48,259 bases of DNA. Origin: Desulfurococcales archaeon. GTDB taxonomy: Archaea; Thermoproteota; Thermoprotei_A; Sulfolobales; WANQ01. This document shows positions 1 through 48,259 of this stretch, piece after piece. Position numbers and translations under genes: made by a program. Location: assembly GCA_027030065.1 (NCBI GenBank), contig JALVFK010000269.1, positions 1 to 48,259 of the forward strand. The letters are read 5' to 3'. Position 1 is the stretch's first letter; every line of letters begins with the position of its first letter. Under the pieces are notes generated by a model. It was not told where the DNA came from, searched no databases, and saw only the letters and a list, made by a program, of their open reading frames with translations.

Positions 1-256
1 TAGCAACATCTAAGTGGGCTCTCATCTCTATTATAGTGAAATAGTATAGAGCATAAATGATCAACCATAGAAGCCTAATAGGGTTTAAAGACTTAGAAGT
101 ATTCTCTACTAGTAGATGGGAGAATAGTGCGGCTGTTAGGGCTGCAACAGCTACTCCCGTAACGATATCATAGGGTGTTATGGAGCCAGTAAACACTATG
201 TATATAATGAATGTCGCTAGGCCTACTGGTATTAATCGTAATAGTTGACTGGACAC
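1..256 (-). CDS. mnhE: Na+/H+ antiporter subunit E-like (MnhE/MbhA), truncated by the window edge
   Basis: Minus-strand translation VSSQLLRLIPVGLATFIIYIVFTGSITPYDIVTGVAVAALTAALFSHLL...IIEMRAHLDVA; position next to MnhC; GTG start at 256 inferred. Confidence 0.7.
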   Translation of the reverse strand, partial: MSSQLLRLIPVGLATFIIYIVFTGSITPYDIVTGVAVAALTAALFSHLLVENTSKSLNPIRLLWLIIYALYYFTIIEMRAHLDVA

Positions 257-262
257 GAGTCT

Positions 263-664
263 TCACCCTTTAAGTTTTGATAGATCACGTACATCAAGTG
301 AGCCGTAGAGGCGATAGGCTTGTATTGCGAGAAAGGTTATCAGTAATGTTATAGCCATGTTTATTACTATAGCTGTAATTACTAGAGCTGGTGGAACAGG
401 ATCTATTGATTGTGAGACAAAGGTGTTTAAGACGTTCTTATCGGGATGACTAGTCCAGAGTACTGGGGGTTTTATCGGGTATATTGCTCTATAACCTATG
501 AATATCATGAATACGTTAGCTGTATCACCAAATATTGTTAGGGCTATGATTTTCTTCAACATGTTTGGCCTAAACACTATACCGTATATCGACACACCGA
601 AAGTAGCTATCATTACGAAGAACATGTAGGTCCAGAGGATCTTCTCAAGATATTCTTCAATCAC
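263..664 (-). CDS. mnhC: Mrp/MBH antiporter subunit C (NuoK-like)
   Basis: Small hydrophobic protein with NuoK/MnhC-like pattern (FGVSIYGIVFRPNMLKKIIALTIFGDTANVFMI; ALVITAIVINMAITLLI). Confidence 0.8.
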   Translation of the reverse strand: MIEEYLEKILWTYMFFVMIATFGVSIYGIVFRPNMLKKIIALTIFGDTANVFMIFIGYRAIYPIKPPVLWTSHPDKNVLNTFVSQSIDPVPPALVITAIVINMAITLLITFLAIQAYRLYGSLDVRDLSKLKG

Positions 665-1551
665 TGCTCTCCTACCTCTCTAGAAAGTATTTTCTTGAAG
701 AATTCTTCAGGTAGGGTCAACAAGAGGAAGACTACAGTGAATCCAGCTCCAACTGCTAAGAGTTCAGCCATGTTGTAGAATGCAAGGCTTCCGAGGAGAA
801 CACCTAGTCCAAAGGATGGGAACCCTATGAACATTGCCCAACTCTTCGGCTGATTCTCCATTATATAGGGATTACCGCCTACTAAACCCATTATTAATGG
901 AGCGAGCGCTAGGAGACCTATTATTAGGAGGCCAAGGGTTCTAATAGTGAGCATTGTATTCTTCTTTAATCCTACATCTTCTACGAAGTATCTTGAAAGA
1001 GCAGCTATAGCTAACAAGGGTGCTACTGCTAGTGTTGCTCCTCCCTGGAATCCTCCTCCTGGAGTAAGCTGGCCGTGGAAGGCTATTGATGCTGAAACAG
1101 CTATTATTACTACGAAGTTTATTCGTGTTATGAGTTTAACTATGAGTGATAGACCTTGGTCGCTTGTTTTAGTATTTATTGAACTATTATTCGTGTTTTT
1201 CTTGTTCTTTTCCTCTAGTGAAGCTGAATAGTACCTGAATACTGATACACTACCAATTATCGCGAAGAAGAAGACTGATGTCTCGAATAGAGTATCTAGT
1301 CCACGGTAGTCCCATAGTATTGCTGTTACTCCCTCAGTGCTCGCCGCCCAAAAGTCTGATGGCTTTGTTATTGAGGGATATATCTCTTGTATCATAATGT
1401 TATTATTAGCCATAAAGTACAGGTAAAAGGATCCGAGAGGGCGAATAGTTTTCAATGGAACTGCTCCTAGGGCTCCGAAGGAGAGGATTACTGCTAGGAG
1501 TGCTAATGAGATTATTATTAGTGCTAGCAAGATCTTTTCACGTGTCCCCAT
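661..1551 (-). CDS. Fused MbhE-like + MnhB (MrpB) antiporter subunit
   Basis: N-terminal MbhE-like region (GALGAVPLKTIRPLG...LDTLFETSVFFFAIIGSVSVFRYY), then MnhB motif (FHGQLTPGGGFQGGATLAVAPLLAI). Confidence 0.8.
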   Translation of the reverse strand: MGTREKILLALIIISLALLAVILSFGALGAVPLKTIRPLGSFYLYFMANNNIMIQEIYPSITKPSDFWAASTEGVTAILWDYRGLDTLFETSVFFFAIIGSVSVFRYYSASLEEKNKKNTNNSSINTKTSDQGLSLIVKLITRINFVVIIAVSASIAFHGQLTPGGGFQGGATLAVAPLLAIAALSRYFVEDVGLKKNTMLTIRTLGLLIIGLLALAPLIMGLVGGNPYIMENQPKSWAMFIGFPSFGLGVLLGSLAFYNMAELLAVGAGFTVVFLLLTLPEEFFKKILSREVGEQ

Positions 1552-1554
1552 AGG

Positions 1555-1812
1555 CTACACCTTCTCGTATCTCTCGGTCTTTTTTATCGCGATAATCATT
1601 ACTGCAGAATATATTCCAACACCTATAGCGGCATAGGCTAATACTATGTCAGGAGACATTAACAAATAATACACTATAACGTAGGCTGCCGCTTGACCAG
1701 CAGAGAATACTACTGCTTTCAACAAGTCTCTTTCCATGATTGCGAGGAAGGCGAATACGAAGCCTATAGACATCATTAGAACAAGCATTACGAGATGTAA
1801 TAGGTAGAACAC
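1555..1812 (-). CDS. MbhD-like / DUF4040 antiporter subunit
   Basis: 85 aa hydrophobic protein in Mrp operon context; FLAIMERDLLKAVVFSAGQAAAYVIVYYLLMSPDIVLAYAAIGVG. Confidence 0.75.
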   Translation of the reverse strand: MFYLLHLVMLVLMMSIGFVFAFLAIMERDLLKAVVFSAGQAAAYVIVYYLLMSPDIVLAYAAIGVGIYSAVMIIAIKKTERYEKV

Positions 1813-1819
1813 TTTACCC

Positions 1820-2194
1820 TCACCCCTTATCCTCTTCTAGATGATCTACTACTTTTGGTTCAACTGGAACAACCTTCGCTCTATGCGTTGCTCTCGCGAG
1901 AGCATGTGATCCAGTTGGAGCGGCAAGTACTATGAATAATGCAGTTACTATGGCGCCGCCCATAAGATACCATCTGTACTGGCCAAAGCTTTCAAGACTG
2001 GGTGCCATTAATGCTACTCCTATTAATGGATAGACTGCTCCACCTATGGCTCCTATCGTAGCAGCGTGAAGTCTAACGAAGAAGTTGGGAAATCTTAAGA
2101 GTCCTAGAGCGCCTATTAGATCGAATACTGCTCCAAGGCCTACGAGGCCCATACCTATGAAGAATATAATCGTTTTCACGAGTTCAATCAACAT
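1820..2194 (-). CDS. mnhG: Na+/H+ antiporter subunit G (MnhG/MbhC)
   Basis: GLGAVFDLIGALGLLRFPNFFVRLHAATIGAIGG motif. Confidence 0.85.
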   Translation of the reverse strand: MLIELVKTIIFFIGMGLVGLGAVFDLIGALGLLRFPNFFVRLHAATIGAIGGAVYPLIGVALMAPSLESFGQYRWYLMGGAIVTALFIVLAAPTGSHALARATHRAKVVPVEPKVVDHLEEDKG

Positions 2195-2478
2195 TATTCA
2201 CCTAGTTCTTTCTTTTCATAATATTTTGCAACAAATATGTCGAGAGCATAAGCCCATATGGCGAGAATAATAGCGCCTGGAATGAGAAAGGGTGATTTAA
2301 AGTATATTGCAAGAATTATCATAAACGCAGCTACATCGTATGATAATGCATCTATTGCCAGTACCGAATCAGGTATAGATGGGCCTTTAACAGCGCGGAT
2401 AACGTATATTATAAAGGCCGCCAAGAATACTGGGATTATTATTAGAACATAGGTTGTAGCAAGAGACTCTAGATTCAT
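2194..2478 (-). CDS. mnhF: Na+/H+ antiporter subunit F (MnhF/MbhB)
   Basis: VKGPSIPDSVLAIDALSYDVAAFMIILAIYFKSP pattern; one-base overlap with mnhG. Confidence 0.85.
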   Translation of the reverse strand: MNLESLATTYVLIIIPVFLAAFIIYVIRAVKGPSIPDSVLAIDALSYDVAAFMIILAIYFKSPFLIPGAIILAIWAYALDIFVAKYYEKKELGE

Positions 2479-2672
2479 CGCTATAAGCCCTCTTGGCCAG
2501 GTATAGGCCTCTGTTGAAAATTATTTAAAGTTTGTGTTTTATTCAAATATTAATTACCTATATATCCGAATTATCAAATTAGCAGATTAAATAGTTAGAT
2601 AAGCAAGATATAGTACAGCATAATAGCCTTAATATAAGAGTAGTACATAGCCCCTATACGAGGCGTAAGGAT

Positions 2673-3716
2673 ATGAGTAGTGGTGAACTAAGACCATACT
2701 TGATAGAGAAGTATGATGGAGACGTTATAATATCAACTGTATTGACCCAGGTCTCTGTGGGTGGTTTTAGGAATCCCCGCTATCAGAGGATAATGTTAGA
2801 CACACCTCTATCACGAGTAGAGAAAATAGATAAAGCACTTTTAGAGATTGCTGTAACAACACCCTTTAACCCATTGAATAGTAAGTGGAAGCTAGTTTTC
2901 GACGGGTTCACACTCACTAGAGAGTTCAAACCCCAACTATCTGTCGAGGAGGATGGAGCATATCATTCAAAACTCTTATTTGATATAACACCAGTAATAA
3001 AACCATATAATAGACACGCTGTGGGAGTTCAATTTGATGGCGCACAACCATTAACTATAGATCACGTAAACTTACTTGTATTCTATCCAACAAGTGAGGT
3101 AAAGACTAGTGTTGCATATTTCTCGGGAATGCTATTATTGAAACCTGGGGAAACAGTAGAAATTCCGATAAACATTAAGCCTATTGAGGGGGAGGATTTC
3201 TTAAAGATAATAGGAGTAATACCTTCAAAACAAGCAAAAATAGAGTTCTACTTAAACGGCAAAATGCTCAACAAGTTTGAGGGAGTTATCGGCGTTGAAG
3301 AAATAAGCTATAATGATAACATAGGGGTTTCTAGTGAGAACAAGTTAAAGATAGTGCACTTACCAGCCGAAACAAAGTATTATCCAAACATGTTTAGACT
3401 TTCAACAATTATTATTGGTAAAGCGAAATATTCCATGCCGGATATGGATATAGGGAATGTACGGATCCTCGAAGATTCAATAGAAGTGGAAATACGTAAC
3501 AATAATAATATCAAACCGGATCGAGTAGTCTTACTTGCCATCAGTTTAGGCAATATAATATTCCGTGAAAAGATAGAAGATTTCCCAGAAAACGGTGTAC
3601 AAGTCGTAAGAATACCGTTAAATAAAAACAAGGCTAAGACCTCACCCATAACTTTGAGGATAGTATGGAATAAGCTTAGTCGCTCAAGATTTAAGGAGAA
3701 GCGCATAGAACTATAA
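2673..3716 (+). CDS. Hypothetical protein (347 aa), likely beta-rich
   Basis: Long ORF in an AT-rich intergenic context; no recognised motif. Confidence 0.7.
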   Translation: MSSGELRPYLIEKYDGDVIISTVLTQVSVGGFRNPRYQRIMLDTPLSRVEKIDKALLEIAVTTPFNPLNSKWKLVFDGFTLTREFKPQLSVEEDGAYHSKLLFDITPVIKPYNRHAVGVQFDGAQPLTIDHVNLLVFYPTSEVKTSVAYFSGMLLLKPGETVEIPINIKPIEGEDFLKIIGVIPSKQAKIEFYLNGKMLNKFEGVIGVEEISYNDNIGVSSENKLKIVHLPAETKYYPNMFRLSTIIIGKAKYSMPDMDIGNVRILEDSIEVEIRNNNNIKPDRVVLLAISLGNIIFREKIEDFPENGVQVVRIPLNKNKAKTSPITLRIVWNKLSRSRFKEKRIEL

Positions 3717-3783
3717 AGAATGTAAACCTAGAATACTTTCACCCTACTACATTATATACTCTCCCTATTCTATTAGGGGTAAA

Positions 3784-4059
3784 ATGGGAACAATTCTTGC
3801 AGTAGAACATGGAAAACTTTATAGAGCTATAAACACGTTGAACACAAAGCTACTATACATAAGAAAGCAAGGTAAATATTATATCGGCGTCTTCCAAGGA
3901 AACAATGGTATACACATAACACATGTATCGTTGACAGGAGATAAATATTATTGTACATGTAACTACTATTTAATTACGGGAAAACCGTGTAAGCACATAG
4001 TATCTATGCTATTAGAGCTTAGGAAGCGGGGTCTACTACACGGTATTAAAATAAAATGA
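3784..4059 (+). CDS. Small SWIM zinc-finger protein
   Basis: CTCNYYLITGKPCKH matches CxCx(n)CxH. Confidence 0.8.
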   Translation: MGTILAVEHGKLYRAINTLNTKLLYIRKQGKYYIGVFQGNNGIHITHVSLTGDKYYCTCNYYLITGKPCKHIVSMLLELRKRGLLHGIKIK

Positions 4060-4085
4060 CCTTACATGTCGTAGATAAAAATAGA

Positions 4086-4150
4086 TGTGCTCAGCCGAAA
4101 CCTCCTCCAACATCCTCGGGGTTTCTGAGAGAGTCGTGTTCATCATAGCC
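4086..4150 (-). ncRNA. Candidate C/D-box sRNA
   Basis: Minus strand: ATGATGA (4146-4140), 12 nt, CAGA (4127-4124), spacer, degenerate C' ATGTTGG, 12 nt, CTGA (4094-4091); intergenic. Confidence 0.45.
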
Positions 4151-4189
4151 TAGATCACTCTATACACGGAACACGTTATAAGGTATTAC

Positions 4190-5533
4190 GTGCTCTGTAC
4201 ATTCAAGGAGGAGCGGGGAGAACAGTATTTGACAGATTGGTTCTTCGATATTATTGCCAGCGAGCTTCCTGTAGTCGAAGAACTTATAAGAAAATATAAT
4301 AGCATGACGAGTATACCTTCATGGATTAGAGATAGAATTAGCGATTGGTGGATTAATAGAGAAATAGATGCAAGCCTAGATAAAGTAGACTTAGCTGCAG
4401 TGGATGGCGGAGGAGGATATGCCGATCTCTTAGGCGGCGGTGGCTTGTACATTGCAAGAGCTGTAGCTGTTTATTCAAGTAGATCTAATCCTAGTAGAGA
4501 ATTATTAATAGATATTTTAAAGTATAGAGCGAGAGGATATTTAGACGTACTACGTATGCTAACAGAGCTAAAAGTAGCTCAAAAAGCAGTACAATATCTA
4601 TTACCTAACTCTATATTATTAATGGATGGAAGCCTCTATGTACAGATAAATTACCTAATTACAAAATTATTCAAAATAATTTCTAAACCAGATAGAGTAG
4701 GATTAGGCGAATTCTACCTACTTGACAGGTTACTAGAAACAATAGTAGAACTAATAAACTTACTGAAACGCGTTGAGAAGAAGAATATTCTGATAGCCTT
4801 TGTTAGTAAGGATTCTACCTTGAAGGTACTCAAAGAATACCTAGCATACATTTACTTTAAGGAAAAATATCCTCGACTTGCCGACCTTATGGAAAAATAC
4901 CCGGTAGGAAATAGGAGAGTTTTCTTAAGAATATATAAGGAGTCAAATGAACCAGAACTTAAATCTATGCTTAACCTCATATTAGATACTAGCTACAAAG
5001 ATGTACAATTAATTATGGATTTAGTTGGATCCGAGAAGGGATACACGAAACCCTTACTTCTCGGAGCACTAGCTGAACCAGTAAAGAGGCTTAAGGATAA
5101 GATCTATATCAAACAATTGTTTTCCGAAACAATGAACTTGTACCCCTTCCGAGAAAAACAAGAAGAGTTCAATGATCTAGTAGAGACTGTTATGAATAGA
5201 ATTGAGGACTTGAAAACCCCTATACTATCATACGTAAAGGTTTCGGAAAACGAACCACCACTAATGGTTGAAGTAGTTTCCCAGAAAAACATTATAGAGA
5301 CCATAGGGTCTCGGAGATTCATAGAGGAGACTCCCTATTTTAATAAAATAATAGAATTGTTATATAGAGATTACAAGGGAAGACGCTTCTACAACCTATG
5401 GCTAATGTATGCACACAACTACGCCAAGCTTTCACGCAAACAGTTCTTATATTATATAAGGTATATAGAGGCTCAGCTTAGTAGAAAGCACTTAAAGATA
5501 CCCTTTACAAGAAGATATAGCATGGAGGCTTAG
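4190..5533 (+). CDS. nurA: NurA-domain nuclease
   Basis: LAAVDGGGGYADLLGGGGLYIARAVAVYSS and LLMDGSLYVQ; directly upstream of a HerA-like ATPase; GTG start. Confidence 0.8.
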   Translation: MLCTFKEERGEQYLTDWFFDIIASELPVVEELIRKYNSMTSIPSWIRDRISDWWINREIDASLDKVDLAAVDGGGGYADLLGGGGLYIARAVAVYSSRSNPSRELLIDILKYRARGYLDVLRMLTELKVAQKAVQYLLPNSILLMDGSLYVQINYLITKLFKIISKPDRVGLGEFYLLDRLLETIVELINLLKRVEKKNILIAFVSKDSTLKVLKEYLAYIYFKEKYPRLADLMEKYPVGNRRVFLRIYKESNEPELKSMLNLILDTSYKDVQLIMDLVGSEKGYTKPLLLGALAEPVKRLKDKIYIKQLFSETMNLYPFREKQEEFNDLVETVMNRIEDLKTPILSYVKVSENEPPLMVEVVSQKNIIETIGSRRFIEETPYFNKIIELLYRDYKGRRFYNLWLMYAHNYAKLSRKQFLYYIRYIEAQLSRKHLKIPFTRRYSMEA

Positions 5534-5536
5534 CCA

Positions 5537-7675
5537 TTGACACTGCCAGAAAACAACGACTATAGTAGCCCGGAGGTAATAGGGAGAATAACTGGAGAAT
5601 CCACGCCATCCTATTTCGTAATGTCTATAAATCCCCTGAACCCACCACCACTCTACGAGTACGTGTTTATAGAATTAGATGAAATACCGCCAGGTGAGAG
5701 AGAACCCGCAAAGGTTAAGGTGATAGCACAGATAAGAGCTATAAAGAGAAAGGATATAGGATTAAACCCCAATCTTCCCTGGAGTGTTGTTGAGGGGGTA
5801 ACGGATACACAAACTCAAGATCAAGTAATAGCTATTGCAAGGATACTAGGCTATAAATGGAAGGATAAGATATACACGCTTAGACACGCACCTCCTGCTA
5901 ACACGTGGGTCTACAAGGCCCCCGATAAACTTCTCCAGGAATTCTATAGCGTACCAGTAGAACAAGGACTACACCTTGGTTTTCTTATAACACGCCCCAC
6001 TGTCCCGATATACTTAAACATGAAAGGAGTCAATAGACACATAGCAATAATAGCGGCAACAGGATCGGGTAAGACGTGGACTAGCATAGTGTTAATAGAA
6101 GAATTGCTGAAAAAAGGAGCAACTATACTAGTACTCGATCCCCATGGAGAATATGTTAAGATAAAGGAGACAATCCACTTACTTGGTGAGGAATACCGGG
6201 ACTCAGCAATAGTGTTGAAAGGACATAAGGATCAAGAAGGCGATATACTATACCGTATAAGTATAAGGAATTTGAACCTAGAGGAACTAGCAGCAATTGC
6301 AGGCATACCAGCTAATGCTCATAGACAGAAAGCGGTACTCTACGGATCAAAAACACTTGCAGACGTACTCTACGAGGCATTTAATGACCCCAAGCTTATT
6401 ACGCCAAAAGCGTTAGAAGACTTTATAGAAACAGCTATCATGTCTTTGGAAACTCTCCCAACGCGTGGTAAGTCTCTTAATAACTTTAAGGCCAACTTCT
6501 CCAAACTATTAAAGGAGAAAATGAATATAGATCTCAGTAACCTCGAAAAAGATGTCGGATACAAGAATAGAATAGATCTCAGCTTGAGAAGACTCTGGCT
6601 TGGATTAAAACGCGACATTGATACGGGATACGATGTTATAAGGTATATTGAGAACCTCATGAGGATTGGAGTATATGGTTCAGAAACAATCCCATTAAGA
6701 GAGATATTAAAGCCCGGGCACGTCACAATATTCAATCTAAGCGGGCTACGAAAAGAAGTACAAGACCACCTTGTAAACAATATCTTAACGAGAGTATTCA
6801 ATGCAAGAGTAAGACATAAGCGCGGTTTTAGAGGAGAGAAATACCCCTACCCCATAGTAATAATACTTGAGGAAGCCCATAGGTTTGCCCCACCAAAGAG
6901 CTATGAAGATACTTGGAGTAGAGAAATAATATCTAAGATAGCTGCTGAGGGAAGAAAGTTCGGCGTATTTCTTGTAGCAATAACACAGCGTCCAAGTAAA
7001 ATAGACTCCGACTTACTAAGTCAGTGTCAATCACAGATAATCTCAAGAATAGTTAACCCGAGAGACCAGGACGCAGTAAGAGATGCTAGTGAACAGTTAA
7101 GTCAAGATCTTCTAGATAACTTACCAGCACTTAATCCAGGAGAGGTTGTTGTAGTAGGCCCGCTTGCACCAGCACCCGTTATGATTAGGGTTAGGGATAG
7201 GGTATTAGACTATGCTGGAGCAGACATAAATGTTGTAGAAGAATGGAGTAATGCTATTAGATCAAAGATAAATAAAATAAGACTACTAGCCGATCTAAGG
7301 AGAGCTGTCGGCAAGGTTTTCGAAGTAAACATCGACTCTAATGAAAAATTACTGGAAGGACTTGCCAATATTCTATCACCTAATATAACATTACACGAAA
7401 ACATACTTGAATCAGCACTAAACATTCTATTAGAAGACAAGATCACAGACCTCCGATACGATGGAGAACTAGGTACAATAGCAGGCCAAGTTGACGGATG
7501 CGATGTTGAAATACGTTTAAGTGAAGGTTCATGGCGCTGTGAATGTGAAAGAAGAGTAAATCATCCATGCAAGCACGTAATAGCCCTTCTCCTCGGAGCT
7601 ATACATCAACGAAAAGTAGAACCAGAAGAACTTAGAAAAGCTATAAGCCTTAGACCTCTCAATACCTTGCTTTAA
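5537..7675 (+). CDS. herA: HerA-like ATPase with C-terminal SWIM zinc finger
   Basis: HAS-like N-terminus, Walker A AATGSGKT, Walker B VIILEEAHRFAPP, C-terminal CECERRVNHPCKH; TTG start. Confidence 0.85.
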   Translation: MTLPENNDYSSPEVIGRITGESTPSYFVMSINPLNPPPLYEYVFIELDEIPPGEREPAKVKVIAQIRAIKRKDIGLNPNLPWSVVEGVTDTQTQDQVIAIARILGYKWKDKIYTLRHAPPANTWVYKAPDKLLQEFYSVPVEQGLHLGFLITRPTVPIYLNMKGVNRHIAIIAATGSGKTWTSIVLIEELLKKGATILVLDPHGEYVKIKETIHLLGEEYRDSAIVLKGHKDQEGDILYRISIRNLNLEELAAIAGIPANAHRQKAVLYGSKTLADVLYEAFNDPKLITPKALEDFIETAIMSLETLPTRGKSLNNFKANFSKLLKEKMNIDLSNLEKDVGYKNRIDLSLRRLWLGLKRDIDTGYDVIRYIENLMRIGVYGSETIPLREILKPGHVTIFNLSGLRKEVQDHLVNNILTRVFNARVRHKRGFRGEKYPYPIVIILEEAHRFAPPKSYEDTWSREIISKIAAEGRKFGVFLVAITQRPSKIDSDLLSQCQSQIISRIVNPRDQDAVRDASEQLSQDLLDNLPALNPGEVVVVGPLAPAPVMIRVRDRVLDYAGADINVVEEWSNAIRSKINKIRLLADLRRAVGKVFEVNIDSNEKLLEGLANILSPNITLHENILESALNILLEDKITDLRYDGELGTIAGQVDGCDVEIRLSEGSWRCECERRVNHPCKHVIALLLGAIHQRKVEPEELRKAISLRPLNTLL

Positions 7676-7940
7676 AACCTCGGCTCCATAAGAGTTCTCT
7701 CAACTCCTTAGATAAGTTATAGCATCCCTCACCTTTCTCAATTAAACCCTTGTTTATGAGTCTAAATATTACTTCAAGTGGTTTCTCAACCTTATAGCGG
7801 TATTGTAACTCTCTTACAGCTATTATTTCACCAACAGAAATGTTTCGTAGAAAATAATCAAAGACTTTCAACTCGTCTTCTGATAAACTCTTTCTTATCT
7901 GCTCAATTTCTTCTGGATACCTCTTACTCATAGCCGTCAC
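7659..7940 (-). CDS. Small winged-helix-like protein
   Basis: 93 aa; SEDELKVFDYFLRNISVGEIIAVRELQYRYKVEKPLEVIFRLINKGLIEKGEGCYNLS resembles a wHTH. Confidence 0.6.
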   Translation of the reverse strand: MTAMSKRYPEEIEQIRKSLSEDELKVFDYFLRNISVGEIIAVRELQYRYKVEKPLEVIFRLINKGLIEKGEGCYNLSKELRELLWSRGFKARY

Positions 7941-8041
7941 CGTTCCTCTAAAATATCCCCATCTTTACTTTTTACTCTTAAAGCTTCTTAATAGGCTTCT
8001 GAGTACTCTAGGATAATTATTGAGATACATTTATAGGAGAA

Positions 8042-8239
8042 TCAAGGTGTTCTAGGAGGATGCCAGGAAGATTTCTCTTGACTCATAGTGTATGTTCTAT
8101 AATTATTTATCAGCATACTCAATGCATATCGTAGAACCTCGCTTCTACTGGAAAAAAGTCCGGCTTCCACTAGTTTATCTGCTTCTTCTATTAATTCTCT
8201 TGGAGCCTTAAATGTTATTAGTAGTACTCGTGAAGCCAT
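8042..8239 (-). CDS. Ribbon-helix-helix (CopG/NikR-like) regulator
   Basis: VLLITFKAPRELIEEADKLVEAGLFSSRSEVLRYALSMLI. Confidence 0.8.
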   Translation of the reverse strand: MASRVLLITFKAPRELIEEADKLVEAGLFSSRSEVLRYALSMLINNYRTYTMSQEKSSWHPPRTP

Positions 8240-8253
8240 AATGTATCACCATT

Positions 8254-8281
8254 GAGTAAATATAGATAGATATAGTTACTC
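8254..8281. promoter_or_regulatory. Candidate RHH operator (28-bp imperfect palindrome)
   Basis: gagtaaatatagatagatatagttactc: 11 of 14 symmetric pairs complementary; 14 bp upstream of the RHH start codon. Confidence 0.5.
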
Positions 8282-8355
8282 ATATCTGCTATAATAGGTA
8301 TCAAGTTATTGCTTTATTTAAAAACTCTATGGGCTATTGGAGAAGCGGAGAAACG

Positions 8356-9363
8356 CTAATAATACCATGTATTCAAATACGTGTGCTCATAGTATAATGG
8401 CTTTAACCCTCTACCAGCACTACATATATCATATAGAATACATCTACCATTCACGCACCATGGAGTTTTAGAACACTTCTCACTACACTTTCTACAAGAA
8501 GGCTTATCTCTTAAGCAACATGTTCTCCCAAACATCCATAGAAAGTCGTCTAACAATACTATATCAACACCTATTTTCTCTGCGAGAAGCTTGTATGCTT
8601 TCCTAACAGCTACTCTTAATACAACGTCTTCCCACCACTCAACTTCTCTCTTCTCCAAAATCTTCTTCTCCAATACTCCTTCTACTTCGACTATTCCAAG
8701 TCTCAATGCTATTCTTGTGAGATGATTGTCAACTGGTATCTCTATGTTCTCCCTATCAACTGGGTTAAAGAGTCCTCTCCTATTAATGAACTTGTAGAAT
8801 AGATATGACTTCTTTTCAACGGGGTCCTCGTATGCCCTAAATACTTTTAATCTATCTATTAGTCCGCCGTGGAGTGCTTTTAAATAGTTCTTGGATTCTT
8901 CTATGATTTTCATAACCATGCCGTCATATAGTTTTAAGAGCTTACGTCCTGCATCCCTTAGAAGCATTAAACGTACTTCTAGGTCTGGAGGCTCAACGGG
9001 CTTTGGTTTACTTACCGCTAACCAGTTCCTAACTGATTCGAGTGTTAGATTAGCCATATTTTCGGGTGTAAACCATTTGGGATCCTCGTAGTACTTCTTA
9101 GCCCCTAATCTGTATAGTAGGTCAGCTCCATGGAAGAATTCCCCGTCAACTATGCCCTCATAGTTGCGGTTAGGTCTACTGAGTCTATGGTCTATTGCAA
9201 CCATGAAGAAAAAGTATCTAAGAACGCTTTCTGGTTCATCGTTTTTACTTGGATAGTATTTGGGGTCTGTGAAGTCATCTAACGGTATGTTTAGTTTACC
9301 CTTAATACGCTTAGCTATTTCATCTATTCTATCATAGTTTATCTTAACGATGGTCTCGGTCAC
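8356..9363 (-). CDS. Divergent EndoIII/HhH-GPD-like protein with Fe-S-type cysteine cluster
   Basis: IPVDNHLTRIALRLGI resembles the EndoIII VDTHV.RV..RLG motif; Cys-rich CCLRDKPSCRKCSEKC. Confidence 0.55.
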   Translation of the reverse strand: MTETIVKINYDRIDEIAKRIKGKLNIPLDDFTDPKYYPSKNDEPESVLRYFFFMVAIDHRLSRPNRNYEGIVDGEFFHGADLLYRLGAKKYYEDPKWFTPENMANLTLESVRNWLAVSKPKPVEPPDLEVRLMLLRDAGRKLLKLYDGMVMKIIEESKNYLKALHGGLIDRLKVFRAYEDPVEKKSYLFYKFINRRGLFNPVDRENIEIPVDNHLTRIALRLGIVEVEGVLEKKILEKREVEWWEDVVLRVAVRKAYKLLAEKIGVDIVLLDDFLWMFGRTCCLRDKPSCRKCSEKCSKTPWCVNGRCILYDICSAGRGLKPLYYEHTYLNTWYY

Positions 9364-9452
9364 GTGCTATCTCCTCTAGAAAGCCGGGTTCTTTAAGCAA
9401 AAATTGTTTATCCCTAAAACTCGTTATTTTATAATGGTGATTTACCAGGGAA

Positions 9453-10061
9453 GTGAGCGGATGGTATAGTTCTAATAAATTAAGAACGGATTTACTTGTT
9501 GTAAAAGGTTATCTTAGGAGTAACTTAGTTGAAGCTGACAAGATAGTAGTTGATGGAGCTCTTATATCAAATACTATTGAGAGTAAACAGATAGAAGTTA
9601 CTGGTATAGTTAAAGCTGATGCCGTTAATACGCATATCCTTAAAGCAAGAGGACTTATTGATGTAAAGGAGATTAACGGTATTGAGTCCTACATATATGG
9701 GCGTGTTAACTCGTACAGGATTAGCTCTAAGACCCTTGTATTAGAGATAACTGGTACAAGCCGTATAGATGAAGTTGAATCAGAAGAACTTGTCATTAAA
9801 AGCATTGTACAGTACGACACTCGTGGACGCTTATTAGCAAGAAAGGTTTACGCTATTAAAGTCTACTCTGAGTTTCTGAACGCTAATCTTCTAGTTTGCT
9901 GTAAGTGTAGTATGGGTGACTATAATAGGATATCCAGACTAGTATACGGTGAGATTATTGACGCGAGCCCTACTTCTGTTTTCAGTGAGAAACCTCTAAG
10001 CATACCCGATCTCTGCACCGTAGAAAATGTTGAAGAGCTACGCTTTGTTGTTCCCGCATGA
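9453..10061 (+). CDS. Bactofilin-like / beta-helix polymer-forming protein
   Basis: Repeated short beta-rungs (VVKGYLRSNLVEADKIVVDGALISNTIESKQIEVTGIVKADAVNTHILKARG). Confidence 0.55.
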   Translation: MSGWYSSNKLRTDLLVVKGYLRSNLVEADKIVVDGALISNTIESKQIEVTGIVKADAVNTHILKARGLIDVKEINGIESYIYGRVNSYRISSKTLVLEITGTSRIDEVESEELVIKSIVQYDTRGRLLARKVYAIKVYSEFLNANLLVCCKCSMGDYNRISRLVYGEIIDASPTSVFSEKPLSIPDLCTVENVEELRFVVPA

Positions 10062-10235
10062 TTTCTCCGCTAATACTCTAATCGCTATAAGAGTCTCCTT
10101 GAGCTCCGTAGTCAATTGGTATAATTCTAGTTTCTTTCCTTTACTCAGCGTCCTCCCATCATATACTTCTAAGTGTACTTTGTCTAATTCCTCTACTATC
10201 CTAATGGCCTTATCAATGTATTCAACTATGTCCAC
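10038..10235 (-). CDS. Small hypothetical protein (65 aa)
   Basis: MDIVEYIDKAIRIVEELDKVHLEVYDGRTLSKGKK; overlaps the phosphorylase stop by 14 bp on the same strand. Confidence 0.55.
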   Translation of the reverse strand: MDIVEYIDKAIRIVEELDKVHLEVYDGRTLSKGKKLELYQLTTELKETLIAIRVLAEKSCGNNKA

Positions 10236-11052
10236 GACTCCTTTCCTCTAATTCACGTTGATATCTATACTCTTCTCTTATACGTACGAGTATTTCGGCT
10301 ACAAGTTTGCTGGCTTCAAGTAAGCGGTCTTTAACCTTCTTTGCTTGAACGTTTCTCTCAGAAGCACGTTCAAGATCACCTGGCATTATTCCATGCGGTA
10401 TGCTACTATTAACTACTAGTATTGATAACGCCTTCAGCATCTTTAGGCTCGACATAGTATATAGTGTTGCAGTCTCCATATCCATAGCCGATACACGGGT
10501 CTTGCTCCACTTCTGTACTATTTCTTCAACATTAGATAGAATGTCTACACTTAGTACTGGTGCCGTATAATATTTTATCTCGTGATCATATATGCGCGAA
10601 TAAGTTCTCAATATATCCATCGTATACCATATCAGATCGTAGGAAGCATAAGCCGGATACTCTATCGGTGCGTAATGCCTACTCGTCCCATCAGCTCTCA
10701 CTGCTGCAGAAGCAATTATTATATCTCCAATACTAAGCTTTGGATCTAGAGCTGTAGCATAGCCTACTTTTATGAAAACTCTTCCCCCTAGTCTCGAGTA
10801 TTCTTCAACGAGAAGCGCTAGGCTAGGAGCACCTATACCCGTAGACCCTATTGTCAAATCTATAACCTTGTATTTACCAGTAACAGTAAAGTAGGGGTCT
10901 ATGCCCTCTACCCTAGATTTTACCTCAAATTCTTCAAGCTGTGAGACAAGCTCCTCAACGTATGTTCTAGAAGGTAATACTATTATATTCGATGATACAT
11001 CACTCGAACTACACTTAGTATATGGTTGAACTATATTGAGACCAGATGCCAT
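10222..11052 (-). CDS. Nucleoside (uridine-type) phosphorylase family protein
   Basis: STGIGAPSLALLVEEYSRLGGRVFIKVGYA and VSAMDMETATLYTM. Confidence 0.85.
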   Translation of the reverse strand: MASGLNIVQPYTKCSSSDVSSNIIVLPSRTYVEELVSQLEEFEVKSRVEGIDPYFTVTGKYKVIDLTIGSTGIGAPSLALLVEEYSRLGGRVFIKVGYATALDPKLSIGDIIIASAAVRADGTSRHYAPIEYPAYASYDLIWYTMDILRTYSRIYDHEIKYYTAPVLSVDILSNVEEIVQKWSKTRVSAMDMETATLYTMSSLKMLKALSILVVNSSIPHGIMPGDLERASERNVQAKKVKDRLLEASKLVAEILVRIREEYRYQRELEERSRGHS

Positions 11053-11124
11053 CTACGTGATCCCTTACACTATGCAACCTAGTTCTACTGATAAAGGGAG
11101 GGGGGTAAATTTAAAAGGGTTAGG

Positions 11125-11553
11125 GTGCTCAAAGCCAATGAGGGGGAGGGGGATATGGTGGAAGTTATCAGTAATGCAATAGTGAAGCCTATCGAAAGAG
11201 TGGTAGGGCAACACGTCTACGGCAACCTCTACGAATGTGATCCGAGCATCTTATCGAACGAAGAGCACTTGAAGAAAATTGTCGTAGAGGCAGCAGAAAT
11301 AGGGAACATGCAGCTACTTGAAGTAAAGACATGGAAAATAGGGTTAGGGGTAAGTGTTGTAGCAATAATATTGGAGAGCCACATAACAATCCACACGTGG
11401 CCCGAGTTCCGTTTCGCTACAGTAGACGTGTACTCTTGTGGAAGCCATACTGACCCGGAGAAAGCATTCAACTATATAGCAAAAGCCTTGAAGGCTAGGA
11501 GAGTAGTGAGAGGCTACGCTGACCGCTCATTAGAGGAGGATCACCGGGAATAG
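11125..11553 (+). CDS. AdoMet decarboxylase-family pyruvoyl proenzyme (AdoMetDC or its crenarchaeal ArgDC paralogue)
   Basis: Processing site [27 protein letters not shown] start. Confidence 0.85.
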
Positions 11554-11608
11554 TGATCGCTCCCCCGGGGATCGGTCAGCCCGGGGGAGCTGGAGTGGTG
11601 CTGACCGA
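11539..11608 (+). ncRNA. Candidate structured GC-rich RNA (hairpin with possible pseudoknot) downstream of the AdoMetDC-family gene
   Basis: 11-bp stem gctcccccggg/cccgggggagc (11559-11569/11580-11590); loop tcggtcag (11572-11579) complementary to ctgaccga (11601-11608). Confidence 0.5.
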
Positions 11609-11652
11609 GACCTTCTGATCGTAAAGGTATTTTACATTATAGATGTTGTGTT

Positions 11653-12786
11653 ATGCGGAGAAGAGTCCTCATTATTGGGGGCGGTGTAAGCGGTCTATTT
11701 CTCGGTAGCTTAATAGGTGATGGTGTTAGAATAATAGAGGAGCATTCTGTTATTGGGTTTCCCGAGCATTGCACTGGAATTATAAGTACTAATACTCTTT
11801 ATAGAATGCGTTTGCCTAGGAGACTTGTGGAGGACTCATATCGTAGATTCATACTATACTTCTATGGAGGTTATCGTATAGTTATTAGCGGTTCACCCCT
11901 AGCAGTAAAGGTTGATAGGCCTGGTGTTGAAAAAGAATTATACTATAGGGCTCTAGATGAGGGTGCTGAAATAGTATTAGGTGAACGTGTAGAAGATATT
12001 GCAAGTGATGGCAGAATATCATTGAATGGAGGTCTTGTTAAAGGGGAATTAGTAGTATTGGCTGAAGGCTACAAACAATATTTTTCGAGAAAACTCGGCT
12101 TGGTTAGAAAGAGTAGAAGAATACCAGCTATTCAGGCTAGAATTAGGGGACAAGTCAATATACGTGACGTCGAAGTATACTTCTCTAGTCTTACTCCAAA
12201 ATACTTCTCATGGCTTGTCCCAATAGGTGATAGAGAAGCCGTCATAGGATTGGCTGCAGAAGAGAAGGGATTGTTGACTAGGCTTCAACTACTGTTAAAG
12301 GTATTAGAGAAAACGGGAAGGATAAGCAGTTATAAGATAACGAAGATTTATGGTGGACTGGTTCTAAGGGGGCCTTTAGGCGAGCTTACCAGGGATAGAG
12401 TTGTCGCGATAGGCGATAGTATTGGCATGGTTAAACCATTGACTGGTGGTGGCTTATACCCTATATCTATTGCAGGCCTCATACTCTCTAAGCTTATCAA
12501 GAGCTATCTTAACGGTTCAATGAGTTTACTCGAGCTAAGAGAAGAGTATAGTAGTAGAGTAGAGAAAATGTTAAAGAATCTTAGAGTAACGTATAATCTA
12601 CTTAATATCATAGACTTTAGAGTAGAGGATTACTTAAGGGTAATTGCAAAAGGCTTGAATAGAATAGGCTTGGAAACAGTCATAGATGAAGTAGAATACG
12701 ACGACCATTTAAAGAACTTGCTCACTGCCTTGAAGCCTAAGAATATTGTCAGGCTTACTGGTTCTATGATAACTGGGTTTATATGA
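11653..12786 (+). CDS. Geranylgeranyl reductase family FAD-dependent oxidoreductase
   Basis: N-terminal GGGVSGLFLGSLIGDGVRIIEEHSVIGFPEHCTGIIS; VVAIGDSIGMVKPLTGGGLYPIS. Confidence 0.85.
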   Translation: MRRRVLIIGGGVSGLFLGSLIGDGVRIIEEHSVIGFPEHCTGIISTNTLYRMRLPRRLVEDSYRRFILYFYGGYRIVISGSPLAVKVDRPGVEKELYYRALDEGAEIVLGERVEDIASDGRISLNGGLVKGELVVLAEGYKQYFSRKLGLVRKSRRIPAIQARIRGQVNIRDVEVYFSSLTPKYFSWLVPIGDREAVIGLAAEEKGLLTRLQLLLKVLEKTGRISSYKITKIYGGLVLRGPLGELTRDRVVAIGDSIGMVKPLTGGGLYPISIAGLILSKLIKSYLNGSMSLLELREEYSSRVEKMLKNLRVTYNLLNIIDFRVEDYLRVIAKGLNRIGLETVIDEVEYDDHLKNLLTALKPKNIVRLTGSMITGFI

Positions 12787-12797
12787 GAAGGTCTTGA

Positions 12798-13046
12798 TTA
12801 CTCCTTTAGCTTATTGATCTTCTTTAAAAACTCTCTCAATATCTTAATATTCCATTCATGCTTTGACCTACGCCTCTTGTCTACGTAGAGACCTAGCCTC
12901 ATAGCTTCCTTCGGCGTTAAACCTACTTCTTTTAGCTCTAGTATACTGAAGCCTCTTCCAACGCGGAGTCCTTTATCTATCATTCCGTCTTTTATTAATC
13001 TGGGCTTCTTTACGTAAGCTGCAGGAGGATATACTTCCTCAGCCAT
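12798..13046 (-). CDS. rpl13e: Ribosomal protein eL13 (L13e)
   Basis: GLRVGRGFSILELKEVGLTPKEAMRLGLYVDKRRRSKHEWNIKILREF. Confidence 0.85.
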   Translation of the reverse strand: MAEEVYPPAAYVKKPRLIKDGMIDKGLRVGRGFSILELKEVGLTPKEAMRLGLYVDKRRRSKHEWNIKILREFLKKINKLKE

Positions 13047-13189
13047 TTTACTACACCCCTTTTTAAGCTGAAGGAGTATGAGGTCGTGGAAGCTTATTAG
13101 CTTGACTCTGGTTTCCGCTTAGTATCGGAGCTAAATATATAGTTTACCTAGTGCTAGTATATGCTACGAACGAGGTGTTATATAGGTAT

Positions 13190-13483
13190 ATGAGGATTAA
13201 ACGATTAGTATTAGATGTATTAAAACCATTAAAAGAACCAAGCCTAGTAGACCTCGCAATAGAGATCTCTAGAATTAGAGGCGTTGAGGGAGTAAACGTC
13301 ACCGTTATGGAGGTCGACGTAGAGACTATGACCCTAACTGTTACAATAGAAGGCGATGACATAAACTTCGAAGACGTTAAGAGAGTCATAGAGGACTCCG
13401 GCGCAGTAATACACAGTATCGACCAAGTTGTTGCGGGAGAACGCTTCGTAGAAATACCCCCATCACGTAGAGGTATGGCGTGA
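13190..13483 (+). CDS. DUF211 family protein
   Basis: [58 protein letters not shown]; the ORF opens at 13151 but family-like homology begins at the ATG at 13190. Confidence 0.8.
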
Positions 13484-14442
13484 GCAAAGGTATGGCTGGA
13501 CGCGTATGCGATAAATGTAAGACGAGGCCCGCAATAGTATATCAGAAGCATAGTGGGAGATTCCTTTGTAAGGAATGCTTCATAGAGGATATTATTGAGA
13601 GGATCCGTAGAGAAGTAGAAAAGTGGAGAATGATAGAACCCGGCGACACCATACTCTTAGCTGTTTCTGGAGGCAAAGACAGCTTCGTATTACTAGACGT
13701 TATGCCGCAAATACATGACCCATCAAAGCTAATAGCATTATCAATAGTTGAAGGCATAGAGGGCTATAATAGAGCAGAAGACATAGAGAAAATGAAGAAA
13801 TATGCCATGGAACGTGGTGTAGACTTCATAAAAACGAGTTTCAAAGAATTCATTGGAGCTAGCCTAGACGAACTCGTAAAGAGAGCATGGGATCGCGGCC
13901 TCAATGTTTCACCGTGCACTTTTTGTGGTACTCTTAGGAGAAGGATCATGAACTACTATGCAAGAAATCTAGGAGTAGACAAAGTCGCTACTGCCCATAA
14001 CTTAGACGACGAGGTACAGACATTATTACTGAATATTTTGAGAGGAGATCGAATGAGGCTTATCCAGTCTCATCCACGAGCACCAATTCTAAGTACTCGT
14101 ATAGTACGTAAAATAAAGCCGTTGAGAAAGATCTATGAGTGGGAGGCGACAATGTATGCGTTCTTAAAAGGCTTTAAGTTCCAGGAAACAGAGTGCAGAT
14201 ATATCTATTTAAGGCCAACACTGAGGGCAAAGGTTAGAGACCACTTATACGCGTTGGAAGAAGAGTCTCCAGGAAGCCTTCTAAGAATACTTGAAAGTAT
14301 GGATGAAATCTTATGGAAGCTTATTGGAACCCATAGAAAACTACCAAGCCTACCAGTATGTAAGAAATGTGGTGAACCAACAAGCTACGGTCGCGAACTA
14401 TGCAAGGTTTGTGAGTTGTTAGAGAAAATAGGGATCTATTAG
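13480..14442 (+). CDS. tRNA 2-thiolation PP-loop enzyme (TtuA/Ncs6/TtcA family)
   Basis: Zn motifs CDKCKTRPA and [20 protein letters not shown]-loop [24 protein letters not shown]. Confidence 0.9.
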
Positions 14443-14458
14443 AATAAATTCTAACATA

Positions 14459-14824
14459 CTAGCATATCTTTGTGCCAGACGGTACATCTCCATCAACTGT
14501 TAGTAAAACGGGTTTCTCGACTTTACCGGATTTTATATCCTCCTTACATCCAGCTGCTAGAAGCATTCCTTGACTGAGAACTCCACGTATCCTCTTCGGC
14601 TCAAGGTTTGCTACAACAATTATCTTTTTACCTATAAAGTCCTCGGGCTTATACCATTCGCCTAAACCAGCAACAAGTTGTCTTGTTCCAAGTTCTCCTA
14701 GATCAACTATCAATTTTATTAAACGTGTACCCGGTATGGGTTCTGCTTCCTTTACAACTCCTACACGTAGGTCTAATTTAGCGAAATCGTTTATTGATAT
14801 GGTTTGCCCAGACACATACATCAC
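14459..14824 (-). CDS. tRNA-binding OB-fold protein (MetRS beta/CsaA-like)
   Basis: FAKLDLRVGVVKEAEPIPGTRLIKLIVDLGELGTRQLVAGLGEWY...VVANLEPKRIRGVLSQGMLLAA. Confidence 0.85.
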   Translation of the reverse strand: MMYVSGQTISINDFAKLDLRVGVVKEAEPIPGTRLIKLIVDLGELGTRQLVAGLGEWYKPEDFIGKKIIVVANLEPKRIRGVLSQGMLLAAGCKEDIKSGKVEKPVLLTVDGDVPSGTKIC

Positions 14825-14886
14825 CTACAGCTTTACAATTCCCTAGCTTTCCACTAGAGGTAAAAACTATTATGGAAAGATCGAGT

Positions 14887-14949
14887 AGGGTCTGCTGGGT
14901 AAGTTTTCTTCATTTCCTAGACTCTGGCCGGGAGTAAGTCTTCATCCCC
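14887..14949 (-). ncRNA. Candidate C/D-box sRNA with variant A.A k-turn boxes
   Basis: Minus strand: GGGG-ATGAAGA-(12 nt CTTACTCCCGGC)-CAGA-GTCTAGGAA-ATGAAGA-(12 nt AAACTTACCCAG)-CAGA-CCCT. Confidence 0.45.
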
Positions 14950-15084
14950 GATACTGTACACGGTTTCCTTGAAATATATCTGTCTTTAGAGACCCTAATA
15001 ACTCTCTTAACAGTGGTTTTATTAAACTATGTAGGCAAGAATAGTATTGTATAGTAGGCTTGGGAGAGGGGTATCTGTACAACT

Positions 15085-16266
15085 ATGAGGATTAAGGGTT
15101 ACGCGGAACTACCACTACATGATGGGCATGTCCCACGGTGGCTTGCAGAACTTATGAAAAAGCTAGCCCGAGGTATTGTTGAAGTAATAGTATTAGAGTA
15201 TGGTCCAGCTGAACTCGTTAGAAGACTTAGTAGTCCTCTATGGTTTCAAGCATTCAATAATATTATTGGAATGGACTGGGACAGTAGTGGTTCGACAACT
15301 GTTACAGTAGGCATACTTAGACAAGTCTTGGAGAAGGAAGAGCTTGGAGTTCTCATAGTAGGTGGTAAGGGCAAGATGATGCTCCGAGTCCCCGATGAAC
15401 TTCCAAGAGCTTTAGATAGGCTTGGGCTCAGCGATAAACGTGTTGGAGAACTTGTAACTGCTAGTAGGATTTCAGCAAAAGTGGATTCTAGTCTACTCCA
15501 GGACGGATATCAGCTCTATCATCATGCAATAATAGTTTCAGAAGATGGATTATGGGGTGTGATTCAGCAGGGAATGAATATTGAGGAGAGACTAGCGAGA
15601 CGTTATCATTGGCTCTCAAGTAAGGTGGAAGACTATGTAGTTGAACCCCACTATGGTATTGCTAGCAACTATAAGGGGAACGCGTTAAATCTTGTTGCAA
15701 GAGAAGCCGAGGGCGCTAGGAAGACAATACTGGATCTTGCCAGAGAGAAGCCAGAGAAAACTAGTAGACTAGTAGCTGAGGCTTCTAGAATTATTCGTGG
15801 TGATCAGAGCATACTTAAATGGCTCACCGTGAACAAGCCTTCTTCTGGTGTAGTAGGATATGATGATCGTTTAAGGATACTATACTATCGTCCAGTAAAG
15901 CTTACAAAGAGGTTATTGAAAACCCTTAACACGTTATATGAGAGCCAACCAAGAAATTTCAAAGAACTACTACTTATCCGTGGAGTAGGTCCGGAAACTA
16001 TTCGAGCACTAGCACTCGTGTCAGACCTCATATACAAGGAACCCCCATCGTGGAGTGACCCGGTAACAGACCCACTAGATCCCTTCCGATACGCCTATGC
16101 TTTTGGCGGAAAGGATGGTATACCGTATCCAGTAAAACGTGAAGTCATGATTGAGGCTATAGAGTTTCTAAGAGAAGCAATAGAGAAGGCTAGAATAGGT
16201 GATAGAGAAAAACTCCAAGCACTGAAGAGGTTGAGAAGACTTCTAGGAGAACAAGATCGTTTATGA
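15085..16266 (+). CDS. DUF763 family protein
   Basis: RIKGYAELPLHDGHVPRWLAELMKKLARGIVEVIVLEYGPAELVRRLSSPLWFQAFNNIIGMDWDSSGSTT. Confidence 0.85.
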   Translation: MRIKGYAELPLHDGHVPRWLAELMKKLARGIVEVIVLEYGPAELVRRLSSPLWFQAFNNIIGMDWDSSGSTTVTVGILRQVLEKEELGVLIVGGKGKMMLRVPDELPRALDRLGLSDKRVGELVTASRISAKVDSSLLQDGYQLYHHAIIVSEDGLWGVIQQGMNIEERLARRYHWLSSKVEDYVVEPHYGIASNYKGNALNLVAREAEGARKTILDLAREKPEKTSRLVAEASRIIRGDQSILKWLTVNKPSSGVVGYDDRLRILYYRPVKLTKRLLKTLNTLYESQPRNFKELLLIRGVGPETIRALALVSDLIYKEPPSWSDPVTDPLDPFRYAYAFGGKDGIPYPVKREVMIEAIEFLREAIEKARIGDREKLQALKRLRRLLGEQDRL

Positions 16267-17439
16267 TTTGGGAATTAAGGGAACCGCTTTCAAGTATCCT
16301 TCTTCTATAGTTATCTCTGGTGTTATATGCCGGAGCTTTTCTCTATCACCTATTATCTTTAGGAGCTTACGCTCATGTGCCTTTAAAGGCTTGCGTATTC
16401 TTTTCGGATACCCCTCCATTTTTTCACTACAAATATAGCGATCCTCCCTACATATTTCCTTAAACTTTTCATTGACTTTATCTAAGGGTAAGGGTTTCTC
16501 TAATAGACTCTTAAAGAATTCGTAGAGCGTTACCCTCTTAACATAGTCTTTGAACATGTAGAAGCCACAGCAATCCTCTACTGTATGTAGACTGAATAAC
16601 CCCTCCTTGCATGTAGCAAATCCTACATTGTATTCCTTGAGTGTTTTTCTAAGCCCCATATATTCTCTAAGTAGTATCTTATGCTCTGGCTTGTAGAGGG
16701 GTTTGCCTCCTTCAACAACTCTAATGCTATATAAGTTGAGGGCTGGTATGCTTATACCTAGTCTTCTCGCAATAATTCTCCACTCGTCTAGTGGGAGGCG
16801 GAGTCCTTCAACTATAACTTGTCTAACTCCTATATCACTAAGTAGTGATGCTACTTCACCATAGTCGTAGGACCTTAATGTTATCCCCGGTATATAGGGT
16901 GATAGTCTAAGTAGTACTGGTATGTTTTCTTGAGAGAGCCTTCTCATAGCCTCTAATCGCTCCTTCACAGCTGGTGCTAACGGCTCCAGTAGTCGTGATA
17001 TATGTTCGTCTAGGCTGGAAATAGAATATTGGACTATGACTAGTCCTTGATCCGAGAGCTTCTTAACTATTCCTAACCAGGGGTTCTTTAATAACAGTGT
17101 CGACTTAGTATTTATAACTAATGGATAATTATACTTTAACGCTGTCTTCATTATCTTATGAGTAAACTTATAGTTTTCTTCAACTGGTTGAAAAGGATCA
17201 GTTAACGTAGCAAGCCTAGCTGGTATAGGTTTGAGACCTTTCTGATAGATTTTCCTTGCAACAGCCTTGAAGTTGATGAAAGCCTCTGGTCTAGGTCTAG
17301 GTTTTCCTACACGACTCCAGTACCATCGACTATAACAATAGATACAATTGAACATACACGTATTGTAAGGCTCTATTCTTATAAGAGAGTAGCATAGAGG
17401 CGACATTATATTACTAACGTTTATCACTAACTCTGGCAT
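16261..17439 (-). CDS. Radical SAM protein (spore-photoproduct-lyase-like)
   Basis: PYNTCMFNCIYCYSRWYW (Cx3Cx2C); LTDPFQPVEENYKFTHKIM. Confidence 0.85.
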   Translation of the reverse strand: MPELVINVSNIMSPLCYSLIRIEPYNTCMFNCIYCYSRWYWSRVGKPRPRPEAFINFKAVARKIYQKGLKPIPARLATLTDPFQPVEENYKFTHKIMKTALKYNYPLVINTKSTLLLKNPWLGIVKKLSDQGLVIVQYSISSLDEHISRLLEPLAPAVKERLEAMRRLSQENIPVLLRLSPYIPGITLRSYDYGEVASLLSDIGVRQVIVEGLRLPLDEWRIIARRLGISIPALNLYSIRVVEGGKPLYKPEHKILLREYMGLRKTLKEYNVGFATCKEGLFSLHTVEDCCGFYMFKDYVKRVTLYEFFKSLLEKPLPLDKVNEKFKEICREDRYICSEKMEGYPKRIRKPLKAHERKLLKIIGDREKLRHITPEITIEEGYLKAVPLIPKS

Positions 17440-17490
17440 TACTTATAGATCCCTCACTACATATCTTGTTATTAGATAGTAAAAATAACA

Positions 17491-17507
17491 ACATAATATC
17501 ATTATGT
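17491..17507. promoter_or_regulatory. Palindrome in divergent hydrogenase/radical SAM promoter region
   Basis: ACATAAT-ATC-ATTATGT perfect 7-bp arms. Confidence 0.3.
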
Positions 17508-17620
17508 AACGATTATTTAGAATAATCAGGCTATGGGTTAAAAGTTTCAGATTTTAGGAAAAGTTTTATAATATTTGATAAAAACCCTTTAATCTCGGAC
17601 ATTAAATAGGTGCTGTTTCT

Positions 17621-18118
17621 ATGGGCCTTATCAGCATACTACGCTGGGGAGTCAGTAGGAGCCCATGGCTGCTTCACTTCAATACTGGTGCTTGTAATGG
17701 TTGTGATATAGAGGTTTTAGCTGCAATAACACCACTATACGATCCAGAACGTTACGGTGTAAAACTATCCCCCAGTCCCCGTCATGCTGACATAATAATC
17801 GTTACTGGTGTTGTAACTAAGAAAGCTGCTGAGAGACTTAAAAGAATATACGAGCAGGTACCAGAGCCCAAAGTAGTTGTTGCTGTTGGAGCGTGTGCTA
17901 TTAGTGGAGGTGTATTTCAGGGAAGCTATGCTCACGTTAGTGGCGTTGATAAAGTAGTACCCGTTGACGTTTATGTTCCAGGATGTCCACCTAGGCCAGA
18001 TGCGATATTGGAGGGAATTCTTAAGGCAGTACAGATACTTGAGGAAAAAGCTAGGCAGCTCGAAGCACAAGGTGTGAGTACAAGTAGTAGTGGAGAAGTT
18101 ACTGCAGGTGGAAACTGA
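17621..18118 (+). CDS. mbhJ: Group 4 [NiFe]-hydrogenase small subunit (MbhJ/NuoB-like)
   Basis: NTGACNGCDIEVLA, VVAVGACAISGGVF and VPGCPPRPDAILEGI cluster-ligand motifs. Confidence 0.88.
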   Translation: MGLISILRWGVSRSPWLLHFNTGACNGCDIEVLAAITPLYDPERYGVKLSPSPRHADIIIVTGVVTKKAAERLKRIYEQVPEPKVVVAVGACAISGGVFQGSYAHVSGVDKVVPVDVYVPGCPPRPDAILEGILKAVQILEEKARQLEAQGVSTSSSGEVTAGGN

Positions 18119-18558
18119 TGGCTCTCAAAGATCTTCTATCAAATTATGGTGAACTGAAAAAGTATAGGAAGGATAATAGATTCTATATAACGGTTGCTCC
18201 TACACTAATACGTGAGATTACGAGCAAACTAGTTAAAGAATACAAAGACGGAATATATATTTCAACAATTACCCCTGTTGACTTGATCAAGGAGGGAGTA
18301 ATTGAGGTAGACTATGAGTTCCAAATATTATCCGAGAAGACCTTTCTCGTAGTTAAAACGAGGATACCACGTGATAAATCAGAGATAGATAGCATTGTAG
18401 ATATTCTACCAGGAGCAAAGGTATTGGAGCAAGAAGCCTACGACCTTATGGGCGTGTATTTCAAGGGGAACCCATATCTACGCAAACCCTTCCTACTACC
18501 AGAGCACATGGCCCAAGAAACCCCGTTGAGAAAAGATTGGAAACCTAGCAAGAGGTGA
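18118..18558 (+). CDS. mbhK: NuoC-like hydrogenase subunit (MbhK)
   Basis: GAKVLEQEAYDLMGVYFKGNPYLRKPFLLPEH typical of NuoC; ATGA and GTGA overlaps with neighbours. Confidence 0.85.
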   Translation: MALKDLLSNYGELKKYRKDNRFYITVAPTLIREITSKLVKEYKDGIYISTITPVDLIKEGVIEVDYEFQILSEKTFLVVKTRIPRDKSEIDSIVDILPGAKVLEQEAYDLMGVYFKGNPYLRKPFLLPEHMAQETPLRKDWKPSKR

Positions 18559-19754
18559 TCCATGAGGTGAGTAAGAACAAGTACCTTGTAGAAATACCAG
18601 TAGGCCCCCAACACCCAGCTCTCCACGAGCCCATATCTCTAAGGCTCAAGGTTGAGGGAGAACGCGTCGTCCAAGTAGACGTTGTTGCAGGATACAATCA
18701 TCGCGGAATAGAATGGCTTGCTGAGAGAAAGACTTTCTACCAAGACCTATTCCTCGTCACCCGTACATGTGGTATTTGCAACGCTGTTCACGGCGCATCC
18801 TATGTACAAGCTGTAGAAGACCTTGCTGGTATAGAGGTTCCCCCTAGAGCAAGGTATCTGAGAACTCTCGTAATGGAGTTGGAGAGAATTCACAGTCATA
18901 TTCTAGTCTTAGCAGTAATGGCTGAAGTAATAGGGTTTGAGAGCTTATTCATGCTCATGATGCGTGATAGAGAAAGAGTCATGTACTTAAAGGAGCTCGT
19001 CACGGGTAATAGGGTTCACGCAGACTACATGTTTATTGGTGGTGTGAGAAGAGATCTCCCAAGCGAGAAAATAGATAAGATAAAAAAGAACATAGACTAC
19101 ATCGAAGAGAGAATGAAGGAATACAAGAAAATATGGAGCGAGGATCCAATAATTCTAAAGAGAACCCAGGGAGTAGGTGTAGCTTCAAAGTCTCAAGCAC
19201 TAGCTCATAGCCTTGTGGGACCAGTAGCACGTGGCTCTAATGTTAAATCAGATATAAGGTATATAGACCCCTATGACGCCTACGATGAAATACCGTTCAA
19301 CGTGATAACGAGAGATGAGGGGGATAGCTGGGCCCGCATGATGGTCCGTATAGACGAGGTCTTCGAAAGTATATCAATTATAAGGTATATCCTAGAACAC
19401 TTACCCTCAGGCCCAATAATACCGTGGAAGAATATTAAGTTGGCCCCAAGGAAGTTCCCCAAGGGTGAAGGAATAGGAAGAGTTGAAGCCCCACGAGGAG
19501 AGCTACTATATCATGTTTTTAGTGATGGCTCAATGAAGCCCTATAGAGTTAAGATAAGGACACCAAGTGTTTTAAACATACATAATGGAGTATTCATGAT
19601 GCTTGATCAGCACATAGCTGATATACCAGTAATATTCGTTAGCTTCGATCCCTGCATCTCATGCACTGAGAGAGTTACAGTCATAGATTTGAAGACAAAT
19701 GAGAAGAAACTTATTCCATGGAGGAAACTCGTAAAAGAGAAGCCGCTAAGGTGA
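18555..19754 (+). CDS. mbhL: Group 4 [NiFe]-hydrogenase large subunit (MbhL/NuoD-like)
   Basis: RTCGIC and DPCISC [NiFe]-ligand motifs; GPQHPALHEPI. Confidence 0.92.
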   Translation: MIHEVSKNKYLVEIPVGPQHPALHEPISLRLKVEGERVVQVDVVAGYNHRGIEWLAERKTFYQDLFLVTRTCGICNAVHGASYVQAVEDLAGIEVPPRARYLRTLVMELERIHSHILVLAVMAEVIGFESLFMLMMRDRERVMYLKELVTGNRVHADYMFIGGVRRDLPSEKIDKIKKNIDYIEERMKEYKKIWSEDPIILKRTQGVGVASKSQALAHSLVGPVARGSNVKSDIRYIDPYDAYDEIPFNVITRDEGDSWARMMVRIDEVFESISIIRYILEHLPSGPIIPWKNIKLAPRKFPKGEGIGRVEAPRGELLYHVFSDGSMKPYRVKIRTPSVLNIHNGVFMMLDQHIADIPVIFVSFDPCISCTERVTVIDLKTNEKKLIPWRKLVKEKPLR

Positions 19755-20173
19755 ATAATGCTTTGAGCCTGCCTAAACTCTTGGGTAAAACTCTTAAGAA
19801 CTTGTTTAAGAAGCCATCAACAGTTATGGTCCCGCCAAGAGAGATTAAACCAGCTGAAGGATATAGGGGTATTCATAGGGTCAACTATGATAAATGTATA
19901 TCTTGTAGTCTATGTGCTATCGAGTGTCCCGCCTTAGCTATAAAAATGGTAACGATACCGGAGACAAAGAAGAGGTATCCGGAGATAGATTATGGGAAAT
20001 GCATTTTCTGCTATCGTTGCGTAGAGGTATGCCCGGTTAACGCCTATGAAGTATCTATAGAGAAACCAGCACCAGAAACCAAGCCCGTTATAATTAAAGA
20101 GACTCCCCTAGAATGGTATAAGTCTAAGAAGACCCAGCAGACCTCTTCGACTCAGCAATCTCCTCAGAAGTAG
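19751..20173 (+). CDS. mbhN: 2x[4Fe-4S] ferredoxin-like subunit (MbhN/NuoI-like)
   Basis: CISCSLCAIECP and CIFCYRCVEVCP; GTG at 19751 overlaps the mbhL stop (ORF track opens at 19718). Confidence 0.85.
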   Translation: MNNALSLPKLLGKTLKNLFKKPSTVMVPPREIKPAEGYRGIHRVNYDKCISCSLCAIECPALAIKMVTIPETKKRYPEIDYGKCIFCYRCVEVCPVNAYEVSIEKPAPETKPVIIKETPLEWYKSKKTQQTSSTQQSPQK

Positions 20174-21506
20174 CCTTTCTAACAATTAGTAATCTGCCCT
20201 TTCTACCCACTACTACAACATATTCATCTGGTTTTATCTCGTCCTCGCTTTCAGCCATCCAGTATTCTCCTTCAACTATAACAAAACCTTGTCTCCCAGG
20301 ACCTAATGGATCTAATGCTCTACCGATTTTACCCTCTAAGACCCATAATTGCGTCCTCTTTCTCTTAGCCTTAATCACCTTATACAATATGAATGCCGTT
20401 AAACCACCCAAGAATAGGCCAAGCGATATACCTGTAATTAGAATCATTTGGTAATATTCTTCTGGGTTACCGACAAACCATCCGGGAACTCCTAGAGGTA
20501 ATAGTATGAACCCTATGGCTAACATTATTATCCCCGTTATACCTAGTACACCGAACCCTGGTGTAACTAGTTCTATTGCAAATAATAGTGCGCCTACAAA
20601 TAATATGAATAATGCCACAATATTTACATTGAATCCCGACCCTACTAGACCGAGGAGAAGGAGGAGTAATCCTATTGGGAGGGAGTAATAGTGGCCGCTT
20701 ATGATACTGAAGAGGAGGATCATGAAGCCTAGGCTCATCAATAATCCGTTGACTAAAGGATCACTTAGTGAATCCAATAGTATACAACGTAAACTGGGAC
20801 CATAGTTTATTATTGTTGCTCCACGAGTATTTAGTTTAACTGGTTCTCCATTATATAATGTGACATTCCAACCATCTATTTTATTTAACAAATCACCTAC
20901 ATCTGTAGCAACAACCTCTATAACATGATATTTTAGTGCTTCATCAGCCTTCAAGTTCAAGTTCTTCAACACGAAATCTTTTGCAGCAGTAACATTCCTT
21001 CCCCTAGAACCAGCGTAAACCTCTATTTTTGCCAATATGGGATTCAATATTTTGCTCTCATTAATTGGTTGATAGGTACCAGTAGATGGATTATACTCCA
21101 CAGGCTGCATAGAACCAATAGTTGTACCAGGCTGCATTGCCGCAATATGTGTCGATAATAAGATAAGGGTTCCCGCACTTAAGGCCCATCGATCAACAAC
21201 AAAACCTACGACTGGTACATTAGCTCTATAAAATGCTTCAGCTATATGGAACCCATCCTCAAGGTATCCTCCCGGAGTATTCAATTCCACGACCAATACA
21301 GCATTCCTTGATTCCGCTAATTTTAAGGCATCATCAACATAGCATGATTTGCCGGGACCTATCATACCGTCTATTCTAATCAATACTATCTCATTACTTG
21401 TCTCAGATTGCCCAATACTATTCACTATTGTTGAAGCCATTAATAATGCAATGAATACAAGCACCAACAGTGATGTTAAATCCCTTAATTGTAACCTATA
21501 GGACAT
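20124..21506 (-). CDS. NfeD-family membrane protein with ClpP-class serine protease domain
   Basis: VVELNTPGG, ALSAGTLILLSTH, multiple TM segments, C-terminal OB-like domain; downstream of a stomatin gene. Confidence 0.88.
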   Translation of the reverse strand: MSYRLQLRDLTSLLVLVFIALLMASTIVNSIGQSETSNEIVLIRIDGMIGPGKSCYVDDALKLAESRNAVLVVELNTPGGYLEDGFHIAEAFYRANVPVVGFVVDRWALSAGTLILLSTHIAAMQPGTTIGSMQPVEYNPSTGTYQPINESKILNPILAKIEVYAGSRGRNVTAAKDFVLKNLNLKADEALKYHVIEVVATDVGDLLNKIDGWNVTLYNGEPVKLNTRGATIINYGPSLRCILLDSLSDPLVNGLLMSLGFMILLFSIISGHYYSLPIGLLLLLLGLVGSGFNVNIVALFILFVGALLFAIELVTPGFGVLGITGIIMLAIGFILLPLGVPGWFVGNPEEYYQMILITGISLGLFLGGLTAFILYKVIKAKRKRTQLWVLEGKIGRALDPLGPGRQGFVIVEGEYWMAESEDEIKPDEYVVVVGRKGRLLIVRKATSEEIAESKRSAGSS

Positions 21507-21666
21507 GATGCTCCTCTCTACAAAACTCAGCCTACACCAATTAGACTATTTAATCAAGATTATTAACTTTTCAATACTTACATCGTGAAAGATTTTGCAA
21601 AAATATTAATTATTAAAAATAGGTAAAAACAAGTTCATTTATGTTGGTAGTAGTTGCAATAATACA

Positions 21667-22443
21667 TCATGTTTTCTCCTTCAATGCTTTCACTAATGCC
21701 GCAGTAGATCCCAGCTCTCCACTAGCTAGAGGTGATACTACTATCAAGTTCTTTTCACGTGCTATTTCTATTAGTGTTTGTAGTTCTCTAAGCCTCAACG
21801 CAACGGGATGCTTCTCGTAGAATTCAGCGGCTTCAGCCATAATCTTTGCCGCTTGCTTTTCACCCTCTGCTTCTATTACTCTAGCTCTTCTCCATCTCTC
21901 AGCTTCTGCTTGCTTAGCCATTGCACGCAACATTGTCTCCGGTAGCCTTACTTCTTTTAATGTAACAGCTGTTACCTTTATCCCCCAAGGGTCTGTTAAC
22001 TCGTCTAGTATTCTTTGGAGCTTCTTGTTTATCTCCTCTCTACGTGTCAAGAGGTCATCTAGTTCTACTTGACCTACTATGTCTCTCAACGTGGTTTGAG
22101 CCAGCATTAGGACAGCATAATGGTAGTTTTCAACGTTTACAACTGCTTTTATCGGTTCTTGTACTCTATAGTATACTACTGCATCTACTTCAACTGTAAC
22201 GTTATCACGTGTAATTATTCTTTGAACTGGAACATCTACTGTCACTATACGTAGATCCACGCGGATCAGGCTATCAACTCCTGGTATTATGAAGAATATG
22301 CCGGGTCCTTTCGCTCCTATAAGGCGGCCAAGTCTAAATATTACAGCTCTCTCATATTCTTTTACGACTTTAATAGACATCGAGGCGAATATTAATGCTA
22401 TTAGTGCGATAATGAATGTTGGTATTAGATATGCTCCATCCAA
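21667..22443 (-). CDS. Stomatin/prohibitin-like SPFH protein
   Basis: KEYERAVIFRLGRLIGAKGPGIFFIIPGVD; VTAVTLKEVRLPETMLRAMAKQAEAERWRRARVIEAEGEKQAA. Confidence 0.92.
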   Translation of the reverse strand: MDGAYLIPTFIIALIALIFASMSIKVVKEYERAVIFRLGRLIGAKGPGIFFIIPGVDSLIRVDLRIVTVDVPVQRIITRDNVTVEVDAVVYYRVQEPIKAVVNVENYHYAVLMLAQTTLRDIVGQVELDDLLTRREEINKKLQRILDELTDPWGIKVTAVTLKEVRLPETMLRAMAKQAEAERWRRARVIEAEGEKQAAKIMAEAAEFYEKHPVALRLRELQTLIEIAREKNLIVVSPLASGELGSTAALVKALKEKT

Positions 22444-22471
22444 AACATGTACACCTTTCTCTCTAGCTCAT

Positions 22472-22497
22472 TACACTATATTCTTATAGTTAGTGTA
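22472..22497. promoter_or_regulatory. Inverted repeat in divergent stomatin/hjc promoter region
   Basis: tacacta-N12-tagtgta. Confidence 0.3.
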
Positions 22498-22557
22498 CCC
22501 TTAATATGTATTACAGAATAAAGGTAGGAGACAAGTATTCTGGAGGTATTATGAGAT

Positions 22558-23022
22558 ATGACTAAAGAAGCCGCTAAACGTAGGAGGAGAGCATTTGCAC
22601 GCGAGAGAGATCTTGTTAGACTGTTGTGGAAGAGGGGGTTTGCTTGTATGAGAGCACCTGCGAGTGGTAGTAAGGTTAAGCGTACCGTTTACCCCGATGT
22701 AGTGGCGATATGGAGAGGAAAGACCCTAGTTTTTGAGGTGAAGACTAGCGAGCAGAAGAGAACTATCTACATTCCACGAGAACAAGTTGAGAAGATTAGA
22801 GAGTTCGCTAAGCGGGCTGGAGGACAAGCATTTATTGCAGTAAAGATTGTTGGACAAGGAGAGCCTTGGAGGTTTATACCGATAGAGAAGTTAGAACATA
22901 CGAGTGGTGGGAACTTTAAGGTTAGCTTGGATTCTTTGGAGAGAGCTCTCACTATACGTGATCTTGAAAAGATTGTTGGTATGACTCGTGGACTTGAGGA
23001 CTTTATCGGTGGTGGTATATGA
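22558..23022 (+). CDS. hjc: Archaeal Holliday junction resolvase Hjc
   Basis: RERDLVRLLWKRGFACMRAPASGS...YPDVVAIWRGKTLVFEVKTSE. Confidence 0.92.
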   Translation: MTKEAAKRRRRAFARERDLVRLLWKRGFACMRAPASGSKVKRTVYPDVVAIWRGKTLVFEVKTSEQKRTIYIPREQVEKIREFAKRAGGQAFIAVKIVGQGEPWRFIPIEKLEHTSGGNFKVSLDSLERALTIRDLEKIVGMTRGLEDFIGGGI

Positions 23023-23156
23023 AGTATTGTCCTAGATGCGGGATGGTATATTTGAGAGAAGAATTTAAAACATGTATTATCTGTGGAACGCGCTTAGAGG
23101 AAAGCCGTTCAAGACTCAATCCTAAGCCTAATGCTGATTCCGTGTTTTCGCTCTAG
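23019..23156 (+). CDS. Small zinc-ribbon protein (45 aa), absent from the supplied ORF track
   Basis: MKYCPRCGMVYLREEFKTCIICGTRLEESRSRLNPKPNADSVFSL*; ATGA overlap with the hjc stop; two CxxC knuckles. Confidence 0.7.
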   Translation: MKYCPRCGMVYLREEFKTCIICGTRLEESRSRLNPKPNADSVFSL

Positions 23157-24683
23157 CTTCTTTAACTTCTTTGCTCTACGCATAGTTACTCTCGCTGCAT
23201 CACGTGGTACTATAACATTTACAACGTTTCCTTCTACTTCAACCCTAGCATCTGGTACTATTCTCTGGATCTCTCTTATAAGCTTAGACTCTAGTGTTTT
23301 CTTTGTTTTCGCTACTGGTACAACCATGGTCTGCTCTCCAAACGTATAGATCTCGTATTCGAGTTGCCCAGTTAGGAAGTCTCTTACTTCTACTACTGGT
23401 CGTGATAGTTCTGCTTCTCTTAGACCAGTTGGTAGTTTAACCGTCATGTGTAGCTCGTATACTTTTTCTACTGAACCCTTGTTTATGTAGACTACGGTAT
23501 CTATGATGCTGGGAATCATTCCGAGTTCTACTCTTCTAATAAACCTCTGGACAGCGTCTATGGGAGTTGTAGCGTGAACTACTCCTATCATACCAATACC
23601 AGCTAGTCTTAGGTCGACGTAGAGGTTGAAGTCTTCGTCATTACGCATTTCATCGAATACAGTGTAATCAGGTCTACTCAGTAATAATATGTCGTGGAGT
23701 TCTTCACTTGTACCATAGGTTTTTGAGTACTGTGTTATCTCCGGCGGTAATCTCATGTCTCTTGGAGACTCTATTGTTTTAACTATACGTCCCTTCCTCA
23801 TATAGTATTCGGCAAGAGCTTGTGCAAACGTAGTCTTACCCATACCCGGCGCGCCAGCTATGAGTATTCCCTCGGCTCTCGTCTCAAATCTCTCTAAGAG
23901 TTTTGGTGGCAGCTTGTAGTCTTCTAAGCGGAGCTTTACTAATGGTCTTACTGCTGTTATCTCCCAGCCCTCGCTTAGGGGAGGCCTTGTTATTACTATA
24001 CGGTATTCGCCGAGCTGAATTATAGTTGAACCAGGCCTATCTATCTCGATAAAGCCGTCTGGCCTCCTCTTAGCTGCTTCAATGATCTCTCTTGTGATAG
24101 ACTCTAGTTCCTCTTTAGTCATAGGCTTTAATCCTAGGTCAACAAACTTCCACTCACCGGGCCGACCCTTCTTAGCCTTGGGTACGGTACCCTCCTTTAA
24201 GTGAACACTCATAGTATCCTTGTCAAAGTATTCTTCGAGTCTCAGCTTTTCGCGAGAGATTGGGGGTATGAATAGGATCTGCATACCCATGGCTCTAGCT
24301 ACTTCTGCTTGGACTTTATCACCAGTTATTAGTATAGCTCCTACCTCATATGCGTAGTCGCGGATCAACGCGTCAATAGCACCAGACTTAGCCATCTTTA
24401 TATCAGTATACCGGGGACGTTCTCCCGCAAGCTCTATTGTTATAAGACCTTCATGCTCGAGTAAACGTAGTCTCGAGATCTCTTCCAGTCCCGCAAACCC
24501 GGTCATACGTCCCTCATTGGCTTGATGTTCCAGTTCGGCTAGAACGGCTCTATGTATTATTATTCTACCCTTTATCTTACCTTGTTTTACTAGCTTGCTA
24601 ACAACACCTTCTATTAATACACTCGTATCGGGTACGTATGCTTTCTCCGATACCCCTGCAATAGGCGTAATTATTTTTGACAC
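23109..24683 (-). CDS. PINA-like protein: PIN domain + VirB11/PilT-type ATPase + C-terminal KH-like region
   Basis: AYVPDTSVLIEGVVSKLV (PIN); GILIAGAPGMGKTTFAQALAEY (Walker A); 524 aa. Confidence 0.88.
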   Translation of the reverse strand: MSKIITPIAGVSEKAYVPDTSVLIEGVVSKLVKQGKIKGRIIIHRAVLAELEHQANEGRMTGFAGLEEISRLRLLEHEGLITIELAGERPRYTDIKMAKSGAIDALIRDYAYEVGAILITGDKVQAEVARAMGMQILFIPPISREKLRLEEYFDKDTMSVHLKEGTVPKAKKGRPGEWKFVDLGLKPMTKEELESITREIIEAAKRRPDGFIEIDRPGSTIIQLGEYRIVITRPPLSEGWEITAVRPLVKLRLEDYKLPPKLLERFETRAEGILIAGAPGMGKTTFAQALAEYYMRKGRIVKTIESPRDMRLPPEITQYSKTYGTSEELHDILLLSRPDYTVFDEMRNDEDFNLYVDLRLAGIGMIGVVHATTPIDAVQRFIRRVELGMIPSIIDTVVYINKGSVEKVYELHMTVKLPTGLREAELSRPVVEVRDFLTGQLEYEIYTFGEQTMVVPVAKTKKTLESKLIREIQRIVPDARVEVEGNVVNVIVPRDAARVTMRRAKKLKKLERKHGISIRLRIES

Positions 24684-24877
24684 TTCCTATAATACCTCAG
24701 CTATCCTATCTAGGCTTTTTCAAAGAGCTGGGAGGCTAATAAAAGATAAAGTAAATTATACTATAGTATCATCAAGGAATTAGTTTGTGGGTTAATTGTT
24801 TCCTACTAAACTTATTAAGTGAGAACCGCCTAGCTTGCCTAACACCTAGAAAGGTTCACGTAATCGGTGTAAAAGTC

Positions 24878-25174
24878 TTGGCACCAAAAAAGAAGAGTAG
24901 ACAAGAGAAACAAAAATATCTCGATAGAGGAAGTAGAAGTATAACTCAACAAGCTCTCTATGAAGCCCATGCACCCAAGGAACTAGTTGATAGAGTTAGA
25001 AGAGATATTAAGAGAAGACAATTTGATTACTTGACACCCTACTTGCTCTCAGAAAAGTATACCGTGACTATTAGTACTGCTAAGAAGATACTAAAAGAAC
25101 TAGTTGAAGAAGGAGCCATAAGGCTATTCTCTGCTGGCAGGAGATCACCCATATACGTGCCAGCAAACCAGTAA
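24878..25174 (+). CDS. rps25e: Ribosomal protein eS25 (S25e)-like
   Basis: Lys-rich N-terminus then LTPYLLSEKYTVTISTAKKILKELVEEGAIRLFSAGRRSPIYVP; TTG start at 24878 proposed; ORF track opens at 24785. Confidence 0.75.
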   Translation: MAPKKKSRQEKQKYLDRGSRSITQQALYEAHAPKELVDRVRRDIKRRQFDYLTPYLLSEKYTVTISTAKKILKELVEEGAIRLFSAGRRSPIYVPANQ

Positions 25175-25210
25175 TCTATTTAATCTCTATTACATGGAGA
25201 CGAAGATTTT

Positions 25211-27529
25211 CTAGGAATATTTTTCTAATAAAACAGCTTTTGCTATAGCTACTTGTCCTAGCGATATTCCTCCATCTCCTGGTGGGACTTTTTGGTTAAC
25301 ATATAAGTGAGCACGCCCATTAACTGCGTCTCTAATCCCTTGTATAATGTATTCATTGACAGCTGCTCCACCAGAAACCGCTATTATGTTTCTCTTCTTT
25401 GTAATAGCCTTTAATGCTATCTTACCGTAAGTGTATCCTAGCCAGTATTGGACAGCATAGGCTATCTCACGTTTATCGTATCCCTTTTCAACTAAATCTA
25501 TTATTTGGAGAACTGGTTCTCTTATATTTATTAATGATACTCCATCCACATATTCTATTGGGTAATCTACTACTATACTCGTTTTCCTAGCAAACGCTTC
25601 AAGCTTTATAGCTGGTTCTCCCTCATATGTCCGCTTCCAAGCTACACCGAGAAGACTTGCAACCGCGTCAAGATATCTACCAGTACTTGATGTCAAAGGT
25701 TTACCGTATTTTAATTGTTTAAATACTATTTTTACCTCAGTTAAACCTCCTGGCAATTGTCTTAGTAGTTTGTGTTTCCTCATTATCCTTATTACTTCAT
25801 CTTCACTTAGACTTGAAGCTAGTATTGACATCAAGTATCTTGTGGGATAAATAGTTGATCTATCACCACCGGGTAATACATGGTATTCTAAGTGTCCAAT
25901 CCTCTTATAACTCGTATATGATGCTATCATTACTTCACCACCCCATATTGCTCCATCATCTCCGTATCCTACTCCATCTATTGCTATGCCTACAACCTCT
26001 GATTCTAAGGGTAGGTCTAGTTCCGCCATAGCCGACGCTATATGGGCATGGTGGTGTTGTACTTTCAGTAAACTAGTATTGTATTCTTTCGAGTATTTTT
26101 CAGCTAGCTTTGTTGTAGGATACTCGGGATGCTTGTCCGATACTATTACTGATTCTTCTACTCTTACATTGTAGGCTTTTAAGAGATAGTGAATAGCCTT
26201 TTCAAGAAAATCCATTGTTTCAAGGTTTTCACAGTCTCCGATATATTGGGTTGGTATTATGTATTCTTCTAAGCCTATAGCGCCAGTGTTTTGAAGCATA
26301 GCTCCAAAGGCTACTATGGGTTTAGGAGAACGTATACTGGTTTTTATCCATAAGGGGGCGTAGCCCCGGCTACGTCTAAGAAATACTGGTTTACCCGTAG
26401 TCAGCCTTACAACGCTGTCGTCAACCCTATTAACTATACGTCTATTATGCAATAAGTAATGGTCAACGAAGCCGCGGAGCTTTGTTAGAGCACACTGGTT
26501 TGTAGTACACATTGGCTCGCCTGGAGGGTTACCGCTTGTCATTATTAGGAATTTATCTCGAGTCTCCATTAACAACAAGTAGTGGAGCGGCGAGTATGCT
26601 TTCATTATACCGATATGGCTTAGTCCTGGAGCAACGTAATCCGAGACTGGACTACTCTCTCTTTTTGGTACGAGGACTATTGGAGCCCATATAGAATCCA
26701 ATAACTCAAGTGTTACACCGTCTAGCAGGGCTATTTTTTCGGCAACCCCTAGGTCTAATACCATTATTGCGAAGGGTTTTTCTGGTCTATGCTTTCTTTT
26801 TCTCAACTCCAATACAACTTCATCCGACGATGCTAGCGCAGCTATATGGAAGCCTCCAATACCTTTAACGGCTATGATATGGCCTTCGTCAACTAGTTTA
26901 GCTGCTTCTCTTATCGGGTCTTTTACCTCGATTCTATTACCGTTTCTATCTGTTAACCATACTTTAGGTCCACAAATGGGACATGATATTCCTTGTGCAT
27001 GGTGTCTTCTAATGTTTTGAGGATCATTGTATTCTTTTAAACACTGCTCACATAGTGGGAAGTCACGCATACTAGTATTTTCTCTATCGTATGGTGGTTT
27101 TTCTAACATACTAAATCTTGGTCCGCACCATGCACAAGAGTTGAATGGATATCTGTATCTCCTATCACGCGGGTCGAGTATTTCGTTTAGACAATACTTA
27201 CACATAGCAAAATCTGGCGGTATTTGAGAAAGCATCGTCTTCTTCGTCGAACTCTTAAGTATCTTAAAGCCCTCATATCCTCTGGGTTCTTCTACACTAA
27301 CTTCAACTTTCTCTATTATTGCTGGAGGCGGTTTTTCCTTGTAGAGTAATTTTTTGAATTCCTCCAATTGTCTTTGATCTCCTTCGATAAATACTTCTAC
27401 TTCACTTCCTCCTAGGTTTAAACAATAACCTCTAACATTTGTTTTCAATGCTATCCTATGAATAAAGGGACGAAAACCCACTCCTTGTACAAGTCCTGCA
27501 ATTCTTATTCTCAGCGCATTCCTCGTCAA
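25211..27529 (-). CDS. hypF: Carbamoyltransferase HypF
   Basis: Acylphosphatase-like GLVQGVGFRPFIHRIA; CKYCLNEILDP...CAWCGPR; YrdC-like and Kae1-like domains. Confidence 0.95.
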   Translation of the reverse strand: MTRNALRIRIAGLVQGVGFRPFIHRIALKTNVRGYCLNLGGSEVEVFIEGDQRQLEEFKKLLYKEKPPPAIIEKVEVSVEEPRGYEGFKILKSSTKKTMLSQIPPDFAMCKYCLNEILDPRDRRYRYPFNSCAWCGPRFSMLEKPPYDRENTSMRDFPLCEQCLKEYNDPQNIRRHHAQGISCPICGPKVWLTDRNGNRIEVKDPIREAAKLVDEGHIIAVKGIGGFHIAALASSDEVVLELRKRKHRPEKPFAIMVLDLGVAEKIALLDGVTLELLDSIWAPIVLVPKRESSPVSDYVAPGLSHIGIMKAYSPLHYLLLMETRDKFLIMTSGNPPGEPMCTTNQCALTKLRGFVDHYLLHNRRIVNRVDDSVVRLTTGKPVFLRRSRGYAPLWIKTSIRSPKPIVAFGAMLQNTGAIGLEEYIIPTQYIGDCENLETMDFLEKAIHYLLKAYNVRVEESVIVSDKHPEYPTTKLAEKYSKEYNTSLLKVQHHHAHIASAMAELDLPLESEVVGIAIDGVGYGDDGAIWGGEVMIASYTSYKRIGHLEYHVLPGGDRSTIYPTRYLMSILASSLSEDEVIRIMRKHKLLRQLPGGLTEVKIVFKQLKYGKPLTSSTGRYLDAVASLLGVAWKRTYEGEPAIKLEAFARKTSIVVDYPIEYVDGVSLINIREPVLQIIDLVEKGYDKREIAYAVQYWLGYTYGKIALKAITKKRNIIAVSGGAAVNEYIIQGIRDAVNGRAHLYVNQKVPPGDGGISLGQVAIAKAVLLEKYS

Positions 27530-27636
27530 AGTTTTTGTACTCCCCTAGGCAACTGAATATTATCAGCGTTAAAGTAATTTATGTCTAAATAACTATAACC
27601 CCGGTAGCTGAGTATAAGGTGTAGAGGACTAAAACC

Positions 27637-27876
27637 TTGTGTCTAGGAGTTCCAGGAATAGTAGTTGAAATAAAAAGAGATGAAAAAGAAGCAATAGTAG
27701 ACTTTGGTGGTATTAGAAAGGAGGTTGATGCATTTCTAGTTGAGGACCTCAAACCCGGCGACTATGTAATAGTTCACGCTGGTGCAATAATAGCCAAGAT
27801 AAGCGAACAAGAATATAAGGAGATAAAAGAGGCTTTTGACGAACTAGCAAGAGCATTACAGGAAATAGAAGCATAG
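27637..27876 (+). CDS. hypC: Hydrogenase chaperone HypC
   Basis: MCLGVPGIVVEI...KPGDYVIVHAGAIIAKI; TTG start. Confidence 0.95.
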   Translation: MCLGVPGIVVEIKRDEKEAIVDFGGIRKEVDAFLVEDLKPGDYVIVHAGAIIAKISEQEYKEIKEAFDELARALQEIEA

Positions 27877-27898
27877 ATTATCTAAGGTGTCTTAGCCT

Positions 27899-28921
27899 AT
27901 GATGGCAGACAAGATTACATTAGCCCACGGTGCAGGCGGCTACGAGACATCCAAGATAATAGAGGAATTGATCACCAAGGTGTTTAGGAAAAAGAAGATA
28001 TGGGGTGGAATAGGATTAGAGGAACTAGACGATGCCGCCACCATACCCATAGGCAAAGATAGGAGTATCGCCGTTACCGTGGACTCGTATACGGTTAAAC
28101 CATTATTCTTTCCCGGAGGAAATATTGGAAAACTCGCAGCAACGGGAACTATAAACGATTTAGCCGTAATAGGAGCTGAGCCCATAGCATTTATGGATTC
28201 CATAGTTGTAGAAGAAGGATTCCCTATAGACGATTTAAGAAAGATAATAGAATCTTATGAGAAAGTTTTGAGGGAGTACGATATAGCACTAATAGGCGGA
28301 GACTTCAAAGTAATGCCCAAGAACCAAGTAGACGGCATAGTTATCTCTAGTACCGGTATAGGATTACTTGAGGGCAACCCGCTATTAGACAGTAATGCAG
28401 AGCCAGGAAACCACATAGTAGTAACCGGGCCCATAGGAGATCATGGAGCAGCTATTATTGCAGCACAACTTGGGATAAACGATATTGAGGTAAAAAGTGA
28501 TTGCAAACCCATATTACCTGCAATAAGAGAGGCAAAAAGAGTCGGAGGTTTAAAAGTAGCTAAGGATCCAACAAGAGGAGGTTTATCAATGGCATTGAAC
28601 GAGATAGCCGCTAAGTCTAATGTAAACATTACTGTATACGAGGAAAAAATCCCAGTAAGAGAGGAAACTAGAGCATTAGCAGAAATGACGGGCATCGATG
28701 TCTACTCACTTGCATCGGAGGGTCAAGCAATAATAATAGTAGATGAAGAATATAGTAGCGAGCTAGTTAAAACACTTAGAGTCAATGGGTTCCCTGAAGC
28801 CGAAATTATAGGAAGAGTAGTTGAGAAGTCCCGCGAACCAAGAGTGTTTCTGAAAACAGTTGTTGGTGGCACAAGATTATTGGAGGTTCCACGCGGTGAA
28901 CTTGTCCCAAGAATATGTTAA
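27899..28921 (+). CDS. hypE: Hydrogenase maturation protein HypE
   Basis: LAHGAGGYETSKII; AVTVDSYTVKPLFFPGG; C-terminal PRIC. Confidence 0.95.
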   Translation: MMADKITLAHGAGGYETSKIIEELITKVFRKKKIWGGIGLEELDDAATIPIGKDRSIAVTVDSYTVKPLFFPGGNIGKLAATGTINDLAVIGAEPIAFMDSIVVEEGFPIDDLRKIIESYEKVLREYDIALIGGDFKVMPKNQVDGIVISSTGIGLLEGNPLLDSNAEPGNHIVVTGPIGDHGAAIIAAQLGINDIEVKSDCKPILPAIREAKRVGGLKVAKDPTRGGLSMALNEIAAKSNVNITVYEEKIPVREETRALAEMTGIDVYSLASEGQAIIIVDEEYSSELVKTLRVNGFPEAEIIGRVVEKSREPRVFLKTVVGGTRLLEVPRGELVPRIC

Positions 28922-30047
28922 GCGTAGGAAGAAGCTTTTAGAAATACTGAGCAAGTATCGTGATCCAGAGCTTGCCAAGAAGATAGTTGAGAAAATACAC
29001 GGGGTAGCTGAGAGGATCAGTGAGAAGAGAATACTAATTATGAGCTTCTGTGGAACCCATGAACACACCGTAACATATTATGGTATAAGGAGCTTGATGC
29101 CAAGTAAAATAGACCTCGTAGCTGGTCCCGGATGCCCCGTTTGTGTTACACCCGCTAGAATAATTGATACTTCGATAAAATTAGCTCTTGAAGAAGACGT
29201 AATCATACTAACCTATGGAGATATGTATAAGGTTCCAGGTTCCAAGCTGAGTCTTGCCCAAGCAAAGGGTTTGGGGGCAAGAGTAGAGGTAGTGTACGGG
29301 TTTAATGACGCTGTAAAGAAGGCTAGAGAAAGAGCTAGAGAAGACCATGTTTTCATTGGAGTAGGCTTTGAAACCACAATGCCGACGGTAGCATCATATA
29401 TTTACTCTAATCGAATGCCAGATAACTTGTACGTATTACCAGCCTATAGGCTAACACCCCCTATAACTAAGTATATGTTAAAGCTAAAGGAAATATCAAT
29501 TAATGGAATTATACTTCCAGGACACGTCTCGACAATTATAGGAGTAGAGTCATGGCTCTTCTTAGAGGGTATTGTACCCTCGGTTATAGCTGGCTTCGAA
29601 CCCATAGATGTTCTCATGGCTATACTCATGATACTCCGTCAAATAGCGAGAGGTGAGGCGAGAGTTGAGAACGAGTACCATAGGGTAGTAAGGTTTAAGG
29701 GTAATGAGAAGGCTAGAAAGATTATCAGTGAAGTATTTGATATAGTTGATGCTGACTGGAGGGGTATAGGAGTAGTACCCGAAAGCGGGGCAGTGTTTAA
29801 GGAAAAATACTCGAAGTATAATGCATTAGAGAGATATGATGTCAAGGTTGATAACGCTGTAGATATACGGCCGGGATGCCGTTGTACCGATGTAGTCCTC
29901 GGTCTAGCAAAGCCCACCGATTGCCCACTATTCCTAAAAGCATGTAGACCTGAGCGACCATATGGACCATGCATGGTTTCAAGTGAGGGAACTTGTCATA
30001 TATGGGCAAAATATGGAGGATACATAGCTAGCGAAAAAGAAGGATGA
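28860..30047 (+). CDS. hypD: Hydrogenase maturation protein HypD (true start probably inside the ORF, near 28890)
   Basis: SFCGTHEHT, AGPGCPVCVTP, PGCRCTDVVLG...CPLFLKACRPERPYGPCMVSSEGTC. Confidence 0.95.
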   Translation: MLVAQDYWRFHAVNLSQEYVKRRKKLLEILSKYRDPELAKKIVEKIHGVAERISEKRILIMSFCGTHEHTVTYYGIRSLMPSKIDLVAGPGCPVCVTPARIIDTSIKLALEEDVIILTYGDMYKVPGSKLSLAQAKGLGARVEVVYGFNDAVKKARERAREDHVFIGVGFETTMPTVASYIYSNRMPDNLYVLPAYRLTPPITKYMLKLKEISINGIILPGHVSTIIGVESWLFLEGIVPSVIAGFEPIDVLMAILMILRQIARGEARVENEYHRVVRFKGNEKARKIISEVFDIVDADWRGIGVVPESGAVFKEKYSKYNALERYDVKVDNAVDIRPGCRCTDVVLGLAKPTDCPLFLKACRPERPYGPCMVSSEGTCHIWAKYGGYIASEKEG

Positions 30048-30051
30048 AAAA

Positions 30052-31389
30052 TTGAGAAAGTCTTCTTCAGCCCTGCTGTTCTACTCAACCAAGCAGACCA
30101 AGTATAGTGTAAACGCACTAGTAGCAGCGTTAGAGAAAGATGACTTATCACCAATAGATGTATATGTAGTTGATTCCCCATTCAAAACACCGCTGCTAGA
30201 AACTATTTCAATGCTCAAGAGACTTTACCGTAGAGTCATAGTGGGTATAACTGTCCTATCTACACAGCTACCTCACGTAGAGAGCCTCATCGGGCTCCTA
30301 AAACGTTACCACAGAGATGTAGTCCTAATCGGGGGTGGACCTCATCCAACAGGAGACCCCGTTGGAAGCCTACTTAAGTTAGGATTCAATTATATAGCTT
30401 ATGGGGAAGCTGAGGAGACTATACGGGAACTCGCAGAAGCAGTAGAAAAAAATAAACCATTGGAAGACGTCTGCGGTATCGCATATTATGATGAACACAT
30501 AGATAAGGTGGTAGTAAATAGAAGGATAAGGAGAGTAAGCTTAGATGAATACCCGCCATTCCCCTATTGGCGAAATAGGTTTAATCCAATTGAGATAATG
30601 CGGGGCTGTCCTTGGGCTTGCAAATATTGTCAAGTATCTTTTATGTTTAAGGCTAAACCCATCTACCGGTCAATTGACACCGTCCTCTATTACTCAAATA
30701 TATTGTTGAAACAAGGTATGCGTGATTTAAGATTCATAGCCCCCAACTCTTTTGCATACTTAAGTAGGGATGGCCGCAAACCAGATGCTAGCCTACTTGA
30801 AGAGTTCCTCTCATCACTCTACAAGTTAACAAGAAAATATGATGGCCGGATATTTTTCGGGACCTTTCCAAGTGAGGTTAGACCAGATTCTGTTGACTAC
30901 GAGCTAGCTAGAATGGTTAGAAGATACGTTTCAAATAAGTCAATCATTATTGGGGCACAAAGTGGCAGTGATAGATTGCTTAAAATAATTAATAGAGGAC
31001 ACAGTGTTGACGATATAATTATTGCTACAGAAGCATTAGCGAAGGCTGGGTTCAGAGTAGACATCGATTTCATATTTGGATTACCAGGTGAGACTAGAGA
31101 GGACTTAGAGGAAACAATCAAGGTAATAGAAAAGCTCGCTGCCATGGGTGCTAGAATACACGCACATACTTTCATGCCGTTACCGGGTACACCCTTTGCT
31201 GAAGCACCTCCTGGGAGAATAAATCCATGGCTGAGAAGGAGGCTTTTCAAGCTTCTCGGTAAGGGATTAGTATATGGTGATTGGCTTCAGCAAGAGAGAG
31301 AAGCTGAGATGATACATCGTTATAGGGTTATGGGTGTTATTTTTACTGGTAGAAAGCTAGTTAATAGAATTAGGATACGTTATTGTTAG
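30052..31389 (+). CDS. B12-binding-domain radical SAM protein
   Basis: RGCPWACKYCQVSFMFKAKPIYRS (Cx3Cx2C); Rossmann-like B12-binding N-terminus (LIGGGPHPTGDP, YGEAEETI). Confidence 0.85.
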   Translation: MRKSSSALLFYSTKQTKYSVNALVAALEKDDLSPIDVYVVDSPFKTPLLETISMLKRLYRRVIVGITVLSTQLPHVESLIGLLKRYHRDVVLIGGGPHPTGDPVGSLLKLGFNYIAYGEAEETIRELAEAVEKNKPLEDVCGIAYYDEHIDKVVVNRRIRRVSLDEYPPFPYWRNRFNPIEIMRGCPWACKYCQVSFMFKAKPIYRSIDTVLYYSNILLKQGMRDLRFIAPNSFAYLSRDGRKPDASLLEEFLSSLYKLTRKYDGRIFFGTFPSEVRPDSVDYELARMVRRYVSNKSIIIGAQSGSDRLLKIINRGHSVDDIIIATEALAKAGFRVDIDFIFGLPGETREDLEETIKVIEKLAAMGARIHAHTFMPLPGTPFAEAPPGRINPWLRRRLFKLLGKGLVYGDWLQQEREAEMIHRYRVMGVIFTGRKLVNRIRIRYC

Positions 31390-31456
31390 AACCCTACGAT
31401 AACTATATTTGTTCTATAGAGTAGAGAGTAATACTGAGGATACAGGTGATTGAATA

Positions 31457-32959
31457 GTGCCCTATAGATCTGAGATATCGTTTCTAGGAAAATTCACGTG
31501 GGATGCTATAAGGGATCCGGTGTACGATTACATAGACTATAACAAGGAGATAGAAGTAAAAATAATTGATTCAGAGCCTCTCCAGAGGCTTCGAAGAATA
31601 AAACAATTGCAACTGTCTTACCTCGTCTACCCTGGTGCAGAGCACTCACGATTCCAGCACAGCTTGGGTGTAATGCATCTCGCCGGAATCTTCTCAACAC
31701 ATATAGTATCACTTGTCTTAAAATACCATGAAAAATCCTTAGAGGACTACGAGCCCGATACTCTTGTAGAAGCTGTTAGAATTGCAGGTCTATTGCACGA
31801 CGTAGGACACGGGCCTTTTAGCCATGCTTTTGAGGAGACTATTCTATCAAATAATGAGCTTAAGGCAAAAGGCTTAGGCGACCATGAGAGACTTGGACTA
31901 CTACTGGTAGAATATACTAGTATATCGAAGACTCTGAAGAAAGCTGAGGAATATGGATTACCACACCTATACGATGTTGTAAAAAAGATACTAGATATGA
32001 GGGAACCCCGAGAACCCATACTTAGACTTGTACGCAAAATCGTAAAGGCATGGATTTATCCTGCCGATATAATGGATTTCCTATTACGCGACAGCTATTA
32101 TACTGGTACACGCGAGTATGGTTCAATAGATTATCAGAGGCTAATTAGGAATAGCTACCCCATAGGAAGTAGTGGATCAATCGAAAACATCGCATTAGAC
32201 TCAAAATCTCTCGGTGCTCTAAGAAGTTATCTTAACAATCGTACACAAATGTACGAAAATGTCTACTTCCACCCGGTTTCGCGGGCATTTAATAAGCTCT
32301 TGGGAATAGTGCTTCGAGGAGCAGATGAGTATATCGGGTTAACCGAAGCAGTTGAAAAACTCGGTGAAGGAGACCCCCAAGCCTATATAAGGTTAACAGA
32401 CGAGTATGTTGTGTCAAAACTAGTAGATCTAATAGATAAACCCGATATACCAGGTGAGCTCAAAGCGAATATTAGCAATCTCGTCTATAGGCGGAATCCA
32501 TGGAAACGTATTGGGAGCGATCATAAAATCCCATTGATAGCAATGAGTGGAAGAATAGATCCAGCCATAATTGCTTTCCGATACATGAGCAAATGGGTTA
32601 AAGACTTAGAAGAACATGTTAAAGATAAAATAAAGGCAAAGTTTAACGGACGAGTTGAACCAGAAGATATATGGGTTGATAGCAACACATTACATCCAGC
32701 CCCGTTATCTAGCCTTGTCGAACCACATCTATTCTATATAGCGTATGTTAGAGGAGGAGAACTCGTAGAGGCTAAGCCATTCAATATCATATTCTTCATG
32801 GTAAACGAGGGCATAGTACCAAAGGTAATAGTTAGAGCATACGCCAAGCGGGAGACCGTGAAGGACAAAGAGCTATATAGAGATCTAAGCATAGTAATTG
32901 ATAACGCTATAGACGAGTTCTTCAATATATCTACGCTAGCTGGAGGAATAACTCTTTAA
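31457..32959 (+). CDS. HD-domain phosphohydrolase (dNTPase-like)
   Basis: YPGAEHSRFQHSLGVMHLAG...AGLLHDVGHGPFSHAFE. Confidence 0.9.
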   Translation: MPYRSEISFLGKFTWDAIRDPVYDYIDYNKEIEVKIIDSEPLQRLRRIKQLQLSYLVYPGAEHSRFQHSLGVMHLAGIFSTHIVSLVLKYHEKSLEDYEPDTLVEAVRIAGLLHDVGHGPFSHAFEETILSNNELKAKGLGDHERLGLLLVEYTSISKTLKKAEEYGLPHLYDVVKKILDMREPREPILRLVRKIVKAWIYPADIMDFLLRDSYYTGTREYGSIDYQRLIRNSYPIGSSGSIENIALDSKSLGALRSYLNNRTQMYENVYFHPVSRAFNKLLGIVLRGADEYIGLTEAVEKLGEGDPQAYIRLTDEYVVSKLVDLIDKPDIPGELKANISNLVYRRNPWKRIGSDHKIPLIAMSGRIDPAIIAFRYMSKWVKDLEEHVKDKIKAKFNGRVEPEDIWVDSNTLHPAPLSSLVEPHLFYIAYVRGGELVEAKPFNIIFFMVNEGIVPKVIVRAYAKRETVKDKELYRDLSIVIDNAIDEFFNISTLAGGITL

Positions 32960-33325
32960 TGCCATAATGGTTTTCTTAGCATATTCTAATGCTAGCCTAC
33001 GCCACAGGCTTGGACCATTCTTTAATAGAGCCTCCGGAATCTCCTCTTTGGAGGCTCTAGCCTTCCCCAGTGGAGTAGTTACTACTCCTTTCTCAGTGTT
33101 ACGTAGTAGACCATAGAATACTAGTCTAGCTATATCAACTTCAAGTAAGGGGCTCATAACACCAATATTGTTTACTGGTATCCAGTCTCTATAATCTATC
33201 CTAGTATATCCTTCAATGTTTAACACAAACACTAGGTTTGATAAATCAATTATCGTTACGGGTTCGACATTAACTATTATTCCTAGAATCTTCTTAAGCC
33301 TAGGATACACTGGAAGCCGCCTCAC
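32936..33325 (-). CDS. Hypothetical protein (129 aa)
   Basis: ORF only; divergent to the HTH/Zn-ribbon gene. Confidence 0.55.
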   Translation of the reverse strand: MRRLPVYPRLKKILGIIVNVEPVTIIDLSNLVFVLNIEGYTRIDYRDWIPVNNIGVMSPLLEVDIARLVFYGLLRNTEKGVVTTPLGKARASKEEIPEALLKNGPSLWRRLALEYAKKTIMALKSYSSS

Positions 33326-33445
33326 ACTACCCGTAATGCTTTATATTAGGTAGGCTATATCTACACGGCTCCAGAGTAATATCCTCCAAGAACAGTAATA
33401 TTTCGAGAATACCCCAGTACTACACATAGGGAGGAGAACATTATC

Positions 33446-33769
33446 TTGTATACTGAAGGCACTATTAGAGAGAGGATAATAAAGGTATTAATGGAGACTA
33501 GAGAACCCTTAGACGCCTATACTATAGCACTAGAAGTGGGATTAGACCCCAATACTAGTGAAAAAGAGGTTTACGAACATTTAACACACATTGCAAAAAC
33601 TATTAGGAGGCAGAGTAAGGGCAAACTCCTACTTTATATGATTCCCCCCCAGTGCCGTAATTGCGGTTACATCTTCAAAGACTTACGTAAACCCCGTAAA
33701 CCAAGCCGTTGTCCTCGATGCAAGAGCCAGCGCATTACACCTCCATTATTTAAGATTATGGAGGCTTAG
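33446..33769 (+). CDS. HTH domain fused to Zn-ribbon, predicted regulator
   Basis: N-terminal wHTH; CRNCGYIFKDLRKPRKPSRCPRCKSQRI. Confidence 0.85.
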   Translation: MYTEGTIRERIIKVLMETREPLDAYTIALEVGLDPNTSEKEVYEHLTHIAKTIRRQSKGKLLLYMIPPQCRNCGYIFKDLRKPRKPSRCPRCKSQRITPPLFKIMEA

Positions 33770-34406
33770 CTTGACTTAACAGTCTCAGAATCTCTTTTCT
33801 AAACAATTCATCGCTTTCGTATAGTTTAGTGTATATCTTGCCTAGAATACCATTTAAGAAAACAATCCTATCCTCCCCCATAGATACCGTGAGCCTTATA
33901 CTTCTAATACCATTGTCTACAACGTTGTAATTGCCTCTCAACACCTCCTTACCTAGAACTCTATCAAGAAGCATTGCAGAAGCTGTGAGTTCGCCTACAG
34001 TTCTCTCGTAGCGATCTAGTTTATCTCTCATCAAGGGAGAAAATCTTACTGGAACTATTAGATTAGACACATTATACCAGTACATTCGTTTAAATATTTT
34101 CAGACTATCACTCCTCAAGTCACGATAAATATCAACAATGTAACTAACAATACCCTCACAGTTCTCACTAGCATCAAGTACAATGTCCTCAGATTTCCTT
34201 TTTTCAATAACGTAGTTTGCTATAACCTTGCAAGGATAGACGAGTAATGAGACGTTTATAGGCATAACTTTTCGCACAAAATATGAGTCAATGCAGATTC
34301 TTCGGGTCTTGCCCCGAGCTTCAACAATACACTCCGTGTATGGCAAAATAATGCTTCTTTTAACCTCCATAATTATTTCGACCAGTAGAGTGTCCGTTTT
34401 CCACAA
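33756..34406 (-). CDS. Hypothetical protein (216 aa)
   Basis: ORF only; divergent from the ABC operon. Confidence 0.55.
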   Translation of the reverse strand: MWKTDTLLVEIIMEVKRSIILPYTECIVEARGKTRRICIDSYFVRKVMPINVSLLVYPCKVIANYVIEKRKSEDIVLDASENCEGIVSYIVDIYRDLRSDSLKIFKRMYWYNVSNLIVPVRFSPLMRDKLDRYERTVGELTASAMLLDRVLGKEVLRGNYNVVDNGIRSIRLTVSMGEDRIVFLNGILGKIYTKLYESDELFRKEILRLLSQAKPP

Positions 34407-34457
34407 AATTAAATTTATTAATACCTCCTTGTATATGACTATAAAAGGGTTAACAGT

Positions 34458-36758
34458 ATGACTAGGAAGGGTTTATCCAAAACAGCTGGAATAGTAATAG
34501 CCGTAATCATCATAATAATTATAGCAATAGCAGCATACTATGCTACCCAAAAGCCTACAACAACTACAACAACACCAACAGTTAGTAGTCCTTCACCTAC
34601 ATCGACACCAACAACTACTTCAACACCAAGCCCAACAACAACCACTCAAACAACAACTAGCCCCACAACTACAACAACCAGCCCCTCACCTTCACCAACA
34701 ACAACTAGTTCCACGCCAACGACAACACCTAAGCCCGAGAAAGCATTCCACAAGAGAATGATCTATATTATAAACAATGACCCGGTACCAAGAATAAACA
34801 TGCTGCAATCGGGTACTGCTGATGCTGCTGCAATACCATTAGAAAACATACCAGATGTTGAAGGATATACTATGGGCAACTACAAGATTGTAGTAGAGAA
34901 AGGATTACTAGAGCCCTCAATCGTTTATGTTGTATTAAACTGTAACAAGGCCCCATTTAATAACACATTAGTGAGACAAGCATTAGCCTATGCAGTACCA
35001 TACGAGGTAATAATACAAACAGTTTATGAGGGCTACCTAAAACCATTACATGGAATCATACCATATGGATTCCTAGGATACACAACGTACAATATAATAA
35101 ACTATACTGCAATACCCTATGAGGAGAGACTGAACAAGGCCAAGGAACTATTACAGAAAGCCGGAATAGATCCAACTCAGTACACCTTTGAGATATGGTA
35201 TAATGCTGGTAACACCCAGAGAGAAAAAATAGCAACGCTACTATCAGAAAGCTGGGGTAGACTCGGATTCAAGACATCAACTAGATCACTAGAATGGCCA
35301 GTATATCTAAGCAAAGTTGAGAACGGAGAATTCGACGTATACATTATCGGGTGGGCACCAGACTACTTAGACCCAGATAACTATGTTGGACCACTATTCT
35401 ATGGAGGAACAAAGTTCAAGGAGGTAAACGTTGTTGAAGTACAATCACCGGGCGATGTAGGAAAGTATGTTAAGAATGCCGTAGTATTTGACACCGAGAA
35501 ATACTATGTAGTAGTAGGCGAGAAGGGAACTGGCGCAAGTGTGTCAGTAAGCGGTAAACCATTCATAGTTGTATCATACATAGTAGATGAGGACAAAACA
35601 AAGCCTATAGAAAACTCAACAGGCTTCGTTGATATAGATCCAGCATTCTATAGAAACACTACTGTAGATGCATTAGCGATTGCTGGAAGAAGAGAGGCTA
35701 ACCCGGAGATAAGAGAAGCAATATACAACGCATTATTCCAGGCATCAAATAGAGAAGTCCCCATAATACTATTAGGGCAATATGTACTAGTAAGACCATA
35801 TTGGAACTGGCTACACGGCAGATACTATCACCCAACACTAGCAGAAAGATACGATCTACTATGGGAGGATCCAGGCGCTCCAACAGTAAACACTGGTATC
35901 AAAGACTACGTAAACGATCCAAACACCTATGTTGTAGCAACAATAGGCTGGCCAGACACCTTCGATCCAGCATTCAACTACGAGACCTTTGGATGGGCTA
36001 TATTCCACAACATAGGTGATACACTAGTAACCTATTGGAAGGAGGAGACAAAAGAAGTCTCACCAGACCTAGCAGTCGCATGGGTACATAACAAGGACTC
36101 AACAGAATGGTATTTCGTTATAAGAGGAGGAGTAAAAGCCTACGACCCATGGCACAACAAGGTCTACAACATAACTGCGCTAGACATGCTATTCACTATA
36201 TGGAGGGTAGCTAGACTAGAAGGAGATCCCTCATGGATGGTCACGGAGTTCATAGACACCAATAACTCCAAAGTCTATACCGAAGAAGAGTTCGACCAAA
36301 TATTAAAGAATAACGAACTAATAGCAGAATACAAGGGACAGTCAAAAGTAGTTAAATCATTAGACGAGCTACTAGACTTCTTCGGCTACAAGGGCAAGAC
36401 AGCAGGAGTACTGTACATCAAACTATACTATCCATACGGACCAATACTAAGCATATTAGCTGATCCATTCTTAATGGTTATACCAGCACAATACCTATTC
36501 GACAATGTAGATCAGTTGAAGGGTAAATACGAGGAAGCCATGAATGCTGCAGAATGGGGTAAGAATCCATCAGCATGGGCAAAGTACATCGGTAAGGGTG
36601 AGCAAGAACCAACACACCAATATCTACACAAATTCCCAGTAGGCACCGGGCCATACTATGTCAAGGAATACGTTGAGGGAAGCCACATAGTATTAGAATA
36701 CAACCCATACTACTGGAATACAACTCTATGGGAGAACCTCTACGGATTCAAACCTTAA
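34458..36758 (+). CDS. Family-5 (SBP_bac_5) peptide-binding protein of ABC transporter; domain order appears circularly permuted; N-terminal TM and STP linker
   Basis: TM (AGIVIAVIIIIIIAIAAYY), Thr/Ser/Pro linker, then the canonical C-half (PFNNTLVRQALAYAVPYEVIIQTVYEGYLKP; DYLDPDNYV), then the canonical N-half (PDTFDPAFNYETFGWAIFHNIGDTLVTY; VGTGPYYVKEYVEGSHIVLEYNPYYW). Confidence 0.9.
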   Translation: MTRKGLSKTAGIVIAVIIIIIIAIAAYYATQKPTTTTTTPTVSSPSPTSTPTTTSTPSPTTTTQTTTSPTTTTTSPSPSPTTTSSTPTTTPKPEKAFHKRMIYIINNDPVPRINMLQSGTADAAAIPLENIPDVEGYTMGNYKIVVEKGLLEPSIVYVVLNCNKAPFNNTLVRQALAYAVPYEVIIQTVYEGYLKPLHGIIPYGFLGYTTYNIINYTAIPYEERLNKAKELLQKAGIDPTQYTFEIWYNAGNTQREKIATLLSESWGRLGFKTSTRSLEWPVYLSKVENGEFDVYIIGWAPDYLDPDNYVGPLFYGGTKFKEVNVVEVQSPGDVGKYVKNAVVFDTEKYYVVVGEKGTGASVSVSGKPFIVVSYIVDEDKTKPIENSTGFVDIDPAFYRNTTVDALAIAGRREANPEIREAIYNALFQASNREVPIILLGQYVLVRPYWNWLHGRYYHPTLAERYDLLWEDPGAPTVNTGIKDYVNDPNTYVVATIGWPDTFDPAFNYETFGWAIFHNIGDTLVTYWKEETKEVSPDLAVAWVHNKDSTEWYFVIRGGVKAYDPWHNKVYNITALDMLFTIWRVARLEGDPSWMVTEFIDTNNSKVYTEEEFDQILKNNELIAEYKGQSKVVKSLDELLDFFGYKGKTAGVLYIKLYYPYGPILSILADPFLMVIPAQYLFDNVDQLKGKYEEAMNAAEWGKNPSAWAKYIGKGEQEPTHQYLHKFPVGTGPYYVKEYVEGSHIVLEYNPYYWNTTLWENLYGFKP
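34554..34733 (+). repeat. Low-complexity ACA/CCA-rich tract encoding the Thr/Ser/Pro linker
   Basis: PTTTTTTPTVSSPSPTSTPTTTSTPSPTTTTQTTTSPTTTTTSPSPSPTTTSSTPTTTP. Confidence 0.9.
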
Positions 36759-36853
36759 AACCATAAAATCTTTTTTACCCCTTCAATACACTAGGTTAAA
36801 AACTTATAACACTCATCTTAGAACCTCATCTAAACCGAGCTCCGGTGTAGGCT

Positions 36854-37894
36854 GTGGCAGAGCTAAAGAGGTTCCTTATAAGGAGGCTTGTCACGTTTAT
36901 TCCAACACTCATAGGTGTTACTCTTCTTGTATTCATTATAGCTAACTTAATCCCAGCAGACCCGGCTAGAGCCTGGGCTGGTGGAGAAAAAGCTAGTCCC
37001 GAAGTGATTGAAAGGATTAGAGAGGAGTATCATTTAAATGATCCATGGTATGTACAATATGTTTTCCTAATGAAAAAATTGTTTACCAACGATATAGTTA
37101 GTCCTAGAACTCATAACAAGATATGGGATGACCTTATCTTCGGTACTAGTCAAGGCGTTGCAGGTGCTGGTACAAAGTACGGTAGATTCTTCATAACACT
37201 GCAACTAACTCTCTTTGCTTTCTTGTATATAGTCTTCATAGGTATACCTTTAGGAATACTCTCGGCTCTAAAGAAGGATTCTCTATTGGACAGTACTGTG
37301 AGAACTCTTGCACTCGTAGGTGTTTCGACACCAGTATTCTGGTTAGGATACTTGTTAATCTATATATTCTTTGTAAGATTCCGTGTAATAGAGCTAGCAG
37401 GGTTCCCCGAGCCTACACAACGTATAACTGGCATCATGGTAATAGATGCACTCCTACTTGGAGAAAACGATATAGCTATACAAATAATTAATAGACTCGC
37501 ACTACCTGCATTTGTACTTGGCTTCATTGGAATAGGGGTTATAGCTAGAATTACACGAAACTCTTTCCTAGAAACATGGAATGCCGACTATATAGAATTC
37601 GGTAAAGCCCGAGGACTACGGAAGTCTAGGCTGATGAGACATGCATTAAAGAATGCTTTGGTTCCTATAGTAACCGTTCTAGGCTTACAGTTTGGAGGAC
37701 TTTTAGGTGGGGCACCAATCACTGAAACCGTTTTCGGCATACCGGGTATGGGACGCTACATGGTGGAAGCCATCCGTAATTTCGATTACCCCGCCTTAAT
37801 AGGTGGTGTACTATTATTCGCTTTAATATACATGCTAGCTAACTTGATCGTCGATATAGCATATGCCTTCATAGATCCAAGAGTAAGATACTAG
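36854..37894 (+). CDS. Peptide ABC transporter permease (DppB-like)
   Basis: RRLVTFIPTLIGVTLLVFIIANLIPADPA; EAA-like region ARGLRKSRLMRHALKNALVPIVTVLGLQFGGLLGGA; GTG start. Confidence 0.92.
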   Translation: MAELKRFLIRRLVTFIPTLIGVTLLVFIIANLIPADPARAWAGGEKASPEVIERIREEYHLNDPWYVQYVFLMKKLFTNDIVSPRTHNKIWDDLIFGTSQGVAGAGTKYGRFFITLQLTLFAFLYIVFIGIPLGILSALKKDSLLDSTVRTLALVGVSTPVFWLGYLLIYIFFVRFRVIELAGFPEPTQRITGIMVIDALLLGENDIAIQIINRLALPAFVLGFIGIGVIARITRNSFLETWNADYIEFGKARGLRKSRLMRHALKNALVPIVTVLGLQFGGLLGGAPITETVFGIPGMGRYMVEAIRNFDYPALIGGVLLFALIYMLANLIVDIAYAFIDPRVRY

Positions 37895-37905
37895 GAGGAT
37901 TAACT

Positions 37906-39027
37906 ATGAGTGCAGAAGAAGTCTACGAGAAGAAACTATTGGATCATTTAAGCGACTTCTTCATAAAAGCAGTAGTTAGGATTATGGACTCGATAAAACC
38001 TGGATGGAGTATTAGAAACAAGTCAAGAATAGATGAATGGAGGCTAATGCTCTACGCGTTAAATAGATCGCCTACTGGTATAGTTGGCTTAATACTTGTA
38101 GCATCATTTATAATAATAGGTATTTTTGGCCCCCTTGTCGCTCCCTATAGCTATAGTGATCTACTAGTATTCAAGAACAGTCACTATAGGTTCATACCTC
38201 CTGGAGGAACAGGGCCTGGCGGAGAAGTCTTCTTACTTGGAACCGATGATTATGGAAGAGATATGTTGTCTCTAATATTATATGGTGCTAGGACTTCCCT
38301 AGTCGTTGCACTACTTGTAATGATCTTTGGCGCCCCCATAGGAATAATATTGGGACTCATATCAGGGTACTATGGCGGTAAAATAGATGAACTAATTATG
38401 AGGATCACTGATATATTCTTAGCGTTCCCAGGACTAATACTTGCCATAGCTTTCGCCGCCACGTTACCCGATAGGGTAAGAGGGCTTTTAGAAGCTAATC
38501 CATGGCTACAGAATATCATGTTATCATTGTTCGCGTTGGATCCAGCTGATGCCCCTAGGCTCGCTAACTTGTTATCGGTTATTGTTGCAATAGTTATAGT
38601 ATGGTGGCCTGGCTATACGAGAATAGTTAGAGGTAGCACTCTTTCAGCCAGAGAAAACGTTTATGTTGAAGCAGCTCGAGCTATGGGTATGAGTTCCTGG
38701 GGAATAATGTTTAAGCATATCTTCCCCAATATACTAGCACCAATACTCGTAATACTCACACTCGATGTTGGCTCAGTAATACTAGTTGAAGCTGGCTTAA
38801 GCTATCTAGGCATAGGTGCTCAGCCACCAATCGCGGATTGGGGACGAATAGTCTACGATGGCTCTAGATGGCTTATAAGGGGATACTGGTGGCTCAGCCT
38901 CCTTCCAGGCGTTTTCATACTGCTAACAGTATTGGGATTCAACTTACTAGGCGACGCCTTAAGAGACGTATTAGATCCCAAGGCTAGGAGGAGTATTGAG
39001 TTTAAGTTAAAGAAAAAGAAGAGGTAG
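37906..39027 (+). CDS. Peptide ABC transporter permease (DppC-like)
   Basis: LLGTDDYGRDMLSLILYGARTSL; EAARAMGMSSWGIMFKHIFPNILAPILV. Confidence 0.92.
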   Translation: MSAEEVYEKKLLDHLSDFFIKAVVRIMDSIKPGWSIRNKSRIDEWRLMLYALNRSPTGIVGLILVASFIIIGIFGPLVAPYSYSDLLVFKNSHYRFIPPGGTGPGGEVFLLGTDDYGRDMLSLILYGARTSLVVALLVMIFGAPIGIILGLISGYYGGKIDELIMRITDIFLAFPGLILAIAFAATLPDRVRGLLEANPWLQNIMLSLFALDPADAPRLANLLSVIVAIVIVWWPGYTRIVRGSTLSARENVYVEAARAMGMSSWGIMFKHIFPNILAPILVILTLDVGSVILVEAGLSYLGIGAQPPIADWGRIVYDGSRWLIRGYWWLSLLPGVFILLTVLGFNLLGDALRDVLDPKARRSIEFKLKKKKR

Positions 39028-39033
39028 ATAGCA

Positions 39034-40023
39034 GTGGAGATGTGTAAGCCTATACTCGAAGTAAGAGATCTATACGTTAACTTCTATACTTATGCAGGTA
39101 TAGTTAAAGCGATAGACGGTGTAAGCTTTACGGTATGTGAGGGAGAAACGTTCTGCCTTGTAGGTGAGACTGGATGCGGTAAAACTGTTACTTCACGAGC
39201 AATAACTAGATTAGTACCAGAGCCCGGTAGGATAGAGAAAGGCGAAGTAATCTACTATACACCTTACGGTAAGATAAACTTACTAGAACTCCCCGAGGAA
39301 AAACTTAGAGAAATTAGAGGAAAAGAAATAGCATACATATTCCAGGACCCTGCTGCAGCCCTAGACCCTTTATACACTATTGGTTATCAGATAGCCGAGA
39401 CCATGGTTGAACATAAAACAGTATCCAAGTGGAAGGAAGCATTCATAAAAGCCGTAGAAGTGCTCAGGAGCGTACTCATGCCTGATCCGGAGAAGAGAGT
39501 AAAAGCTTATCCACATGAACTTAGCGGCGGTATGAAACAGCGTAGCGTGATAGGTATAGGGTTAAGTAATCAGCCACGTATAATTATTGCAGACGAACCC
39601 ACATCATATCTCGACGTAACTATACAAGCTCAGATAATGGACTTGTTACGTAAGCTTAAGAAGGAAAGGAAGCTAACAATTATCCTCATAACACACAATA
39701 TGGGCCTCGTGGCAGAAATGTGCGATAGAGTAGCCGTAATGTATGCTGGAAACATTGTAGAACTGGGGACGGTAGAACAAGTATTTAAGAACCCATTACA
39801 TCCCTATACTAAGGGCCTCCTAAGAGCAGTACCCAATCCCCTAACAAAGATAGAAAAACTTGAAGCGATTCCTGGCACAGTACCCAACCTAATATATCCT
39901 CCACCAGGGTGCAGGTTCCATCCAAGATGTAGTTATACCATGGATATCTGTAAACGTGAGAAGCCTAGATTAGTAGAAGTAGAGCCAGGACACCACGTTG
40001 CATGTTGGCTTTATTCGAGGTGA
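39034..40023 (+). CDS. Peptide ABC transporter ATPase (DppD-like)
   Basis: GETGCGKT, LSGGMKQR, IIADEPTSYLDV; C-terminal [11 protein letters not shown]. Confidence 0.93.
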   Translation: MEMCKPILEVRDLYVNFYTYAGIVKAIDGVSFTVCEGETFCLVGETGCGKTVTSRAITRLVPEPGRIEKGEVIYYTPYGKINLLELPEEKLREIRGKEIAYIFQDPAAALDPLYTIGYQIAETMVEHKTVSKWKEAFIKAVEVLRSVLMPDPEKRVKAYPHELSGGMKQRSVIGIGLSNQPRIIIADEPTSYLDVTIQAQIMDLLRKLKKERKLTIILITHNMGLVAEMCDRVAVMYAGNIVELGTVEQVFKNPLHPYTKGLLRAVPNPLTKIEKLEAIPGTVPNLIYPPPGCRFHPRCSYTMDICKREKPRLVEVEPGHHVACWLYSR

Positions 40024-40026
40024 CAT

Positions 40027-40995
40027 ATGGTGAGTGAAACACTTGTACGAGTAGAGAATCTGAAGAAGTATTTCCCTATAAAGGGCCTGTTATTCACAAA
40101 GGCTTATGTGAGAGCTGTCGATGGTATAAGTTTTGAGATACGTAAAGGTGAAACCCTAGGCTTAGTTGGAGAGAGTGGTTGTGGTAAGACAACAACTGGC
40201 AGATTATTGCTCAGATTAATAGAGCCTACAAGCGGCAAGATAATCTTCGAGAACAGAGACATATCAAAGCTGAAGGGTAAGGCGCTAAAGGAGTTTAGGA
40301 GAGAAGCACAAATGGTGTTTCAGGATCCTTATACTAGCCTGGATCCCCGTATGACTGTCTTTGATATAATAATGGAGCCTCTCAGAATACATCATATAAA
40401 GGTGCCTGATCCGGAAAAATTCGTTATAGATCTATTATATAAGGTCGGATTAAATGAAACACACATCTATAGATATCCTCATGAGTTTTCTGGAGGGCAG
40501 AGGCAGAGGATAGCCATAGCGCGTGTTCTAGCATTAAGGCCTAAATTCATTGTACTAGATGAACCTACTTCTGCTCTAGACGTATCGGTGCAGGCCCAGA
40601 TATTAAACCTATTAAAAGAATTACAAAAAGAATACAATCTAACCTACCTATTCATTAGCCACGACCTAGGAGTAGTCAAGTATATGAGTGATAGAGTTGC
40701 CGTAATGTATCTTGGAAAAATAGTTGAACTAGCACCAGCCGAAGAACTATTTGAAAAACCATTACACCCGTATACTCAAATGCTCTTAGCAGCACTTCCA
40801 ATACCAGATCCCGAATACCATAAGAAGAAGCCGAGGACAAAGATTCTAGGAGAGCCTGGGAGCCCTATTAACCCTCCACCAGGGTGCAGGTTCCATCCAA
40901 GATGTCCTATAGTAAAGGATAAGTGTAGGAGAGAGGAACCTCCACTCGTTGAGGTTGAGCGGGATCACTGGGTTGCTTGCTGGCATTATGGTTGA
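40027..40995 (+). CDS. Peptide ABC transporter ATPase (DppF-like)
   Basis: [28 protein letters not shown]-terminal [11 protein letters not shown]. Confidence 0.93.
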
Positions 40996-42281
40996 TGTAT
41001 TATTTTTGATATAAAGAATCCTTCTGTTCTATGGATATGGGGGAAAAACCTTCTCACTTTAGCAGCTATACTGTATGTGCTGTATCCAGGATGCCCTTTT
41101 CGTAGAGGTTCTTCTAGTATTATATTTGGCTTGTTCTTTACTATTTTCTCTATGATCTCTTCTCCTTCCCATGGGATTAGAGAACATGTAGCATAGATCG
41201 TTTCTTCTGCTTCTTCAACCACGGTGTTGAGGAGCCCGTATTGAATTTTAGGGAATCTTTTTATCCATGAGATATCGTCTAAGTGAAGTTTTACTGCTGG
41301 ATCTCTGGGAATGGTTCCACTTGAACTACATGGTGCGTCTAGTAGGGCTTTGTCTACTCTACTACGGGTTATCCTATGTATTGAGTCCGCTAACAGTATT
41401 TCTACTCTGTTCATGTCCACACCGTAATGTCTGAGTAATTTTACCATACTGTTCAATCTATTCCTCGATATATCTATGAGGATGAGGTCAGCTTTATTAT
41501 CGGTTAACTGCATTATCAAACTAGCCTTAATCCCAGGAGCTGCGCATGCATCAAGGAATTTCTCGTTAGGTTTAGGTTTTAGTGCTTCTACAACCATAGC
41601 ACTTGCTTTATCCTGTGTTATTATATAGCCTTGTTTTAATAGTTCTAGCTGATATAAGGGTTTCTTATAGTCTATTACTTTAAGCATATACCATAAATCT
41701 TCATCAACTTCGAAAACCACATCTTCAGCCTCTAATAGTTTAAGCGCCTTATCGTAGTCTATCTTCAACGTATTTATCCTTATCCAATAGTATTCTTTGT
41801 TCATAGCATCTAAGAGCTTAGACGCCTCGATATAACCAATGCGTTCGACTATTAGTTTGGTGAACCATAGGGGATAGGATTTCTCAATGGCTAGTTTCTC
41901 TATTCTATCCTCTACACTAGCAATAATCTCATCGAAGACTATGTGTTTCGGAAGAGATTTAACATACTTTCTTCTGACTCTATTATATTCTTTTAAGTCT
42001 TCAAGATATTTTTCTCCAAAGAAGCTTAACCACAACATTACTAGTCTTCTATAACCCTTATTGGCTCCATATATTTTTCTTTCAAGAAATCTTAGCTTGT
42101 AGTAATCTAACGTAATCCTCCATGATACCTCATAGAATCTTCTAAGACTATAACCCTTCAATTTATCCTTCATATCCCTAACAACATATTGAAACGCCTT
42201 ATCAAATGATAACTTATGCTTGTGCGCATAGTATAGTAGCCTTGACGCAAATGCTACCAAATGCTTGAGATACTTTGACAC
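40986..42281 (-). CDS. RNA m5C methyltransferase (NOL1/NOP2/Sun family)
   Basis: FLDACAAPGIKASLIMQLT; LLDAPCSSSGTIPRDP; ATCSLIPWEGEEII. Confidence 0.9.
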   Translation of the reverse strand: MSKYLKHLVAFASRLLYYAHKHKLSFDKAFQYVVRDMKDKLKGYSLRRFYEVSWRITLDYYKLRFLERKIYGANKGYRRLVMLWLSFFGEKYLEDLKEYNRVRRKYVKSLPKHIVFDEIIASVEDRIEKLAIEKSYPLWFTKLIVERIGYIEASKLLDAMNKEYYWIRINTLKIDYDKALKLLEAEDVVFEVDEDLWYMLKVIDYKKPLYQLELLKQGYIITQDKASAMVVEALKPKPNEKFLDACAAPGIKASLIMQLTDNKADLILIDISRNRLNSMVKLLRHYGVDMNRVEILLADSIHRITRSRVDKALLDAPCSSSGTIPRDPAVKLHLDDISWIKRFPKIQYGLLNTVVEEAEETIYATCSLIPWEGEEIIEKIVKNKPNIILEEPLRKGHPGYSTYSIAAKVRRFFPHIHRTEGFFISKIIHQP

Positions 42282-42466
42282 GTTATCTACCTTGTCATCA
42301 GAGGAGATACCTACTATTGGGGATAATGATTATTTTTATAACATAAAAGTTTTAATTGTCTCCCTTCTTTCCGAAACACGGAAAATATTCGTTGATGCTA
42401 CTTGGATGAATTCAACACGCTATGGCTACTCCAGTATTATTCCAATAACCTCTTGGTGTTAGGAGA

Positions 42467-43498
42467 TTGATTGGAGTAGACATATATGTTGTATTAGGGC
42501 TTCTAGCCGCGTTATATATAGCGTGGAACCTCGGTGCAAATGATGCGGCAAATCCAACGAATATGGCTGTGGGTTCTGGAGCTATTACACTTAAGAAAGC
42601 AATACTGTTGTTCGCGGTCTTTGCAGCTATAGGCGCTATTGCACAAGGATACATGGTTATGAAGACTATTGGTAAGGGTGTTGTACCCGATATAGATGCC
42701 GTTGGAGCTCTCTCGGCTAGTGTTGCTGCTGGTCTATGGGTAACTCTTTCGACATGGAAGGGATTGCCTGTCTCTACTACGCATAGCAGTGTTGGTGCAG
42801 TATTGGGAATAGGTTTTGCATACATGGTATTAAAGCATCAGCAAACCCCAATTAACTGGGATGTTGTAGGGAAAGTAGTGTTAAGCTGGATTACTTCTCC
42901 TCTATTAGCAATAGTCTTAAGCATTGGTTTATACATGTTGTTTTCAAAAATAGCTCTAAGCCTATATAGTAAAGGCTACAACGTCGACAAAATCTTCAAG
43001 TACTTATTGCTTGCTAGCCTAGCATTCTCGGCATATGCCTATGGTACAAACGATGTTGGTAACGCAACGGGGGTATACGTAACGGTTATATCAAAATTGT
43101 ACGGACTCCCCGATATGAATACTATGTTCTTCTTAGCCTTACTTGGTTCAGCGGGTATAGCTTTAGGAGCTTTTACCTGGGGTTATAGGGTTATAAGAAC
43201 GGTGGGCTTCGAGATAACGAGACTAGACTATGTAACGGGTAGTGCTGCGGGTTTATCTAATGCCCTCATAGTTTGGGTCTTTAGTACAGTCCCTAAGATA
43301 TTGTTTGGCTATGGTATGCCGATATCAACAACCCATGCAAGCGTTTCCTCAATCATAGGTGTTGGCATTGCTAAGGAAAGGAGCTTAAAGGCTATTAACT
43401 GGAAGACTGTTGGAGTTATAATAATCTCATGGTTACTCACAGTACCTATAGCTGCATCAATTAGTTTTATAATATACTTTATACTAACCATTATATGA
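42467..43498 (+). CDS. PiT-family phosphate transporter
   Basis: NLGANDAANPTNMAVGSGAIT, GLPVSTTHSSVGAVLGIG, GTNDVGNATG, PISTTHASVSSIIGVG; TTG start. Confidence 0.92.
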   Translation: MIGVDIYVVLGLLAALYIAWNLGANDAANPTNMAVGSGAITLKKAILLFAVFAAIGAIAQGYMVMKTIGKGVVPDIDAVGALSASVAAGLWVTLSTWKGLPVSTTHSSVGAVLGIGFAYMVLKHQQTPINWDVVGKVVLSWITSPLLAIVLSIGLYMLFSKIALSLYSKGYNVDKIFKYLLLASLAFSAYAYGTNDVGNATGVYVTVISKLYGLPDMNTMFFLALLGSAGIALGAFTWGYRVIRTVGFEITRLDYVTGSAAGLSNALIVWVFSTVPKILFGYGMPISTTHASVSSIIGVGIAKERSLKAINWKTVGVIIISWLLTVPIAASISFIIYFILTII

Positions 43499-43508
43499 GG
43501 CCCAGAGT

Positions 43509-44171
43509 ATGGTTGCAACTTGGGGCTGGATTGCCCGTACACGGCAAAGAGAAATAATAGAAATGTACAATAGACATATAGATAAGATTATTGAAACAGT
43601 TGAACATACACTTAGAATGATAGAATACTATAAGATTAGAGACCTAGAGAACGCAAGGAAGGAATACGAGATCGTTTTTGAAAGAGAGAAAGAAGCTGAT
43701 GATATTAAGAGACAAATAATAGCCGAGCTATCAAAGGAACTCTTCCATCCAATAGATAGAGAAGAACTATTGAGAATGATTCTCACAACTGATGATATAG
43801 CAGCCTATGCTAAAGCAATGACTCGTAGACTGTTGCTAATAATAGAGGAGGAACTCGATGAGGGAATAGTTGAAGACTTAATGAGGATGGCAGCACGCAT
43901 ACTAGATGCAACGAAGCTAATTAAGGAGGCTGCTAGAAAACTAATAGAGAGCCCCAAGGAGGCATTAAAAATAGCTGACCGTATAGAGAGGTTGGAGGAG
44001 GAAGTTGATGAGATAAGAATGGAGGCATTGGAGAAAGTTATGGTGTTTTGTGATAAGTCCAAGAACTCGCTATGTATTATCTCTAAGGATCTAGTAGATT
44101 CTCTAGAAAACGCTAGTGATAGATGTGAAGATACCGCTGATGTAATACGTAGTATAGCGTTACTAAGATAA
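43509..44171 (+). CDS. DUF47/PhoU-like protein
   Basis: Helical protein downstream of pit; REKEADDIKRQIIAELSKELFHPIDREELLRMILTTDDIA. Confidence 0.88.
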   Translation: MVATWGWIARTRQREIIEMYNRHIDKIIETVEHTLRMIEYYKIRDLENARKEYEIVFEREKEADDIKRQIIAELSKELFHPIDREELLRMILTTDDIAAYAKAMTRRLLLIIEEELDEGIVEDLMRMAARILDATKLIKEAARKLIESPKEALKIADRIERLEEEVDEIRMEALEKVMVFCDKSKNSLCIISKDLVDSLENASDRCEDTADVIRSIALLR

Positions 44172-44234
44172 CGCTTCAAGCGTCTTTTCCGATAATTTAT
44201 TTTTGCCTGGCAAGTATAGTTTAATGGTGATTCT

Positions 44235-45020
44235 ATGAGATACCTAGCATTGTATAAGAGTAGTAGTGGCTACTTTGAGATAGAATTAGAAGGTGAAAAT
44301 GACCTGAAAATAATTGATATTACACGTGCTGGTCGATTGCCAGGTAGAGCTCAAAGCCTTGAGGATCAGGCTTGGGAGATTGCATGGAGAAGCCCTCTTT
44401 ACTGGGAATATGTTGTCAACATGCTACACTACGTCATAGTACCCTCAAAGGGCTGGCAGGTAAACCAGGAATTTCCCGCCTGGATACCCCATTATATTGC
44501 GATAATAGGTGCGAGAGCACTAAAAGATGCAGTACTCAATCTCTACGAATACAATAGCTTACTAGAAGAGGATAAGAGGGATGAAGCACGTAGTAGGTGG
44601 AGAAACGCCATATTATTTCTAGGATTATCTGAGCAAGTATACTGGCGGCTAACATTAGAATTAATCCCAGGGCTCTCAGGCTTCCTTAGGCGATTTAGAG
44701 AACACCTACAAGATATGATGGCGACTAGAAAAGTATCAGAGAAAATCCTAGAACCTCTTGTAGTGTTTGCTGAAGAGTTCCCATCAACTGATGGTGGTGA
44801 CGCACCAATAACAAGGGTCGGATGGAGTAATAAGTGGCTTGATCTAGTAGAGCAAGCCTATGATCATCTCGGATTTAAGCATGTTTACGTTCACTTCGAC
44901 TACGAGGACTATGAGAAAAAATCTAGGGAGATAGCGAAAAAGAAGCCATACATAGAGTTTGAGGGCAACTTACTGTTCTTTGAACAGTTATCGCCAATAT
45001 TTCTTGAAGAGACTGGTTAG
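44235..45020 (+). CDS. Hypothetical protein (261 aa)
   Basis: Intact ORF with acceptable start context; no family recognised. Confidence 0.7.
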   Translation: MRYLALYKSSSGYFEIELEGENDLKIIDITRAGRLPGRAQSLEDQAWEIAWRSPLYWEYVVNMLHYVIVPSKGWQVNQEFPAWIPHYIAIIGARALKDAVLNLYEYNSLLEEDKRDEARSRWRNAILFLGLSEQVYWRLTLELIPGLSGFLRRFREHLQDMMATRKVSEKILEPLVVFAEEFPSTDGGDAPITRVGWSNKWLDLVEQAYDHLGFKHVYVHFDYEDYEKKSREIAKKKPYIEFEGNLLFFEQLSPIFLEETG

Positions 45021-46429
45021 GGTAGGGAGGGTTTTAGAGCTCTAACTATTTTTATTAAATGTTCTTCTTCATCTATCATACCGTAGGTCAACACTATTAT
45101 ATCACCATAACATATTTCATTGCGCTCTATTAGTATACGATAAGTTTCTTTTAATCCGCTCATATAGTCTTCTGCTTCTACTTTAAGTGACTTTACTCCC
45201 CATATTATTGATAATTTCCTCAATACTTTATCGTCGTTTGATGTAACATAAAATGGTATATTGGGTCTATATTTTGCTATTCTTAAAGCAGTATTGCCAT
45301 GCTTAGAGAATACTGCTAGTTTTGCTTCTAGTTCTTCAGATAGCACTACTACGCTATAAGCAAATCTTTCCTTTACGTTTTTCTCATCAAGAGGCTTTGG
45401 CCTCGGGTAATTGATTTTACCCGAGTATTTCTCAATGATTTTCTTCAACCATTTAACGGTTTCTAAGGGATATTTTCCGACGGCAGTCTCACCTGTAAGC
45501 ATTATGGCGTCGGCTCCCTCAATCATTGCGGTTACAACGTCAACTATTTCTGCACGAGATGGTGTTGGAGATTCCACCATTGATCCAAGTATTTGTGTTG
45601 CTACTATAACTGGTTTACCTCGTTTAAGGCTCTCACTTATTATTGTTCTCTGAAGCCAGGGTATATCTTCTAATGGAAACTGCATTCCAAGGTCTCCACG
45701 AGCTACTAAGACTACGTCTGACTCCTTTATTATGCTCTTAAGGTTTCTAACTCCACTAACCGTTTCTACTTTAGCTATCACTCCTATATCCGTTCTACCA
45801 TACTCCTCGATAATGCTCCTTAGAGCACGGATATCGTCTCCGCTTCTCACATAACTTAATGCTATGTAATCGAAATCATTTCTAACGGCAAACTCTATGT
45901 CTCTGAAATCCTTGCTCGTTATAGCTGGTAGTTCTACCTCTTTTCCACGAATAACTATGGCTTTGTGAGAGGATATCTTTCCCTCTGTTAATACTCTTGC
46001 AATAACTCTATCAGCATAGACCTCTTCTACTGCTAAGACTAAGCGGCCGTCATCCATTAACAAACGGTCTCCTTCTTCAACAGTTTCAAAGAATTTTTCT
46101 ATAGGCAACGGTAGTTTTCGCTCACCCTTACCCGCCTTATCGGCTAATACTATCTCTACAATATCGCCACGCTTTACAGTGAAGGGTTCTTCAACAACAC
46201 CCAGCCTTACTGAAGGGCCTTGAAGATCTCCTATTAATGCTAAATGTCTTCTAGTCTTTTTCTCAGCCTCCCTAACATTTTTCACAAGACCAAGCCACTC
46301 GTCCACGTTTCCATGACTAAAGTTTATACGGAATGCTGCTACACCTTCTCTAGCCATAGCCGTTATGGTTTCCAATGAGGAGGAAGCTGGACCTAGAGTC
46401 GCAATAATTTTTACACGTGGGTGAGGCAT
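45017..46429 (-). CDS. pyk: Pyruvate kinase
   Basis: KIIATLGPASSSLETI, FRINFSHG, GDLGMQFPLEDIP, MLTGETAVGKYPLE. Confidence 0.95.
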   Translation of the reverse strand: MPHPRVKIIATLGPASSSLETITAMAREGVAAFRINFSHGNVDEWLGLVKNVREAEKKTRRHLALIGDLQGPSVRLGVVEEPFTVKRGDIVEIVLADKAGKGERKLPLPIEKFFETVEEGDRLLMDDGRLVLAVEEVYADRVIARVLTEGKISSHKAIVIRGKEVELPAITSKDFRDIEFAVRNDFDYIALSYVRSGDDIRALRSIIEEYGRTDIGVIAKVETVSGVRNLKSIIKESDVVLVARGDLGMQFPLEDIPWLQRTIISESLKRGKPVIVATQILGSMVESPTPSRAEIVDVVTAMIEGADAIMLTGETAVGKYPLETVKWLKKIIEKYSGKINYPRPKPLDEKNVKERFAYSVVVLSEELEAKLAVFSKHGNTALRIAKYRPNIPFYVTSNDDKVLRKLSIIWGVKSLKVEAEDYMSGLKETYRILIERNEICYGDIIVLTYGMIDEEEHLIKIVRALKPSLP

Positions 46430-46436
46430 GGCCTTA

Positions 46437-47222
46437 TTACCTCTTTTCCGTTGTTAGTGTTTTCAACTCAGCTAAAGCCGTTCTAACACTTTCCATAATC
46501 TTCTTTATGTCTACAACCATTATCTTTCCTCCCTTACCTATAGTATATGGTACCCAGTCAAGAGAGTGAGAGGCTCCTTTAAGCTTACGTACTCTAAGCC
46601 TTCTTAAAGGAATACCCAATTGCTCTAGACTTGGATCAAATCCCATTTCAACAAAGGAGTCGGATACGTATTCTATTGTTGAATATATTTGCTCTAACCC
46701 GGGGATACCACTATGCAGTACTATTATCGATATTATGCCATAACGTTTAGATAATGCCTTCAACCCCTTAATGAAGTCTAATACTATACCCGGCTCATTC
46801 CTCAATATTATCTCATTAATACTATCAATAACTAATAATTTAACCTCAGAAGCATATGTTTTAACTGCATTATATATAGTGTTTAAAGCCTCTATAAGAT
46901 TCATAGGATCCACTACAGTATACCCAGCCTCCTCTAGGCCAGGTAGACGGACTGAAAAACCATCAAGTACTAGAACTCTATCCCTAACACTACTAGGCTC
47001 AATACCACCAGCTGACTCCAACTCAGCAATTACTTCACCTGGATCCTCGTCAAACGCTATATATACTACCTTCCCACTGCTAGATAAAACATTCAAAACA
47101 GCATAACGCACGAAGACACTTTTACCAATACCAGGAGGCCCAGCAAATACAATCATACTACCCCTACGAACACCCTCGACCAGACCATCAAAAACTGGTA
47201 TACCCAACTTAATGAGACTCAA
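46437..47222 (-). CDS. KaiC/RadA-superfamily ATPase
   Basis: IPVFDGLVEGVRRGSMIVFAGPPGIGKSVFVRYA; VKLLVIDSINEI. Confidence 0.85.
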   Translation of the reverse strand: MSLIKLGIPVFDGLVEGVRRGSMIVFAGPPGIGKSVFVRYAVLNVLSSSGKVVYIAFDEDPGEVIAELESAGGIEPSSVRDRVLVLDGFSVRLPGLEEAGYTVVDPMNLIEALNTIYNAVKTYASEVKLLVIDSINEIILRNEPGIVLDFIKGLKALSKRYGIISIIVLHSGIPGLEQIYSTIEYVSDSFVEMGFDPSLEQLGIPLRRLRVRKLKGASHSLDWVPYTIGKGGKIMVVDIKKIMESVRTALAELKTLTTEKR

Positions 47223-47348
47223 GCAACCACCACTAAAACTATAATCAATTAAAAATTAAAAAATACCGGAAAACAACACCAACACAAACCACAAAACAAT
47301 TAACAATATCACTTAAAAACCCTCACCCAATACAATAACACCACGTGT

Positions 47349-47425
47349 GCCGCCGTAGCTCAGCCCGGTAGAGCGCCGGCCTTGTAAGCCGGTGGCCGCG
47401 GGTTCGAATCCCGCCGGCGGCTCCA
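47349..47425 (+). tRNA. tRNA-Thr (anticodon TGT), CCA encoded
   Basis: Acceptor GCCGCCG/CGGCGGC; anticodon arm CCGGC-CTTGTAA-GCCGG; T-arm GCGGG-TTCGAAT-CCCGC; terminal CCA. Confidence 0.95.
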
Positions 47426-47523
47426 CATATACTATTTACTTATATAATGCATAAAATGTAGTCGTTTGAGACGATAGTCAAGATAATCAAGACTCTAGGC
47501 GTGGTCAGGTAACAAGGTTCTCT

Positions 47524-47769
47524 TTAACAATCTTCTTCGTATGCCTTCAGGAAGTCTTCTCTATCTATTTCTGCTAGTTGGAGTACACCAAGGAGAGTAC
47601 CAGGCTTCAACTCTGGGTGAAGTGGTACAACAGTCACTATTTTTCTATCACCAGCATACTTGACTAGGACTATGTGACTCCCACGCTGTCTTCTCGCAGT
47701 AAACCCGAATTTCTTGATAAGTAGTTCTACAACTTCACGCCCTGACAGCCTTGGGAGCCTTCGCCTCAA
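47524..47769 (-). CDS. hicA: HicA-like mRNA interferase toxin
   Basis: LSGREVVELLIKKFGFTARRQRGSHIVLVKYAGDRKIVTVVPLHPELKPGTLLGVLQLAEIDREDFLKAY. Confidence 0.88.
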   Translation of the reverse strand: MRRRLPRLSGREVVELLIKKFGFTARRQRGSHIVLVKYAGDRKIVTVVPLHPELKPGTLLGVLQLAEIDREDFLKAYEEDC

Positions 47770-47971
47770 CTTCTAGCACACCTACAATGCTTTTGTCGAG
47801 TTGCTCCAACGTCTCTAACGTCTCGGGAACCTCTTCCATGTACAACTCTAGTGCCTCTCGGAGATTTTCAACAGCCTCCTCAACTGTTTTACCTTGGCTA
47901 GTAACCCCTGTAGCAACCTCTCTGGCAACATACATATCCTCCTCACGCCAAACAATGACCCTTATGCGCAT
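47735..47971 (-). CDS. hicB: HicB-like antitoxin
   Basis: MRIRVIVWREEDMYVAREVATGVTSQGKTVEEAVENLREALELYMEE; 35-bp overlap with hicA. Confidence 0.85.
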   Translation of the reverse strand: MRIRVIVWREEDMYVAREVATGVTSQGKTVEEAVENLREALELYMEEVPETLETLEQLDKSIVGVLEVEAKAPKAVRA

Positions 47972-48132
47972 CCTAGGAGAACACCCCTTAAGACTATACT
48001 GCTTCTAGGATAAAATCCTTGGTGGCTCGTAGATGTTTCAAAAAGCATCAATGAATATCTTCTTAGATATTGCACTACGCATAAGATATTTCAGCTTTCC
48101 ATTGCTTACTGAAATATTCTTTTCGAGAATCT

Positions 48133-48189
48133 GGCCTTGTAAGCCGGTGGCCGCGGGTTCGAATCCCGCCGGCGGCTCCACATATACTA
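48133..48189 (+). pseudogene. 3' fragment of tRNA-Thr (att-like copy)
   Basis: Reads identical to 47378-47434 from the anticodon arm through CCA plus 9 flanking nt; no 5' half of the tRNA upstream. Confidence 0.9.
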
Positions 48190-48259
48190 ATGTCTCTTAA
48201 GATCATTGATTAATCATACTTCATGTTGTTTTATTATGTTAACTGTCTATGTGTGTGTT

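Follow-up and report, generated by a model that had tools for sequence, protein, structure and literature searches.

A circularly permuted family-5 substrate-binding protein in an archaeal Opp/Dpp-type operon, with several chain openings among its orthologues

Organization of the locus

The window analysed here is a stretch of 48,259 nucleotides from a Desulfurococcales archaeon (GenBank assembly GCA_027030065.1, contig JALVFK010000269.1, positions 1 to 48,259). It contains a complete Opp/Dpp operon, comprising one binding protein, two permeases and two oligo_HPY ATPases; the arrangement of two permeases and two ATPases after the binding-protein gene had been proposed in the original prediction, and the Pfam domains agree with it. 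The binding protein (766 amino acids) is read from a single unbroken open reading frame. Throughout, N, M and C denote the three parts of a canonical family-5 protein, which in the window protein stand in the order M-C-N, behind a membrane anchor and a linker. The features are as follows.

33756–34406, reverse strand: divergent uncharacterised neighbour gene, beside both M-C-N and C-N-M genes in relatives (comparison of relatives' loci)
34458–36758, forward strand: family-5 substrate-binding protein, circularly permuted, 766 amino acids, order M-C-N (open reading frame, Pfam and PDB matches)
34482–34541, forward strand: N-terminal transmembrane anchor, residues ~9–28, TAGIVIAVIIIIIIAIAAYY (read directly from the sequence)
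34548–34736, forward strand: linker rich in Thr, Ser and Pro, residues ~31–93 (read directly from the sequence)
34752–35411, forward strand: segment M, PF00496 profile positions 149–365, whose canonical place is the middle and later part (profile matches)
35361–35363, forward strand: codon of Asp302, aligned with Asp408 of mature DppA and invariant in the M-C-N alignment (alignment to DppA)
35412–35654, forward strand: family insertion separating M from C, residues ~319–399, the opening site of C-N-M proteins (boundaries approximate)
35655–35864, forward strand: segment C, the canonical C-terminal end, VDALAIAGRREANPEIREAIY...WLHGRYYHPTLAERYDLLW (segment models and DppA alignment; boundaries approximate)
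35865–35924, forward strand: joint of the old C-terminus to the old N-terminus, EDPGAPTVNTGIKDYVNDPN, homologous across the permuted orders of the family (alignments)
35925–36716, forward strand: segment N, PF00496 profile positions 1–142, the canonical N-terminal half (profile matches)
36717–36755, forward strand: conserved new C-terminal tail, NTTLWENLYGFKP (alignment of M-C-N relatives)
36854–37894, forward strand: permease of DppB/OppB type (BPD_transp_1; Pfam)
37906–39027, forward strand: permease of DppC/OppC type (BPD_transp_1, OppC_N; Pfam)
39034–40023, forward strand: ATPase of DppD/OppD type (ABC_tran, oligo_HPY; Pfam)
40027–40995, forward strand: ATPase of DppF/OppF type (ABC_tran, oligo_HPY; Pfam)

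The segment starts given in the original prediction proved correct to within a few bases, but its end of the gene, placed just after the motif YYW, did not: the protein continues for 13 residues, through the tail NTTLWENLYGFKP, which nearly all M-C-N relatives keep. Relatives of the binding-protein gene usually stand next to an Opp/Dpp permease gene that belongs to their own lineage, and homologues of the reverse-strand gene at 33756–34406 lie upstream of binding-protein genes of both M-C-N and C-N-M order. That gene is without a Pfam match and is found divergently beside these binding-protein genes in many Thermoprotei.

Rotation relative to canonical family-5 proteins

In a Pfam-A scan, the window protein matched PF00496 (SBP_bac_5) with a total of 200 bits over two stretches (cut-off 32.4), with residues 99–318 corresponding to profile positions 149–365 of 368 and no PF00496 coverage of the family insertion (residues ~319–399); the C-terminal block, scanned alone, corresponded to profile positions 1–141 (E = 3.9e-14). 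A whole-genome search returned profile positions 148–365 (E = 5e-45) followed by 1–142 (E = 2e-13). Both halves of the profile are thus matched, but not in collinear order: two partial matches with swapped profile coordinates, as the original prediction had anticipated, were recovered, and no collinear full-length SBP_bac_5 match to the window protein was found. Comparison with DppA (PDB 5f1q), in which the middle piece is strong and the short outer pieces are weak one by one, aligned window residues 490–581, 720–755, 100–315 and 409–468 with DppA residues 30–122, 200–235, 241–449 and 473–532, in DppA chain order, that is, as a clean rotation at the level of sequence. The swapped profile stretches and the rotated pieces bear out the earlier claim of a complete circular permutation within one open reading frame and, judged from these alignments, the window protein is an SBP_bac_5 homologue that is a circular permutant and not an ordinary member. 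No segment of the DppA/OppA fold is missing from it, and it also has in common with these proteins the operon partners, an equivalent of Asp408 and matches at the level of predicted structure; what sets it apart is its rotation, its joined old ends, the insertion between M and C, and the new position of its archaeal anchor and linker.

Distribution and assembly

The family was searched in 59 relatives, then in 229 genomes of the class and then in 85,000 GTDB species, with bacteria covered by the GTDB motif scan alone, using two motifs that are both specific to this permuted family. Of the 229 class genomes, 65 carry it, and the GTDB scan returned 57 loci; hosts include Desulfurococcales, Pyrodictiaceae, Acidilobaceae, Thermofilum, Pyrobaculum, Thermococcus and Archaeoglobus, as well as bins that bear Asgard and Thermoplasmata labels. 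The assembly of the window genome is in 272 contigs, a fragmentation that would suit an artefact of assembly or binning that exchanged two halves of an ordinary gene. However, M-C-N, the order for which a search of archaeal genomes had been proposed, recurs in dozens of independent assemblies, among them G030 (L014), whose genome is a single contig; this rules out misassembly as the source of the window's order. C-N-M is present in the single-contig genomes G021, G027 and G038. The signal anchor, the linker, the conserved ends (with the LYGYKP stop) and the intact reading frame also fit a real gene, and the orders are spread through the tree by descent; the chance that an artefact explains the arrangement is negligible.

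Several openings of one circle

Segment models for C, N and M, derived from the first 15 proteins and applied to every open reading frame retrieved, resolved four orders among orthologues: M-C-N, C-N-M, M(138-240)-C-N-M(1-135) (carried by L094 and L097) and M(40-239)-C-N-M(1-40) (carried by L087). After copies more than 95% identical were dropped, these comprised 23 M-C-N proteins, 35 C-N-M proteins (6 of which form the divergent group L137–L142), and 2 and 1 proteins with the cut inside M, the last two orders being known from three metagenome-assembled genomes. The window protein and its orthologues in other heat-loving archaea open a single circle at four or more points, a variability that goes beyond the single-sequence view of the original prediction.

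The joint from C to N is homologous in all four orders (for example, ...RYDLLWEDKNAPSVDLGLGGYKNDPSTYVIVTIGWPDTFDP in L017). When the ends of the window protein are joined (...ENLYGFKP + KAFHKRMIYI), they resemble the N-M joint of the C-N-M protein L053 (...KELYGTDVPKHKTVIYL), so little sequence was lost. The exact opening of C-N-M proteins varies within the M–C insertion (after SEAQQVFSG in L016, before SEAVQYISSHL in L091 and after WLILVGE in L137), which suggests either separate events or sliding ends. Despite its permutation, L053 yields one collinear PF00496 match, so this order is hidden from routine annotation.

Order changes in place

Natural circular permutation is usually regarded as something that happens rarely and once, and that is deduced by comparing distant relatives; its textbook model is tandem duplication followed by fusion and trimming. 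To place the orders on trees, all rows were rotated to a common frame; the outgroups are distant and branches near the root are long. Relative to the canonical rows used, the permuted family forms one clade (SH-aLRT 97), within which a carefully built tree of 48 permuted proteins requires at least 6 changes of the order labels. A tree from the M block alone and one from the C-N block alone each require the same 6 changes, so mosaic recombination is not needed to explain them. With groups named from architecture and not from the tree, approximately unbiased (AU) tests rejected a one-clade constraint both for C-N-M (P = 9e-71) and for M-C-N (P = 2.5e-4). The adjacent permease, which served as an independent marker for the binding-protein tree, likewise keeps the C-N-M groups separate; its tree puts the window next to one such group and places L077 within a different one. 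L077, an M-C-N gene of the Thermococci known from one contig, has upstream and downstream genes in common with the C-N-M genes L080, L081 and L083; its M block shares 85% identity with that of L081, and its C-N block 83% with that of L083. Order has changed in place at these syntenic loci. A search of the flanks for remnants of duplicated copies found none.

Some genomes carry two or three copies (for example, G096 and G182), and these, together with the long branches near the root, could reflect old paralogues that were each permuted once and later inherited or transferred, as opposed to orthologues re-cut in place. Against such paralogy, neither main order forms one clade, the adjacent permease and the divergent neighbour gene accompany both orders, and L077 occupies the same locus as its C-N-M sisters; we consider it unlikely. 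We lean, with some reserve, towards one early fusion of the ends that closed the circle, followed by repeated in-place reopening at at least five loops in archaea of several phyla.

The family is notable mainly for this repeated re-cutting of orthologues. Permutation that recurs among orthologues of one operon, once at 83–85% identity, makes both mechanism and consequence testable on close pairs, and for transport biology the family offers a ready-made series in which the position of the tether varies while fold and partner remain constant. If early fusion and reopening is the true history, it amounts to a natural, replicated experiment on where a membrane tether can attach to an ABC binding protein.

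Predicted structure and function

AlphaFold, proposed for the window protein in the original prediction, returned confident predicted folds for both natural orders: mean pLDDT 86.4 and pTM 0.82 for the window protein (M-C-N), and pLDDT 86.5 and pTM 0.83 for L053 (C-N-M). Foldseek matched these models to DppA/OppA-type structures over ~366 and ~522 columns, respectively; it requires sequential order, and in each model the aligned columns are about as many as the block left unbroken. Neither these matches nor the AlphaFold models prove a superposition of the permuted parts into a single domain. In the 5f1q alignment, Asp302 of the window protein aligns without gaps with Asp408 of mature DppA, the ligand of the peptide alpha-ammonium group in that protein, and it is invariant among the aligned M-C-N relatives. 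Because of this match and this invariance, our best guess is that the ligand would be a peptide or another amine-bearing compound.

By DppA/OppA numbering, the window protein would be cut in domain I (approximately mature DppA 208–213) and C-N-M proteins in domain III (approximately 421–445); published limits of the OppA domains did not turn up in a text search. An earlier idea, that the cuts fall at the two inter-lobe hinge strands and so swap whole lobes, was dropped because DppA/OppA numbering places them in domains I and III. Both inter-lobe crossings should be kept in M-C-N and C-N-M, and with them the flytrap motion.

Binding proteins are in general known to be reused, and a permuted protein could have left transport and act as a sensor or a structural surface protein. 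However, the gene usually adjoins an Opp/Dpp permease gene of its own lineage, the window holds the full operon and the ligand aspartate is conserved, and such a role is very unlikely. The protein is, with high probability, a tethered Venus-flytrap importer protein whose fold and operon have been kept while its termini were relocated repeatedly within the lineage. It would serve a peptide/oligopeptide-type (Opp/Dpp) ABC importer by binding substrate outside the cell, held at the membrane by the N-terminal anchor and the long Thr/Ser/Pro linker. With its old C- and N-termini fused and a new opening elsewhere in the chain, it would still form a normal two-lobed Venus flytrap that closes on its ligand and passes it to the two permeases, the two ATPases supplying power. 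The closed circle has been reopened several times at different loops, in place and in the same operon, presumably by duplication with trimming. The permutation plausibly repositions the tether, which would attach at domain I in M-C-N proteins such as that of the window and at domain III in C-N-M proteins, with the fold and the transporter partner unchanged.

Comparison with known systems

Text searches, in incomplete coverage of the literature, turned up no account of permutation in a family-5 binding protein; one paper that they suggested merely lists the SBP_bac_5 domain and cites permutation elsewhere. The closest parallel is TpMglB-2 (Tp0684), described in the available text of PMC4990184 as a circularly permuted sugar-binding protein of 'type Ic', which is likewise a naturally occurring circular permutant among ABC binding proteins, has relatives that are found in tethered settings, and for which tethering was raised as a reason for permutation. 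As presented there, TpMglB-2 belongs to the type I, MglB-like class and has one permuted topology, whereas the window family has several openings among orthologues, and the best sequence and structure matches of the window protein are to family 5 and not to the type I MglB-like fold. More than one circular permutation of a single fold is on record for the cpRAS and YRG/YlqF GTPases (PMC2430557); these are unrelated proteins, and the portion of that account available does not report in-place change within one orthologous operon.

Other permuted or related family-5 proteins

The window genome encodes a second, divergent permuted family-5 protein, L039 (940 amino acids; contig C86:22395-25214), with an N-terminal signal peptide and, at its C-terminus, an Ig-like domain and a membrane anchor. 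In Pfam matches M comes first, and a weak N match follows it in L039 and in L162; profile–profile comparison maps parts of L039 to canonical positions 282–497 (M), 492–577 (C) and 92–305 (N), the C and N matches having modest probability (86–88%) but falling exactly where expected. The L039/L157 family thus also looks to be M-C-N, as in the window family, although its sequence is divergent. L039 relatives occur in 180 of 300 Thermoproteota genomes and are far more widespread than the window family.

A third group, less secure because of its long branches, comprises L201, which is C-N-M, and L202–L205, in which an Ig-like domain is followed by M from approximately position 60 onward, then by C and N, and last by the initial 60 positions of M. 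L201–L205 fall in one clade with the canonical-order L040–L044 (support 97/93). Because canonical, C-N-M and cut-in-M orders are intermixed in this clade, the canonical N-M-C order may have been regained within it. In L040–L044, large PKD-like domains separate the linker from the binding domain, and the ends of these proteins, when joined, resemble the joint of the permuted family. In L199 (G389 contig C11), a glycoside-hydrolase-like sequence, AREAARKSVVLLENRGILPL, precedes the binding-protein gene in the same frame, with a masked stretch between the two; it resembles family 3 beta-glucosidases, and sugars may be substrates in this lineage.

Follow-up and report, generated by a model that had tools for sequence, protein, structure and literature searches.

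A 755-bp hicBA unit at an archaeal tRNA-Thr gene: a probable toxin-antitoxin cassette mobilised in trans

The window, a stretch of 48,259 nucleotides from a Desulfurococcales archaeon, contains one tRNA gene, a tRNA-Thr(TGT) located by ARAGORN. A direct-repeat scan of the window returns a single family of two copies, identical at 57 of 57 nucleotides and spaced 755 bp apart. The first copy lies inside the intact tRNA gene and the second lacks the tRNA 5' half, confirming both the coordinates and the tRNA arrangement given in a preliminary description of the locus. The only coding content between the copies is hicA and hicB, overlapping and both on the minus strand, which the open reading frame list bears out. 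This combination of repeat and hicBA occurs once in the window's whole genome, and the contig stops 70 bp beyond the second copy, at 48259. Chance is ruled out as the source of the repeat, given 57 identical bases 755 bp apart and an identical layout in other genomes. The site is arranged as follows.

47349..47425, plus strand: intact tRNA-Thr(TGT), the integration target (ARAGORN; orthologue in genome G002 at L039:3298-3374)
47378..47434, plus strand: first 57-bp copy, attL, the tRNA 3' half plus 9 nt (repeat scan); its first 49 nt are the core common to other elements
47435..47523, no strand: left end of the element, alignable with other hicBA left ends (alignments)
47524..47769, minus strand: hicA toxin gene, 81 aa, TTG start, overlapping hicB (PF07927, E=1.6e-13)
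47735..47971, minus strand: hicB-like antitoxin gene, 78 aa (DUF7387, E=6.7e-11; HicB_lk_antitox, E=2.9e-4)
48073..48132, plus strand: conserved right end, common to elements with other toxin-antitoxin (TA) genes (R1 model match 48073-48135, 41.5 bits, E=1.9e-10)
48089..48114, no strand: 26-bp dyad TTTCAG-N14-CTGAAA, proposed integrase arm-type site (pattern searches); its arms extend to ATATTTCAG/CTGAAATAT
48133..48189, plus strand: second 57-bp copy, attR, tRNA 3' half only (repeat scan)
48190..48259, plus strand: host sequence on the right, colinear with the unoccupied G002 site (64 of 65 aligned bases identical)

The hicA product carries the HicA toxin domain, scoring 51 bits against a cut-off of 27. 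The hicB product matches DUF7387 best in Pfam, above the cut-off, with similarities to HicB_lk_antitox (21.4 bits, cut-off 27) and UPF0150 (4.6e-5) that both fall below theirs; the name HicB follows from this weak match together with gene order. Compared with the units of three other genomes (G128, G099 and G092), hicA has a dN/dS of 0.07-0.09 and hicB of 0.05-0.14, indicating that both genes are kept under purifying selection. HicA searches detected no homologue in phages and a single distant cyanobacterial match in plasmids.

In G002, a genome of the same genus, the tRNA-Thr site is devoid of both hicBA and the right end. Its left flank is 95% identical to that of the window over ~1 kb, continuing through the tRNA, after which the right flank resumes. 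As both flanks of the window's insertion match one G002 contig, the insertion is not an assembly join. An empty site, anticipated in a close relative, is therefore present, but it is not a clean one: ~43 nt (L039 3375-3417) separate the tRNA from the common flank, with ~30-40 nt after the tRNA absent from the window's right flank. The first part of these 43 nt resembles the window's left element end (p about 0.0005), and its likeness to the left ends of other units is not significant, both judged against mononucleotide shuffles. The extra nucleotides may be the scar or remnant of a lost cassette rather than part of a virgin pre-integration site. In G001, of the same genus, the contig (L011, G001:C107:1-940) terminates where the att core begins, a break that a repeated core interrupting the assembly would produce.

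The same hicBA unit is found in distant hosts. Four genomes of family f5 (G092, G128, G099 and G120) carry it at 78-79% DNA identity over 755-763 bp, and G087 (family f7) carries a copy with a decayed right end, in which homology stops 111-118 nt before the end of the core. The comparisons included up to 2 kb of flanking sequence, leaving homology free to run past the cores; even so, the f5 homology to the window begins inside the tRNA and ends at most 2 nt from the core's end. A VapBC unit of 1152-1161 bp, compared between f5 and f8, is likewise bounded by tRNA and core. Pyruvate kinase is 41% (G092), 38% (G099) and 42% (G120) identical to that of the window's genome, against 64% for G003, a member of the same family. 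The corresponding HicA/HicB identities are 85/90% (G092), 88/82% (G099), 88/85% (G128) and 81/80% (G003), the same-family copy being less similar to the window than the f5 copies. Such similarity between distant hosts (HicA 85-88%, HicB 82-90%, pyruvate kinase 38-42%) indicates that hicBA moved as a unit, with the reservation that most hosts are metagenome-assembled genomes, in which the family of single contigs could be wrong while the cassette junctions lie within contigs. The hosts include Thermodiscus sp., Aeropyrum sp., and Acidilobaceae and Desulfurococcales metagenome-assembled genomes. Two findings uphold the proposal that the repeats are attL and attR of an integrated element: the site lies unoccupied in G002, and elsewhere this unit is embedded in unrelated flanks where homology ceases at the cores. 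Neither conservation of the tRNA fragment with hicBA at unrelated loci devoid of att structure nor vertical conservation across the order without empty sites was found.

The 60 bp preceding the second core are conserved and matched in 20 of the 214 genomes of the order, the weakest being partial matches of which some are probably chance. The R1 model of this right end was built from 15 sequences, the window among them; the window is one of the more divergent, scoring 41.5 bits against 50-70 for most, and lacks a TATTTRTA stretch present in the others. The genes between the cores vary and comprise hicBA, an AF2212-like VapB with a PIN protein (PF01954, PF01850), a second PIN pair of 114 aa, UPF0175 with DUF3368, and TumE (PF20126), so that one right end is common to at least four TA families, hicBA plus at least three others. 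Units of the TTTCA type sit at tRNA-Thr(TGT) or tRNA-Arg, often in tandem arrays, which occur at tRNA-Thr(TGT) in G116, G063, G115, G104 and G128. The G116 array has cores at L073 806, 2179 and 3451, with degenerate cores farther on, and the G063 array at L048 5080, 6241 and 9248. Two side observations were made: in G017 (L057 4329-5254) a DUF2283 + DUF4258 pair lies between tRNA-Thr cores 878 bp apart with no recognisable dyad, and the VapBC units of L047 and L048 have a common left-end inverted repeat, AAGCACTACA-TCCC-TGTGGTGCTT, 40-70 nt past the tRNA core.

These data bear on whether the locus is a larger element deleted down to its TA pair or a minimal unit mobilised in trans, two possibilities that the preliminary description had left side by side. 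Under the first, a larger integrase-bearing element decayed within the tRNA gene and left a hard-to-lose TA pair between its att sites. Integrase relics occur at such sites (G103, G069, G107 and G116), many array members are visibly decayed, and archaeal elements are known to lose the integrase gene after integration (PMC8371274). Independent decay predicts varied end points, whereas the hicBA units measure 751-763 bp from core to core across families f1, f5 and f7 and one VapBC type 1152-1161 bp across families, with both ends alignable; purifying selection on hicBA across units and the single right end behind at least four TA families also argue against it. We therefore regard in-place deletion as improbable and favour the minimal trans-mobilised unit, because the ends and the length are kept across f1, f5 and f7 and the right end accompanies at least three other TA families; the trans step itself is inferred.

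What stays constant within the right end is a dyad of 26 bp, TTTCA-N16-TGAAA, located ~42 nt before the tRNA T-loop. A pattern combining dyad and T-loop with 30 nt of slack matches in 8 genomes, with matched lengths all of 78-80 nt, including tRNA-Arg fragments with different anticodons. A search for TTGCA-N-TGCAA yields 19 sites, distributed over 12 genomes and lying for the most part at tRNA-Arg. Of 34 sites spanning two dyad classes and tRNA-Thr, -Arg and -Asp fragments, 32 place the dyad end 41-43 nt from the T-loop, in patterns that allowed ~25-30 nt of slack; the 34 sites are not 34 independent events, as many tRNA-Thr sites are related copies. Reversed-pattern controls for these searches gave 0 matches. 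The TTGCA class accompanies VapBC at tRNA-Arg in G027 (two loci, the second with a PIN gene only), G074, G116, G126, G133 and G003, and some of its sites carry other cargo (G135, G146). Two complete Aeropyrum genomes, G027 and G074, which we take to be those of A. pernix and A. camini, contain the TTGCA/VapBC class only.

Three other origins of the right end were considered. A coding remnant, namely the N-terminal part of an integrase gene running antisense to the tRNA in the manner of SSV1, is rejected since several copies have stops in the antisense frames shortly past the core. A TA operator is unlikely, the same dyad occurring with different TA families and in both gene orientations. A viral origin is disfavoured by the absence of the right-end pattern from the viral contig collection; a looser pattern matched one phage-like contig with different spacing, judged a chance match. 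A class-level search of 15 further genomes outside the order found no TTTCA-type ends, in a survey that covers one order well and other classes hardly.

The fixed geometry also bears on homologous recombination between conserved tRNA-Thr genes and 3' fragments, which would require no site-specific recombinase. Such exchange would find near-identical tRNA sequence in the cores and, if unequal, could also yield tandem copies. The core, at ~50 bp, offers little length for homologous exchange among distant hosts, and this explanation does not account for the fixed-distance dyad, the same dyads in integrase elements and the match of left and right classes; we consider it quite unlikely.

Candidate helper enzymes are encoded near the cassettes. 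In G103, a 150-aa N-terminal integrase fragment lies directly downstream of a cassette, and as a query it retrieves integrases in 37 of the 214 genomes. Full-length members measure ~420-460 aa and match PF16795 (E down to 6e-27), the type found near the arrays. In an AlphaFold2 model (mean pLDDT 81, pTM 0.47) the C-terminal part aligns with the catalytic domain of the SSV1 integrase (TM 0.84), and the N-terminus is modelled as a helical domain, with weak helix-turn-helix (HTH) matches. Wherever a tRNA was located, the integrase gene begins ~55-170 nt downstream, and in most cases a dyad lies close to the gene start or overlaps it. These dyads vary by lineage and comprise TTTCA, TTGCA, GTTCCC, GTTTCC and TGTCCCA, the last identified by eye; integrases of the TTTCA class include those of G073 and G192. 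The left dyad that adjoins integrase genes is missing from the cassettes, and no integrase-type dyad is present in the window's left end (47435-47523).

In each of two bounded integrase elements, the two ends share one dyad class: a 17.1-kb element in G073 at tRNA-Arg with TTTCA dyads and an 8.2-kb element in G055 at tRNA-Asp with TTGCA dyads. The former (L205, G073:C4:241500-261400, positions 1298-18500, tRNA-Arg(CCG)) encodes a type IIG restriction enzyme-methyltransferase and BrxL behind the integrase and is possibly a defence element; the latter (L217, G055:C30:225000-240000, oriented 3333-11640, tRNA-Asp(GTC)) has a 46-bp perfect core repeat. TTTCA-dyad integrase relics lie at two tRNA-Thr(TGT) sites, alone in G069, of the same genus as the cassette host G063, and directly after the cassette in G103; a further relic lies past the VapBC unit at tRNA-Arg in G116. 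An intact integrase occupies tRNA-Thr(TGT) in G084, with another dyad, GAGTTCCC/GGGAACTC. Among the order genomes searched, no intact integrase turned up that has the TTTCA dyad and also sits at tRNA-Thr(TGT). A PF16795 search of the window's own genome (97.6% complete, 272 contigs) gave no match, so its hicBA copy is probably static now. Separately, L107, L108, L105 and L106 contain a second, ~450-aa tyrosine integrase family (weak PF00589) just downstream of tRNA-Thr(GGT), tRNA-Val and tRNA-Gly, including in a probable A. pernix genome.

A host Xer-type recombinase (PF00589) could instead move the cassettes, as XerCD does with Acinetobacter dif modules. About one strong Xer-like gene is present in most of 20 genomes examined, and PF16795 in only 9 of 22. 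The cassettes nevertheless bear the end signature of PF16795-integrase elements, their core is tRNA sequence, and the array hosts G104 and G063 have no PF00589 match; this explanation is the least probable of those considered.

We propose, at a probability of about 0.7 and on the evidence of sequence comparison, that the 755-bp unit is a non-autonomous TA cassette mobilised in trans by SSV1-like, HTH-bearing integrases of larger elements. Its circular form would carry hicBA as sole cargo and an attP composed of the right-end dyad, the tRNA-Thr(TGT) 3'-half core and the left end. A larger element would supply a tyrosine integrase in trans; this enzyme would bind to the dyad as an arm-type site, presumably through its N-terminal HTH domain, and catalyse recombination between the core and the tRNA gene, so that the left side keeps an intact tRNA and the right side a 3' fragment. 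Successive insertions at the cores would generate tandem arrays of different TA cassettes. Cassettes would presumably also be excised, and the TA pair may resist such loss through retention by addiction. Crossover mapping from core mismatches gave p=0.25. Larger integrase-carrying elements with the same DNA signature are probably what moves the cassettes.

Archaeal tRNA-targeted integration, tandem elements and integrase gene loss have been described (PMC8371274), and the SSV-type and classical elements resemble the cassettes in their tRNA 3'-half att cores, intact tRNA, tandem integration and, in the apparent helper, an SSV1-like catalytic domain. The hicBA unit has the direct repeats, intact tRNA and unoccupied site of such elements and lacks an integrase of its own; in contrast to them (PMC8371274), the cassettes measure 0.75-2 kb and contain a TA pair only, and the helper gene, which att does not split, has an N-terminal HTH. 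Integrons, including archaeal ones, carry TA cassettes (PMC9668308) and likewise form tandem arrays of small, promiscuous, TA-rich cassettes with a recombinase encoded elsewhere, whereas here the target is a tRNA gene, the repeated core is tRNA sequence following a 26-bp dyad instead of an attC, the right end folds modestly as a single strand (z=-2.4), and the integrases seen are SSV1-like. Acinetobacter dif/pdif modules (PMC12907356) are also small, carry TA pairs in many cases, form module islands and do not encode their recombinase; they differ in using Xer sites with host XerC/D, while the cassettes end in directly repeated tRNA 3' halves, with a left limit in the tRNA, and involve an element-type integrase. 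Integrative mobilisable elements (IMEs; PMC5704250) and phage satellites similarly parasitise another element's functions, but IMEs encode their own integrase and the cassettes no mobility protein. The archaeal MITEs SMN1 and SM3A (PMC3718332) are small derivatives relying on a trans-acting enzyme; they are gene-free with transposase terminal inverted repeats, unlike the site-specific tRNA integration and functional cargo here. The open-access literature yielded no account of TA units at tRNA genes that lack an integrase and share an integrase-type end, and this family of tiny elements in the tRNA genes of hyperthermophilic archaea is apparently undescribed.

The cassettes offer a concrete vehicle for the high and variable TA load of hyperthermophilic archaea, as units, 0.75-2 kb in size, that pass from one distant host to another while encoding no mobility protein. 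The proposed mechanism predicts that the dyad class determines which integrase moves which cassette and the tRNA core where it goes, and trans-mobilisation is testable with one protein and two short DNAs. More speculatively, the tRNA genes of hyperthermophilic Thermoprotei might anchor TA cassette arrays in an integron-like gene capture, driven in trans by dyad-specific HTH-integrases with at least four or five dyad classes as a specificity code. The finding bears on the clustering of TA genes at tRNA genes and on the origin of integrase-less islands.
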